Part shown: positions 1 through 64,000 of the stretch, one piece after another
Numbering within the stretch: position 1 is the first letter of the stretch
Layout of the letters: the number at the start of each line of letters is the position of its first letter
Assembly (NCBI RefSeq): GCF_964275005.1
Contig: NC_092690.1
Location: forward strand, 13,246,787 to 13,310,786
Length of the DNA: 64,000 nt
Source: Diadema setosum
Lineage: Eukaryota; Echinodermata; Echinoidea; Diadematoida; Diadematidae
Direction: 5' to 3'
Position numbers and translations under genes: made by a program
Notes under the pieces: generated by a model
What the model saw: the letters and a program-made list of their open reading frames with translations, nothing else
What the model was told of the DNA's origin: nothing
Database searches by the model: none

Positions 1-904
1 AAACAAAACATTTAAAAAAAAATCGCGTGCGTTTTTACTTCATGAGAGCTCAGCTTCGCGGAAAATAAAATTCATTTGTGATTTCTACATAGGTTAAAAC
101 TAAATCGTAGAATACCAGTGCAGTGGCACACACTATGTTTCTTGAGTGATAAATACGTTCATGCCACGAAATCAAGGACCGCAGGATTTTTCGTAAATTA
201 ATCAACACCGTGAAACTTTTCTGCCGCCTAACCCATAGCTCCAATATGACTACTGTCACGGTCCCATGACATTCACTCCTGTGAAAGTTGCTTCCATGGA
301 ACTGATATAGTAATAATTATTATTCTACATAGTACATACTACATAGCTTCCGTCAAACAGCGATCAAACGAACAGCTAAATATCATTACTAGACTCATAA
401 TCACTAAATACTAGGGACACGGCATACAGACTTCGCGGACAGTGATTTCACATCTTGTCACCAGCCCTAATCAGGAAAGAGTATCACACGTGATGAGTGC
501 ACTATACAAATTTGTGAGACAATACTGCCAGCATAACATTTAATTTCCAATACTGCCAGCATATCATTTAACTTGCTATTTTTTACCGTGATTATGAAGA
601 AACAACACAACACTAACTCACGGATGTGAAGATATATTACACTAATTCACCTGATGTGTCCTTCGTTAATATATTCTATTCGCTCAATCTGCACACGGTT
701 GATGCGAATAGTAGAAGTCTAGTAGATGCCGTTTTGTTGATTTGGTTTTTACTTAATCTTTGAATTTACTTACCGCCCTCTAGTGGCCACAATTAGACAG
801 CAGAACGAGCTGCGACAGCTCACCAGTGTCCAGCAACACCAAAAGACGCATCCGAGTCTATAAATGAGCATGGTATAATGTGCGAGACTCATTCTATTTG
901 GTTT
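1..904. other. Intergenic stretch, no gene seen
   Basis: No convincing coding region, RNA gene or mobile-element boundary is visible. The block at about 757-806, containing CGCCCTCTAGTGGCCAC, recurs in diverged form at about 3355-3413, so it belongs to a dispersed repeat. On the minus strand 773-788 reads CCACTAGAGGGCG, which resembles the CTCF core motif. Confidence 0.5.
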
Positions 905-1030
905 AATTGCTCATTCGAGCAAATGGAGCTGTCCGAGAAGGCGAGGAGGATGGAGTGTTCCAACGCAGGAGGGATTTCGGCAAAATCGGAAGTCATGAGG
1001 TAAATCGTCAATAATTTCCATTTTACGGTT
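905..1030 (+). pseudogene. Fragment of an unrecognised coding repeat, paralogous to 11306-11540
   Basis: From the ATG at 924 the sequence reads MELSEKARRMECSNAGG and goes on to KSEVMR before a TAA inside a GTAAAT that could also be a splice donor. A related peptide with the pattern LSKMAEKMMKLPNAG, then ESEVRR, is encoded at 11306-11540, and the two DNA stretches align for roughly 120 bases. Upstream of the ATG the similarity continues in a shifted frame, so at least this copy looks degenerate. I do not recognise the family. It could be a decayed exon of a multicopy host gene or a transposon ORF fragment. Confidence 0.4.
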
Positions 1031-1373
1031 GTACTCATTTCCAACTTTTAAAATGCCTGTTCTGTTATGTTTGTGTAACTATTTTCAACTATGTACCGAT
1101 GTATCTCATAATATGAATATGAGACACTTCGTTGTGTATCTGAATTATATATCAATTAAGTCTGCTCCACTTCTATACTTTATAACTACATTTGCCTCAT
1201 TGATTTTATTGTTGTGTATCAACACCGTATCATTACATATAATTAAGATAACCCCATAACAGGACAGGCGCAAAACGTGGGGGGGGGGGGGGGCTGCCCC
1301 CGCCCCTATTTTTGCATGAAATATAAGGTGGGAGAGAAGTAGCAGACGACTTTGACACCCCCCTCTCTTTAAA
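1031..1373. other. AT-rich spacer with a G homopolymer
   Basis: No gene is seen. It holds a 15-base G run at 1279-1293 followed by a C-rich stretch, a layout that recurs at the ends of the elements at 8604 and 58322. It may therefore be a worn transposon end. Confidence 0.4.
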
Positions 1374-1617
1374 TTTTTTTTTTTTTTCACAAACATATTT
1401 TATTCATAAAGGCATTCAGGTACAAAATAAATGTCACATACAATACATTAAGACAAGTGATCCAAATTTGACAGGCAACTGCCAAACAACTAAATAATGT
1501 AAATGCGATTCCAATTAATATTAGATACAAACCTTTAGATTTTTCAGACATATTCGTCTAATTTCTTTGCTTGCTTGAAAAATTGCCAAAATTGGCTAAA
1601 ATGTAACGATTTCCTTT

Positions 1618-2091
1618 TTATTTCTTACAGAAAATAATTATGAAGTATTTTGCGTACAAATAAACGACTTTGTAACATTTTGGATTTTCTGTCGAACCAA
1701 GTATAAGGGAACTTTTAGTAATTTGAGTTTGATTCTGTAACATAATTTCCTGTATTTGAGTAATAAACCTTTGGGTAACATCACATTCCCAAAACAAATG
1801 TGCAATTGTTTCTGTGGAGCTCGAACAAAACGTACAGAGCCGTGTGTCGGCCCATGGCAAAAAAAGTAATTTGTTAACACCAATATTTCTATGTAAAATT
1901 TTATACTGAAAATAACGAAGTCTTTGATTCAGAGTAGATGTATAAGGAACATTATATGATTATTTTATTCCAATCTAAATTTTGGTTAAATATTTCTTTC
2001 CATTTCTTGTCTGATTTAGGTGGTTGAAGTATTCTATCACATAATGTTCGCTGTATCCCCTTAGGGGGAAAAGGTGTATTCACACCAAGCC
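1618..2091 (-). pseudogene. LINE reverse transcriptase C-terminus with zf-RVT motif, frameshifted
   Basis: Two minus-strand frames make up the C-terminal end of an L1-type ORF2. The upstream piece (about 2091 down to 1952) contains KGIQRTLCDRI and KKWKEIF. The downstream piece ends at 1618 and contains CTFCSSSTETIAHLFWEC, that is C-x2-C, then H, then C, the usual reverse-transcriptase zinc-binding (zf-RVT) pattern. A frameshift between about 1884 and 1952 separates them and no catalytic RT domain remains, so this is a dead fragment. The family call rests on the zinc motif plus the poly-A tail. Confidence 0.6.
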
Positions 2092-2095
2092 TTAA

Positions 2096-2640
2096 AGGGA
2101 AGATAAACCCCAAGAACAATGTGGATTGAGTGAAAGCAGCAACATTAGTAGAACACATCAGTGAAAGTTTGAAGAAAATCGGACAATCGATGCAAAAGTT
2201 ATGAATTTTTAAAGTTTTGGTGTTGGAACCGCTGGATGAGGAGACTACTAGAGGTTATGACGTATGAGTGGACAACAATACCAAGAAAATATAAAGAAAA
2301 TGCTACAAAAATCCATTTTTCATGAAAATTACAAATTCCATCAACTTGATATTGACACATGTTAAGGGTAGCAATTATTCCCCCTGCTTTCTGAAAGCGG
2401 TTGGTCCACTGCTCTTTCATAATTCTAGAAAAGTGAATTTTTGTTGAATTTCCTTTATATTTTCTTTGTATCGTTGTCCACTCATATGTCATTTCCTCTA
2501 GTAGTCTCCTCATCCAGCGGTTCCATCACCAAAACTTTAAAAAGTCCGATTGTCCGATTTTCCTCAAACTTTCACTGATGTGTTCTACTAATGTTGCTGC
2601 TTTCACTCAATCCACATTGCTCTTTGGGTTTACCTTCCCT
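2096..2640. mobile_element. TTAA-flanked foldback MITE (piggyBac-type target)
   Basis: A 545 bp non-autonomous element is bounded by TTAA on both sides (2092-2095 and 2641-2644). Its ends are long inverted repeats, starting AGGGAAGATAAACCCC on the left and closing with the near-complement GGGTTTACCTTCCCT on the right. The inverted similarity runs inward through CTCAATCCACATTG and TCCGATTTTC segments, so the whole element could fold into a hairpin. No ORF of note is present. TTAA duplication is the signature of piggyBac-type transposases. It is related to the MITE at 3452-4009. Confidence 0.85.
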
Positions 2641-2760
2641 TTAAGAACTTCACGTATAAGATAGCTTTGAATCAAATTGATTTTCATTTCTGTTCCAGCC
2701 ATATTGTAATACCATGATTGCCCCATATTGCCCCATGAGTTATCTAAATAATGTTAAAAA

Positions 2761-3447
2761 AAATCCACTTCCTCTACTTTGATCATTTAATAATTTTTTC
2801 CAGCTAGGTGATTTTAAGTCCAGAAATTACAGATGAAAAATGAAATATCTTTACATGTTATATGGAGGGGGATAGGCCCCCTCTCACACACAAGGGAGAT
2901 CTTGCACTTTCAGGCCTGAAATTCAGAGATAAACATGGTGCACACTTTTGGTGAGCTTCTTGTAGCTTCTGATATACTAAACATGATATTCTACATATTA
3001 CAGAGATTCCAACCAATAGCTAAGTGCCTCTGATCCCGGTTATCATCTCTTCACTAACTTGACTTTAGGACCGTAGTGCCTGCATGGACCTAGGTCCATG
3101 GTGCCTGTGAGTACGAATCTGCAAAGATTCGATCGTCGCAGATTCAATGTCATTACAGCTTTGCCAGCCGAACGTTAAAACATTGAATGTAAACAATGGC
3201 AACAAGTAGATGGGGACCGAGACCATTTTTATATTTCATGATGCTCGATCTGTAGACGGTTAATGAACACGTTTGCTGCCAATCATACGTTGACCATACT
3301 TCATGAATAATCATGATTCGGCCGCGCCCACTGATTTTGTTGTTGTTTTTTTCCTGAATCTTTGAAACCAATTCACTTACCGCCCTCATGTGGCCACAAT
3401 TAGACACAGCAGAATTATAATGGAGGCCATATTTCTTATTTGACTTT
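2761..3447. other. Repeat-derived spacer without genes
   Basis: No coding region is recognisable. It includes a perfect 18 bp palindrome at 3083-3100 and a second, diverged copy (about 3355-3413) of the CGCCCTC...GTGGCCAC block seen near 757-806. Confidence 0.45.
3083..3100. repeat. 18 bp perfect palindrome
   Basis: CATGGACCTAGGTCCATG is its own reverse complement. It could be a chance palindrome or a protein-binding site, and nothing nearby assigns it a role. Confidence 0.6.
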
Positions 3448-3451
3448 TTAA

Positions 3452-4009
3452 AGGACAAGTTCACCTTCATAAACATAAGGATTGAGAGAATGCAGCAATA
3501 TTAAAACACATTAGTGAAAGTTTGAGGAAAATTGGACAATCGATGCAAAAGTTATGAATCTTTAAATTTTTTGAGTTGGAACCGCTGGATGAGGAGACTA
3601 CTAAGGCTTGTGATGTCATATGAGTACAACAGTATAAAGAAAATGTAAAGAAAATTCAACATATTTTCACTTTTTTCGCATAATAAAAGAGCACTTGACT
3701 TGCCTCTTTCTAAAGGCAATGGGAATAATATTACCCATAACATATTATGCAGTAACGAGTCAAGGGAATGTGTACTTTTTTCAAAAGATGAAATTTTGTG
3801 AAATTCTCTTTATATTTTCCTTATATTGTTGTACGCATGTGACGTCATACACTGCAGTAGTCTTCTCATCTAGCGGTGACTGCACAAAAACTTCAAAAAT
3901 TCATAACTTTTGAACAGATTGTCCGATTTTCCTCAAACTTTCAATGATGTGTTCTACAAATATTGCTACATTCTCTCAATCCTTATGTTAATGAAGGTGA
4001 ACTTGTCCT
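3452..4009. mobile_element. TTAA-flanked foldback MITE, second family member
   Basis: This 558 bp element is flanked by TTAA at 3448-3451 and 4010-4013. Its termini are long inverted repeats beginning AGGACAAGTTCACCTTCAT on the left, with the same sequence in reverse complement on the right. The similarity continues inward for more than 100 bases with few mismatches. It shares subterminal blocks (GGACAATCGATGCAAAAG, ACCGCTGGATGAGGAG) with the MITE at 2096-2640. No protein is encoded. Mobilisation in trans by a piggyBac-like transposase is an inference from the TTAA target. Confidence 0.88.
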
Positions 4010-4013
4010 TTAA

Positions 4014-4254
4014 CATCATAAATGTGTTTTTGATGATATTTGCCCCTACATCTTATGAGAAATTACACATTCAAGGGTTATAAAGCTTCTCAAAGGGACA
4101 CTTTTGAAAATCATGTCTTCTGGAGTTTTTTTTTTTTTTATATATATAAATCTTCCAGTTTTGCACAGTTCTTCATAAGATGAACACATAGATCCAGGCA
4201 GTTATCCTTATGGGGGTGTCATCATCACCTTATAGCCTACAAAGTACTTGATAA
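4014..4254. other. Spacer
   Basis: Nothing is recognised here apart from a T run followed by a short TA run near 4126-4148. Confidence 0.4.
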
Positions 4255-4268
4255 CGGCGTACGCTAAA

Positions 4269-6132
4269 GTCCAAAACTGAGATTGATCGGCAGATTTACA
4301 GGGCAGAATGTAAACAGTATTACCATAAACTAGCTGACACTGAGTCATCCTATTTCCGCGATAAGATAGACTCTTGTGATACGCGAAAGTTATTTCAGAC
4401 GTTGGAAACGTTAACTACAGTGAAATCAATGTGCAGAATGATTAGCCAATGAATTTGCCAATTTTTTCCACCACAAGATTTCCAAACTTACGCTTGAAGT
4501 GAAGAAAACACAAGGAGGTGATCATGATTTGGTACAACTCAATGAAGTATGTTATTCGTCCCTGACTGAATTTGAACGTTTAGACGAGGATGGTGTTATG
4601 AAGTTGATCAAGTCATCATCATCTGCAACATCCTCCTCTTTAGATCCTATGCCAACCACGGTGATCAAGAAGTGTGCCCCAGTGTTACTATACCATTCTT
4701 GACAACGACTATTAACACTAGTCTTAATTCTGGATTTTTCCCCTTGTCACTGAAGAAGGCAGTTGTGACACCACTTCGCAAGAAAAATGATGTTTCTGCG
4801 GACGAATTGTCTAACTATCGTCCAATTGCAAACCTCTGTTTCATAGGGAAGTTAATTGAGAAAGCTGCAGTCCAACAAATACAGGAATACTTATCGGCAA
4901 ACAATCTGCACAACCCGTTTCAGGCAGCCTACAAGTCACACAACAGTGTGGAAACTGCTCTGCTCAAAGTTCAGAATGACATTTTGGTTTCCTTGGATGA
5001 AAAAAATGAAGTCTTGCTGGTCCTGTTAGATTTCAGTGCAGCATTTGACTTAATTGATCACAAGACCTTGCTAAACCGTTTAAAATATCTGTATGGCATC
5101 GATGGGACTGTACTGAATTGGATATCATCGTACCTTTCCCAACGTTCGCATGTTGTGAAGGTTAACGATTCTCTGTCCCAACCAATCGATGATAAGTGTG
5201 GGGTGCCTCAGGGCTCGATTATCGGACCGATGCTCTATACATTATACAGCTCTCCAATAACTGCAATTATCAAATCTCATGGTCTGGAGACAATGTTGTA
5301 CGCTGACGATACCCAAATGTATCTAACTTTCAGACCACAACATCTACAGAGTGCCATAAGCAGGATCAATGACTGTCTTGCTGATGTTCTTTCATGGACT
5401 CACAAAAACTGTTTGAAAATCAATCCACAGAAGACTGAACTAATTCACTTTTCGTCGAGATTTAATCCTGCGTCTTCACCAGCATGTATTGTAGTGGATG
5501 GACTGGATGTACATGAAACAACCAAAGCACGCAACTTGGGTGTACACATGGATCAACACCTTCAATTGAAAGAACATGTTAAAATTATGACTCAATCTGC
5601 AATGTGTGCATTAAAGAGAATAGGGGAAATACGAAATAATTTGTGCGAAAAAACTACTGAAAAATTAATCCATGCATTTGTTTCTTCTAGAATTGATTTT
5701 TGTAATTCCCTTCTATTTGGCCTGCCCGAAGAAGACATAAGAAAACGACAAATTGTTCAAAATTGCGCCCCCCGACTTGTAATGCGAGCAAAAGGAAGAG
5801 ATCCCATAACACCCTTGTTGTCACACCTGCATTGGTTGCCTGTAGATAAGAGAATCATGTTTAAGATTCTTGCATTATGTCATAAAACAGTAATAAATAA
5901 GTCCCTAACATATTTGTCTGACATGATCATTGAATATATTCCACAAAGAAATATACGATCTTCTAGCCAGAATTTATTAGTTATACCAGCAACCAAAACA
6001 TGTTCATATGGGGATCGGGCTTTTCAGTCAGCAGCTCCTGTACTCTGGAACAAATTACCAAGTCAACTTAGGGCCATCACATGTACTTACACTTTCCTCA
6101 AGTCCTTAAAAACATATTTGTTTTGTTATTAA
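4269..6132 (+). pseudogene. LINE reverse transcriptase (L2/CR1-like), frameshifted
   Basis: Three consecutive frames make up linker plus reverse transcriptase. The first (4269-4451) reads KSKTEIDRQIYRAECKQYY and ends at a stop. The second runs to about 4702. The third is an open 486-codon frame starting at 4672. RT motifs in the long frame are in order: LSNYRPIAN, LLDFSAAFDLIDH, GVPQGSIIGP and the catalytic YADD box, with aspartates at residues 212-213. The C-terminus (HLHWLPV, WNKLP) is typical of L2/CR1-type elements. No EN domain is left and at least two frameshifts are present, so it cannot encode a full-length protein. The RT core itself looks intact. Confidence 0.85.
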
Positions 6133-6227
6133 ATGATTACGATAAGTTTTATTTTGTATGTTTAATTATATTGTTTTGTTAAAATTATGTAAGTTGTAGT
6201 TTATGGTACTCTACCCATTTGTGTAAA

Positions 6228-6257
6228 GCGCATAGAGATTCCAGGAATATTATGCGC
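6228..6257 (+). other. LINE 3' stem-loop
   Basis: GCGCATA (6228-6234) pairs perfectly with TATGCGC (6251-6257) across a 16-base loop, immediately before the (ATT)n tail. In L2/CR1-type LINEs such hairpins are the RNA feature recognised by the element's own reverse transcriptase. The position fits that role. Confidence 0.7.
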
Positions 6258-6382
6258 TATATAAGCAGCTATTATTATTATTATTATTATTATTGATAAG
6301 ACTTTGTTTTGTCAAACAGACTAACTTTATGTATTTTGAGCTGTTTCAGTGGTAGCCAAAACAAAGAAATACATTAAAATAA

Positions 6383-7160
6383 CACAGTCATTCAAAGTTG
6401 TGTGATACTAATGACTGCTATGTACTAAGATCTAGTACCACAAGAACATAATAATTAAAAAAACAAATTGTAGCAAGGCAGAGTTGGGGTGGGGGGAGTA
6501 GAAGAGAGAGGTAGAGGGAGGGGGGTAGGGAGGAGAAGGGGAGGGAGGAAGAGATCTGACACAATACAAGATACACAATACAAAAATAACACAGAAAACA
6601 GTCATTCAAAGTTGTGTGATACTGATGACTGCTATGTACTAAGATCTAGTACCACAAGAACATAATAATTAGAAAACAGACATAGCAAGGCAGAGTTGGG
6701 GGGGGGGAGTAGAGAAGAGAGGTAGAGGGAGGGGGTAGGGAGGAGAAGGGGGGAGGAAGAGATCTGACACAATACAAGAATAACACAGAAAACAGTCATT
6801 CAAAGTTGTGTGATACTGATGACTGCTATGTACCACAAGAACATAATAATTAAGAAAACATATTGTAGAAGGCAGAGTTGGGGGGGGGGGAGTAGAAGAG
6901 AGAGGTAGAGGGAGGGGGGTAGGGAGGAGAAGGGGGAGGAAGAGATCCGACACAATACAAGATACACAATACAAGAATAACACAGAAAACAGTCATTCAA
7001 AGTTGTGTGATACTGATGACTGCTATGTACCACAAGAACATACAAGAAAACAAATTGTAGCAAGGCAGAGAGGGGGGGGGGTAGAAGAGAGAGGTAGAGG
7101 GAGGGGGGTAGGGAGGAGAAGGGGGAGGGAGGAAGAGATCTGACACAATACAAGATCAAC
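6383..7160. repeat. Minisatellite of four ~200 bp units
   Basis: The anchor GTCATTCAAAGTTGTGTGAT recurs at 6388, 6601, 6795 and 6992, giving periods of 213, 194 and 197 bases and a shorter last unit. Each unit has a purine-rich half (GAGGTAGAGGGAGG with G runs) on the plus strand. The minus strand is therefore a long pyrimidine tract, and its apparent proline/serine/leucine ORFs are artefacts. Units differ by small indels. Confidence 0.9.
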
Positions 7161-7240
7161 ATATAAACCAGCAGAGCTTATATGGGATGAATACTTTCCA
7201 TAGACTTGCATGCATTGCGTGCATTCTCTATAGGGCTCAC

Positions 7241-7282
7241 ACGGGTAAATAATTCCCCATATATGGGGAATTATTTACCCGT
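7241..7282. repeat. 42 bp perfect palindrome
   Basis: The left half begins ACGGGTAAATAATTCCCC and the right half is its exact reverse complement, with the centre at CATATATG. A related but non-palindromic copy of the surrounding repeat occurs at about 18595-18630 (CCCATAAATATTTCCCCAT). The palindrome therefore probably arose inside a dispersed repeat. Confidence 0.9.
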
Positions 7283-7289
7283 CTCTATA

Positions 7290-7610
7290 GAGACGTGTGT
7301 GTTAAAATTCAAATTTCAAAAAATTCTGTGAAATAGCTGGGAGAAATGAGGTGTTTCATCTTCACTAACCTGGATAAGTGAGATATTACCTTTCATCCAT
7401 CAAATTTTCAGGGTGGATTCTTCAGTCCAAATTCTGTCATGGGGTCCGCAAAGCCAGACTACGAGTTCTTGTCACTCAAAAAATCACCCATTTTCCGTAC
7501 ACGTACCCAATGAAATATAGTCCCCTCAAATTCCACCAGAAAAGCTTTCATTTTCCAACCAAAATGCAATTTGTAGAGGAACTAGAGATTGTAATTTGTC
7601 ATCACTGACA
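7290..7610. repeat. Dispersed repeat, copy 1
   Basis: About 300 bases match 18626-18915 in the same orientation with few differences, including shared blocks TTCAGGGTGGATTCTTCAGT and TACGAGTTCTTGTCACTC. No coding capacity is evident and the element class is unknown. Confidence 0.8.
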
Positions 7611-7819
7611 AATTAAGGTGATCCGATTTTTTTTTAAATCAATGATTCGTGTCCTGATAGTGCAAAGTCTCAGCTACAACATATTAAAATCTGAGAGAAA
7701 TTCACCGAAGCATAAGTAAGATAGTGCTCGATAAAGAGAGTTATGTCAATTTTCACATCTAAAAAATTCCCTCCCATAGAGATAACACGTCATAGCGAAG
7801 ATAGAAAAAGAAGTACGTA

Positions 7820-7831
7820 TGACCTTTGACC
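7820..7831 (+). promoter_or_regulatory. DR1-type nuclear receptor half-site pair (motif only)
   Basis: TGACCTTTGACC is a perfect direct repeat with one-base spacing, the consensus for HNF4/RXR/COUP-TF-type receptors. An identical motif lies at 7969-7980, 149 bases downstream, within the same repeat. Binding is inferred from sequence alone. Confidence 0.35.
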
Positions 7832-7968
7832 CCACTTTGCACAGACAAGATGGCATCTGAGCAAAAAGTGGTTAATTTATGAAATGATCCCTGTAATATG
7901 GTCTTTACGTGTGCAAAATATGGGAAAGATAGGACATATATTCACCAAGATACAGGATGAAACATCTA

Positions 7969-7980
7969 TGACCTTTGACC
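7969..7980 (+). promoter_or_regulatory. Second DR1-type motif
   Basis: This is a second exact TGACCTTTGACC in a similar context, followed by CAAGATGGCGTC. It supports the motif being part of the repeat unit rather than an isolated chance match. Confidence 0.35.
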
Positions 7981-9234
7981 CTATTTTACATACCCAAGAT
8001 GGCGTCTGATCAAGTAGTTGTTATTCTATGAAATAATGTTCGTGACATGAACTAAACATGTGCAAAATATGGTGGTGATAGGGTATGTTTTTCTTGAGTT
8101 ATTGCACATAAAGTTGCAAAAAGAAAGAAATATTTCAATACATCGAAGATAAACTTTAATTTCAAGTAAGTTTTTGGACGTCATCCCGACATCGTATGAA
8201 AAACCGAAGGGCACAATTACGATAGCCCAAAGTCTCAGCTACTTCATATCAAAATCTTGGAGAAATGCATCGAAGCATAAATGAGCTAGTGCTCGATAAA
8301 GATAGGAATGTCCATTTTCATTTCCATAAAAACTGCACTCCCATAGAGATTACACGTAAACTGGTCAAATTTGACAAGGTTATCTTCAATCCATTTTTAC
8401 GAGGTGATGCCGTCATCCAATCAAAATTATGTTTTTGCACTTATGAAAGAACATTTCATAAGCTACAACATATTGAAATTTGGGTGAAAATTGGCAAAGG
8501 ATAGATGAGATACGCTCGAGTAAACTTGAAATTTGATGACGTCATTTGGAAAATTTACTTTTTTTACTTTAAGAAATTTGATATCTTTTAATCATTTTGT
8601 CAGCCAAGGGCGCCGGAAGCGGGGGGGGGGGGGGGGGGCAGGGGTGGCACTTGCCCCCCCCCCCCCCCCCAAACAAAATGTTGGGGGGGCAAAACGAGTT
8701 TTTGCCCCCCCAAAGTGCCCCCTGTAACAAATAATTAATCACTTATTTAAAGACCAAAATGAACAATAAAGGCATATTTCTTGTCTAAATGTTGTAATTT
8801 CATGACTGAAAATGCAAAATTTTCGCCCCTAACGGGGCGAAAATTATAATACACTAACAACATACATTATTGTATCTATACACTAATAGTAACTTAATTA
8901 TGAGTAAAGTGTATAGATGGTAGCCTCGTGTCCTCGAGTGTGCCCGCTGAAACATACCTTAAGTAAATCTTACATTTTTCATTTTCTTCTTTGCTTTCCA
9001 GCAGTATAAGAATATTTTTTATTGTTCAAACAAGCTTTTAATGAGTACATTTCAGATAAATGGCAAAGTGAAAGTGGCTCGCTCGTTCTGCCCGTACTTA
9101 TAGTAAAATGAAAAGTTTTCATAAGTTATTATCATAGTCCTTCGCAGTGATTCCTTTTACTATGTTTAATTCCTCAGAAATTTAATTCAAAATGCTCTAT
9201 AAAAGCGACTTTTATACTCTGTTTTTACAAAAAT

Positions 9235-9667
9235 TCCCTACCGCGGGAGGGGGCCTATCCCCCTCCCACACCCTCCCCCCGCTCGGTCGCTTCGCTCCCT
9301 CACCGAGGATCTCACACCATCACATTATTATGTACTCCCATATGTTATGATCATAGTCCTTCCAACTGATTTTTTCAATATGTTAATTCCCTAGAAATTT
9401 GCTTTTAAATGCTCTATAAACGCGACTTTTATACTCTGTTTTTACAAAAAGTCCCTACCGTGGGAGGGGGTTTTCCCCCTCCCACACCCTCCCCCCTCTC
9501 GGTCGCTTCGCTCCCTCGCCGAGGATCTCACACCATCACATTATTATGTACTCCCGTATGTAATAATCATAATCCTTCGCACTGATTATTTTTTACTATG
9601 TTTAATTCCTTAATTTTTTTTAAAATGGTCTATAAACGCGACTCTGTTTTACAAAAGCTCCCTACAG

Positions 9668-9714
<47 letters not shown>

Positions 9715-9850
9715 GAGGGGGTATCCCCTTTCCACCCCCCCCCCACCCCCCCGCTCGCTCGCTTCGCTCCCGCGCCGAGGATCTCACATCGTCACATAAT
9801 GTGCCCCCGTCGAGATTTTGCCCCCCCAAAACCAGAAGTGTTCCGGCGCG
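9235..9850. repeat. ~215 bp subrepeat array, three copies
   Basis: The TCCCTAC anchor recurs at 9235, 9452 and 9659. Each unit holds a pair of inverted G/C runs (GGGAGGGGG...CCCCCTCCCAC) and the hairpin-capable CTCGGTCGCTTCGCTCCCTCG...CCGAG segment. The third copy is invaded by a GT microsatellite. Confidence 0.85.
9668..9713. repeat. (GT)n microsatellite
   Basis: About twenty GT dinucleotides lie inside the third subrepeat. The cysteine/valine and histidine/threonine ORFs across it are artefacts. Confidence 0.95.
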
Positions 9851-10496
9851 CTTGACAAGGGCGCCGGAAGCGGGGGGGGGGGGGGGGGGGGGCAGGGGTG
9901 GCACTTGCCCCCCCAAACAAAATGTTGGGGGGGCAAAACGAGTTTTTGTCCCCCCAAAGTGCCCCCTGTAACAAATAATCAATCACTGATTTAAAGACCA
10001 AAATGAACAATAAAGGCATATTTCTTGTCTAAATGTAGTAATTTCATAACTGAAAATGCAAAAATTTTCGCCCCTAACGGGGCGAAAATTATAATACACT
10101 AACAACATACAGTATTGTATCTATATACACTAATAGGAACATATGAGTAAATTTAGTGCATAGATGGTAGCCTCGTGTCCTCGAGTGTGCCCGCTGAAAC
10201 ATACCTTTAGTAAACCTTACATTTTTCATTTTCTTCTTTGTTTTCTAGCAGTATAAGAATATTTTTCATTGTTCGAACGATGCGATCACGTTTAAGCTTT
10301 TAATGAGTACATTTCAGATAAATTGCAAAGTGAAAGTGGCTCGCTCGTTCTGCCCGTACTTATAGTAAAATGAAAAGTTTTCATAAGTTATTATCATAGT
10401 CCTTCGCAGTGATTTCTTTTACTATGTTTAATTCCTCAGAAATTTGATTTAAAATGCTCTATAAAAGCGACTTTTATACTCTGTTTTTACAAAAAG

Positions 10497-11290
10497 TCCC
10501 TACCGTGGGAGGGGGTATCCTCCTCCCACACCCTCCCCCGCTCGGTCGCTTCGCTCCCTCGACGAGGATCTCACACCATCACATAATATACCCCTGTATG
10601 TTAAGATCATAGTCCTTCCAACTGATTTTTTTTCAATATGTTAATTCCCTAGAAATTTGCTTTTAAATGTTCTACAAACGCAACTTTTATACAAGTGTAC
10701 TCTGTTTTCACAAAAAGTCCCTACCGTGGGAGGGGGTATCCCCCCTCCCACACCCTCCCCCCGCTCGGTCGCTTCGCTCTCTCGCCGAGGATCTCGCACC
10801 ATCACATTATTAATGTACTCCCGTATGTTATGATCATAGTCCTTCCAACTGATTTTTTCAATATGTCAATTCCCTAGAAATTTACTTTAAATTCTCTATA
10901 AACGCGACTTTTATACTCTGTTTTTACAAAAAGTCCCTACTGTGGGAGGGGGTATCCCCCCTCCCACACCCTCCCCCCGCTCGGTCGCTTCGCTCCCTCG
11001 CCGAGGATCTCACACCATCACATTATTATGTACTCCCGTATGAATCATAGTCCTTCGCATTGATTATTTTTCACTATGTTTAATTCCTTAGAAATTTGCT
11101 TTTTCATGGTCTATAAACGCGACTTTTGTACCCTGTTTTACAAAAGCTCCCTACAGTGGGGGGGGGGGGGGGAATCCCCCTTTCCACACCCCCCCCCCCC
11201 GCTTGCTCGCTCCGCTCCCGCGCCGAGGATCTCACATCGCACATAAATGTGCCCCCGTTGACATTTTGCCCCCCAAAAACCAGAAGTGTT
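10497..11290. repeat. ~215 bp subrepeat array, four copies
   Basis: The TCCCTAC anchor recurs at 10497, 10718, 10934 and 11148 (periods 221, 216, 214). The unit is the same as at 9235-9850, with GATCTCACACCATCACAT following the hairpin in each copy. Confidence 0.85.
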
Positions 11291-11305
11291 CCGGCGCGCT
11301 TGTCA

Positions 11306-11540
11306 GTGGATCATACCAGTCGGCGAAGGTTTTCGACTTGAGGAGGTTTTCCAAGGTGAAAAGTCTCATTCTGTCGGAGACTAAGCATGGAATGGTCATA
11401 TGCCAGTTTGGCTCTTTTAAACCATTCCAAGAACTTGTTCTGTCAAAGATGGCGGAAAAGATGATGAAATTGCCCAACGCTGGAAGGAGTTCGGTTGAGT
11501 CGGAGGTTAGGAGGAAAATGTTCAATAATGTCCTTTTTAT
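11306..11540 (+). pseudogene. Unrecognised coding-like segment, possible exon
   Basis: One open frame covers this segment and contains SAKVFDLRRFSKVKSLIL, CQFGSFKPFQELVLSKMAEK and NAGRSSVESEVRR. Composition and codon use look more protein-like than the flanking AT-rich repeats. A homologous but frameshifted segment sits at 905-1030. The frame is fused upstream to the TIR element and downstream to a TTCAA-rich tail, so neither end is a natural start or stop. Candidate donors exist (GAG|GTTAGG) but are weak. It may be an exon of a multicopy host gene or a captured fragment. I do not recognise the domain. Confidence 0.35.
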
Positions 11541-12440
11541 CGTTTTTCAATTCAATTCTATTCAAACTTTATTTCATTTTTCGAAAAGAACATTAACAGT
11601 TAACTTTCTTTGGTAACAGAGAATAAGGTTCCATAATCAAAATAAAGTAAATTGAGAGAAATAAAATTTTGAGCCTTGGTAACAGATACGTTGTAATGTA
11701 AATTGACTGACTGAAGTGATAAAGAAGATATAACAATACGCAAAAAATCGAAAAATGGAGGGACCCATTAAAAAGATAATGCTTGTAGAATGTGGGCCCC
11801 TCAGGTACAGAATGTCAATAGAAAATGAACTGATGCAAAAAGGGGGAAAAGGCTGGGAATAAAGTCAGAGAAAAAAAGTATCTTTCACCCGGGATATACA
11901 CTAACATCACTTTTTTTTTTATTCGTTCATTCGGGTTTTTCCCCTCGCTCTTGGGGATGGAAATGGACTTGAGAAGCAAAGCAGTCTCTATGAATATTCA
12001 AAGAAGCAAGTTGATGGTGCATGCTCTCACAATTTCTTATTTATTCCATATTCGAAAATTACAAAAATCTCATGTTTTAGCTGTATAAATGCAAACTTGC
12101 ATTAAAACCATCCAAAATTAGAAGAAGAAAAAAAATAGGTTAACTCTGATATATTTAGGTATGGTAATATTATCTTCCCTATAATAGGTAAAGATAAAAT
12201 TTTTCCAGATTTCATAATATTCATAGAAGCTTGTGAGGGTATAGCATCATCAATTCGCTCATTTCAATATTCATAATGACTGGTCAAGAATTGTTTGTAG
12301 AAGAAATGAAAAAGTTGAGAATGTCATATCTTCCTTATTTTGATTTCTGTATTTCTTTTTTTGGGGGGGGGGGTTGAGGGACGCTTTTTTGTCTTTCTTT
12401 TAGAGTTTATCAATTTTGAGGTGGATTTCTTCTGCAACGT
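11541..12440. other. AT-rich stretch, possible intron or LINE remnant
   Basis: It opens with a TTCAATTCAATTC-type microsatellite (11548-11566) like the tail of the LINE at 34679-38416, but no RT coding is present. It also contains T and G homopolymers near 11910 and 12361. Nothing else is recognised. Confidence 0.4.
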
Positions 12441-12446
12441 TTCCAT

Positions 12447-12671
12447 GTGTGTGCTTTCATCTTACAAAAAGGATTAGACCGTGCAACGCAGAATGCAAAG
12501 GACAGGTGGTCCAAAAGGATTCTGCATATCGGGGCGACCTCGCCATTTGCAGATTTCGCTGAGAAGCTCACTCTAGTATACAAAAAGCTCTGTGAAGATG
12601 AATCCTCAACTCATCTCACATCGGAGGTTTTCATCATGGTCGTCAACAACAAACATCACTCGATGCTTTAA
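12447..12671 (+). CDS. Unrecognised coding-like exon
   Basis: An open frame of about 74 codons contains LDRATQNAKDRWSKRILHIG and FADFAEKLTLVYKKLCEDES, with amphipathic, charged composition unlike the neighbouring repeats. A pyrimidine-rich stretch ending in AG precedes it (about 12455-12470), so a splice acceptor there is plausible and the ATG at 12447 need not be the true start. It ends at a TAA that overlaps an AATAAA signal at 12670. It could be the last exon of the gene represented at 11306-11540, but that is only inferred from order and strand. No family is recognised. Confidence 0.3.
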   Translation: MCAFILQKGLDRATQNAKDRWSKRILHIGATSPFADFAEKLTLVYKKLCEDESSTHLTSEVFIMVVNNKHHSML

Positions 12672-12679
12672 TAAAAAAA

Positions 12680-13241
12680 AGGAAAGACTAAAGGAAAATA
12701 ACAACATTCGCTTTTGATAGGCCAACAGAGAAATTAAGCTGTCCGTCATGACTGTATTGATAATAATGTGAACTAACGCCCTCTATTGGCAATGAAATTA
12801 CTGCAGCAAGCCCTTTCGGACAAATTGTCATAATTATCACACATTTATGTAGCGTGTGTGTCAAGTGAAGTGTAGTTAAAATGATAATGAGAACCGCACT
12901 TCCATCCTTCGGGGCACTTTGGACGGTAAAATCCGGCCTCTCCAATACAAGGTGTTTGACATCACTTCTCTGGCAAGGATCGACCCACCATGACCGTGAG
13001 GACTAGTCTGCTATAATCACGACACAAAGACATAAAAAGCATCACATCAATCGTGCTGTGCAATATTTCCGACACTTTTTTTTTTAATAAAATCCTAGCA
13101 CATTATAATGGCTCCCTTCACGCCAAGCCTTTTTGTGCGGCCAAAGGCCAGAGGGGGCGCTATACAAGTTTGACTTGTATACAGGATGATTGGCAAGAGT
13201 CACAATCCTGGACTATAATGAAAAACTTTGTCTTTCCTTTT
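12680..13241. other. Non-coding flank of the inverted-repeat element
   Basis: No gene is seen. The plus strand at 13148-13160 reads CCAGAGGGGGCGC, a good match to the CTCF core. A related CGCCCTCTATTGGC lies near 12779. Confidence 0.4.
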
Positions 13242-14230
13242 AACCGGGGGGCCAAAAGCTGAAAACAGAGGTCGAGTTGCACTCTCTCTACAAACTAAGT
13301 AGACCATGCTTATTTTCAAGTTTTTATTGTAACAAACAACATTTCACTGGTCTACCTCAAAAAATTTGTTGCGAAAGCCTCCAAATCCAAGATGGCGTCC
13401 AAGATGGCCGCCATATTTACTGAATTTGTTATTTAAACGATAGAATTCGATAGAAACATCAGATTTCAACAAATGTGATGTCATATGAAAGAGAATAAAA
13501 TTTTCTACAAGTTGATACCATTTTTGTGGGTTATTGTGATAACTGGATTGAGAGTTTGAGGAAAAAACACTCATTTTTTGATATTTTTCTGAAAAAAGGA
13601 AAATCATGAAAATGCTTGATTCAGCATAACTCAGAGAAAGACTGAAGGATTATCTTGAAACGTTTCAAGAATTTTGTTTGACATATAACTAATATTTGGA
13701 GAAAATTAGGGGTCAGTATCATTTTTGGTTCAGGAGTTATAATGTCTCAAACTTGAAAACTCACTATGTAAAAATGGCCACGTTAGTTGTGACCAACACC
13801 TTGTTGTTCTTAAAAAAGTCTGCGCGCGCCAAGACTACTACACGCACCACTGGCACTGGCGCTTGCAGCAGTGCCAGTGGTGCGTGTAGTAGTCTTGACA
13901 AATGCAGACTTTTTCTTTGACAAACAAGGGTTTGTGCCTGCAAACTAACTTTTCATACCAAGTGGTAGCTCAGGTGATACTGATCGCTATTATTTCAAAG
14001 TAGATTGTTCTGAAGCAGATGAGATGAAGCCAAAAAAAAAAAAAAATTCAAATAGAGGTAGTAGCTTGAAACTTGGCACCAATCTTGTTATAGATAGTTT
14101 AAGACAGAATTTAGATCAACCGCTAAAAAAAAAAAAAAAAAAAAATCAAGATGACAGCCATCAAAGTTGACATAGTGTATTGCGCCAAATTAAATGTATT
14201 ATTTCGTTTTTGATACAAATTTGTCTGTTG
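13242..14230 (+). repeat. Left inverted arm
   Basis: It is the reverse complement of about 16800-17755. Shared landmarks include GAGTTGCACTCTCTCTAC, the AAGATGGCGTCCAAGATGGC motif pair and a large hairpin at 13831-13896. Confidence 0.8.
13831..13896. repeat. 28 bp perfect hairpin inside the left arm
   Basis: The 28 bases from 13831 (AAGACTACTACACGCACC...) are exactly complementary to 13869-13896 across a 10-base loop. The right-arm counterpart at 17101-17166 keeps the structure with two mismatches. Confidence 0.92.
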
Positions 14231-14339
14231 TGCTATCTTAAACCGTCTTAAGTTTTTATGGACACATTTTTAAAACCAGTTATATTCCACTCTCCGAAAA
14301 AGAAAAAACAAATCGAGTGGAAGTTTTTACTTCTGATGT

Positions 14340-14700
14340 GAGGAGTGAATAACAGAAAACGGTGAATTTAGAGTGAAATTGGAGTGACTTTTGAGTGAAA
14401 ATGTTCATTTTCACTCATTTTAGAGTGACCTTAGGCAGAGCTCCACACTAACTTTTATATTTGGTGGCCCAAAGGCAAATATCCGACCTTTTTGGTGGCC
14501 CGATCAGGCCACCAAATTCTTCATTTCTGACATTTTGGTGGCCCGACGTGCGTTTTTTGTGGCCCCGGGCCACCGGACCACCGTTAGTGTCGAGCCCTGC
14601 CTTAGGGATCACTCGTCACTCTTCGAGTGATCCCCGAGGTCACTCTAAAATGAATGAAAATGAACATTTTCACTCTCGAGTGATCCTGATATCTAATATA
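14340..14700. repeat. GAGTGA-rich inverted repeat hosting a MITE
   Basis: The motif GAGTGA or TCACTC is repeated many times. AGTGAAAATGTTCATTTTCA near 14395 is mirrored near 14660, and AGAGTGACC and GGTCACTCT face each other. The MITE at 14436-14599 landed near the centre of this foldback. Confidence 0.7.
14436..14599. mobile_element. 164 bp hAT-like MITE
   Basis: The ends are inverted repeats, CAGAGCTCCACACTAAC on the left and GTTAGTGTCGAGCCCTG on the right. They are flanked by the identical seven bases CCTTAGG (14429-14435 and 14600-14606). CAG...CTG termini with a 7-8 bp duplication fit the hAT superfamily. The interior is rich in GGTGGCCC and its complement. Confidence 0.75.
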
Positions 14701-15629
14701 GGAAAGCATCTACCAATGGCATAAGTTCAGATCAATTGTGACACTATAACCCACATGAAATCAGCCTAAAAACAATGTAAGAAAAATCTGATAACGGAAA
14801 ATACAGTTTCAGCATGCTTTTGTAAATGTGAATATACAGCACGAATAATCAATTTGGACAATTTTATTCGAATAATATACTGAAAAGTAATTTCGCACAA
14901 CACATTTAAGAGCAAAGTTGAGAAATTGCCGCCATGTTGGATTTTTTTTTTTTTTTTTTTTTGGGGGGGGGGGGTTCGGATCAGAAGGGCTTTCAAGGAC
15001 ATCTACGGATCGAACATTATTACACATAAACCATCATCATTCACGTTTCTACAACAGCAGAGTAACATACAAGTAAAAAAGCATATCTTTGATACAAAAG
15101 CATTTCTTTTTTTGTCAAAGATTGGGCCTTACCCAAACGCTGGAATGAGCTCCACCCCCCTCCCCCCCCCCCAAAAAAAAAGACCCTCAATATGGTTACA
15201 CTAGTGCAATATCGTTCGGATGTATAGAAACATGTAGTAGACAGCAATATAAGAAGATTAAAAAAACATATCAAATTATAAGTTATAAGTTGAGATTCAA
15301 CTTTGACGCAACACACTAAAGGTATTGTTTACCATTGGGAGAGATATCACATTCGATTTATATGTGCAGGTTAGTTGTATTACAAAACATTCTACCATGT
15401 AAAAAAAAAAAAATTATAATAAAGCCTAAAACATACGGAGATATCACCATTTCTTTTCAAGAAACCATAACCATGATAACTGTTGACATAAAAAAACATT
15501 CTTATCAGATCTATTTAGTATATCTAACAATATTTAGCATTAATTATACTGACTTAAGTTTGTACATTAATCCCTAACTCACAGTTTAGAACTAGTTTGA
15601 GGGATTAAGTAAAGCTGGGTTTTTGTTTT

Positions 15630-16495
15630 ACGTGCACAATGGTAAATAATGCCTTGAACGACAACCTCGATTAATTACCGCCATCTTGAATTTTGTGTGG
15701 ATACTATTTTTATCGCTAAATATTACACATTGGCAAAATTTGTGCCAAATTTCAAGCTCCTATCTCTTTTTGGAAAATACTTTCTGTTCAATCTTATCTG
15801 CCTCAGAACAATCTACTATGATGAAATGCTACAGTAATAGCGACCAGCGTCACCTACACCACTTGGCATGAAAAGTTAGTTTGCAGGTACTTGCAAGTCA
15901 CTAGACCATTACAGTATTACATGTGACCATGTAAACACATTGTAAGCAAAATTTATAATGCATAAATATAATTTTTTCAAGTTTTAGATGTTAACTTGTC
16001 AAAGCGTATGATATTGCCTGTAATTCCAGAAATATGAATTATGTCTCAATCTCAGTAAATCTCAATCTCAATCGCAGGTTTCACAATAATTCTTCAGTTC
16101 TTCTTTGATAAATACTAAATCATGCATTTTTACATTTCTTCCTTTTTTCAAAACAATATAAAAATATGGATCCCCCCAAAAAAGAGAAGCAAACAACCCC
16201 CCCCCCCAATTTATCACAATACACAGCTAAAGTGGTATCAACTTTTAGAAAGTTTTACTCTCCTTCATATGGCATCAAATTTGTTGCAATCCAATGTCTC
16301 TATCAAATTTTATGTTTGAAATGTTAATTTCAATAAAATGGCGGCCCTGTTGGACCGCATCTGTACTTTGCAACAAATCTACTGAGGTGTACTTACGGAA
16401 CATTGCTTAGTATTCTTAATGTTATGTATGGTCTTGTTTATAGGGAGAGTGGAACTCGAAAAGTAAGCACGTTCTTGGATTTGACCCTCTGTGAC
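15630..16495. repeat. Diverged extra copy of the right arm
   Basis: The order of landmarks matches the right arm at 16840-17750: TGGCAAAATTTGTGCC, CTGCCTCAGAACAATCTACT, GTTAGTTTGCAGG, the ATGGCGGCC block, the AGTGGAACTC block and TTTGACCCTC. Similarity is much lower than between the two main arms. This indicates an older tandem copy or an earlier insertion of the same family. Confidence 0.6.
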
Positions 16496-16799
16496 GTCTT
16501 TGGGAACAGATGCGTGTAAATAACATATTATGTAAAATGGGATTTCAAGTGTGAGACATTATAACTCCTGAACCAAATACAATACTGACCTCTAATTTTC
16601 TCCAAATATTGATTATATGGGAAAGATGTTAATTTCTGCATGGTTTTCATAAACATTTTTAATTTTATTTCTTCTTACTTTTTAGAGAAATATTCATGGT
16701 GCATTCTGAAAATGTCACCATAAAAACCTAAGATGGTTTGAAATGGCATTAAAATGTTCAGAATATATAAAAACCATATAAATAGACAGCAAAACAGAC

Positions 16800-17755
16800 A
16801 AAATTGTATCAAAATCGAAATGATACATTTACTTTGGCGCAATACACTATGTCAGCTTTGATGGCCTGCAATCTTAAATTTTTTGAGTGATTGATCCAAA
16901 TTTTGTTTTAAACTTTCTAAAGCAAGGTTGTTTCAAGCTTCTACCTCTATTTGAAAGATATTTTTTGCTTCATCTCATCTGCTTCAGAACAATCTACTTT
17001 GAAATAAAAGCAATCAGCGTCACCTGAGCTACCACTTGGTATGAAAAGTTAGTTTGCAGGCACAAACCCTTGTTTGTCAAAGAAAAAGTCTGCGTTTGCC
17101 AAGACTACTACACGCACCACCGGCACTGCTACAAGCGCCAGTGACAGTGGTGCGTGTAGTAGTCTTGGCGCGCGCAGGCTTTTTTACGACCAACAGGGTC
17201 TTGTCACAACTAAAGTGGCCATTTTTACATAGTGAGTTTTCAAATTTGAGACATTATAACTCCTGAACCAAAAACTGTACTGACCCCTAATTTTCTTCAA
17301 ATATTAATTATATGTCAAACAAAATTCTTGAAACGTTTCAAGATAATCCTTCCGTCTTTCTTTGATTTATGCTGAATCAAGCATTTTCATGATTTTCCTT
17401 TTTTTCAGAAAAATATCAAAAATTAGTGTTTTTTCCTTAAAATCTCAATCCAGTTATCACAATAACCCACAAAAACTTGTAGAAAATTTTATTCTCTTTC
17501 ACATGACATCAAATTTGTTGAAATCTGATGTTTCAATCAAATTCTATCTTTCAAATAACAAATTCAGTAAATATGGCGGCCATCTTGGACGCCATCTTGG
17601 ATTTGGAGGCTTTCGCAACAAATTTCTTGAGGTAGACCAGTGGAATGTTGTTTGTTACAATAAAAACTTGAAAATAAGCATGGTCTACTTACTTTGTAGA
17701 GAGAGTGCAACTCACTCGTTAAGTAAGCGACTTTTTGGGGTTTGGCCCTCCGGTT
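16800..17755 (-). repeat. Right inverted arm
   Basis: It mirrors the left arm at 13242-14230, including the hairpin (17101-17166) and the double ATGGCGGCCATCTTGGACG block near 17570. The ORF of about 135 codons across it is not protein-like. Confidence 0.8.
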
Positions 17756-17874
17756 ATTTTATTTGTTGATATCTTGAACAGGACGAGAATAAAGGTGAAA
17801 TATACTAGCATGTGAGTATGATTAGTATCAAATTGAATATGTAATCGTTGGGATGGTAACTATAAATTAGTTAA

Positions 17875-18235
17875 AGTGACTGTACAGTTCCGGTTGAGGG
17901 GAGTATTCGGGTTTATAATATTCCTAAGTGAGATAATGAGAAACCTCTTATGAAATATGAAAGAGCATGTAATTTTAAGAAGGAGTCAACGTTTATTGGA
18001 TGAAAATTGGTTTTCAAATGGCCGAGATATCAAAACAAAAAGCGATAATAATAAAAAGCGACAGGCCACGACTTTTATCGGGATCTCTTTGTTTCACCTA
18101 TAGTTTTTGGATATTTCAGTCATATCAAAACCGATTTTCACTAAATAAACTTTTGATTTCCCCTATAGTGGTTTCTGAATGCTCGCAACACATAAAAAGT
18201 TAAATCCTCACCTCAACCAGAATTGTACACACTCT
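17875..18235. mobile_element. TTAA-flanked MITE, copy 1 of a pair
   Basis: TTAA lies on both sides (17871-17874 and 18236-18239). The ends are AGTGACTGTACAGTTCCGG on the left and AGAATTGTACACACTCT on the right. It is the same family as 39134-39516, sharing CCTAAGTGAGATAATGAGAA and TTGGTTTTCAAATGGC. The two halves fold on each other through GATATC/TGAAAACC segments. No protein is encoded. Confidence 0.88.
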
Positions 18236-18329
18236 TTAACACTCTGTCATACTTGCCCATAAGTTTGTGTGAGATTTGTAGGCATTTGACTTATTTGCAC
18301 ACAGAGAGTAAAATGAGAATGTGGCGCAA

Positions 18330-18460
18330 ACATAATATAACTGTGTGAATTGAAAGAATGTAGCAATATAACTAGACACATGTAAAATCGGACAATTCGT
18401 TCAAAATCCCGGTTCAAAAGTTATGCATTGTTAAAGTTCGTGTTCAGCCATAGTCTTTTG
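18330..18460. mobile_element. Relic of a 2096/3452-type MITE end
   Basis: GAATTGAAAGAATGTAGCAATATAAC and the later GGACAATTCGTTC and AAAAGTTATGCATTG match the subterminal part of the MITEs at 2096-2640 and 3452-4009. The partner end is missing, so this is a truncated relic. Confidence 0.6.
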
Positions 18461-18625
18461 CAAAGGCAGCTCGCTATAATTTCGGCACACGCAGACGGAG
18501 AAATCTCTTCCCACCACTCCCTGCTGAGAGCGATGAACTCGCACATCCCAACGCGCGACCGGCGAGCTGCGAGAGTAGCTAGCTCCCATTAACGGGCTCT
18601 CACCCATAAATATTTCCCCATAGGG

Positions 18626-18915
18626 ATGTGTGTTAAAAATCAAATTTCAAAAAATTCTGTAAAATAGCTGGGAGAAATGAGGTGTTTTAGCTTCACTAAC
18701 CTGGATAAGTGAGATATACCCTTTTATCCATCAAATTTTCAGGGTGGATTCTTCAGTCCAAATTCTGTCCAGGGGTCCGCAAAGCGAGACTACGAGTTCT
18801 TGTCACTCAAAAAAATCACCTATTTTCCGTACACGTACCCAATGAAATATAGTCCCCTCAAATTCCATCAGAAAAGCTTTCATCTTCCAACCCAAATGCA
18901 GTTTGTAGAGGAATT
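18626..18915. repeat. Dispersed repeat, copy 2
   Basis: This is a close match to 7290-7610 in the same orientation. In both copies the left boundary follows a CCCCAT-containing segment, which in copy 1 became the 42 bp palindrome. Confidence 0.8.
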
Positions 18916-19385
18916 CATACTCAATATCTACAGCCATTCATTTTTTGCCAAACTACATCATTGATTTTTAATCATTTTTTTTTCTTCATTTATTTTGGTA
19001 TCTTTGGAACGAATTTGTGAAGGGCTCTGGGACATTCCATTGTATTTACGGGTGTTAGCCCTTGACCAAGCACTTCATGAAAACTGATTCACTGTACATT
19101 ACTTGGTAATACATACTGTACTATTCTACTGCTGTGCAAATACCACTGCAGTACATGTAACTTGATTGACACCGTAATACCTGATTGGTAGGTGACTTGT
19201 TCGATACGAAAGACAGAAGGATGCGAGGTGCAGTGGGAGCTTTCGACATACATGTTTGTATTGTCTCTGGTAAGCAATTTGGTCTGTACATGCTAACCAA
19301 TGGAGTGATGCAAGAATAAACGAAACAGAGATGTATGAGATAGAGATATGGAACATAAACTGATAATATCAATGATAAGATTATA
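18916..19385. other. Flank of the BEL element, no gene seen
   Basis: AT-rich sequence with no recognisable feature. Its last five bases, CTTAC (19386-19390), are the left target-site duplication of the BEL/Pao element. Confidence 0.5.
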
Positions 19386-19407
19386 CTTACTGTCATGAAA
19401 TGACCTT

Positions 19408-19455
<48 letters not shown>

Positions 19456-19459
<4 letters not shown>

Positions 19460-21260
19460 TGGAGCGGCATAGCCGAACAATTGTGCATTTTGTGATAAAA
19501 GCACCAAATTTCGTACACAGGTTGACAATCACGTTCAGATCAAATTTAGATATTGGGCCATCGTAAATAGCGCCCTCAACGTCCATGGCAGCCATTTTTC
19601 AAAATGGCTGCCATAAATGCCATGTTTTCGTAAAAAATGCTAATTTTAGGAGAGAAAAGTAAACAAGATATTGGTTACAAATGGGAAATTACATTCAAAA
19701 TAAATCTAGATATCGAGCCATCGGAAATAGCGCCCTCAACGCCCATGGCAGCCATTTTTCAAAATGGCCGCCATAAATGTCATTTTTTTTCAAAACATTT
19801 GCTAACTTCAGAAGGGAAAGCCAGTAAGATTTTGCAAACAAGTGGGAAATTACATTCAAAATGAATTTAAATATTTTGCCATTGTTAACTGCGCCCTCAA
19901 CGTCCATAACAGCCATTTTTTAAAATGGCTGTCTAATGTGCCACTCCTTCGATGATTTTGCAAATTTCAGAAGGGAAAAGTTAATAAGATTTTGCCCATA
20001 AATATTAATTACATTCAAAATAAATCTAGATATTGGGCCATCGGAAATTGCGCCCTCAACGGCCATGGTAGCCATTTTTTCAAAATGGCCGCCATAAATG
20101 CCATTTTTTGTTAAAAAATGCAAATTTCAGAAGGAAAAGCCAATTGTTTTTTCTCTTTTGTGCAAACAAGCGGGAAATTACATCCAAAATAAATCCAGAT
20201 ATTTGGCAATTGAAAATTGCGCCCTCAGTGGCTATGGCAGCCATTTTTTTTTTTAAATGGTCACCATAAGTGCCACTTTTTCATTTAAAAAAAATGCTAA
20301 TTTCAAAAGGAAAAGTCAATGAAATTCTGGTTATAAATGGGAAATGACATTTAGAATAAATCTCAATATTGGTCCATCGGAAATTGCGCCCTCAACGGTC
20401 ATGACAGCCATTTTTCAAAATGGCCACCATAAATGCTATATTTTCGAAAAGATTTACTAAAATTAGAAGGGAAAGCCAACGAGATTTTGCAAACAGGTGG
20501 GAAATTACATTCAAAAGTAAACTTATTGGGCCATTGCGAATTGCCCCCTCAATGGCCATTCCAGCCATTTTTCAAAATGGCCACCATGAATGTCTTTTTT
20601 TCGTAAAGTGTTGCAGACGTCAATCAGAATTTCCACAAAGGTGGAAAATTACATTCAACCTGAATTTGATAATAGGCCATCCAAAAGTGCACCCTCAAAA
20701 GCCATAGCAGCCACTAAGTTTCAAACAGCTGCCATGGATGCCCCCCCCCCACCATTTTTTTCCCAAAAATTTGCTGATGTCAGAAGGAAAAGTCAATAAG
20801 ACTTTGCAAACAAGTTGAACATTCTGCTCAAAAATAAATTTAAGTATAAGGTCTTCTTAGAAGGCGCCCTCAAGGGCCATGCTGACCGCCATGGATGTCT
20901 GCTTCTTTTTTATTTTCTTTTTTTTTTGTTGGAAAGATTTGCTAATTTCATAGAGAAAATCAATGAAATTTGTACATATGTTGAAAATCATATTCAAAAG
21001 AAAATAATATATGAGGCCATTACAAATGGCACCATCAAGGACCATGGCAGCCATTTTCCAAATGGCCACTATAAATGCTATTTATTTTTTGAAAATATGA
21101 TAATGCCAGAAGACAATACAATTTCTTGTGGAAATTGACAAAAGATATTCAAATAAATTCAAGTTTGAATTTGAATTTGAATTTGAAATGAAGATATTGA
21201 GCCACCATTTAAACATCGTCCCCAACGGCTATGGCAGCTCTTTGTCAAAATGGCTTCCAC
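19456..21260 (+). repeat. Left arm: ~11 modules of ~165 bp
   Basis: The GCGCCCTCAACG-type anchor recurs at about 19571, 19731, 19892, 20051, 20220, 20387, 20544, 20690, 20865, 21031 and 21217. Each module contains an ATGGCAGCCATTTT...AAAATGGCNGCCAT hairpin and a GGGAAATTACATTCAAAAT block. Outer modules are regular and inner ones increasingly degenerate. Confidence 0.88.
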
Positions 21261-21672
21261 ACACTCCTTTTTTTTTATTTGCCTATTCCAGAAGGAGAAA
21301 GCAATAGAATACTGCTAAAGAGCAATTATATCTAATGCAATCTGGTGTTCAAAGAAATTTAAATAAAAAAAAAAAAGGTTTCATTGATGGGTTAGTTCTA
21401 AATTCATGTTTTCAGTTTAGTTCTAATTGTAGTATTTCGCGTGTGACGGCTAACAGTATGGATATCAAATGTATGTGTTTTTATGGAAGCATAGCATAAA
21501 GTAAATTAACTTTTTTTCGTAAAATGAAAGGCCATTAAGAATGTCTTAAGAATGTTTAGGAAGTCACATTTTAGAATAGATACACGTCATATAGTCCCAT
21601 ATATTCAATGATATGGTGTTACTGTCAAAGTTGATACATGGCGCCATTATCCCTGGATATTCATATTACTCT

Positions 21673-22369
21673 TGTTACGACCAAAATCACTCTGAGAATG
21701 ATCGCACAAAAGAAACAATCAACTGATGTTCAGGCGGTTTATTAAAGGCAGCCGGTCGTCGCAGGCGATTCGCAGCTCAGTAGAAAAGCACGACAAGCTG
21801 CTCCTCCCGTTATTGTACCCCCGTACGTACCGAATGCCGAACACGACGCTACGCAGCGCACCAGCGAAAACCAGATGGGGCACGAGCGCCGTGCGAGCTG
21901 TCCACTGTAATTTCAACATGGACGCCCGTATACCTACCGAATTCGAATCGCCGAATGGGTGCGTGCATGCACAAAACCGCACAACAGCCATGCGCATGAA
22001 AATCTCTCCCGGTCCGCGACACAAAGTAGTGAGAGCTGTCGGGTGTACGTACGTACGTATCTGGCTCCAGTCTCTGTTTATATGCACTATGGTGCCAATT
22101 TCAGCAATCTAAGCAATAATATTTCAAAATGTCTGAAAATATTATATAACAATATCATAAATTATTCATATATTACGTTGTTTAATATTTGGTATTTATA
22201 AATATGCTTTGATGAAGAAATATTAAAACTCTAAGCTTCATGTATAGCAAGTTGCAATGCATATGGCCATATGGCAGGTTGTTATGATCTCATCGTGCAA
22301 TGTTGTCTGCTGCGTCAGCTGCATGTGGTATACGTACAGCTTAATTTTACGTTGGGCCGGATCGTAACA
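21673..22369 (-). mobile_element. Solo LTR of another retrotransposon
   Basis: This 697 bp segment has the terminal inverted octamers TGTTACGA and TCGTAACA with TG...CA ends. Read on the minus strand, a TATAAA (22077-22082) precedes an AATAAA (21738-21743) that lies 65 bases before the end, the order expected of a U3-R-U5 promoter and polyadenylation unit. No internal retroelement genes adjoin it, so it would be a solo LTR. No flanking duplication is evident, which weakens the call. Overlapping open frames on both strands here are not credible genes. Confidence 0.55.
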
Positions 22370-22507
22370 TAACAAAGTTGATAGAAAGTCGTCGGTACCG
22401 GTATGTCAATATCAATATTGTGTGTGGTATGCGAGTACTGTTTGCAATAAAAAGTGCTGTACTGTTTCGGCTTAGCCTTGGCTTTGGTTTAGTAATGAAA
22501 CCTCACA

Positions 22508-22830
22508 ATGGAGATCAAACAGCCGTCCAACTCGAGGCAACGTATCTACTTGTTTGACGCTATCGACGAGTGGAGAACGCAGAGAGACGTGTTCTTAGCT
22601 GGAGGACAAGTAAGAGACCAGAGGGGGAGGCTTCAGCGTCAGCGTGCCCATGAAAAATTTGCTTTCCACTTGCTGGAGTTGCATGAACAGTTTTGCAGGA
22701 ATTTTTATTTAGAATGTGCAAATTCGTGTTACGACATGCACGGTGGAATTGTGTTGCCACGGCTTACGCCAATCAAGCAACCCCAGCTGGCCAAGTCAAC
22801 AACTTCAAGGAATCCAGATCCAGATGATGT
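22508..22830 (+). CDS. Unrecognised exon-like ORF inside the foldback element
   Basis: The ATG at 22508 has a strong Kozak context (A at -3, G at +4). The frame encodes about 108 residues, starting MEIKQPSNSRQRIYLFDAID and continuing through a charged helical stretch (RLQRQRAHEKFAFHLLELHE) and two cysteines (LECANSCYD). It ends at a TAA unless the overlapping GTAAGT at 22831 is used as a splice donor, in which case this is a first coding exon of 323 bases. I do not recognise the family. It may be a captured host exon or part of the element's own gene. Confidence 0.4.
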
Positions 22831-22834
22831 GTAA

Positions 22835-23249
22835 GTAGAAGTCTACACATGAATCAATGATTGAAGTGGAATGACTTTTTCTAATCTAGTATCAGTAACT
22901 CTAGGGCATTTGCGTTTGATCGACAAGTAGGCCTATTTTTCTATGTATAATTCCGCGTTCTCATTTATGTCAAATTATGATAATGCCGTAATTGAAATGA
23001 CATTTGCTGGGTCAGTTTAATGTCATTAGTCCCATTAAATGAGAAGTTTTTCATATCAATCATGTTATGCAAATTCCCCAAGAATATGATTTAGGATTCG
23101 CAAATAAATTAAAAAAAAAATGAATAGATCTATCGCAAGCTCCATCATGCATGTAGTCTAACCCAATAGATCAGAACTCTAACGTTTAAACAGGGGAAAT
23201 ATAGGTTCAAAGATGATAGATCTAACAATAATAGATTCTAGTTTAGGCC
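22835..23249. other. Non-coding interior of the foldback element
   Basis: AT-rich sequence following the candidate donor at 22831, consistent with an intron. No other feature is seen. Confidence 0.4.
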
Positions 23250-23418
23250 CTACTTCGACTTGAAGGTATGTCGGTTGGTGCACGGCCCCCTTCTACCACG
23301 GCCACTACACTGTGCAGTGCAACTGTGGCCGTTGGCCCTGCACGGGCACAGTCGCTTCCCCGTCCTGAATTTACACACGCCAGGGCAAGTATGGTTGGAG
23401 CTACTACTAATCGACCGC
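23250..23418 (-). CDS. Terminal exon-like ORF with CXC-type cysteine motif
   Basis: Read on the minus strand, the segment starts just after an ACATTAG acceptor-like site and ends at a TAG (23250-23252). It encodes about 55 residues with cysteines spaced C-x3-C-x8-C-x-C-x6-C-x3-C-x8-C, including the core RLCPCRANGHSCTAQC. The C-x-C-x6-C-x3-C core matches zinc-binding CXC (tesmin/TSO1, MSL2-like) motifs, which bind DNA in several chromatin proteins. It is more GC-rich than its surroundings. It could be the last exon of a minus-strand gene in the element centre. Upstream exons were not identified with confidence. Confidence 0.4.
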
Positions 23419-25734
23419 CTAATGTTTTCTGCTTGATAAGAATATTTAACACTGAAATTCACGTAAAAAACTTGATCTACGTGATTGAGAAAATCCAGCT
23501 CTATCAAATGCCGTTGTTCCGTTTTCGATTCGAAGTTTCAGTGCAAAAATATCGCCGACGAACTTGCGTGACCTCGTTTCAGCTCCCCGCGGTAAATCGC
23601 GTTATTAGGATCGACCGCTGTTTTTGCATTGACAATGCACGCAAACCGAGTTGTATTGAACACCGTGTTGTACGAAGCTTTTTAGAAGCCTTTTAGAAAC
23701 TTCCATAGACATTACATTGTGCTGTCATTACGATTCGGTGAAAATATTCATTCGAAATTTTGTCCTTGATTAAAACCATTAATGAACAATGAATTATCGC
23801 GTTTTCCCACACCATCCTCATCTACATTCAAAGCCAATCCATTTTTATGTGCTTTGCGCGCAGAGAAGTGCGTACTAAGTGTTCAGTGCGCGAATTATAC
23901 GCGGTCGGTTTCAATAAGGGTGGTCGATATGTAGTAGGGCTACCATACAAGACACAGGGTCTCCGACCCAATCGTCCGCGTTCAGAATGGACAACTCGGC
24001 GGTAATATCCGCTACCCATGACGATGTGTCATCGTCCATGATGGCCACCCTACCTATATAATATAATCTGATCTGACGATTACAGTGTAGTTAACGGGTG
24101 ACGACGATCGACGGTGCGATGAAGAGAAGGCGTACACTGTAGTCGTACGAAGTATAGGCAGCTAGCTACATAGCTCATGCGAACATTGCATCACACAGTA
24201 CATACAGTATACCATACATTCAATTCACATTACACAAAACGTACTCCCCGCGCTCAGATCAATCAAGCGAGCAAACGAGATACTATAGCGCGATACATTG
24301 CTTTAGGGATGTCTTGCGCACACACACATTTCGCTTCGTAGCAACTTCGGAAGCGAGTTTACGTGCTGCCGCCCGCGGCTGAAATATGTCCATGTATCCT
24401 CGCGACTGGGTGTCTTTAACAGTGATATTGTGGGTACAGACTCGTAATCGGTTTTGACATCAGTACAATAATGATCAATAGAAACAATTATAAATCGGTA
24501 GTGGAATCACTTACACGTAGTACAGCCAAATTTGAAAGCAAGTAATCCTTTGACAGTGTCCAGATACGATGTTCGATGCACAGATGAATGATCCGCGATG
24601 CACCGATGAATGATACCTCAGACGTAAATCCAGAGGCGCAGGTTGTGGTAATCCTCGGTATTAATCCGGGGTAAAAATCCAGGATATACGTCCACAGCGA
24701 AACGTGCAGAATCCACAGGAAACGGGCAGAATCCAAATGTTATGACGACCACGTCCAGTTGATGCGTTGAATGATGATTCACTTTATAATGTCCAGCAAG
24801 GAATCCAGCCCATCACAGCTTTGCCGTAATAATGTCCGTTGACACTAAAATATGGAGTCTATCTCCAATGTAGGCAAATTAATTCTCTGCAGGCAAAATG
24901 TCTCCCAGGCCTTATCTCCACAAACACAGTTTGTATAGCAGGTCAGCAGGTAACACAGGACTGACTATAACAAGTCGCTTCAAAGCCAGAAGTGACGTAA
25001 CTCTCAGAGCAGAGGTGTTGGGTACTCTGCCTACTGCAGAATTTCTCCAGCTTATATACTATCCATTCACCCCTTTCTAGCACATTCTGTAATTTTCTCC
25101 AATCTGGGGCCACATACCTGAACATACTAGCAAGTCCAAATTCCAGGATTCCTGGATGACTCACTGCCTAACTATGTGCATAACATCATTGCCAAAATTA
25201 ACTACCAATCACATTGGGTTACAGGGGCAGTGCCTCACTCAGCCAAACATGCAAGCACTTCCCAGAATTTTCTGGAATGGGTGAAATCATTCTAGATTGA
25301 GTGAGCTATAATGTATTTCCTGTCACATGCAAACATGTACTGTAGTTACATTGTATACCACATAGAAAATTCTCCACTGATCTGGTCAGCCTGTATGTAC
25401 TATATCTATATCATATAGAATGTTCTCCATTAATCTGGTCACCCTGTGTACATACAATGTACACATTAAAACAACCATGCATACAGCCTTGATACATTAA
25501 ACATTTGTACATAACTACTTGTGTGTACATTTGTGACACTCTTTTCGGAAATTTTTCATGTTTACCACCTAAAATATGCATTCATCATTGGTGAGATATA
25601 ATCGCTAAGCATTTGCCTTGTTTATTTTAGTTGTTCCTCAAATGATTTCTTTAACACCCTATTTCAGATTACACAATGTCTCTGTGAGTATTCTACTGTC
25701 TTCTCCTTCTAAAGTTAAGCAAATTTTCAAAAAA
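23419..25734. other. Centre of the foldback element, no firm genes
   Basis: Long open frames here are short and uncharacteristic. A strong donor-like GTAAGT on the minus strand lies near 24513 (CTACGT|GTAAGT). A ~53-base tandem duplication with CTGATCTGGTCAGCCTGT-like sequence is at about 25364-25456. Nothing else is recognised. Confidence 0.4.
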
Positions 25735-27633
25735 AGAAAGAAAAAGAAGAGTGTATTGTAGCCATTTTGGCAAATAGCTGTAATAGTCATTGAGAACACA
25801 GCTTATGATGGCTCAATGTTTACACTTCTTTGTATGTAATTGTCAACTTGCGCAAAAAAATGTTTATTGTCTTCTTTCGGCAGTAGGACATCTTCATAAA
25901 AGAAAAATGGCATCTATGACAGCCATTTTGGAAAATGGCTGCAATTACCGTTATTAGCATTTTTTTCTTCTTGAAAATTTGCGATGGAACAATTTCTAGA
26001 GTTAGTGCAACCTGGATATTATATTGTTTGATTTTAAACATGATTTTCAATTTATGTACACATTTGTTGACTTTTCTTTCTGAAATTACCATTTTTTAAA
26101 ACAAAATGATTATGACAATTGCAGCCATTTTGGAATATGGCGGCAATGGCCGTTGAGGGCAGTATTATAATAATCTAATACAAATATTTATTATAATAAT
26201 CTAATACAAATATTTATTTCAAACATGATTTTCAAATTGTGTGCAAAATCTTATTGACTTTTCCTTTTGTAAAATCAGTAAATACAAAATAATGGAATCC
26301 ATGGTGGCCATTTTGAAAAATGGCTGCAATGGCCATTGATGGCGCTATTTACAATAATGTAATACATAGGCGCAAGATATATTTCAAAAGAAATTTTTGA
26401 ATTGAGTGCAAGATCTTATTGACTTTTCTTGTGGAATTAGTAAATTCAGAGAAAAAAATTTCATTTATGGCGACCATTTTGAAAAAATGGCTGCCATGAC
26501 CATTGGGGGCACAATTTGCGATGGCCCAATATCTAAATTTATTCTGAATGTTATATTCCACTCGTTTGCAAAATCTTATTGATTTTCCCTTCTGAAATTT
26601 GTAAAATCTTACGGAAACTGGCATTTATGGCCGCCATTTTGAAAAAAATGGCTGCCATGGCCGCTGAGGGCCCAATTTGCGATGGCCCAATATCTAAATT
26701 TATTTTGAATGTTATTTCCCACTCGTTTGCAAAATCTTATTGATTTTCCCCTCTGAAATTTTTGACATTTTACGAAAACTGGCATTTATGGCGGCCATTT
26801 TAAAAATCCCTGTCATCGCCGTTGAGGGCGCAATTTGCGATGGCCCAATATCTGAATTTACTTTGAATGCTATTTCCGACACATTTGCAAAATCTTATTG
26901 ATTTTCCCTTCTGAAATTTGTAAATTTTTACAAAAAAATGGCATTTATGGCGGCCATTTTGAAAAAAAAAATGGCTGCTATGGCAGTTGAGGGCGCAATT
27001 TACGATGGCCCGATATCTGAACTTATTTTGAATGTTATTTCCCACTCGTTTGCAAAATCTTACTGGTTTTCCCTTCTGATTTTTTAAATTTTTTTTGCGA
27101 AAAATGGCATTTATGGCGGCCATTTTTGAAAAAAAAAAATGCTGTTTTGGCCGTTGAGGGCGCTATTTACGATGGCCCAATATCTGAACTTATTTTGAAT
27201 GTTATTTCCCACTCGTTTGCAAAATCTTACTGGTTTTCCCTTCTGAAATTTTTAAATTTTTTTTTGCGAAAAATGGCATTTATGGTGGCCATTTTGAAAA
27301 TGGCTGCCATTTCCGTTGAGGGCGCAATTTGCTGTGGCCCAATATTTAAATCAATTTTAAGTGGCCCAATATTTAAATCAATTTTAAATGTTATTTCCCA
27401 CTCGTTTGCAAATCCTTATTGATTTTTCCTCCTGAAATTTGTAAATTTTAACGAAAAATGGCATTTATGGCGGCCATTTTGAAAAATGGCTGCCATGGCC
27501 GCTGAGGGCGCTATTTACAATGGCCCAATATCTGAATTTATTTCAAATGTCATTGTCAACATGTGTGCGAAATTTGGTGCTTTTATCATAAAATGCACAA
27601 TTCCTCTAATTTTTCAAGCTATGCCGCTCCACT
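25735..27633 (-). repeat. Right arm: ~11 modules of ~165 bp
   Basis: In mirror orientation to the left arm, GAGGGCG-type anchors occur at about 27501, 27317, 27153, 26988, 26824, 26665, 26503, 26338, 26155, 25940 and 25790. The outer modules share TTCCCACTCGTTTGCAAAAT and ATGGCATTTATGGCGGCCAT. The innermost modules are degenerate, as on the left. Short ORFs across it are tandem artefacts. Confidence 0.88.
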
Positions 27634-29134
27634 ATATATATATATATTGTTTTGTTTTGTTTTGCTGTTACAAATGAAACGGCTGGTACAGAGACTAACC
27701 AGCAAAAGAATGTGTTCGGGAAGTTTGGCAGTTCGCCAAGAGTGAACCCAGATTTCTTCTTGTTTTTGACCTTTTACAGCTATGAAGGTATGTTGAGATT
27801 TGTACCATCTAAGCTTTGTCAGATATAGAATATGTAAGATGACTGGCATTGCATAAATGTGGGTAGTATTCAAGACATTCTTTCCTAAAGTGGTATTCAC
27901 CTACAAGTTTGTACACTGTATCGTTACAGTTTGTGTCACACAGTTTGTGTATGTGAAAATGATTGAGAGTGGTTTGTTTTCACATGGGTTTCGTGATCTG
28001 TATCGACATTATAATTCATTGTATTCCTTTGTTTAACCAAAAAAAGGGGAAAAGGAATTGTGTAGAAATGTTGATGAAAGTAATGATATAGTTAGAATGG
28101 TTGTTATAGTTCTGAAAGTGACTGAATTATTGATGATTTCACGAACTTGTTTTTAGTAGTAGCGTATGAATATTGTGTGGAAAGGCTGGGGCCACACATG
28201 GGTGCATGTAAAACTTACAGGCGGATGGATATTTTAGTTTGAGTAGTGTGATAGGGCTCTGTTTGTGTGTTCAAACACTTTCTCATTACTCCTCTGTAGG
28301 GCTTTGTATGGTTGCTCATTATTGTAGGCAGGTTGTTAAGACAAAACCACGCAGAGTTGTGGCCTGTTGATATATTATGTACATGTATAATGTAATGAGA
28401 GTTGAAGTGTAAACTTGTGGGAATAGTATAGGGAAATTTCTGCACAGCTTACAGTTAATGCAACAAAGGAGTAAGACATTAAATTTTGTTTTTGTTATAT
28501 TTGAGGAAAAATTGCAAAACAAAATACAACAAACAAGCTGATCTGTATTATTGTTAGGGATTATTACTCACCTGCATACGTGTATTGCATTATAGGGAGT
28601 AATATTGCTCTAATTGTTGTTGAGGAAGGAAACAAATCACATATTGTTGTTATAAATGAAAAGTAAGGTTTTGGAAGGATTTTCCGAGAGTTGCGAATTA
28701 CAACTGAGTTTTTTAATGAAACATTCATTTGAAGTTGTGTTTGCTATATAATATTTGTAGGGACACATAACTTCTAGTTCAAGTTCACGGATGATTATTT
28801 TCATCCAAGTAAGTGTATAGATAACAAAATACAAAGTATACACATTGTGTTATTTGATCCGAATGTATGTTGAACTTTAATACTGATTTTTGTGCTCCAT
28901 CTTTTTTTTTTAATCGCATACAGAAATCTCAACACTGTTGTTGAATCTACTCATGACCGGCACATCACTGTTACAGTAACCACAGAATAAACAGGAAACA
29001 ATCAAAGTTTAAATACGCTTCCTTCTCCTGTGTTTCAACGGTGCGTTCGGTCTATTGCAGCAACATGGAAATTAGTTACACTCCCGATCACACAACATCT
29101 TCAACAACAATCTGGCTGACCTGCAGAATTTACC

Positions 29135-29364
29135 ATGGCTGAGAATCCAAAAGGCCTGAGGTTCTCACGACGAAATCTGAAGGGACAGCTCACCAGAACG
29201 CTGACAATTTTAGATAGACTCATAAAGGATGACAGACATGTCAGCATGCTGCAGAAGCATATCAGCAAAGCAGAGGACTGCAGTTTGAAGGCATTGAAAA
29301 GAAACATGAAGAGCTGACGCAAGTTATTGAGGATGATGCAGAGTTTGAGACAGAGGAAAAATGG
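29135..29364 (+). pseudogene. BEL gag N-terminus, frameshifted
   Basis: The ATG at 29135 lies 38 bases after the 5' LTR and opens a frame reading MAENPKGLRFSRRNLKGQLT, with a basic, helical composition. Near 29280 the gag-like reading passes into the frame used by the next ORF (FEGIEKKHEELTQVIEDD). A single frameshift there therefore splits the gag N-terminus from the rest. The coiled-coil-like helix before the DUF1759 region is usual in BEL/Pao gag proteins. Confidence 0.7.
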
Positions 29365-31317
29365 ATGAGTGACTGTGAATCCAGATTCATTCAGACATTG
29401 GTAGAAGCAAGACGGACTGTTGACTGCTGTTCTCAGTCTTCTGCGTCAGATACACATGGAGCGTCTATGCCCTCAACACCAATGACCCCACGGCAACACA
29501 CCGCCACAACTGCATCTGATCCTCAGCAAAGTCCGCCTTCAAATGCCTCTCCTGCAACACCACTCCTCACGTCGCGTCCTTCTACTTCCGGAGCCGGGAG
29601 TATGTCAAAAATGGCGAGGATGAAATACCCAACTTTCAATGGAAACAGCAGAGATTACGAGAGATTCAAAGCTCTGTTCAATCACTGCGCTGTGGGGCTC
29701 AATGAAATTGAATGCTTCTACCAGCTGACCGAAGCCATGGTGAACTCAAAGGAACGGAATATGATCAGAGGCTGCATTAACGTCGAGCGGGCATGGGAGA
29801 TCCTCGACGAGTACTTTGGGGACAGAGACCGTATAGTTGACAGCCTGATGAAGGACCTGGAGAACCTCAAGACGTATGAAAGGAGAGGCAAAATCGACAT
29901 TCCTGCTATGGGCCGATTTATCCAAACACTGCAGAATTTCGAAACCCAAGCTGAATCAGTCGGACTGTCAGGCGAAATGAACAGCAAGATGATGCTTTGT
30001 TCCATAAAGCGTAAATTACCAGAGGAACATCGCGTTGGATTCTACAAGAGCGTCAGAGATGACGGAACTGCTGATTCACTGTCTGGACTCAACAGATGGC
30101 TTTTTAGAGAACACATCGTCATTCAGAAAGCTACGCCGGCAGACACTGAAAACACTGGGTCATCGCAGAGGATGACCAAATCATCAAACGCGGCCGTGGA
30201 CAGTGGGCAGCACCACACAGACAGAAAAGTGCCGACTCTCAAGTGCCCTCTTCATGCTAAGACGACGTCACATTTCCTCAAGAACTGCAACAAGTTCCGG
30301 ACCTTGACACTGGAAGAGAAACATGAGATCTTGAAGGGGAATGGATTCTGTTCTCGATGTGGCCATAATAACTGTGTTGCTGGCAAGTCCCCATATGATC
30401 ACAGCCGTTGCCAGTACATCGCTCCATGCCGCATACCGACTTGCGGCAGTGACCAGCATTTTGCCTCGATTTGCCCTGTGGTTTACGGAAGTAATGCAAA
30501 GAGCCAGCAAGGGAACCCACAGAGTCGCCCGACCAGCAGCACAGCAAAGGTGTCGACAGTGACCTCCACCGAGCACCTTCAGAGTACCCTGCCAACGGTC
30601 ATGGGTTACCTGCATTACGGTAACCAGAAACGTCTGGTGCGCATACTACTGGATGGGGGAAGTCAGGCCACATTTCTGAGGGAAGGTGTTTTCCCCAAGT
30701 CAGCTAATGACTCATTTCAAGACCATGATTTGATCCTTGTTGGCGGCAGCAAAATCAGCAAGAAGCTAAGAGTCCTAGACTGCCATATCGAGGACCTAGA
30801 GGGTAATTGGTCTTGCCCGATTACCGCCACAGAGATTGATAAACCTTGCGGTGATGCCCCCATCATACAACCAGACCAGTTACAGCAATATGACTATCTT
30901 AGAGATGTCAATGTTGATACTGCTCATTCAGAGATGATCGACGTCCTCCTTGGCGTCGACAATACTCACCTCATGATCTGGGAGGAGTACATCCGTGGTG
31001 AGAGATCGGACGAACCGGTAGCTGTCAAATGCCCGCTTGGATGGTTCATCCAAGGGGGGAAATCAGCAGGATCGACATCGTTACTGAACTATGTAAATGT
31101 TTCAGCCGTAGGGTCCCTCGAAGAGTACATTGGATTGGAAACAGCTGGTCTAGAACCAAGGAGATGTCGTTGCACTGCCGACTTTGAAGAAAAGAGTGCA
31201 ACAGTCAAAATGGAAGAGAGTGTCACTCGTCTTCCTGATGGTTCGTATGAGGTCGGACTTCCTTGGAAAAGATCCCCAGATGATCTTCCTGACAATTTCC
31301 AATATGCCGTCAAATGA
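29365..31317 (+). pseudogene. BEL/Pao gag-protease region
   Basis: An open frame of 650 codons. After a Ser/Thr/Pro-rich linker it contains the gag core starting about residue 85 (MARMKYPTFNGNSRDYERF), the DUF1759 family. A cysteine/histidine-rich nucleic-acid-binding segment follows (CSRCGHNNC), then the aspartic protease region (DUF1758-like) with LLDGGSQATF, the catalytic aspartate at residue 430. The usual D-S/T-G is D-G-G here, which may impair the protease. The frame ends at a TGA (31315-31317), after which RT-type reading continues in the same frame, so the stop is a premature nonsense codon in this copy. Confidence 0.85.
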
Positions 31318-32336
31318 CAAATGTGTCTGGAAAAACAATTTGCTGAAAGGCCTGAAGACTGGGAGATCTACTGTCAACAGATGAGAGAGCAACTCAACAG
31401 AGGTGTTTCACGGCATGTGACTACCGAAGAACTGTTGCGTGACCGAGAAGCGAACAGAAAGATGTGGTTTCTTCCTCACTTTGCAGTGGTCAAGGACTCA
31501 AAACCACTCCAGTACGTGTAGTGTATGATGGCAAAGCGAAGTACCAGGGACATTCACTCAACGACTATCTTGCTAAAGGAGAAAATGTCAATTCCAACCT
31601 CATTGACGTTGCGCTACGATTCCGTGAAAACGAAGTCGGCGTCATTGCAGACATCAGCAAAATGTTTCAGGCGATCAAAATACAGCCAGAGGATGCGCGG
31701 TTCCACAGATTTGTGTTTAGGGAAAACCCAAATCACCCTATCCAAATCTACGAACTCACAACAGTCACCTTCGGGGACAAGTCCTCCCCCACCGCCGCCA
31801 TCGTCGCCCTGAGACACGTAATCCATGAGCACGCACCTAATGATGAGAGACTGAAGCGGGTGGCTGCAGAACAGTTCTACATGGATGACCTCAATGAGTC
31901 CGTCGTCAACCCTGCAGAGGCACTGGAACTAAAGTCAAAGCTGACAGAGACGTTGAAAAAGGGAAACTTTTCCATAAGAAAGTGGCAGTCGAATGTCAAA
32001 GAAGTGTGTGATCAGACTGAAGACACCAGTGTGGCAACTGTTCTGGGTACTCGCTGGAATCTGGCAACAGACACCTTGAGTGTTAAGGAAGTGAAGACAT
32101 CTGACAATGCGATATCAACTAAACGTAAGATCCTAGCTCAAACAGCATCATACTACGACGTTTTTGGTATGTTGTCTGGACTTCTCGTTCGCCCCAAGAT
32201 TCTGCTGCAGAAGCTTTGGCAATTGGGTGTTGATTGGGATACCCCCTTGAATGACAGATCTGAACTGTGCTCACTCCTGAGTGCCATCAACAGCGATCTA
32301 CAGGAAGCAGCCACCATTGAAATCCCACGGTGCTGA
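31318..32336 (+). pseudogene. BEL/Pao reverse transcriptase, broken
   Basis: The N-terminal RT segment (LEKQFAERPEDWEIYCQQ, MWFLPHFAVVKD) is in the gag-protease frame up to 31521. The rest continues in a second frame (from about 31510) with VRVVYDGKAKYQGHSLND, IADISKMFQAIKI, the catalytic FYMDD box and KWQSN. One frameshift near 31510 and an in-frame TGA at 32334-32336 interrupt it. The order and motifs match the Pao-type RT family. The catalytic centre itself is conserved. Confidence 0.85.
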
Positions 32337-33928
32337 ATTCCCGAGATGTACAGAGGGAGGCGGCCTCTACCGGAAGTGTCCATGCACGGCGCGAGTGATG
32401 CCTCAGAGGATGCAATGGGCATCGGCGTGTGGTTGAGATGGTCAAATTCCACAGACTCTGAAGCGCAGCTGTCATTTGTTGCAGCAAGAGCCCGCCTCAC
32501 TCCACTCAAGCAGTCCATATTCCACGGAAAGAACTACAAGCAATCCTGTTGCTGTCGAGACTGATGGTCACCCTGAAGAATGTGCTGCGCTTCAATATTG
32601 CGTACTCCAGGATCTGGACTGATAGTATGACTGCTATCAGCTGGCTCCGGGGACAGTCCAAGTCCTTTCGCTCGTACGTTGCTTACCGTGTTGGTGAGAT
32701 TACCTCTGAGTTTGACCCCTACAAGGATATTGCGTATGTTCCTACAGACCAGAACGTCATCGACCTGGTTTCCAGGGGAGGCACTGCAGCAGAAATGAAG
32801 AGAGTCATCGAGGGGCCTGAGTATCTGAAGTTGTCTCCTGCATCCTGGCCCAAGACACCGGAGAACATTACTGTAAACGCTAAGGATCCAGAGCAGAAGA
32901 AATTTCATGCCAGGAATGCTAAGACCTTAGCAGTCACAGTCAACACTGCATCCAGGCCTCCTCCAATGATCGATGCCACTAAGTACTCCAGCTGGCCAAA
33001 GTTATTGATGACTTCAGCCAGAGTCCTCTCCATGAAGGACGTTCCCAAGAAGCTATGGTTGAAGCAGCTTACTCACCAGATCTCTCAGTGGCCTTCTTTG
33101 AAACACATCAAGGAAGCAGAGCTGTACTGGATCCGAGAAGCGCAAAGAGACATTGACTTTCGTGATCCCAACATCCTGAAGTTGGATCCATTCTATGATG
33201 AGGATGACCACGTGTACCGTGTTGGAGGGCGTATTGATCGTGCACAACTGTCCTTTGATGTTCGTCACCCGTACCTTCTCCCTGGGAAGAATCATATCAG
33301 TCTGCTGATTGTACGTGACAGACACACTCACGCTCTCCATGGGGGTCATCTCCGAACGGCAACAGAAGTTCGGAAGAAGTACTGGATTGTTGGAGATACG
33401 AGCATCTCAAAACATGTTGTTCAAGAATGTGTTGTCTGCAGGAAACACAGAGGAAAGCCAGTCCAGCAGAAGATGTCGGACTTACCGGACTTCAGAGTCA
33501 AACCCTGCACACCCCCGTTCCAGACAACACTGGTAGATTACCTCGGACCAGTAAACGTAAAGTTGAGCAGGAACACTACCACAAAGGGTTACTGCGCGGT
33601 CTTTACCTGCGCGGTGACTAGGGCCGTGCACCTGACATGCGTACAAGACTTATCCACTCAGGCGTTTCTGCAGGCTCTTGAACGCTTTGTCAGCATCAGA
33701 GGGGCCCCATCCATGCTTATCAGTGACAACGGTACATGTTTCAGGGGAGCGGACAATGTCATTAATCAGCTGAACCTGAAACTGAACCACGACCAAGTGA
33801 GACAACGCTGTCGCAGATACAACGCTGAGTGGAGATTCGGACCACCCGCTGGGGCCTCATCATCAAGGAGCCGTAGAATGAATGGTCAGGGAGGTGAAGA
33901 AGGGAATGCGGCATCTCGTCACATCTGA
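32337..33928 (+). pseudogene. BEL/Pao RNase H and integrase, broken
   Basis: RNase H begins just after the stop at 32336 (MHGASDASEDAMGIGVWLR). A frameshift near 32525 moves reading to a 459-codon frame (32549-33928). This contains the RNase H end (DSMTAISWLRG), the integrase zinc finger (HALHGGH...CVVC) and the core aspartates (TLVDYLGPV and ISDNGTCF). Near 33845 another shift disrupts the region where the third catalytic residue (Glu) is expected, and the tail of this frame is no longer integrase-like. The integrase is therefore inactive as encoded. Confidence 0.85.
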
Positions 33929-34430
33929 TCGTCTGACATTTGCGGAGTGGGAGACCGTCTTTACGCAGATATCTGGTGTCATCAATAGTCGTCCCCTCAC
34001 TGCCATGTCATCATCGCCATTAGACGATCCGCCGCTGACTCCAAATCACTTTCTGATCGGAAGAGGTGACTTGCCTTGCCCAGAGGTCCCTTGCGAAGAG
34101 TCCAAAGGCGACTCCAGGAAGCGGAGAGAAATTTGTAACGCCATGGTTGACGGCTTCTGGCAGCGCTGGTTAGCTTGGATCCACAAACTCTCCCCGCGAC
34201 CAAAGTGGCAACAGTCTGTCGAAAACCTCGCAGTGCACGACGTGGTACTTGTCATCGGTGAAGACAAAGCACGTGGGTCCTGGAAAATGGCTGAAGTTGT
34301 GCAACTCTATCCAGGGAAAGACGATCTGGTGAGGGTTGTTGATGTTAAACCTGCGGATGGTGTAGTCGCAAAGAGGCCTGTAACGAAACTCATTCTCCTG
34401 ATGAAGAAGTCAGAGTGCCTAGATTTATAG
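33882..34430 (+). pseudogene. BEL/Pao integrase C-terminal part
   Basis: A 182-codon frame resumes integrase-type reading with MVREVKKGMRHL, INSRPLTAMS, PLTPNHFLIGR and FWQRWLAWIHKL. It ends with a DUF5641-like domain (VHDVVLVIGED, GSWKMAEVVQLYPGKD, RPVTKLILL). It overlaps the preceding frame by 47 bases through the frameshift. No envelope-like ORF follows before the 3' LTR. Confidence 0.8.
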
Positions 34431-34646
34431 AACCTTAGTGCTTCTCAGGACCTGTGGTGTATTTTGTACAAGTGATTGATCAATCCTTTTCTGTTGAAGT
34501 AAACTGCGGGAATGCTAGCCTAACTTCACCCATGAAGATAAGATATCTCATTCGGTTTAGAAAAGTTTCACAGACACGGACTTGAACAACAGGCACTTTC
34601 CCATTGCCTCTGTGTGTTGTTTGGATGGTGACATTCCGTCACCTTT
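34431..34646. other. BEL/Pao 3' untranslated stretch
   Basis: Non-coding sequence between the integrase stop and the polypurine tract. No further ORF is seen. Confidence 0.6.
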
Positions 34647-34658
34647 GGGGGGATGGGA
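34647..34658 (+). other. Polypurine tract
   Basis: GGGGGGATGGGA, eleven purines interrupted by a single T, lies directly before the TG of the 3' LTR at 34659. Reverse-transcribing elements prime plus-strand DNA from such a tract, and its exact position supports the LTR boundary. Confidence 0.8.
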
Positions 34659-34678
34659 TGTCATGAAATGACCTTTAT

Positions 34679-37600
34679 TTTTTTTTTTTTTGACTTAAAT
34701 AAAGTTTTGTTTTTTATGATTGTACATAAACTGTGTATGATTTTATTTGCATTGTGTATGCTTTTTAAGTTGTATTTTTGATACTGTATTTATTCATTTA
34801 TTTTTTAACAATACATTTTAACCTTTGTAGTATGTTTAATTCATGTCTGTGTGTTACATGTTCACAGCCTGTTTATTCTGAAGAAGTATCACTGCTTTGT
34901 AATTTATGTACCCATCTGGTGCATGTAGAATGTATTCCTAATTTTTCACTCGATGATTTTGGAAAACTTGGTGAAAGTGAAAGATTATCCTGGTATTGTC
35001 ATGTATGCATTGGTAAAGAATTACCTTTTAATATGCACTCCTCTGATACTGATTTTTATAATGCAATGCATACTTTTTTCAATTCTGAAACAATGCACTC
35101 TCATCAATCAGACTTTTGTTGTGTTGACAATGATATTAAGGATTTTTTGAAGGAAGATATGGATAGTGAGACTTCAAAATATTTTACCCCAGCTGATTTT
35201 AGTGCATTTTATAATTGTAAATATAAAAAATCATTTTCTGTTTTTCATATGAACTGCAGGAGTTTACCAAAACATTATGAAGATATTACACTGTTATTGG
35301 ATTCTCTTGAGTGTTCTTTTAATGTTATTGCATTGACAGAAACTTGGTTAGATTCTAGCAATGCAAAATGTTATTCTTTTTGTGGATATAATATTGTCAG
35401 TAAAGAAAGGATAGATAAGAAGGGAGGAGGATTAGCTCTTGCCATTAAACAAGATCTGAAATATGTTATGAGACCAGATATTAGTATATTCAATGATGTA
35501 TGTGAAACGTTGTTCATTGAAATACATAAATCTCATAAAAATGTTATTATTGGTGTGTGTTACAGACCACCCTGTAAATCTGTAAAAGGTTATCTCAATC
35601 ATTTGAAAGAGATATTATCTGTTGTTAATTCAGAGCATAAGGAATGTATATTGCTTGGAGATTTTAATATAGATTTGATGAAACTTGATGTTAGCTCTTA
35701 TTCACATGAATTTTTAGAAACATTTTATGCCCATTCATTCTTGCCTATGATAAGCAAACCTACAAGAATAACGGATAAGTCAATGACTTTGATTGATAAT
35801 ATTTATTCAAATTATGATGATAATGTGAGTGCTTTTTCTGGGATAATGGTGACAGATATATCTGATCATTTACCTATTTTTTATGTACTTAATAATGGTG
35901 TTTCTGATGATGGTGGTACTGATAAACAGCAGATGCAGTATGAAGTAAATGATGTTAATATGTGTAATCTTATGCGGCAATTAGAGGAATATAATATCAT
36001 GTTTAAAGAAAATAACAGTAAGGATCCACAATATTTATATACAGATTTTATAGAGTTTTATTGTAATGCATTTGATATGTGTTTTCCACTGAAGTGTGTA
36101 AAGAAAAAACAAATTAATAAACCTTGGTATTCATATGAATTGAAGAAACTCTGTTCAAAAAAGGGCAGGTTGTATAAGAAATTTATTAAAAATCCTTCCC
36201 AGTACCGAAAAGAATGCTACCTTAAATCTCGTAATGTATATACCAATGCTGTTAAAGCTGCCAAACGAAAGTATTATTTTTGTAAATTTCAGAATTTAAA
36301 AGGTGATATATCTAAAACGTGGAAGTTAATTAATGATGTATTACAAGTACGTAAAACAAGGGTTCAACAAAAGGTTTTTCAGCATGATGGTAAAGTATTA
36401 GAAAATCCTGAAGATATTGCACGACATTTTAATCATTATTTCATTAATGCTGGAAATAAAATTGCTAAAGGCTGTAGGCAAAGTTTTTTCACTCACAGAG
36501 ATTTTTTATGTGGAAATTTTAATCAAACTGCTTTTTTTAAACCTGTAAATAAAAAAGAGATTATTGATTATGTTTTAGCTTTGAAAGATGGAAAGGCTCC
36601 AGGGTATGATCAAGTTAAGTCTCTGGTAGTTAAGAGAGTAATTCATATAATATGTATACCTTTGTGTTCAATTTTTAACCTCTGTCTTGAAACAGGCCAA
36701 ATACCAAAGGAATTAAAGTTAGCAAGGGTTATTCCGATTCATAAGAAAGAACCAGTTGATGTGTTTTCAAATTACAGGCCCATTTCATTATTACCCTTGT
36801 TTTCTAAAATATTTGAAAAGTGTTTGTATGTTAGATTGCAAGGTCACTTAGATAAACATGGAATTTTGTATAAAAAGCAGTTTGGATTTCGAGCTAAACA
36901 TTCTTCATTTCATGTTTTGTTGGATTTTATGTTGAATTCATCAAAAGCAATAGAGAATAAAGAAATAATAGTTGGGATTTTTCTGGATTTTAAAAAAGCA
37001 TTTGACTCTATTAATCATGAAATATTATTGGATAGATTATGTTTTTATGGGATCCGTGGAGTAACACTTGAATTGTTCCGTAATTATTTGTTTGATAGAA
37101 AACAGTTTACTGTATTTTCTGATTATAATTCTTTACATGAAAAAGTTGTGTGTGGAGTACCTCAAGGGTCAATATTAGGTCCCCTTTTGTTTTTGCTATT
37201 TATAAATGATTTATCAAATATTTCTAATGTCATGAATGTACTGTTGTTTGCTGATGATACTAATCTATTTTTTAAACATGAAAATGTAGAATGTTTGGCT
37301 AAAATGATTAACACGGAACTGTGTAAAGTTAGTAATTGGATAAGTGCAAATAAGTTACAATTGAATTATGAAAAGACGCACATGATGATTTTTAACTCTC
37401 GTAAGAGAGATACAAGTACATTGAAGGTATTTATTGATGGCCATGTAATAACAAATGTAAAGACAACTAAATTTTTAGGTATTAGTATTGACTCTGATCT
37501 AAAATGGAAGACACATGTGAATGAAATATTGTTGAAAATATCTAAGATTATTGGAGTTATGAGTAAATTAAAAACGTGTTTGCCAAAATGTATTCTTTTA

Positions 37601-38416
37601 ACCATTTATAATTCATTAATCCTTCCTCATTTGTTATATAATATCATTGTTTGGGGTGCTTGTAGTAAGTATTTATTGCATCATATTTTCCTACTGCAGA
37701 AAAGAGCGGTACGTATCATTTCAAAGTCTTCATATGATAGCCATACAAAGCCATTGTTTCATGAATTGAATATACTGCCAGTATTTTTACTTTATGATTA
37801 CGAAGTGATTTGTTTTATGCATTCATATACTAATGATAGGTCGCCAGAATTATTTGATAATTTGTTTGTGCAAAATAGGTCAATTCACAATTATAATACA
37901 AGAAGTGCAAATGATTTTCGTGTGCAATACGGAAGGTTCTCGTTTACAAACTCTAATATCATATGCAGAGCACCAGAATTATGGAATATGTTACCTGAAA
38001 ATATAAAACAATGCAGTGCTGTGAAAAATTTTAAAGTAAAGTTGAAAAAATATTTATTACAAAAGTTTATATCAGATAATTAGTTTTTTTTTTTCATAAT
38101 CAGGCTGAGTTATTGTGATATGTGTGCGTGTATGTGTGCGTATGTACAAATGTCTCAATGTTTTTGATATGCATGTTAATGACAACTTATACTTTATATG
38201 ATTGTTGTTGGATCTTCAAGTTATAAGTTATTTTATTACTTTCTGGAGATCCATCCATTTGCCATTCATATTATTGTCTCTATTTTTTTTTTCAATTGTC
38301 TATGTAAATTGTACTTTTACTTGTGTGTTAATGATATATATCATGTCTTTGTACTTGTTCATGTTGTTCATGTTGACATGGAAATGGAAAATAAATTCAA
38401 TTCAATTCAATTCAAT
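34679..38416 (+). mobile_element. Full-length CR1-type LINE inserted in the 3' LTR
   Basis: Its limits are exact because the interrupted LTR sequence (CTTTAT|ATACATAT) is known from the 5' LTR. The 3738 bp insert has a short 5' UTR beginning with a T run, one long intact ORF (34778-38083), a 3' UTR and a TTCAA-repeat tail at about 38395-38416. No clear target duplication longer than two bases can be seen. Being intact and younger than the BEL element, it is a good candidate for a recently active LINE. Confidence 0.9.
34778..38083 (+). CDS. LINE polyprotein: PHD finger, endonuclease, reverse transcriptase
   Basis: One uninterrupted ORF of 1101 codons. Residues 25-77 form a C4HC3 PHD-type zinc finger (Cys 25/28, 41/44, His 49 and Cys 52, Cys 74/77). 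An apurinic-type endonuclease follows, roughly residues 150-370, with NCRSLP, LTETWLD, VCYRPP, LGDFNID and the catalytic SDHLPIF. The reverse transcriptase, about residues 600-880, has YRPISLLP, LDFKKAFDSINH, GVPQGSILGP and the FADD box at aspartates 826-827. The C-terminus has the usual YNTRSA and APELWNMLP motifs. All catalytic motifs are present. Translation may start at Met 19 rather than Met 1, whose first residues are hydrophobic. The family is CR1-like by domain content. The clade assignment is tentative. Confidence 0.93.
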   Translation: MILYLFIYFLTIHFNLCSMFNSCLCVTCSQPVYSEEVSLLCNLCTHLVHVECIPNFSLDDFGKLGESERLSWYCHVCIGKELPFNMHSSDTDFYNAMHTFFNSETMHSHQSDFCCVDNDIKDFLKEDMDSETSKYFTPADFSAFYNCKYKKSFSVFHMNCRSLPKHYEDITLLLDSLECSFNVIALTETWLDSSNAKCYSFCGYNIVSKERIDKKGGGLALAIKQDLKYVMRPDISIFNDVCETLFIEIHKSHKNVIIGVCYRPPCKSVKGYLNHLKEILSVVNSEHKECILLGDFNIDLMKLDVSSYSHEFLETFYAHSFLPMISKPTRITDKSMTLIDNIYSNYDDNVSAFSGIMVTDISDHLPIFYVLNNGVSDDGGTDKQQMQYEVNDVNMCNLMRQLEEYNIMFKENNSKDPQYLYTDFIEFYCNAFDMCFPLKCVKKKQINKPWYSYELKKLCSKKGRLYKKFIKNPSQYRKECYLKSRNVYTNAVKAAKRKYYFCKFQNLKGDISKTWKLINDVLQVRKTRVQQKVFQHDGKVLENPEDIARHFNHYFINAGNKIAKGCRQSFFTHRDFLCGNFNQTAFFKPVNKKEIIDYVLALKDGKAPGYDQVKSLVVKRVIHIICIPLCSIFNLCLETGQIPKELKLARVIPIHKKEPVDVFSNYRPISLLPLFSKIFEKCLYVRLQGHLDKHGILYKKQFGFRAKHSSFHVLLDFMLNSSKAIENKEIIVGIFLDFKKAFDSINHEILLDRLCFYGIRGVTLELFRNYLFDRKQFTVFSDYNSLHEKVVCGVPQGSILGPLLFLLFINDLSNISNVMNVLLFADDTNLFFKHENVECLAKMINTELCKVSNWISANKLQLNYEKTHMMIFNSRKRDTSTLKVFIDGHVITNVKTTKFLGISIDSDLKWKTHVNEILLKISKIIGVMSKLKTCLPKCILLTIYNSLILPHLLYNIIVWGACSKYLLHHIFLLQKRAVRIISKSSYDSHTKPLFHELNILPVFLLYDYEVICFMHSYTNDRSPELFDNLFVQNRSIHNYNTRSANDFRVQYGRFSFTNSNIICRAPELWNMLPENIKQCSAVKNFKVKLKKYLLQKFISDN

Positions 38417-39133
38417 ATACATATATATATATATATATTTTGTTTTGTTTTGTTTTGCTGTTACAAATGAAACGGCTGGTACAGAGACTAACCAGCAAAA
38501 GAATGTGTTCGGGAAGTTTGGCAGTTCGCCAAGAGTGAACCCAGATTTCTTCTTGTTTTTGACCTTTTACAGCTATGAAGGAATGTTGAGATTTGTACCA
38601 TCTAAGCTTTGTTAGATATAGAATATGTAAGATGACTGGCATTGCATAAATGTGGGTAGTATTCAAGACATTCTTTCCTAAACTGGTATTCACCTACAAG
38701 TTTGTACACTGTATCGTTACAGTTTGTGTCACGCAGTTTGTGTATGTGAAAATGATTGAGAGTGGTTTGTTTTCACATGGGTTTCGTGATCTGTATCGAC
38801 ATTATAATTCATTGTATTCCTTTGTTTAACCAAAAAAGGGGGGAAAAGGAATTGTGTAGAAATGTTGAGGAAAGTAATGATATAGTTAGAATGGTTGTTA
38901 TAGTTCTGAAAGTGACTGAATTATTGATGATTTAACGAACTTGTTTTTAGTAGTAGCGTATGAATATTGTGTGGAAAGGCTGGGGCCACACATGGGTGCA
39001 TGTAAAACTTACAGGCGGATGGATATTTTAGTTTGAGTAGTGTGATAGGGCTCTGTTTGTGTGTTCAAACACTTTCTCATTACTCCTCTGTAGGGCTTTG
39101 TATGGTTGCTCATTGTTGTAGGCAGGTTGTTAA

Positions 39134-39516
39134 AGGGACTGTACAGTAGTGGTTGAGGTGGGGATTCATGTTTTGAACATTCCTAAGTGAGATAATGAGA
39201 AACCTCTTATGAAATATGAAAGAGCATGTGATTTTAAGAAGGATTCAACGTTTATTTGATGAAAATTGGTTTTCAAATGGCTGAGATATCCCCAAAAGTG
39301 ATAATAATAAAAGGCGACATGCCCCACCTTTATTAAGATCTCTTTGTTTCACCTTGTTTTTGGATATCTCAGCCATTTCAAAACCGATTTTCATCAAATA
39401 AACTTTTGATACCCCTTAGAATTGCATGCTCTTTGACATCTCATAGAGTGGTTTCTGAATATCTCGCAAAATGTTAAAAGCTAAATCCTCACCTCGACCA
39501 GAACTGTACACACCCT
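39134..39516. mobile_element. TTAA-flanked MITE inserted in the 3' LTR
   Basis: The element (383 bp) is flanked by TTAA (39130-39133 and 39517-39520), and the sister 5' LTR shows the unoccupied site with a single TTAA at 28336-28339. Ends are AGGGACTGTACAGT and ACTGTACACACCCT. It is related to 17875-18235. It carries no ORF and the two halves are largely self-complementary. Confidence 0.95.
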
Positions 39517-40644
39517 TTAAGACAAAACCACGCAGAGTTGTGGCCTGTTGATATATTATGTACATGTATAATGTAATGAGAGTTGAAGTGTAAACTAGTG
39601 GGAATAGTATAGGGAAATTTCTGCACAGCTTACAGTTAATGCAACAAAGGAGTAAGACATTAAATTTTGTTTTTGTTATATTTGAGGAAAAATTGCAAAA
39701 CAAAATACAACAAACAAGCTGATCTGTATTATTGTTAGGGATTATTACTCACCTGCATACGTGTATTGCATTATAGGGAGTAATATTGCTCTAATTGTTG
39801 TTGAGGAAGGAAACAAATCACATATTGTTGTTATAAATGAAAAGTAAGGTTTTGGAAGGATTTTCCGAGAGTTGCGAATTACAACTGAGTTTTTTAATGA
39901 AACATTCATTTGAAGTTGTGTTTGCTATATAATATTTGTAGGGACACATAACTTCTAGTTCAAGTTCACGGATGATTATTTTCATCCAAGTAAGTGTATA
40001 GATAACAAAATACAAAGTATACACATTGTGTTATTTGATCAGAATGTATGTTGAACTTTAATACTGATTTTTGTGCTCCATCTTTTTTTTTTTTAATCGC
40101 ATACAGAAATCTCAACACTGTTGTTGAATCTACTCATGACCGGCACATCACTGTTACAGTAACCACAGAATAAACAGGAAACAATCAAAGTTTAAATACG
40201 CTTCCTTCTCCTGTGTTTCAACGGTGCGTTCGGTCTATTGCAGCAACGTGGAAATTAGTTACACTCCCGATCACACAACACTTACAATGAGCTCAGGATA
40301 ATAATACTTGTACACTTATATTTTTGTTGAAATGGAATTGCATACTAAATACAACGAAAGGAAATTAGATATATTGTAATGGACGTGATGCCAATAGAAA
40401 TGTATAACTTCGTTTAACATATTTGACGAATAAAGGTAGAGTAATGTAAAGCAGTAATGTCCTTACTTTTGTATGCCCTGACCCATACGTTGTCTCCATT
40501 TCTGTCTCTTTCATTAACTGCATGTAGAGTACAGTGTATCTCTTTTTAATGTTCATTCTGGTTTTTGTTTCATGTGCAATGCTTATGTTATGTATTCTTT
40601 ACCTGGTCGAATAAATAATACCGTAATAATAGAAGTAATAATTT

Positions 40645-40742
40645 GATGATGATGATAATAATAATAATAATAATAATGATAATAACAATCATGATGACAA
40701 TAATAATAATAATAATAATGATGATAATGATGATGATAACAG
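40645..40742. repeat. (AAT/GAT)n microsatellite
   Basis: Imperfect trinucleotide repeats of ATAATA and GATGAT type. Confidence 0.85.
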
Positions 40743-40864
40743 AAGTACTGACGGGGGGGAATAATTAAATATCTACTTATGGTAAAATGTGTCTGTATAC
40801 CGTTTTAGTGGTGTGATAGGCTGTGACAAGATGAGGGCGGGTGTGTCATATATTGGGGGTCTAG

Positions 40865-41045
40865 TGTAATTACTCCAGACCCTTACCCTGAACCTAATCC
40901 TCATCCAAATCCTGAACCTAATCCTAACCCTAACCCAAACTCTAACCCTAAACCTAACTCTAACAGTAATCGTTACTTTAACCTTATTACTAACCGGTAT
41001 TTAGCCGGGGATAATTGTTTTCAGGGGATAATTGCCGTGATACGG
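40865..41045. repeat. Dispersed repeat with degenerate telomere-like core
   Basis: A run of CCTAACCCTAAC-like hexamers, with CCTGAA and CTCTAA variants, is followed by TATTTAGCCGGGGATAATTG and GATACGG. The same architecture recurs at 44335-44545, so this is a mobile or dispersed unit rather than a chromosome end. Confidence 0.75.
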
Positions 41046-41404
41046 TATTGGGAAAGAGAGTGTATTGTGTGCGGGGCGCGTGTCTGGCCTAGTGGTGGTG
41101 GTAGTGGTGGGTTGATAATATGTCCATGTAATGTATGTATGAGAGTGTCAAGTTAAGTGTGGTTCAAACGGAAAAATCTATACAGCACAATGGACATTAT
41201 GATGCTGTCTTTCAAATACTCCTGAGGGTCACTTAAATGGTCCAAGATATATTTTGTACCTTTCTGGTAATTTCCTCTGGTATTTTTGTGAAAACTCATG
41301 ATATTTCACTGAAGCATCTTTATTTTTATCAAAGTAATGTAGAAAATCATCAATAACTACACAGCCTTTGCAGACACGATTCACAATATAATGCAAACGA
41401 GAAG

Positions 41405-41485
41405 AGGTGATAATGATAATAATAACAGTAATAATAATGATGATAATGATAATAATAATAATGATAATGATGATAATAATACATA
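41405..41485. repeat. (AAT/GAT)n microsatellite
   Basis: Imperfect GATAATAATAAC-type trinucleotide array followed by ATAC tetranucleotides. Confidence 0.8.
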
Positions 41486-42225
41486 AATACATACATACAT
41501 AGGCCTACACACTAAAAACTAGCGGTACATTTGGGGTAGGCATTTCCGCCTGTGTGCCAGTATAGGGCTTGTGAGCAAGTAAGTTCGTTTAGGAGTACTC
41601 GTTGGTACTGGAACGGGTAGGCATCCTTGAGCGTAGGTTTTCCTACTTGTCGTTACCCTGAATAGTCTTGTAACAAAGACAAATTATGCATGTACATGTT
41701 ACATTACATCTTGGAAGACTTGGTAGTGGATACAACGGTTATGTCGAAGAACACATTTTACATATCTTGGTATACATAAAACTTGCAAGTACGTGTTTTA
41801 AGACAAAATGTCAATACACCTGTAATCTTGGAATTGTTTTTCGGAGGCTTTACGATTATTAAATTCACGTTCTGATAACGAGAATACCTACCGCCAAACT
41901 GGTTGACCAATAAGCGAAAAGAAAGAAATCAATTTCTGTGATTATCAAACACCAGTGTAATTTTCTGAATGATATACCCAATTAATGAACGAAATCACAT
42001 AAAAAATTAATAGAAATGTTTACAAAATATTTATAATGATGTATTCACTAAAAAAATTACGTATGATTATTTTAGTTATTCTTTATTTTTTCCTCATCTG
42101 TACAACTAGCCAAATTGGCCACTCATTCAAATGTCTGGAGCGGCGACGACGTACGTGTCGCCGAGCGGTAGATTTTCACGCAGGATGATCGCGCTGCATA
42201 CAGCTTACACGTAACCGAATGTAAC

Positions 42226-42800
42226 GGCTTATGCCGAAAGGGTGGGTTGGGTGGTGGCGCGTCGCGTTAATGGGAACACCACCCTTCGTCCAAAGCCCCC
42301 CCCCCCCCCGGTTTTGCCGAAAGGGTGCGTTGGGAGCGTTGGGTCGCGTCGCGGTTGACTGGAACCCCACCCTTCGTCCAAAGCCCCCCCCCCCCCGGTT
42401 TTGCCGAAAGGGTGCGTTGGTACTTTTTCTCATGTAATATTAAAAGACGAGTTTTGAATTTATATTTAACCTTCAAACAACCATTTCAAAGAGGCTATCG
42501 TCCGCATCGGTTTACACTCTATTACTACTAGGTCTATAGCCAGTTGGTCTAATAGACTGTTTAATATCAGTTGGTCTAATAACCAGTTGGTCTAGTCATC
42601 ACTTCGTCCAATTACTGTTTGGTCTAATTGTTATTTGGTTTAATTACTATTTGGTCTACAGTCAATTCGTCTAATAATAGCCATTTGGTCTATTTTTGGT
42701 CTATTATGAGTTGGTCTAATTCCATTTCGTCTAATCATCAAATGTTCTAAAATAAAACCAAATTTGTCCAATATAAATTTGGTGTACACATCAATAAAAA
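42226..42800 (+). repeat. Left inverted arm of the Mutator-like element
   Basis: It contains two ~110-base subrepeats (CACCCTTCGTCCAAAGCC, C run, GGTTTTGCCGAAAGGGTG), then a TTCAAACAACCATTTCAAAG block, then a degenerate TTGGTCTAAT array. It is mirrored at 44600-45206. Ghost ORFs rich in Gly/Pro/Arg are not genes. Confidence 0.8.
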
Positions 42801-42990
42801 GGCCCCCCCCCCAAAAAAAAAAAAAAAAAATAGCCCAGTTGGTCATATAGACGAAACGATGATTGGACCAAATGGTACCTGATTAGACCAGGAGGCTGGC
42901 TATTAGACCAAATGACAATAAGATCAATGGTTATTAGACTAAATGGGCGTAGACTAAATGATGATAGACAGAGGCTAGACCAACTGGGCA
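42535..42990. repeat. Degenerate TTGGTCTAAT / ATTAGACCAA arrays in opposed orientation
   Basis: From 42535 to about 42785 the decamer TTGGTCTAAT and variants (TTCGTCTAAT, TTTGGTCTA) recur every 15-25 bases. After a C run and A run (42803-42830) the complementary ATTAGACCAA-type motif is repeated to about 42990. The stretch could fold into an extended imperfect hairpin. Confidence 0.75.
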
Positions 42991-43365
42991 ATGGACCAAA
43001 ATTAATGATGTGTATGGTTGAGGGGTCTAGATATCGCGCACGAAAATTTGAAATGCTCTTATAATAGAAGTTATTTCATAATCGTACCTGAATTTCTCAA
43101 TGAATATCACGAAAATGCAGAAAAATCACCTCCCAGAATCTCCTGATGATACGATGACGGAGTAGTGCGCTGTCGCCGTTTGTATGTCGGACTTTTTTTT
43201 ATGCGTTCAATTTCTCGGGGTATGTAAAGATCGCGCAGCTGCCCTCTGTAGTTTCATGCGTGAAAGTGTCTGCCCCTCTGCGGCTGTAACGTGCTCCGGC
43301 TTTCGTAGAATATTTTTTCACTTGATATTAGATTCGTCCCTGTTAAGCAACAGCAGTTTTACCTA

Positions 43366-43625
43366 ACTTGTGTATATTATTGTTATTATTATTATTATAT
43401 GTGTTATTACTATTATAAGTATTATTATATGTGTTATTATTATTTATATTATTGTTATTATCATTATTACTATCATCACCACCACCATCATCGATCATCA
43501 TAATCATGATCATCATTATCATTTTCATTATTATTATTATCACTTCCACCACCATCATCATTTTATCATTCTTATTATCATTATTTTTATCATTGATGTT
43601 TTCATAATCATTATTGATTTTCATT
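43366..43625. repeat. (ATT/ATC)n microsatellite
   Basis: A long imperfect trinucleotide array, TTATTA shifting to ATCATC/ACCACC and back. Isoleucine-rich and asparagine-rich ORFs on the two strands are artefacts. Confidence 0.92.
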
Positions 43626-43713
43626 TATAAAGTTTTCTTACAATATTTCTAATCACTTTAACCAATAATATACACGTAATATAAAATGGAAAAAAGTAAA
43701 ATATGAACATATA

Positions 43714-43752
43714 TTGTGTGTGTGTGTGTGTGTGTGTGTTTGTGTGTGTGCT
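43714..43752. repeat. (TG)n microsatellite
   Basis: About 19 TG dinucleotides with one interruption. Confidence 0.9.
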
Positions 43753-44334
43753 CACCCATTCGTCACCCTCTCATTTTCGTCACCCATTAAGTCACACTCT
43801 CATCTAATTTGTTTTCTTCAGTATCATTATGGCCCTCCCGGCCCTATCCCCTGTCACAAATATATCACAAGTTAACGCAAGAAATCACAAGCAAATTCAA
43901 ATTGAAATCACACTTCAACTTCGATAGACTGAAATATTTATTCCTTTGTAATATTATAATCGTTGTGTTAAAATTTGACTTAAAACAACATTTATTAACA
44001 GTATTTCAGCGTAGCTGGCAGTAGGGACCTATAGGCCTACATTGTTCTTGTGTATGATGACGTCACGTGGTAAACGATCGATCGAACAAATTACGAATTC
44101 TATCGACTACGAACGAGACAAGCGAGACGACACGTCTAGGCTACAACATCCTTACAACAGATTTTAAGGGAAGGTAGGTTTGTGCAAGGTAAAAAATTTG
44201 AAATTTAGTGGAAAATTTGTTGGAAATAAACATTTCTTACCTGCTTCCTTCTCATGTTGAGCGGTAAGTCAGGTATGTTTATTCCATGGGCGTATCGGCA
44301 AATTTTGCGCTTAGTCCTACGCGTATTTATCGGG

Positions 44335-44545
44335 TCTAGGGCAACTACCCCCTGGGCAATTACCCCGGACCCTTCCCCTGGCCCTAATCCTAATCCTAAT
44401 CCTGAACCTAATCCTAACCCAAACCCAAAACTCCTAACACTAAACCTAACCCCAACCCTAATCTTAACTCTAACCTTACCATTAACCAGTATTTAGCCGG
44501 GGGGTAATTGCCCTCTGGGGTAATTGCCCGGATACGGTATTTATC
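44335..44545. repeat. Second dispersed repeat with telomere-like core
   Basis: A core of CCTAATCC/CCTAACCC/CCCAACCC hexamers is flanked by the inverted pair GGGCAATTACCCCGG and GGGGTAATTGCCCGG, then GATACGGTATTTATCG. It is the same family as 40865-41045. The flanking pair suggests an element with inverted ends and a tandem core, similar in layout to Helitron-related elements, though that class is not shown. Confidence 0.7.
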
Positions 44546-44599
44546 GCTTGCTATACGCAGTTAACGCTATGCGCGATCATTAGGTCCCTGCGCGAGACC

Positions 44600-45206
44600 T
44601 AATACCCTTACTATACACCAAATTTATATTGGACAAATTTGGTTTTATTTTAGACCTTGTGATGATTAGACGAAATGGAATTAGACCAACTCATAATAGA
44701 CCAAATCGGTATTTGATGATATAAATTGGTGTTAGACCAAAAATAGACCAAATGGCTATTATTAGACGAATTGACTGTAGACCAAATAGTAATTAAACCA
44801 AATAACAATTAGACCAAACAGTAATTGGACGAAATGATGACTAGACCAACTGGTTATTAGACCAACTGATATTAAACAGTCTATTAGACCAACTGGCTGT
44901 AGACCAAGTGGTAATAGAGTGTAAACCGATTCGGACGATAGCCTCTTTGAAATGGTTGTTTGAAGGTTAAATATAAATTCAAAACTCGTCTTTTAATATT
45001 ACATGAGAAAAAGTACCAACGCACCCTTTCGGCAAAACCGGGGGGGGGGGGCTTTGGACGAAGGGTGGGGTTCCAGTCAACGCGACGCGACGCGACCCAA
45101 CGCTCCCAACGCACCCTTTCGGCAAAACCGGGGGGGCTTTTGACGAAGGGTGGTGTTCCCATTAACGCGACGCGCCACCACCCAACCCACCCTTTCGGCA
45201 CAAGCC
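44600..45206 (-). repeat. Right inverted arm of the Mutator-like element
   Basis: Reverse complement of the left arm in the same block order: ATTAGACCAA array, CTTTGAAATGGTTGTTTGAA, two CCCTTTCGGCAAAACCGG subrepeats, GGCACAAGCC end. Confidence 0.8.
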
Positions 45207-45723
45207 GAATGTAACCGAGCAACTTTTGTATTGATCCAAAATGTGTCGATCAAGCTGACTAGCAAAATTAAACGTTTATTATCGCGCTTCAGCTGGTAAA
45301 AAACGTGCAACTGTAAGGATCTTCAATTCAAGCACGCAGTCGACAGAAGGCCATTAACTGATGCACAACTTCGGCACTAGACCAGACGCGTTGACCACTT
45401 CTCGTAATGTCACGGTGAGTGAGTGTATGATCATGACGGATCACAACTGACTTAGAGTCTGTCTGAGGATCTAAAAACATTGTTAGCTAGAATGTTCTTA
45501 GTATATAGTGTGTAGACCACTAACAGTTCTAAGGCCTGTTTGTCGAAATGTTGTTTATAGTCCCAACAATAACACTATGTTGTTGTTATTTTAAAGATCG
45601 AAAGAAGAGAGAGAGAGAAATGGGGCCCTATACAAATAATTTGCCCCAGACAGCACTTATAATATAAAACAAACATTATAGATCTTGAAGAGATATAAAC
45701 AAGAATATTAAATGCATACCAAG

Positions 45724-45861
45724 TCTCCTCGAGGGAGCTCATATCGTCTCCACGAGGAAGCTCATATTGTCTCCACAGAGGAGCTCATAAAGTCTCCACG
45801 AGGGAGCTCATATTGTCTCCATAAAGGAGCTCATTACGTCTCCACGAGGGAGCTCATATGA
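45724..45861. repeat. 23 bp minisatellite, six copies
   Basis: TCTCC anchors at 45724, 45747, 45770, 45793, 45816 and 45839 give an exact 23-base period. The unit is TCTCCACGAGGGAGCTCATA plus three bases. Each unit contains GAGCTC. Confidence 0.93.
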
Positions 45862-46146
45862 TATTGATGAATACCTCATATTATTCTTCAGACAAACTCA
45901 AATAACTACACAATACACGCGCGCGTGTACCGCACACTAACTCATCCACGTGCACACACTCAACCACATACACACACCTTCAACCACGCACAGACACATC
46001 CATATCATGGTTCAACCCAAAATAATGTACAGTATTTAAGTAGAGCACACACACAATGATATGTTCTTTACAAAATAGATAAAATTACTATAACTGTATC
46101 ATTGTTTCGAAAGAAAGAAGAAGAAGAAAAAAAAATATATATACAG

Positions 46147-46262
46147 TGTTTATATCAAGGAGCTCTAAGGCGTTGATACAGAAAAATATTTGCATATACA
46201 GAAAAATATTTGCGGTGTTTATATCAAGGAGCTCTAAGGCGTTGATACAGAAAAATATTTGC
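46147..46262. repeat. Direct duplication, ~67 bp period
   Basis: GTGTTTATATCAAGGAGCTC and the following ~28 bases occur at 46147 and 46214. A CAGAAAAATATTTGC segment is present three times. Confidence 0.88.
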
Positions 46263-46609
46263 AGCAAACAACGGAGAAATATGATACAGATATAATCCTG
46301 GAATCAAAGACGTATGAGTATACCTGCGGGCTTCAAGCCCCAAAAAATAAAAAAGTACAATTTAGTGCCAGAAAGTGGGAGTCATAATAATCTTCAATAT
46401 AAATTCAAACCACAGATTTAAAGTATTAATTAGGTGCAGGCGACTCATACGAAAGGGGATTAACAAATATTTTTAAGTTGTTCTCACCACAAAAATGATG
46501 AAAGGTGTATCATTTATAAATTTACACTATAGGTATATGAAGGAAGGATCCCCTGTTCTTGCTAGGGAAACGCACGCAAGGAACGTAAGACAATATACAT
46601 GTATATATT

Positions 46610-46859
46610 TTATATAATAGAGACCCATTGAGGGAGATGCCGGGATCTGCAGCAGCGAGTGACTCCCCAAACCCGCTTGCTGCAGATTCCGGCACCTCTA
46701 GGCGAGGTGGACGGATGGAGGCCTCGACGTGACGGCTGACCAATTCAAAGGTGGGCTTGTTGTCGGAGGGGACCGGAGAGCGATGTCCGCTGCGAATGTC
46801 GCGAAGGTCTATTACGCTGAGGATAGGGGAGATTGAAAGTCCTTCCCCTGTGTACTGGG
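46610..46859 (-). CDS. Unrecognised exon-like ORF
   Basis: On the minus strand a strong acceptor (CGTTTTCCCCTTCCCAG) precedes an open frame that starts at 46859. The frame contains LSISPILSVIDLRDIRSGH and SDNKPTFELVSRHVEASI, then PESAASGFGESLAAADPG. It is GC-rich compared with its surroundings and free of simple repeats. The downstream limit is uncertain because the frame drifts into AT-rich sequence near 46610 without a clear donor. It lies about 200 bases past the 3' end of the antisense I-type LINE, so it could be a host exon beside that insertion. Function unknown. Confidence 0.35.
46638..46694. repeat. 17 bp near-perfect hairpin inside the exon-like ORF
   Basis: TGCCGGGATCTGCAGCA (46638-46654) pairs with TGCTGCAGATTCCGGCA (46678-46694) with one mismatch and a 23-base loop. 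Confidence 0.85.
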
Positions 46860-47252
46860 AAGGGGAAAACGAGACTAAATAAAACAAAAGTGAGATTTAT
46901 CACAATCAAGCATGAAAAAAAAAAAAAAACCACACACATACAAAACAAAACAAACAAACACAATAACCCACATATCATTGATAAGCAGATATATGCCAAC
47001 ATGACGTGTGTATAGGCAACTCGCAATTATTTATGAAGATGTATGATACATGTACATACCTCTTCAAATGCATTCCACAGCAACGTGGGAGACATTATTA
47101 ATAAACAAGTAATTGATAATACCAATAATGCATAATAACATATAATACGACGACTCACAAAATATCTTGAAATCTACGTTTGCAAAATGATAAAGTACAT
47201 GTACATTCTGCAAGACTTTGCAAAGTCCATGCTTCAGCAAAGTTATGCAATC

Positions 47253-50200
47253 TTAAATACTGTGATATTTATTGGTTTCCTTGACATAGGCAATAACTGC
47301 GTCCAGAGCTTTGTGATTTGCGAGTAAATCAGAGATGTTTAGTGATTGCTTATGGATAGCACGCATGAGATTTGTACGTTGATTTGTGTTGTTTGCAGTG
47401 TAATAGATAATGTTCCACGGTTTCCAGTGCATTGCATATTGAGCAAAGACCAGTGGGATGCTTACGGATAATATGATAAAAAGTTGCTAATCTGGCTCTG
47501 CCCATGCGGAGTCGGTGAGTTATTATTTCATCACGTCTATTCAGACTTTCAAAGGTGAAGGTGTTTGAGGCACAGGGTTGGATGTTGAAAAGATGGCGTC
47601 CTTTCTTAGACGAGCGCCATAACGCGTTCCAAGCGTCAAGACACCTATGTTTAATTACATGTCGTATATCATCAACACTTAGAGGAACACTGATTGTAAT
47701 ATTCTTACGTAAACTTTGTTTGGCAAGATAATCGGCTTTTTCGTTGCCCGCTAGACCACAGTGAGCTGGTACCCATGCTAAAGTGATGTCACACCCATTC
47801 ATTACAAGATTTGAGCATTTAAGAAGGACTTCATTGGGAAGGTCAAGGATATTTGAGGTGTGGTTATTCAAAAGTGTCAAGGCACTGAGAGAATCTGAGA
47901 AAATAACAGCTCAGAGAGGGGGAGAGGATTCCAGCCATGATAGGGCAAGAAGAATTGCTACCAGTTCTGTACGACAAATTGAGATGGGTGAAACCCTTTC
48001 ACTTATTTCATGACGATAGTGAGGTACGTAAATTCCAATGCCAGAACAGTTAGTGGAGGGATCATGGGAACCGTCAGTGTAAATTGTCAGGTGGTTTGAA
48101 TATGTGGTCTTTATGGTTTGAAGAGCAGTTTGATGTTGCGCTGAAGGGAGGGCGGTCTTGGGACATGAGCTGTGAAGAGAGAAGTCAATATTGGGATGTT
48201 CAATGGACCAAGGGGGACTGGGATAAACATGCATTGGTTGCAGCTTTAGGAAAGTGTCCGTAAGCGGCTTTACTCGGAGAGCGAAAGGAAGTTTGTTTTG
48301 TGGCCATTTATTCGAAGAGTATTGCCAGCAGTTGACAATGGCTTTTCGGACGGGGTGAAGTGGGGACAGTGTGTATATGTAGGCGCAGTAATTGAAGGCG
48401 GCCCTTTCACGGCGTATATGGAGTGGTGGTTCGTTACATTCTACTTGAAGTGCATGCAGGGCGGTGGATGGTAGCGCGCCGGTGCATATTCGAAGGGCAT
48501 GGCCCTGTACTGTATCTAGTTTGCTTGAAAGGAGCGGGGATAAAGAACCATAAATTTCACAGGCGTAGTCGAGATGAGGGCGAACTAGAGACCGGTAGAG
48601 TAAGAGAAGGATTTGTGTATCGGCGCCCCAATTTGAACCAGTTAGCGAACGGAGGAGGTTTAACCGTTTGTTGCATTTCATTAAGATGTCTTGAACATGA
48701 GGGGACCATGACAAGGAGTAATCAAGGGTAACCCCTAGGTATTTATGAGAAGGGACGACTTCAAGCGGAGCGTTCTGGAGACGAATGCAGAAACCTGTGG
48801 GAGAAACTGGGCGAGAGTGAAATATAACCACTTTAGACTTATTAGTAGACAGAGAGAGTCCATACTGTGTCATCCAATCAGAGATGCTATTCACATCGGA
48901 CTGGAGTTTTGTATTGATGTGACGAAGACTGGTAGAAGAATGCCATAAAGCGATGTCGTCAGCATACATAGACACGTTTGATGCACAATAATGTATAATT
49001 TCATCAATAAACAAATTGAATAATAGAGGACTAATGACGCTACCTTGCGGGAGGCCAGCTTGGCATGTACGAATGTATGAAAGTGTGGAGTTTATTTGCA
49101 CCTGAAAAGTTCGTGAGTCCAGAAAACTTTGTACCCAGCTTAGAAATCGGCCTCGAAGTCCCACTGAGTATAGTCTGGAAAGCAGTACCTGATGATTAAT
49201 AGAGTCAAAGGCTTGACAAATGTCAAGAAAGATAGCGACCGTATATCCTTTACTGAATAGGGATTTCCTTACTTCGGATTCTAAGCAAAGGAGATTATTG
49301 AGAATTCTACGATGTCGGAGGAAAGCTGACTGATGGGAAGAAATTAAATCATATTTATCAATAATGTACGAGAGTCTACGGACAATCATACGTTCCATGA
49401 GTTTACATACAATAGGTGTGAGAGAAATTGGGCGGTAGGAGCTGATGGAGTGTTTGTCCTTGCCAGGCTTTAGTATGGGCTTGATAATGGAGTGTTTCCA
49501 TTGGGGCGGGATCACAGACGTTTCCCAACTCATGTTAATAATCTCTAACAGAGAGCAAAACATATTGTCATTTAAATGGCTTAACAACTGTTTGTTGATT
49601 CCATCGCCCCCAGGGGCTGAGTTTTTGGAAGCTTTGATCGCCATTTCGAGCTCTTTGGGAGTGAAAGGAGCGTTGAGAGGAGAATCATTGTCATGTATAT
49701 AGGATGGGGGTTGGGAAGTAGGGAGAGGGAGAGTGGGAGTTAAAGAAGGCTTTTGAGAGAAAGCAACTGCCATAGCATTGGCGATACAGTGGGCGTCATG
49801 AGTATAAGTATTGTTTATAAGTATGGGTGGGAAGGTACTCCTGGTGTTATTGTTAGACAATAGTTTTACTTTGCACCATACATCTGAGAGTGGGGAAAAA
49901 CGGTTCAAAGAGTTGCAAAAAGTAGTGAAATGAGAACGTTTGGCTGATATGATGGTGCGCCTGGCTGCAGCATTGAATTGTAGATAAGTGATTAAGTCAT
50001 CGTAAAGATATGACTTATCAAGCTTGCGTTTGGCACGATGACGGTCGCGGACAGCTCTCGAACAGGCCGCCGACCACCAGGGAAGAGGTGGGCGACAGGT
50101 CGGGGTCTGGAGGGGAATAGAAGTATTAGCAGCTTGGGTAATACATTGTAGAAAAAGATCATACAAATCGTAAATATTTGCTGGACGAGAGCTGTGTGAA

Positions 50201-51048
50201 TGATGTAACAATTCTAGTTCACGCTGAAATAGTTCCCAATTGGCTCTTCGAAAAGCCCAACGGGGCGGAAGATTGTCATGATTTTGAGAGGAAGCGCTAG
50301 GTATGGAAAGTCGCTTTAATGGCAAAGTAAAATGAACACTGCAATATATAAGGTAATGATCACTCCCGAGGGAAAACGGGGATACCGACCAGTTACAGTG
50401 GGGGGCTAATGACGGCGGAACAAGAGTGAGGTCAATTGATGTGGAAGATCCTCTAGCAATGTCAAAGCGTGTTGCTGAGGAATCGTTAAGCATAACAATA
50501 TCGCGATCATTGCAAAATTCAAATATGACTTTTCCGTTGAGGTCCATAGTGGTTCCTCCCCATGCAGGATGGTGGGCGTTAAAATCTCCTCCAATGACAT
50601 AGTATGGCAGGCAGTCGACTGTAAGTGAAAGTAAATCTTGTGTGGACAATCTTTTTATGGGATTGTAAAAATTTATCACAGTGACAGAAACATTTCTATA
50701 CAGAATATTGACTTTTAAGCCCTCTAGGTGAGGGAAATAATGAACATTGCTGAAATTTACGTCTTGATGAATAAAAATTGCACAGCCACCTCCACGTGAT
50801 GAGACGCGATTGCGCCACAGAGCAGTATACTTAGGAATGGAGAAATTTGTGTCATCGTGACACCAGGTCTCTTGCACGAGGATAACATGTGGGGGAGAAG
50901 GGGAAGAGTAGATGTGTTGAGTCAGCTCCGCGCCATTAGAGGGGAGCCCTCTGGCGTTCCACTGCCAAATAATGAGGTTCAGATCCATTATTGGTTCTGG
51001 TGTAGGAGTTCGAATATCTTTTCCTGGGAAACGACCACATCGAAGCAA
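47253..51048 (-). pseudogene. LINE ORF2: endonuclease, RT, RNase H, one stop and one frameshift
   Basis: From 51048 the frame is open for 1045 codons. The endonuclease includes QWNARGLPSNGAEL, LVQETW, GGDFNAHHPAW and GSDHYLIYC. The RT includes YRPISLTPIVCKLMER, FLDICQAFDSINH, LPQGSVISPLLF and the MYADD box at aspartates 697-698. RNase H starts with LTIYTDGSHDP and TELVAILLAL. A TGA at 47911-47913 interrupts it in frame, and reading continues in the same frame (AVIFSDSLSAL, WVPAHCGLAGNEKAD) to a zinc knuckle (CSICNALETVEHYLLHC). A frameshift near 47380 then leads to a natural end at 47253. EN and RT catalytic motifs are intact. Confidence 0.88.
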
Positions 51049-52553
51049 GTGTTTGCAGATTGAACAACTAACATGATTCTCTTGTGGTCAGAATCAGCCG
51101 CATGAAGATTGTTGATAACTGTGCTCACAAAGGAGACTAGTTTTTCTACTAGGAGAATGGATGTTGTAGGAGGGAGTTGCCGTTTGTTAGTTTGAGTGGA
51201 GGCCGTATTTGTATCTGTGGGGACTGGGAGGCTTCTGTGAACCTGGGCCCTGTCAGTAGCCTGTTGGGGTTGAGTAAATGCATGGGTCACATTCACAGTG
51301 GTAGGATGGGAGCGAGAAGTAGTGATGGAGGAGGTGGTAGGGTTGGACTTGGAGTTATGAATGGGAGCAGGTATGGTGGATTGAGGAGGAGAATCGGGCA
51401 CATGAGGACCTGGGAGATGTTGCGGGTCAGATTGATCTGGGTTAGAATTCATAGCCTGGGTGTTGGATTGGGTAACCTGTAGTTTTTTGGCAGCTTCAGC
51501 GTAGGAAACATGATTCAAAGTGGAGTAATTTTGCACTTTACGTGCAAGTTTGAACTTTGGGCAACCTGCGTATGCCGCGCTATGGGGGCCCCCGCATCGC
51601 AGACATTTTGGATTGGATTTGGACGGGCAAGAAGAGAGATCATGGTTTTCTCCACACCTTACACAACGCTGTTTAGATCTACATGTATCTTTTGTGTGAC
51701 CAAACCTCTGGCAGTGAAAACAGCGAGAAACAGGGGGAACATATACACCTACTGGGAAAGTTTCGTAGCCAATGCACACTGATTCTGGAAGTGAGGGGCA
51801 GTCGAAAGAGAGAACAAGTACATTGGTTGGGGTGGGACCATCGTTTGATCGCTTTGAGATGCGCTTAACTTCGGTCACATCCTGGCCCGCCAGCGCCTCC
51901 TTGATGTCTTGTTCCGTTAACTCGGGCGAGACGCGTTTGATGACACCTTTTAGAACAGGAGAGAATGACTTGTCGTTAGTGACACGAATTGGGGTTTTGC
52001 AGAATTCATTCAGTTCCATAAGAGTACGAACCTGTTTAGGATTGAAACATTTGATAGTGAAGGATTTTTGTTTGCGTTGGACTTGAGACACTTTTCCTAC
52101 TAGCTTGTTTATTTCACGTGCGATCTGGATGGGGTTGATGAGAGTAATGTTTTTGACTGTGCCAATGATAGTTACATGCGGGTTGAAGGGAGGACGGGTG
52201 GGTGTGTGAAACAGATCAGATTCGTCATCGGAGTAGGGTTGGGAATTCGGTCGTTGTCTTTTTCGTGATACTTCAGTAAAGCCAGTGTCGCGGCTAGGAA
52301 TCGGAGTGGGGTCAGGTTCTATCTCTGAGAGGTTGTTGGGGTTTTCTTCGGAGTCATTAGCGGGAACAATGAGGGGAGGGACGTCCTGAATTCCAGACAT
52401 GGCCGCCATTGTGACGGCCATGTAGGGAGAGGATCGAGTGGGGATAAACAATAGAGTGGGGCAGGGAGAGGCGAAATGAATAAAAGGGAAAAGGAGGACT
52501 AAAGGCGCACCGGACCGAATACGAAGAAAAGGAAAAAAACCAGGCAATGACAA
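50988..52553 (-). CDS. LINE ORF1 protein with three CCHC zinc knuckles
   Basis: An open frame of 521 codons encodes a nucleic-acid-binding gag-like protein. After a low-complexity acidic/proline N-terminus, residues about 125-270 resemble the RRM-like domain of I/Jockey ORF1 proteins. Three zinc knuckles follow, starting at residues 278, 297 and 318 (CFHCQRFGHTKDTC, CVRCGENHDLSSC, CLRCGGPHSAAYAGC). A Ser/Thr/Pro/Gln-rich tail comes last. It overlaps ORF2 by 61 bases in another frame. The true start may be one of the clustered methionines at residues 45-52 (MAVTMAAMSG), because the first 44 residues are hydrophobic and atypical. Confidence 0.85.
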   Translation of the reverse strand: MSLPGFFPFLRIRSGAPLVLLFPFIHFASPCPTLLFIPTRSSPYMAVTMAAMSGIQDVPPLIVPANDSEENPNNLSEIEPDPTPIPSRDTGFTEVSRKRQRPNSQPYSDDESDLFHTPTRPPFNPHVTIIGTVKNITLINPIQIAREINKLVGKVSQVQRKQKSFTIKCFNPKQVRTLMELNEFCKTPIRVTNDKSFSPVLKGVIKRVSPELTEQDIKEALAGQDVTEVKRISKRSNDGPTPTNVLVLSFDCPSLPESVCIGYETFPVGVYVPPVSRCFHCQRFGHTKDTCRSKQRCVRCGENHDLSSCPSKSNPKCLRCGGPHSAAYAGCPKFKLARKVQNYSTLNHVSYAEAAKKLQVTQSNTQAMNSNPDQSDPQHLPGPHVPDSPPQSTIPAPIHNSKSNPTTSSITTSRSHPTTVNVTHAFTQPQQATDRAQVHRSLPVPTDTNTASTQTNKRQLPPTTSILLVEKLVSFVSTVINNLHAADSDHKRIMLVVQSANTCFDVVVSQEKIFELLHQNQ

Positions 52554-52640
52554 GAGAGACCAAGCGATAGGGAACTCTAAAGAAAGTCTGAGGCCTCTCA
52601 GTTATAAAGTAAATAGGTCGGATAGTATAGAACAAAGGGA

Positions 52641-53446
52641 ATTACAAAAGAGAACGCGTGTATAGAGGAGGTGAGAAACAAAATGGCAGCTACATGTAGC
52701 TACACACTATAGCTTTGGCAACGTGCAGCGACCGAACACTGCAGTTTACACAAGTATACACAGAATCAGATGTATTTTGACACCTGGGTGTAAATACACA
52801 GTGGATATATAATAACACAGTAACAGACAGATAATACTTTCCTTTCACAAATAAACTACAGGTGAAGTCAATCAAAGATATAGATATATGGATAATACTA
52901 ATAGTGGATACTATAACTCAAAACAGAGGAAAATAGGCCTACACATCTAAGACAAAAAGAAAAATAATAATTAGACAATATACTGTTCGCTACAATGAAT
53001 GATAAATGATCTTACGAAGTATATAACATCAACACAACAAAGTAGTAAAGTAAGTGATAACATGTATAAATCACGGTAACTCAAACTGTATAGGGCGGAA
53101 GCTAAAGAGCAGCGGACGTGCACTCACTGCGACAGACTGTGCAAAGCAGTGCTTGACTGCCGTGAGTCGAACAACTTACGATGATATGCGTTGTCCTTGG
53201 GGTTCAGATCCGCAGTCAAATTTCAAAACAAGTTCAGCAGAAATGTGTCACATAAGGATCAAATAAATGAAAAACAGGCTCACTCATATGATCGAGAAGA
53301 ACAAACAATATTAATCAAAGCTGAAAGGCAGAAAATAGATGCAAAATTCGGTTAATAGTACAAGTAGAACAGCGAGAGCACCACGGCACGTCCGCACCCT
53401 TCAACCTGCAAGAATAGAATTGACACTACTACATCCAAACTACTAC
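52641..53446. other. Flank between LINE and hAT element
   Basis: No gene is recognised. It ends in a short direct repeat ACTACTACATCCAAAC whose last copy supplies the left target duplication of the hAT element. Confidence 0.45.
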
Positions 53447-53454
53447 ATCCAAAC

Positions 53455-56247
53455 CAGTGCCGTATATTAAGAGAGTCTGGCCAACTCATAAATTGGACGC
53501 CATGTCGTTACCCAGCGTACAGTGCGCTTAAGGTTTTAGCGTGTGCGCTTGGGGGTTAGCGTTACGCGCAGGCGTCCCAAAGGCGCAAGGCACTGTATTG
53601 CTTGACTTTTTTTTTTAAATTATAGAGAGAGAGGGAGAGACACAGAGAGAGAAAGGGTGTAGATTGGGGGAAGGACACTCTTTCATTCCATCCATGTTGA
53701 ACAAAGCCAACAATCGTCAATCATTTTACACATTTGAATAGACCATTGCAGACACAAGCACCCAGATATAGGGAAGCTGTCTAAAGGACATAATTCTTGA
53801 ATATAAATATATTTTTTTTTGCTGTAAAAATAAAAGAAGAATTCACAGTATGCCGTGTCATACACTTTCACTAGACTGTATGCTATATTGTATTAGCAAG
53901 CTGTCCAGGGAACAAGAATATTGTACAACATGATAAATAAATTTACAATTCTAGCAGTGCACAGGCAATAGACGAATTCCACAGTTATTAACTTATTACT
54001 GTTTAGCACGTAAATAACCCTCAATTACCATCCTATTTAGTACCATATAGTTATAATGAAACAGACATGAAGGCCTTCTAGGTAATCCAAAAGGAAAACG
54101 CCTATGTACAATGTACAACATGAAACATCATCGGCAAGTGCTTATTATTTGAGATCATTTCATATACCTTAAAGGTATGTAAAATGATCTCAAATTGTTT
54201 AGAAATAGTTTTTAAAAAGACCTGTAATTGAACGAAAGCACAAATACCTGGATAACATATGATGATTAGGGATATCCTCAGCGACATCCGTACCAAATAT
54301 AAACTACACGTTCAGGATCATTTAATATAGATATAGTTTAAAAACAAATAAAATTGTCCAAGTGGCTACCGGCGTATACCTCAGCCATATTACATTGTTC
54401 TCTTAGCAGGTGTACAGTATGCCCCCCCCCCCCAAAAAAAAAAAAAAAAAAATCACAATCAGATTTTCGCATTGATAACACCCAATAGGATTAAACTGTT
54501 TAAATGCTACTTCAGAGTCTTGAAATACAATATCTTAGCTCTCAATTTGGTAAAGCGGTCACAGAGAAAAGTGGATTGTTGTAAAGCATGTCATGAGTCT
54601 GATTCTTACGATGCTCTTGTGTGAGAATACAATATACAGAACTTGGAGGGAAGAGATTTCTGACATCTTCTACAAAACCCCTAATTTCTCTTTGACCACT
54701 GAAGCAAATCGAATGGGGTTTTCTGTAAATAATGTGGGCAATGACTGTTATAGTTTCATACCATGAATTTGTATTTAGATTGATTGACTATTTTTAAAAA
54801 TATCAATGCGGAGAGTCCCGTTGTAATTTTCTTTTTTTTTTTGGTACATACGGTAGAGTACGTCTTGACAATGTTACACGTCAGTTTCATATAATTGACA
54901 GAAAAAAATGGCATGTTTGTCATAAGATATAATACGTCCAGTGTTTACTTTCCTTGAACTAAGTGTGAATGGATGACTTTTATTGTTTAAGAGAGCAAGT
55001 ATTAAGGAATTTGAGCATTTTTTACTCGTCAGTTGACCTATCTATACTTCATGGCAATACCTTGAGTGGTTATTTTAAAAATATGTGGAAAATCTTGTCA
55101 TTTGACTATTTTCACTTGACCTCTGACCATCATGGCCAAAATCTTTCCCTATAAATATACGCGTAACTGTGTAGTAATGATGGCATGCGAATACCGTGTT
55201 TGGTTTTAAGTTTTGCATTGGGTAATCTCTAAGGTACGGAGGAACTGGGTAATAATATCCTAACAATAGATACTAGAATTTTAACATTTTACCTGACATT
55301 GATCCTTGACCTTTGGCCCCCTCCCATGACCCCACCCCTACCCCCCAATAAATGAATAAATAAATACTAGTAAATAAATCACAAGAGAATCATAGTCGCC
55401 GCAGTAAGTTTTGTCTGGAAATACATGTACTCACCTTCAAAAATTGCATGTAGATATGTGGGAAATAGTAATATTGTTTTAAGAATTTAACCATTATGTA
55501 CATGATTTTGACCTTTCACTTTCACACAAAAGTTTATAAGCTAAAGACAAAACTTCGTCCACTCACACATATGCATCTTATGTCAAACAGTTTCATTACA
55601 AACGGTGTCCAAAAAATGATTACGGAATGAAGGACAGACAGAAGGACGGACGGACGACCAAAACAGATGCCTCAGGCTACACTTCGTACGTTATGGCGCT
55701 GGCATACAAATGTAAATCAAAACTTGGATAGTCTGAAAGACACCGTGAGGAATCCAAAGAAAACATATCATACAGTTTTCCCGTCGCACACTGATTTCTC
55801 ACCTTTTTTTTTTTTTTTTCCTTCGTTTGGATCTGTCGGAAAGCGGTGCATCATTACACATGAGTCAGGTGGTTCAAGCAACGCCATGCTGGGCAGGAAT
55901 TTAGGCATGACAAATCTTCAGTTTTTCGCAGAAACATATCAAAATAACTTTAAAATGATATATTATATACCTTCTACTTCAATAAAGTAGACAACGGCAA
56001 TGACAATTCATTATCCCCACTGCACCGTGACTGATATTGGGGATTTCCCAAAGGCAAACAAAATTAGCGCGTAGCTGCGCGTAATGAATAATGGGCACTG
56101 CGTATGAGCTTTGCTCGCGCCCGCGTGATTGACTTTGGTAACAACATGGCGCCTGTAGATCACGGGACCAGCTTTTGACCAATCACAGGCTTCAAAACAC
56201 ATAAGCCAAAAACCGAGTTGGCCAGACTCTCTTAATATACGGCACTG
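53455..56247. mobile_element. 2.8 kb non-autonomous hAT element
   Basis: Perfect 33 bp terminal inverted repeats start CAGTGCCGTATATTAAGAG. The element is flanked by the identical eight bases ATCCAAAC (53447-53454 and 56248-56255), the duplication size of hAT transposons. The interior lacks any transposase ORF. It contains GA-rich low complexity (about 53622-53656), a C run followed by an A run (54422-54450), TGACCTTTGGCC (about 55300) and GACGGACGG motifs (about 55645). The interior is therefore a mosaic of other repeats. Confidence 0.93.
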
Positions 56248-56255
56248 ATCCAAAC

Positions 56256-58313
56256 TATACAGGTCAGGTCAGAGGGAGTGCACTGCACTGTACTGTATTA
56301 TATGGTGTCTATGTGATCCGACGACAGGGGTTACGCCATTTCCTGACCCACTTTATCTGACACAGTCCTTCTGACACACTTTTTTTGCCATTCACTTTGT
56401 ACACGGGGCAGTTTTCATGAGACGGCGTCTGTTATTGGCTACTGTGCTAATGAATATTCAAGACTATGGTATGGCTTGTCGAACGTCGCGCTCAAGGCCG
56501 GCCAATAAGAGGCGGCCAGGAGCTGGTGAGCTGGAGGCGCGCGGCAAATTCTAACCTCATCCACGTGTAGGCCTTGCTACTACGTGGGCTTCCAGTACCT
56601 TTTTTTTTTTTCAGCTGCTTAACCCATCCACGTACGGGCCTCTGTGTACTAGTAATCTTCGTGCCTGCCTAGTAAGTCGGCAGTGAACTTGGGCGCGATC
56701 TTCCCTACGGCGCGATCTACACGCGAAGGGTATTCATGCTCCCAACCCCCACCCCGCGATAGCTCTGGAACATTCCATTCATTGACGGGGGTTTTATTTT
56801 GCAATGTTATCAAATAACTCTCATGTAAGCAAATTCTTGCCATAGCTAATCTATTTTAGAATAAAATCGTAATCCATCTATGATTAGATAACCTAATTCA
56901 AATTGGCAGAGACATAGAAAAATATTTGTTTTACAATCGTGATACGTTCAACTACTCATCTGTGCTGAAATCCGCATGTCTGCTCCACACATGTTATCGC
57001 TATCGCTCAAACTTCGATCGCGGTGCCGGTGGCTTGTGTGTGTTTACAACATGTGTGCATATGGAGGAAGCATGGGGCTGAAAAAACAGTACCAAGTGGT
57101 GAGGTAAAAAACAAATCGGACGTAAGAAGTCGTACATTCGAGAGCTAAACAGACAAATAGCGAAAACAAAGTCCACTGAAAAGGTCTTGACACTGTAATG
57201 TATGTTCCAAATTCATGTCTGGCTTAGTTTCGAGAGAATTTTCTACACTTGTAAAGGTTTTCTTTGCAAGAGATCAGGAGTGAGATCGGTGAAGTAGCTA
57301 AACATGTACTCTATGTGACTGTTGGTGACTGTTGCATGCATGCTTGCACGTGGCTGGGAGAGTGCGGCAAGAACGCTAGGAATGCACCACCAGCACGTAC
57401 GGTGGGCTGCAAATTCTTGGGGCAAAATTAGACTTCATTGTTCAGCCCGTCTAGTATTTATATATTCATAATAATTCTAATTCTTCATGAAATCACGATA
57501 AAAATTCTTCATATTTATATTCATAATACATTTAAGAAGCGTAATATGAAATATTTTGACCTTTTTTTGAAATCCAAAGAAAACAAAATGTTTTGAATAA
57601 AAAATTGATAATAAATAATAGTTCTTGACTCAAGTCTAAACTTCGTGCGTCTTCTTCCAGTTACCCCGCAGTTGCCCATGGATACGACGCATAAATAATC
57701 AGCTGTTTGCTGAGTCATTCCTACCCTACTGCCTCTGTTCAAATTGAGAGCGATTGTGATTTTATCGGTGGCATTTACAATGTATAGTGTAACGCGAGAG
57801 TGTCCTTTGTCTAAGATTTGGTTTGCTGCCACCACATGGTTTTAGGAGTCATGACCTCCGTGATCAGTTGACTTGGTGTCAAACGATCCTAACAGTGGAG
57901 TGAAAGGCTAACTTAGTACGGCTGTGAGCAGGAATAGTTATGATGTCAGACACTATAGGCATGTGATTGGTTGAAACTTGATCTTAGAGGACAGCGTGTG
58001 TGTCTAACTGTCACGTTGTGTGCACATACACTTGACATTCACTACTGCGCATCAAACAGTCCCTAATCAACACACGCGCGCAATATGCAAACCACATTCA
58101 CTAAGCACCTCGTGGTCTCACACCACACGTGCAGCCAGTGTCAAAGTTCCACGCTTCAGGCAGCCTCACATTGCCACTCCACTACACTAACACTGTCACA
58201 AACACCACACTTAGTCTCGCGAGTAGCATGGTAACATTCAATTGCTTCCGAGCGGGGTTATAATTCGATGGAGAAAGGCGTCCGCATCAAGCAGACTTAT
58301 TGTGATAATTTTA
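56256..58313. other. Unique-looking region, no coding gene seen
   Basis: It is richer in GC and CpG than most of the window between about 56420 and 56760, with ATTGGCT, CCAATAAG and CACGTG motifs. That could be a regulatory region, but no TATA, start site or exon is defined. The remaining ORFs are short. Confidence 0.4.
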
Positions 58314-58389
58314 CCTACATGCAGTGGCGTATCTAGGGGGGGGGCAAGGGGGGCACGTGCCCCGGGCGCCACTCCCCGGGGGCGCAAAA

Positions 58390-58500
58390 AAAACGAAAAA
58401 AAAAAACGAAGAAGAAAAAAAAAAGGGAAAAAAACGAAGAAGAAGAAAAAAAGAAAAAAAAAAAAAGAGAAGAAGAAGAAGAAGAAGAAAAAAAAAACTC
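58390..58500. repeat. A/G-rich low-complexity tract
   Basis: Purine-only AAGAAG and poly-A stretches. The lysine/arginine-rich and phenylalanine-rich ORFs across it are artefacts. Confidence 0.9.
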
Positions 58501-58619
58501 TCGCCCGGAAAAAAGGGGGGGGGCAGAAAACCAAATCAAACAAGACAACAAATAAAACATGATGCCGCCGACAAAATGACAATGTTTATTGTGTTCACAC
58601 AAGATTTCCGTGTTCTGTA

Positions 58620-59935
58620 AGTAAGCTGAAGTACAAAAATTTTCGGCTCGCTCGATGCGCTCGCTCGCCAAAATTTATGTAAAAAAGAAGGTACGAACAA
58701 AACGTGGTGATGACATGAGTGGACAAAATTACCATGTCTATTGTGTTCACACATGTCACTTTATATTCAGCAGGCAACATGTTTCACGGAGCAGCGGCTG
58801 CCATTTCTTTCGTTCTGAAGCGATCGCCAATTGGATCAAAAGAAGGCGCCAATGGTTTCGAACATAAGGGGGGGGGGTGGGGGCGCAAAAAAAAAAACAC
58901 AACCCAAATCAAACAAGATAAGAACAAAACGTATTGATGACGCGGATATATACAAATTTTGGCTCACTCGCTCGTACTAATTTAGAGTATTTTTTTAAAG
59001 TCCTCAGTTTGTTGGTATGAAAAGTTATCTATAAGGTCGTCACTATATCTTGTAAAAATTGTAAGATTTAATAAGCAAAAAATGACAAGAATTTCATGTT
59101 TTGTAAGCTGAAATACAAAATTTTTCGGCTCGCTCGCTGCGCTCGCTCGCCAAAATTTATCCCCAAAAAGAGATAAGAACAAAACGTGATGATGACGCGG
59201 AAATATATAAATTACGACTCACTCGCGCGTACTAATTTAGAGTATTTTTTAAAGTCCTCAGTTTGTTGGTATAAATCGTTATCGTCGTCACCATATCTTA
59301 ATTAGAATTGTAGGATTTAATAAGCAAAAAATGACAAGAATTCCATGTTTTGTTAGCTGAAATGCAAAAATTTTCGGCTCGCTCGCTGCGCTCGCTCGCC
59401 AAAATTTATTACAAAAAAGAGATAAGAACAAATCGTGATGATGCCGCGGAAATATACACATTTCGGCTCACTCGCGCGTACTAATTTAGAGTAGTTTTTC
59501 TAAGTCCTCAGTTTGTTGGTATCAATCGTTATCTATAATTCCGTCACCATATCTTTATTAGAATTGTAAATTTTGAAAAGCAAAAAATTACAAGAATTCC
59601 ATATTTTGTTAGCTGAAATACAAATTTTCGGCTCGCTCGCTGCGCTCGCTCGCCAAAATTTATTACAAAAAAGAGATAAGAACAAAATGTGATGATGCCG
59701 CGGAAATATACCAATTTTGGCTCACTCGCGCGTATTAATTTAGAGTAGTTTTTTTCTAAGTCCTCAGTTGGTTGGTATTAATCGTTATCTATAAGGCCGT
59801 CACTATATCTTGATTAGAATTGTAAGATTTAATAAGCAAAAAATGACAAGAATTCCATGTTTTGTAAGCTGAAATACACAAAAAAATTCGGCTCGCTCAC
59901 TGCGCTCGCTCGCCAAAATTTATCAAAATTCATTA
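58620..59935. repeat. ~250 bp subrepeats inside the hAT element
   Basis: The anchor TTCGGCTCGCTCG...TGCGCTCGCTCGCC recurs at 58642, 59124, 59373, 59627 and 59887, followed each time by AAAATTTAT. The last three periods are 249-260 bases and the first interval is roughly double. The layout resembles the array at 9235-11230, which has TCGGTCGCTTCGCTCCCTCG in each unit, although the units are not obviously homologous. Confidence 0.88.
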
Positions 59936-60093
59936 CATTTAAATCACCCTCAAAAAAGTACATCATGACAGTGGACTGTGTTTAAAGTCTCTACGGGATG
60001 GGGTTGGGGTTGAACACTTTTTCGGAAATTAGGGGCGCAATTTTCGCGCTTGCCCCGGGCGCCGTTTTCCCTAGATACGCCACTGCCTACATG

Positions 60094-62570
60094 TACTTAG
60101 ACTTTCAAACTACAACTGACCTGTTTGTAAGGAGAACTTACAGGCTACAATTCAAACTACGATACGACTACAGGGTACTGGTACTTCACATCAACACTCA
60201 CTTGACACTAATCGTGACGCACAGGCAACCAGGTATGTACAAGAACTGTAAGAAATTGTAGTTTACAACGTTAGGTTCAGATGTAATAACTTTGATCACT
60301 TGTTATTACATAACTATTTACAAGGCATTTGGTCTTCGTAAACCATAGTAAAATGCAATTCAAACAAACTCATTCACACTTTGTACATTGTACGGTATAT
60401 GTAATGTAGCTAATCTACAGAACTTCACCCGTTCTGCGATATGTAGAGTCTAACTTTAGCTAGTGATTCTTTAAGGCTTTGTAGTTTGTATTGACTGTAA
60501 CAAAAGAGAAAAGAAAAGCTAAGTGCAGACATTTTGTGTAAGAATTGGAAAGGTTACCGTGGGACTAAGTATCTTCACGTAAGACTAAAAACATCGTATG
60601 TAGTGAACCCACACACACAATTCCGTTGCCTACTACAGTGTATTATAAATATTAGAGTTTATTTTAACAGTAGCTATCCTATCGTTTAGACAAATGCTTA
60701 GGTTCTATATTTGTGACATTTAACAGTCTTTCTTTCCATCCTTCATTACGTTCTTATCCGCAACCATAACCTTGCTCCGAGCAGGCCCCTTATGTACTCT
60801 CTCGGTCTTCCAAACCTCCAACCTAGTTAATATGACAGTGTCTCTACCTCAGATCCCCAAACGTCCTCCATGTCCTCATGCCAGCAATCAAACATTAGCC
60901 ATTCTTCAGTATAAAAACATTCTTCCTCCCAATCCACTCCTCTGCACCCTACGGCGGGCTTTCATGGCCTTTTCCGCCCCAATTACTATTCCCTAACATG
61001 GTCACTGGTTTGGTGCCACACAGTGCCACTTAGAAGACATAGCAATTTACATACGTTCGCTTATAGCTACTGGCCTCAAGATTCTATCTCCCGGCAACTA
61101 TGACAGGTAGATTCTTCTCATAAAAACAACTGTCTGTGTTTTCCAACCTGTTCCATAACTTTCACGAACATTTATAAATAACTGAGAATTTATATTTTCA
61201 ACATTGGCATCTAGTACAATCCTCACATAAAAATGTGAATCATCACTGTAAAAGTGAACCACTCTCCTTAATGCTAAGTGAAGTGTATCAATCATTCTAT
61301 CGGGGGGGGGGGGGAGGGGGAACAACGGCAGGCATAAAGGTCCAAATTCTCCAACTAGCACGGTGGCTGGAACCCAGGTTGGTACAGATCCTCTTGCTTG
61401 CCAGACTCCAGCCTAGATGCAGGGATGATACTAAGATCACGTTCACAAGTTGATGAAAAATACAAGTTATGCCTATTCGGCAAGTAAACACCAGGCTCTG
61501 TATTGCTAACGCCATGTATCATCTTTCGACTGTGCTTATTCAGCACAAAAACTGTTATCCTTGTGCAGGATTTCACTCCAGATGGGTTGACAATACTCGG
61601 GAGTCAGAGTTGAAAAGGAGGGGGGGGGATAGGGTAGAAAAGGGGGGGGTGTACATACTCTGTACTTACACCAAGCATCAATACTGCTGAACAGTGTTAA
61701 CTTATATCGAGGAAAGATGCATTGTAATGCATCCATACATGCTATACTTGCATGTAAACACATCCTTATACAATTTCTATTTATGCCTTTATAACATACT
61801 GACTTCTGCTATAGATCCTATAACACACATTTGTTCCATAGTAATCTTGCCACAATACCTGGACTTTAATACTTCATAACCTGTCTATGATACCAATGTA
61901 CTGTATGGTAACCATGCCAAAGAATACCAATTTAACCAGTACAGTAGATTCAATTATACATCACTTGTTTCCTATCGAGGTACGCTTTACCACTTCGAAC
62001 TAAGTTCTTAATGTATGGCAAAGTTTCTGTAAATTGGTATTACATAATAAATGGATGATTTACTAAGACCACAAAAATGTTTCTTTTCTGCATTCCAATT
62101 CAGAAGTATTGAAATTCACATCTACTGAAGATGAGCCATGTTATGTTCTGAAAGATTATTATATTGTAACTGTTATTAAAAATCCGTAGTCAGAGAGAGA
62201 GTCCAAAAGTCAAAAGTATTCTAAATCTATCCATGTTCCCCTATCGTGGGATCCCCGGATCCCAAATTTGCACCTCTCTTTGCCCTCTTCTGTTGTCTCT
62301 GCTTGGTCTCATCTAATATAAATGAATTGAATCATGAGACAATAAAACATATGACTGAATACAGCATCTCAATCTTGGTCTCTTCTATCACTCAGTCTAA
62401 GTTGTCACACTTTGGTCACTTTACTATTGAAATCCTTCTATACTATCATTGCCAACAATATTAAAACCATTCTTAATTGTCAACAACATTCAATAGACAT
62501 TATCAAACCAGATACATCAGTCACTGACATATTATGACATTTACTCTATGAGGCATAAAAAAGAAAACAA
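60094..62570. other. Possible intronic or intergenic DNA
   Basis: No coding exon is convincing. There is a G run at 61301-61320 and others at 61620-61627 and 61641-61648. If the promoter at 62582-62730 is real, this stretch would be its first intron on the minus strand. Confidence 0.4.
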
Positions 62571-62581
62571 GTTAGACTTAC

Positions 62582-62730
62582 AGTGGATGGAGGTTGAGGA
62601 CGATTGATGTAGGTCCTAACTAAGAAGTGCTGAGTGCTTGTGGTTCGATCCGTGAATTTCCCGAAAAGTGACGAATCAAGCTTCCCGCCGGCTATATATA
62701 TATATACGGCGATCCTGCCCGCTCATTGGC
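62582..62730 (-). promoter_or_regulatory. Candidate promoter and 5' non-coding exon of a minus-strand gene
   Basis: Read on the minus strand, a CCAAT box (62725-62729) is followed about 20 bases later by a TATATATATATATA run (62693-62706). Then comes a stretch of about 85-95 bases without simple repeats that ends in CCATCCACT|GTAAGT, a strong splice donor with its GT at 62581-62580. The spacing would place transcription start near 62665-62675. No long ORF lies in the exon, so it would be untranslated. The TATA run is also a TA microsatellite flanked by CGCCG/CGGCG, so the promoter call is inference. Confidence 0.45.
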
Positions 62731-63240
62731 TAAAAATCCCGTAATTAAGCCCTTTGTTTTACTACGCCCCCTACGTTCGCGTTCAATATCACCAAGACAA
62801 CTAACGGGTTGCACATCTAATTCACAGGGGAACCCGCGAACTACAAACGGGACAGTCGGGATTGTGACTATAAATCAAGCTTAATTATTCAGGATACACA
62901 TCAGAAACAATAAATTATGGTAATTTAGAAGTATGAATACCTCTCAGCTTGACCAGCTACGGAAACAGGTATTGTACGCACCTTTGATTCATGTGACAAG
63001 TTAGGGTTCACTAAACAATCGCAACTTAGTCCCACATACTATAATCTATGGTGTTATCGGTACCTCCTGCCTACAATGTGTAAACTGAATGTGTAGTTTA
63101 TCACGATCGTGATTCTGTATAGAATATAAAGTCTGCACTTAGAAAAAGATTTTCAGAGAAAAAAAATGTACTGGGGGGGGGGGGGTATTCACCACAATAG
63201 TTTCATGACCTAATCCAATAAAACTAGACAAATTTAAACA
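62731..63240. other. Spacer with a G run
   Basis: No gene is seen. A G homopolymer lies at about 63173-63185. Confidence 0.45.
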
Positions 63241-63269
63241 TCAAATGTTGTGACAGTTTTTCCCTAACA

Positions 63270-64000
63270 AAAAAGTCCTGTGGTACTCCCTGTGGTACTT
63301 GTCGGTACCACACAATGTACCACACACTTGTAATGTTACCACAGGAACTGTGTGGTACTGTACCACAGGCTTGTAGGGTACTCCCTGTAGTACTTGTCAG
63401 TACCACACAATGTACCACATAAATAAATGTTACCACAGGAACTGTGTGGTACTGTTTTACAGGCTCATGTGGTACTCCCTGTGGTACTGGTTGGTACTGC
63501 ACAATGTACCACACAAATATATGTTAACACAGGAACTGTGTGGTACTGTGTCACAGGATCGTGTGGTACTCTGGGATGTACCACAGGGCAGTACCACAGG
63601 ACATTACCACAGGAAAGTTCCACAGGACAGTACCACAAGACAGTATACACACAAATTGTCCTGTGGTATTTTGGGATGTATACCACACAACAGTACCACA
63701 GGACAGTACCACATGAATTGTCCTGTGGTATTTTGGGACATACCACAGGAGAGTACAACAGGAAAGTACCACAGGATAGTACCACAGGACAGTAGCACAC
63801 GACTTGTTCTGTGGTATTTTAGGACGTACCACAGGACAGTACCACAGGGCAGTTCCACAGGACAGTACCACAGGAAAGTACCACAGGATAGTACCACAGG
63901 ACAGTACCACAGGAATTGTCCTGTGGTATTTTGGGACGTACCACAGGACAGTACCACAGGATGGTACCACAGGACAGTACCTCACGACTTGTCCTGTGGT
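63270..64000. repeat. GTACCAC/GTGGTAC minisatellite, running off the window
   Basis: The heptamer GTACCAC and its reverse complement GTGGTAC occur well over twenty times. In the first part a unit of roughly 125 bases contains GTGGTACTCCCTGTGGTACT and its mirror. In the second part a 13-base unit (CAGTACCACAGGA) is repeated in runs interrupted by TTGTCCTGTGGTATTTTGGGA. Because both orientations alternate, the array is rich in potential hairpins. The right end is outside the window. Open frames on both strands are tandem artefacts. Confidence 0.92.

Follow-up and report, generated by a model that had tools for sequence, protein, structure and literature searches.

The foldback element lodged in a retroelement of the window (the whole 64,000-nucleotide stretch analysed) belongs to a real, recently active family of DNA transposons, each copy of which consists mostly of two mirror-image arms built from some 22 repeats of a single ~160-bp module. 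It is best read, with a probability of roughly three in four, as a multi-copy, non-autonomous AcademX-type cut-and-paste transposon whose arm modules are putative secondary transposase-binding sites. The earlier note could match the element to no named family; this can be narrowed to an AcademX-type element, an Academ-type placement being probable rather than proven.

Both ends carry the same perfect 17-bp terminus (TAGTGGAGCGGCATAGC), bracketed by the target site duplication (TSD) TAT/TAT (Table 1). The perfect inverted termini described previously stand, with their length corrected from 16 to 17 bp and the span to that given in Table 1. With up to three mismatches allowed, the terminus is matched twice in the window, against a mean of 0.03 in shuffled sequence (at least two matches in 0 of 100 shuffles). 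The ends are bipartite, the terminus being followed by a spacer and then by a 33-bp block, and they differ in the spacer, which measures 5 bp on the left versus 15 bp on the right, a difference of one helical turn. A 15-bp core of the terminus has 16 matches in viral contigs, which are taken as chance.

Table 1. Features of the foldback copy and its host retroelement (window positions).
Feature	Positions	Strand	Basis
BEL/Pao-like retroelement, 5′ LTR hit by foldback	19391..40280	+	LTR match, termini, CTTAC duplications, DUF1759 match
Whole foldback element (8178 bp including nested insertion)	19457..27634	.	termini, TSD TAT/TAT, length
17-bp terminal inverted repeat, left	19457..19473	+	terminus search
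5-bp spacer, left end	19474..19478	+	alignment of ends
Second terminal block, 33 bp, left end	19479..19511	+	alignment of ends
Outer partial module, left arm	19503..19568	+	nhmmer
Left arm modules L01-L11	19570..21338	+	module identity and nhmmer
Centre, left part	21339..21673	.	alignment to copy L025
Nested insertion inside centre, 3.86 kb	21674..25537	.	absent from aligned copies
Centre, right part	25538..25687	.	copy alignments
Right arm modules R01 (outer) to R11 (inner)	25688..27511	-	module identity and nhmmer
Outer partial module, right arm	27513..27579	-	nhmmer
Second terminal block, 33 bp, right end	27570..27602	-	alignment of ends
15-bp spacer, right end	27603..27617	-	alignment of ends; same in L043 and L069
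17-bp terminal inverted repeat, right	27618..27634	-	terminus search

The DUF1759 match of the host retroelement involves a domain that marks BEL/Pao elements. Its 5′ LTR starts with TGTCATGAAATGACC at 19391, its own 5-bp TSD (CTTAC, read by eye) is found at 19386-19390 and 40281-40285, and its two LTRs match at 98.6-99.1%. In the 3′ LTR (about 34659 to 40280) the foldback is missing, and almost the same position is occupied by a LINE; the earlier argument from this sister LTR, that the foldback moved or arrived as one unit, holds. The "giant" 8.2-kb length is real in the window copy but is an accident of the 3.9-kb nested insertion; this insertion is missing in the aligned copies, and the foldback unit is therefore normally ~4.1-4.3 kb. 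The insertion (ends TG..CA; CTCT, or ACTCT, duplicated) is a later arrival than the foldback. An ORF (MEIKQPSN..) with one database relative (139 aa) and no Pfam match above the cut-off belongs to the insertion and not to the foldback.

Searching the element's own genome (912.7 Mb) recovered the terminus 219 times (control, 1). Many other copies thus share the termini, against the first refutation that the earlier note had allowed for, and the number corresponds to ~110 copies by terminus count. A right end pairs with 30 of the 40 best-scored left ends (median 4.1 kb), one left-type and one right-type end were present in all 19 two-ended copies examined, and even a 0.87-kb copy (L069) retains one end of each spacer kind. 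Of 35 copies tested elsewhere than in the window, 33 have an exact 3-bp TSD. The single mobile unit and the foldback architecture are both supported. A literal search for strings of the element's sequence, in literature without most subscription journals, returned no paper, which does not speak against an earlier description in print.

The family has a 9.4-kb relative, L071, which shares with the foldback both end forms, both spacer lengths and the 3-bp duplication, and which contains a broken gene for a protein of ~1,100 aa; this gene-carrying form is the rarer one. Sequence searches with the L071-type protein against Pfam, NCBIfam and the PDB found no domain of known function, the match to DUF6589 (function unknown) being below the cut-off for the L071 piece (E 0.0061) and above it for a homologue, P0020 (E 4e-8). 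In the structural model of a homologue, the C-terminal part (residues 657-1030) is predicted to fold like XPG/FEN1/EXO1 nucleases, with weak fold matches beyond those residues. This protein family has invariant acidic residues in its N-terminal half (D53, D227 and E449 among others), where DDE catalysis may be envisaged, the RNase H-fold matches being weak only. The 3-bp TSD and the nuclease-like fold of the homologue fit AcademX, which has a 3- or 4-bp TSD and a nuclease domain labelled XPG-type. This likeness is to the lineage as described, and the foldback differs in its arms of tandem modules and in its 5/15-bp end asymmetry, which is not described for AcademX in the available portions of the sources. 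Two long copies expected to be autonomous (L036+L072 and L070; 12.8 and 10.5 kb) have interiors 98.8% alike over 7.8 kb with no ORF of at least 120 aa and were set aside as transposase sources, although a spliced gene may exist. A fourth long pair of ends lies at C3:10415037-10425629.

The foldback arms (~1.88 and ~1.94 kb) each comprise 11 in-register modules and one outer partial, confirming the 11 + 11 mirrored modules first noticed, with a consensus of 159 bp in place of ~165 bp. The gradient from regular outer to degenerate inner modules is also evident: identity to the consensus is 0.79-0.90 for L1-L6 and 0.64-0.79 for L7-L11, and 0.87-0.91 for R1-R6 and 0.65-0.77 for R7-R11. Growth of the arms from the outside, which had been read into this gradient, does not hold for the window copy. 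Most module positions, inner ones included, hold the same module in other copies, and the inner decay is therefore ancestral and inherited; what still varies among otherwise undeleted copies is the module number of the outer right block. Nor do the modules require two separate insertions: three trees pair L11 with R11, one from each arm (97/99, 98/98, 99/98), and the 19 two-ended copies each have one end of each type. Probably, while the gene was being lost, an inverted copy of the left array was placed at the right end to form the right array, after which the outer modules of each arm would have been homogenised separately.

Under the AcademX reading, L071-type relatives would supply in trans a transposase with a transposase-like N-terminal half and an XPG/FEN1-type nuclease, which would recognise the foldback ends and insert the element after cutting the target with a 3-bp stagger. 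The module arrays, whose units centre on a conserved inverted motif (ATGGCNGCCATTTTTCAAAATGGCNGCCAT), may offer the transposase secondary docking sites and so increase its occupancy and the synapsis of the ends, as has been proposed for Galileo. A somewhat unlikely alternative, concerning function and not identity, is that the mirroring itself matters, with cruciforms or template switching driving rearrangement and the modules binding nothing particular. Complementarity ranges from 72 to 86% across the 25 longest inverted stretches, one copy (L038) has duplicated blocks, and the foldback Tetris occurs in many rearranged forms (accessible text of PMC4079207). However, the inverted ATGGC core is the best-kept part of the decayed inner modules, which together with the stable module order suggests a sequence function; moreover, the coding relative has a module array at one end only, and mirroring is therefore not needed for mobility. 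Also limited to function, and unlikely, is docking of a YY1-type host zinc-finger protein instead of transposase, as in lancelet ProtoRAG, whose terminal repeats are bound by YY1 (PMC7481187, in part). The arms (3.8 kb) contain GCCATNTTG 14 times versus 11 in the 55.8 kb outside, and ATGGCNGC cores number 16 and 25 per arm versus shuffle means of 0.3, but the database motif CGCCATNTT (as quoted in the accessible part of PMC7481187) occurs only 0-2 times per copy, with 2 in the window arms versus 12 in the 55.8 kb outside.

As to identity, it is distinctly improbable that this non-autonomous foldback belongs to some other superfamily with 3-bp duplications (PIF/Harbinger-like, Zator or CACTA) and that L071 came to share its ends by recombination. 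PIF/Harbinger elements duplicate TWA, the Harbinger-type preference being TAA or TTA, and CACTA elements have CACTA termini. TAA or TTA makes up 12 of 27 TSDs, but the other 15 are not TWA, and the termini here, TAGTG..CACTA, are the reverse of those of CACTA elements. Zator has a 3-bp TSD and PHIS elements 0-4 bp (PMC10045372, as excerpted); against all of these, L071 has both end forms and spacer lengths, and its protein's homologue is XPG-like in its predicted fold. A satellite array inverted by chance, which the tandem organisation of the modules would suit, has virtually no chance of being correct, being refuted by the TSDs and opposed by the fixed termini, the 30 two-ended pairs and the module matches, which beyond the element lie only beside L038 (flanks of 19/20 copies and the window segment; best match in the window beyond the foldback, E 0.019).

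Among repeat-armed elements, the closest in form include Tetris of Drosophila virilis, with long terminal repeats, an outer flank, tandem ~0.2-kb repeats (TIR-220) and a non-coding middle. According to the accessible text (PMC4079207), Tetris has TSDs of 8-10 bp and has been suggested to be related to Mutator; only 3 of its copies are complete in structure, its repeats occur in satellite-like arrays as well, and no autonomous copy was found, whereas the present family has a 3-bp TSD, ~110 copies and a coding relative. Galileo (P superfamily) likewise has long, internally repetitive terminal repeats, with transposase THAP-domain sites in the tandem repeats and two arms that vary independently, but differs in its 7-bp TSD and P-type transposase (PMC3573991, in part). 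Tc4 of C. elegans shares the fold-back form and a 3-bp duplication, but duplicates TNA in the target CTNAG (PMC11071193, in part), and TNA fits 12 of the 27 TSDs here and not the other 15.

The asymmetry of the ends invites a further, tentative proposal, rather unlikely as it stands and drawn by analogy, that a mobile unit needs one 5-bp- and one 15-bp-spacer end, as RAG needs 12 and 23. In RAG recombination, each event pairs a short- with a long-spacer signal, about one helical turn apart. Consistent with such a rule, L071 keeps the 15-bp length despite changes at 6 of the final 8 positions of the spacer, and L069 has both end kinds; the likeness to RAG lies in the short and long spacers differing by about one turn, and the difference in the lengths (5 and 15 bp), in the other motifs and in a pairing rule that is only hypothetical here. 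To our knowledge, Academ-type transposons have been little studied mechanistically, and foldback elements often lack a known transposase. Having a coding relative together with the target duplication, the anatomy of the ends and the history of the modules in one genome makes the role of long repetitive arms testable. The AcademX placement would add Academ-type transposons to those that take the foldback form, and the foldback ends are a candidate for a separate instance of transposon ends with unequal spacers; if the pairing rule is true, an Academ-type element would have evolved a 12/23-like asymmetry independently, its module arrays providing additional docking sites.

The foldback element is a genuine inverted structure, far above chance, and its architecture agrees largely with the earlier note: each arm holds 11 modules in register, mirrored between the arms, plus one outer partial module. 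As also claimed there, outer modules are regular and inner ones degenerate in both arms, with identity to the 159-bp consensus dropping inward (~0.8-0.9 for the six outer modules versus 0.64-0.79 for the inner ones). The termini are perfect, as reported, and measure 17 bp rather than 16 bp. The sister (3') LTR does indeed lack the foldback, and carries a LINE instead at nearly the same place; these are two independent insertions into one AT-rich site. The target site duplication (TSD) of the window copy, TAT/TAT, is ambiguous since it lies inside (TA)n.

Features of the window, with the foldback insertion site and neighboring repeat structures
Feature	Position	Details
Foldback element	19457-27634	host is a BEL/Pao-like element, whose 5' LTR (from 19391) carries the insertion in its (TA)n tract
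CTTAC duplication of the BEL/Pao-like element	19386-19390 and 40281-40285	
Nested insertion splitting the foldback's centre	21674-25537	3.86 kb; from alignment to other copies
Exon-like ORF in nested insertion	22499-22834	only database relative found: 139 aa, 79% identical
LINE in 3' LTR	34680-38400 (approx.)	endonuclease, reverse transcriptase, weak PHD-like finger (below cut-off)
Palindromic MITE-like elements	39130-39520, 2091-2645, 3448-4013	TTAAAGG at or next to ends; the first interrupts the 3' LTR
Second, smaller foldback-like element	42225-45207	arms ~0.57 kb, 96% alike, each with 85-87-bp tandem units; AATGTAA on either side, as if a 7-bp TSD
Large inverted-repeat structure	13274-17713	arms ~0.95 kb, 90% alike; ends GAGTTGCACTCTCTC

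Allowing up to one mismatch, the terminus is found 219 times in the 912.7-Mb assembly that includes the window, versus 1 for a control (100 of the 219 places were listed); the other copies with shared termini that the earlier note proposed to look for are thus present. Searches with the ends give lower bounds, the best 40 candidates being scored in each; the 80 ends scored, 40 left and 40 right, are spread over 21 contigs, and the left ones have 96-100% identity, with the window itself at 100%. Thirty of the 40 best-scored left ends pair with one of the 40 right ends; their spans run from 3.5 to 8.2 kb (median 4141 bp), and the window copy is the longest of the 30. Both ends fell inside the 10 kb taken for 19 of 20 copies retrieved, and in 17 of these 19 TAGTGG..CCACTA is flanked by an exact 3-bp duplication, L032 and L034 being the exceptions. 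The duplication was also found in 10/10 additional end pairs and in 6/6 of eight further copies for which both ends were located, including the coding relative L071 (L070 and L066, with one end only, were left out of the count). TSD sequences in 27 copies were TAA (9), TTT (3), TTA (3), ACA (2), TAG (2), and eight singletons. Divergence over the first 1000 bases of the left arm averages 3.2% (range 0.3-4.8%; 17 fetched copies plus the window, leaving out the rearranged L032, L038, and L040), so activity of the family was recent. Overall, 37 copies besides the window were covered, ten of them through their ends alone, out of about 110 estimated from the 219 termini at two per copy; this sample consists mostly of best matches to the window and so under-represents divergent copies.

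When 416 modules from 20 copies (19 fetched plus the window) were matched to the window's 22, the best match was the same-rank module for nearly every module, decayed inner ones included. These matches are mostly 93-99% (some as low as 81%), and the decayed inner modules of the window copy are just 48-80% like its other modules. Exceptions to rank come from deletions (L033, L034, and L035), from duplicated left and right blocks (L038, 600-5960), and from the outer right block, where ranks R01-R06 swap at times between copies and R03, whose closest relative is R02, comes out best in only 4 of 19 fetched copies, with narrow margins. Since modules match by rank across copies, the gradient from outer to inner modules dates from the family's ancestor. 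The innermost modules of the two arms, L11 and R11, are sisters in three trees (97/99, 98/98, and 99/98); L10 and R10 pair more weakly (92/87 in the first tree, not sisters in the second, 88/78 in the third), and R01-R06 cluster as a group specific to their arm (95/95, 93/91, and 91/93). Clustering of L01, L03, and L05 in the second tree (89/87), not in the third, is a hint that the left arm expanded by dimers. In the simplest history, the inner part of the left array would have been copied inverted to the right end, with later, separate re-amplification of the outer modules in each arm.

The two ends differ in the spacer between the 17-bp terminus and a 33-bp block (5 bp at the left, 15 bp at the right). 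One end of each type was found by BLAST in 19/19 two-ended fetched copies; L038 has two complete right ends, with the same flank after both. Four extra bases in L043 lie within the 33-bp block, leaving the spacer unaffected, and 6 of the last 8 positions of the 15-bp spacer differ in L071 with length unchanged; the sampled copies suggest that spacer length may be under constraint. Both end types are retained in L069 (51-923), which at 873 bp is the smallest mobile unit among the copies examined; it has a 3-bp TSD (ATA) and about four modules, all facing the same way.

The centre of the foldback is ~0.47-0.48 kb in the three copies compared. The foldback itself yielded no gene: six interior frames, each lying in the nested insertion, were scanned with no Pfam match above cut-off, and neither the window nor the 20 fetched copies contain anything resembling the L071-type protein. 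Some copies have a few ORFs (120-171 aa) spanning the arms. Part of the nested insertion (0.56 kb) recurs next to copy L029 at 90%, and L032 contains a nested LINE. Two long non-coding family members (L036 + L072 and L070; 12.8 and 10.5 kb), whose interiors are 98.8% alike, hold another inverted-repeat structure with 1.1-kb arms ~93-94% alike, a foldback within a foldback.

Four pairs with a spacing of 9-13 kb occur among the 100 termini listed. Three of these pairs were fetched, giving one coding relative, L071 (9406 bp, TSD TTT/TTT), with both end forms of the window copy. Counted by eye, its 55 outer left bases all equal those of the window copy, as do the first 65 right bases except for an 8-base spacer patch. 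Its arms are mostly 71-82% identical to those of copy L025 (85% over the outermost 172 bp, right). The left array has eight full modules with a partial on each side; besides one partial, the right end has just the initial third of a module. The innermost left partial ends at module position 132 and the foldback's L11 at 133, which suggests a single ancestral array boundary.

Coding pieces on the minus strand of L071, interrupted by two stops and a change of frame, span residues 1-1084 of a database homologue (P0002) at 62-67% identity. Database relatives of the 687-aa piece number at least 816 (E up to 0.001, candidates capped at 7996); among the 120 listed, named sources include fishes, crabs, a limpet, a sea anemone, a sea spider, and a hagfish, and one entry is labelled a Desulfocapsa metagenome assembly. 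In the predicted P0002 model (mean pLDDT 85.6), residues 657-1030 match EXO1, FEN1, XPG, and XRN nucleases, the best E from Foldseek alone being 0.0012. In the N-terminal half, D53, D227, and E449 are invariant in all rows with letters there (26, 44, and 45), as are other acidic residues equally; matches to RAG1, Transib, and Hermes folds are weak, and in our reading the strand and helix order resembles a DDE transposase with a helical insert.

The best-kept segment in decayed modules is an inverted core, GGCCATGGCAGCCATTTTTCAAAATGGC, whose ATGGC motifs occur far more often than in shuffled sequence. In Galileo, the tandem repeats of the long TIRs contain sites bound by the transposase's THAP domain (PMC3688188), and the authors of that paper suggest that having multiple sites may compensate for the cost that length brings. 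By analogy, a transposase would dock on the modules here. Alternatively, docking could be by a YY1-like host protein and not the transposase, for which PMC7481187 provides a precedent in ProtoRAG.

Both the TSD length of 3 bp and the nuclease fold point to AcademX, a lineage of Academ DNA transposons whose nuclease is an XPG-type enzyme. The family is termed AcademX-type and is not a proven member. According to PMC10045372, TSDs are 3 or 4 bp in AcademX and 9 or 10 bp in AcademH, a difference that it relates to their nuclease and helicase. The 3-bp duplications of the Diadema setosum family lie within the AcademX range, and the nuclease fold predicted in P0002 parallels the nuclease that the same paper gives for AcademX.
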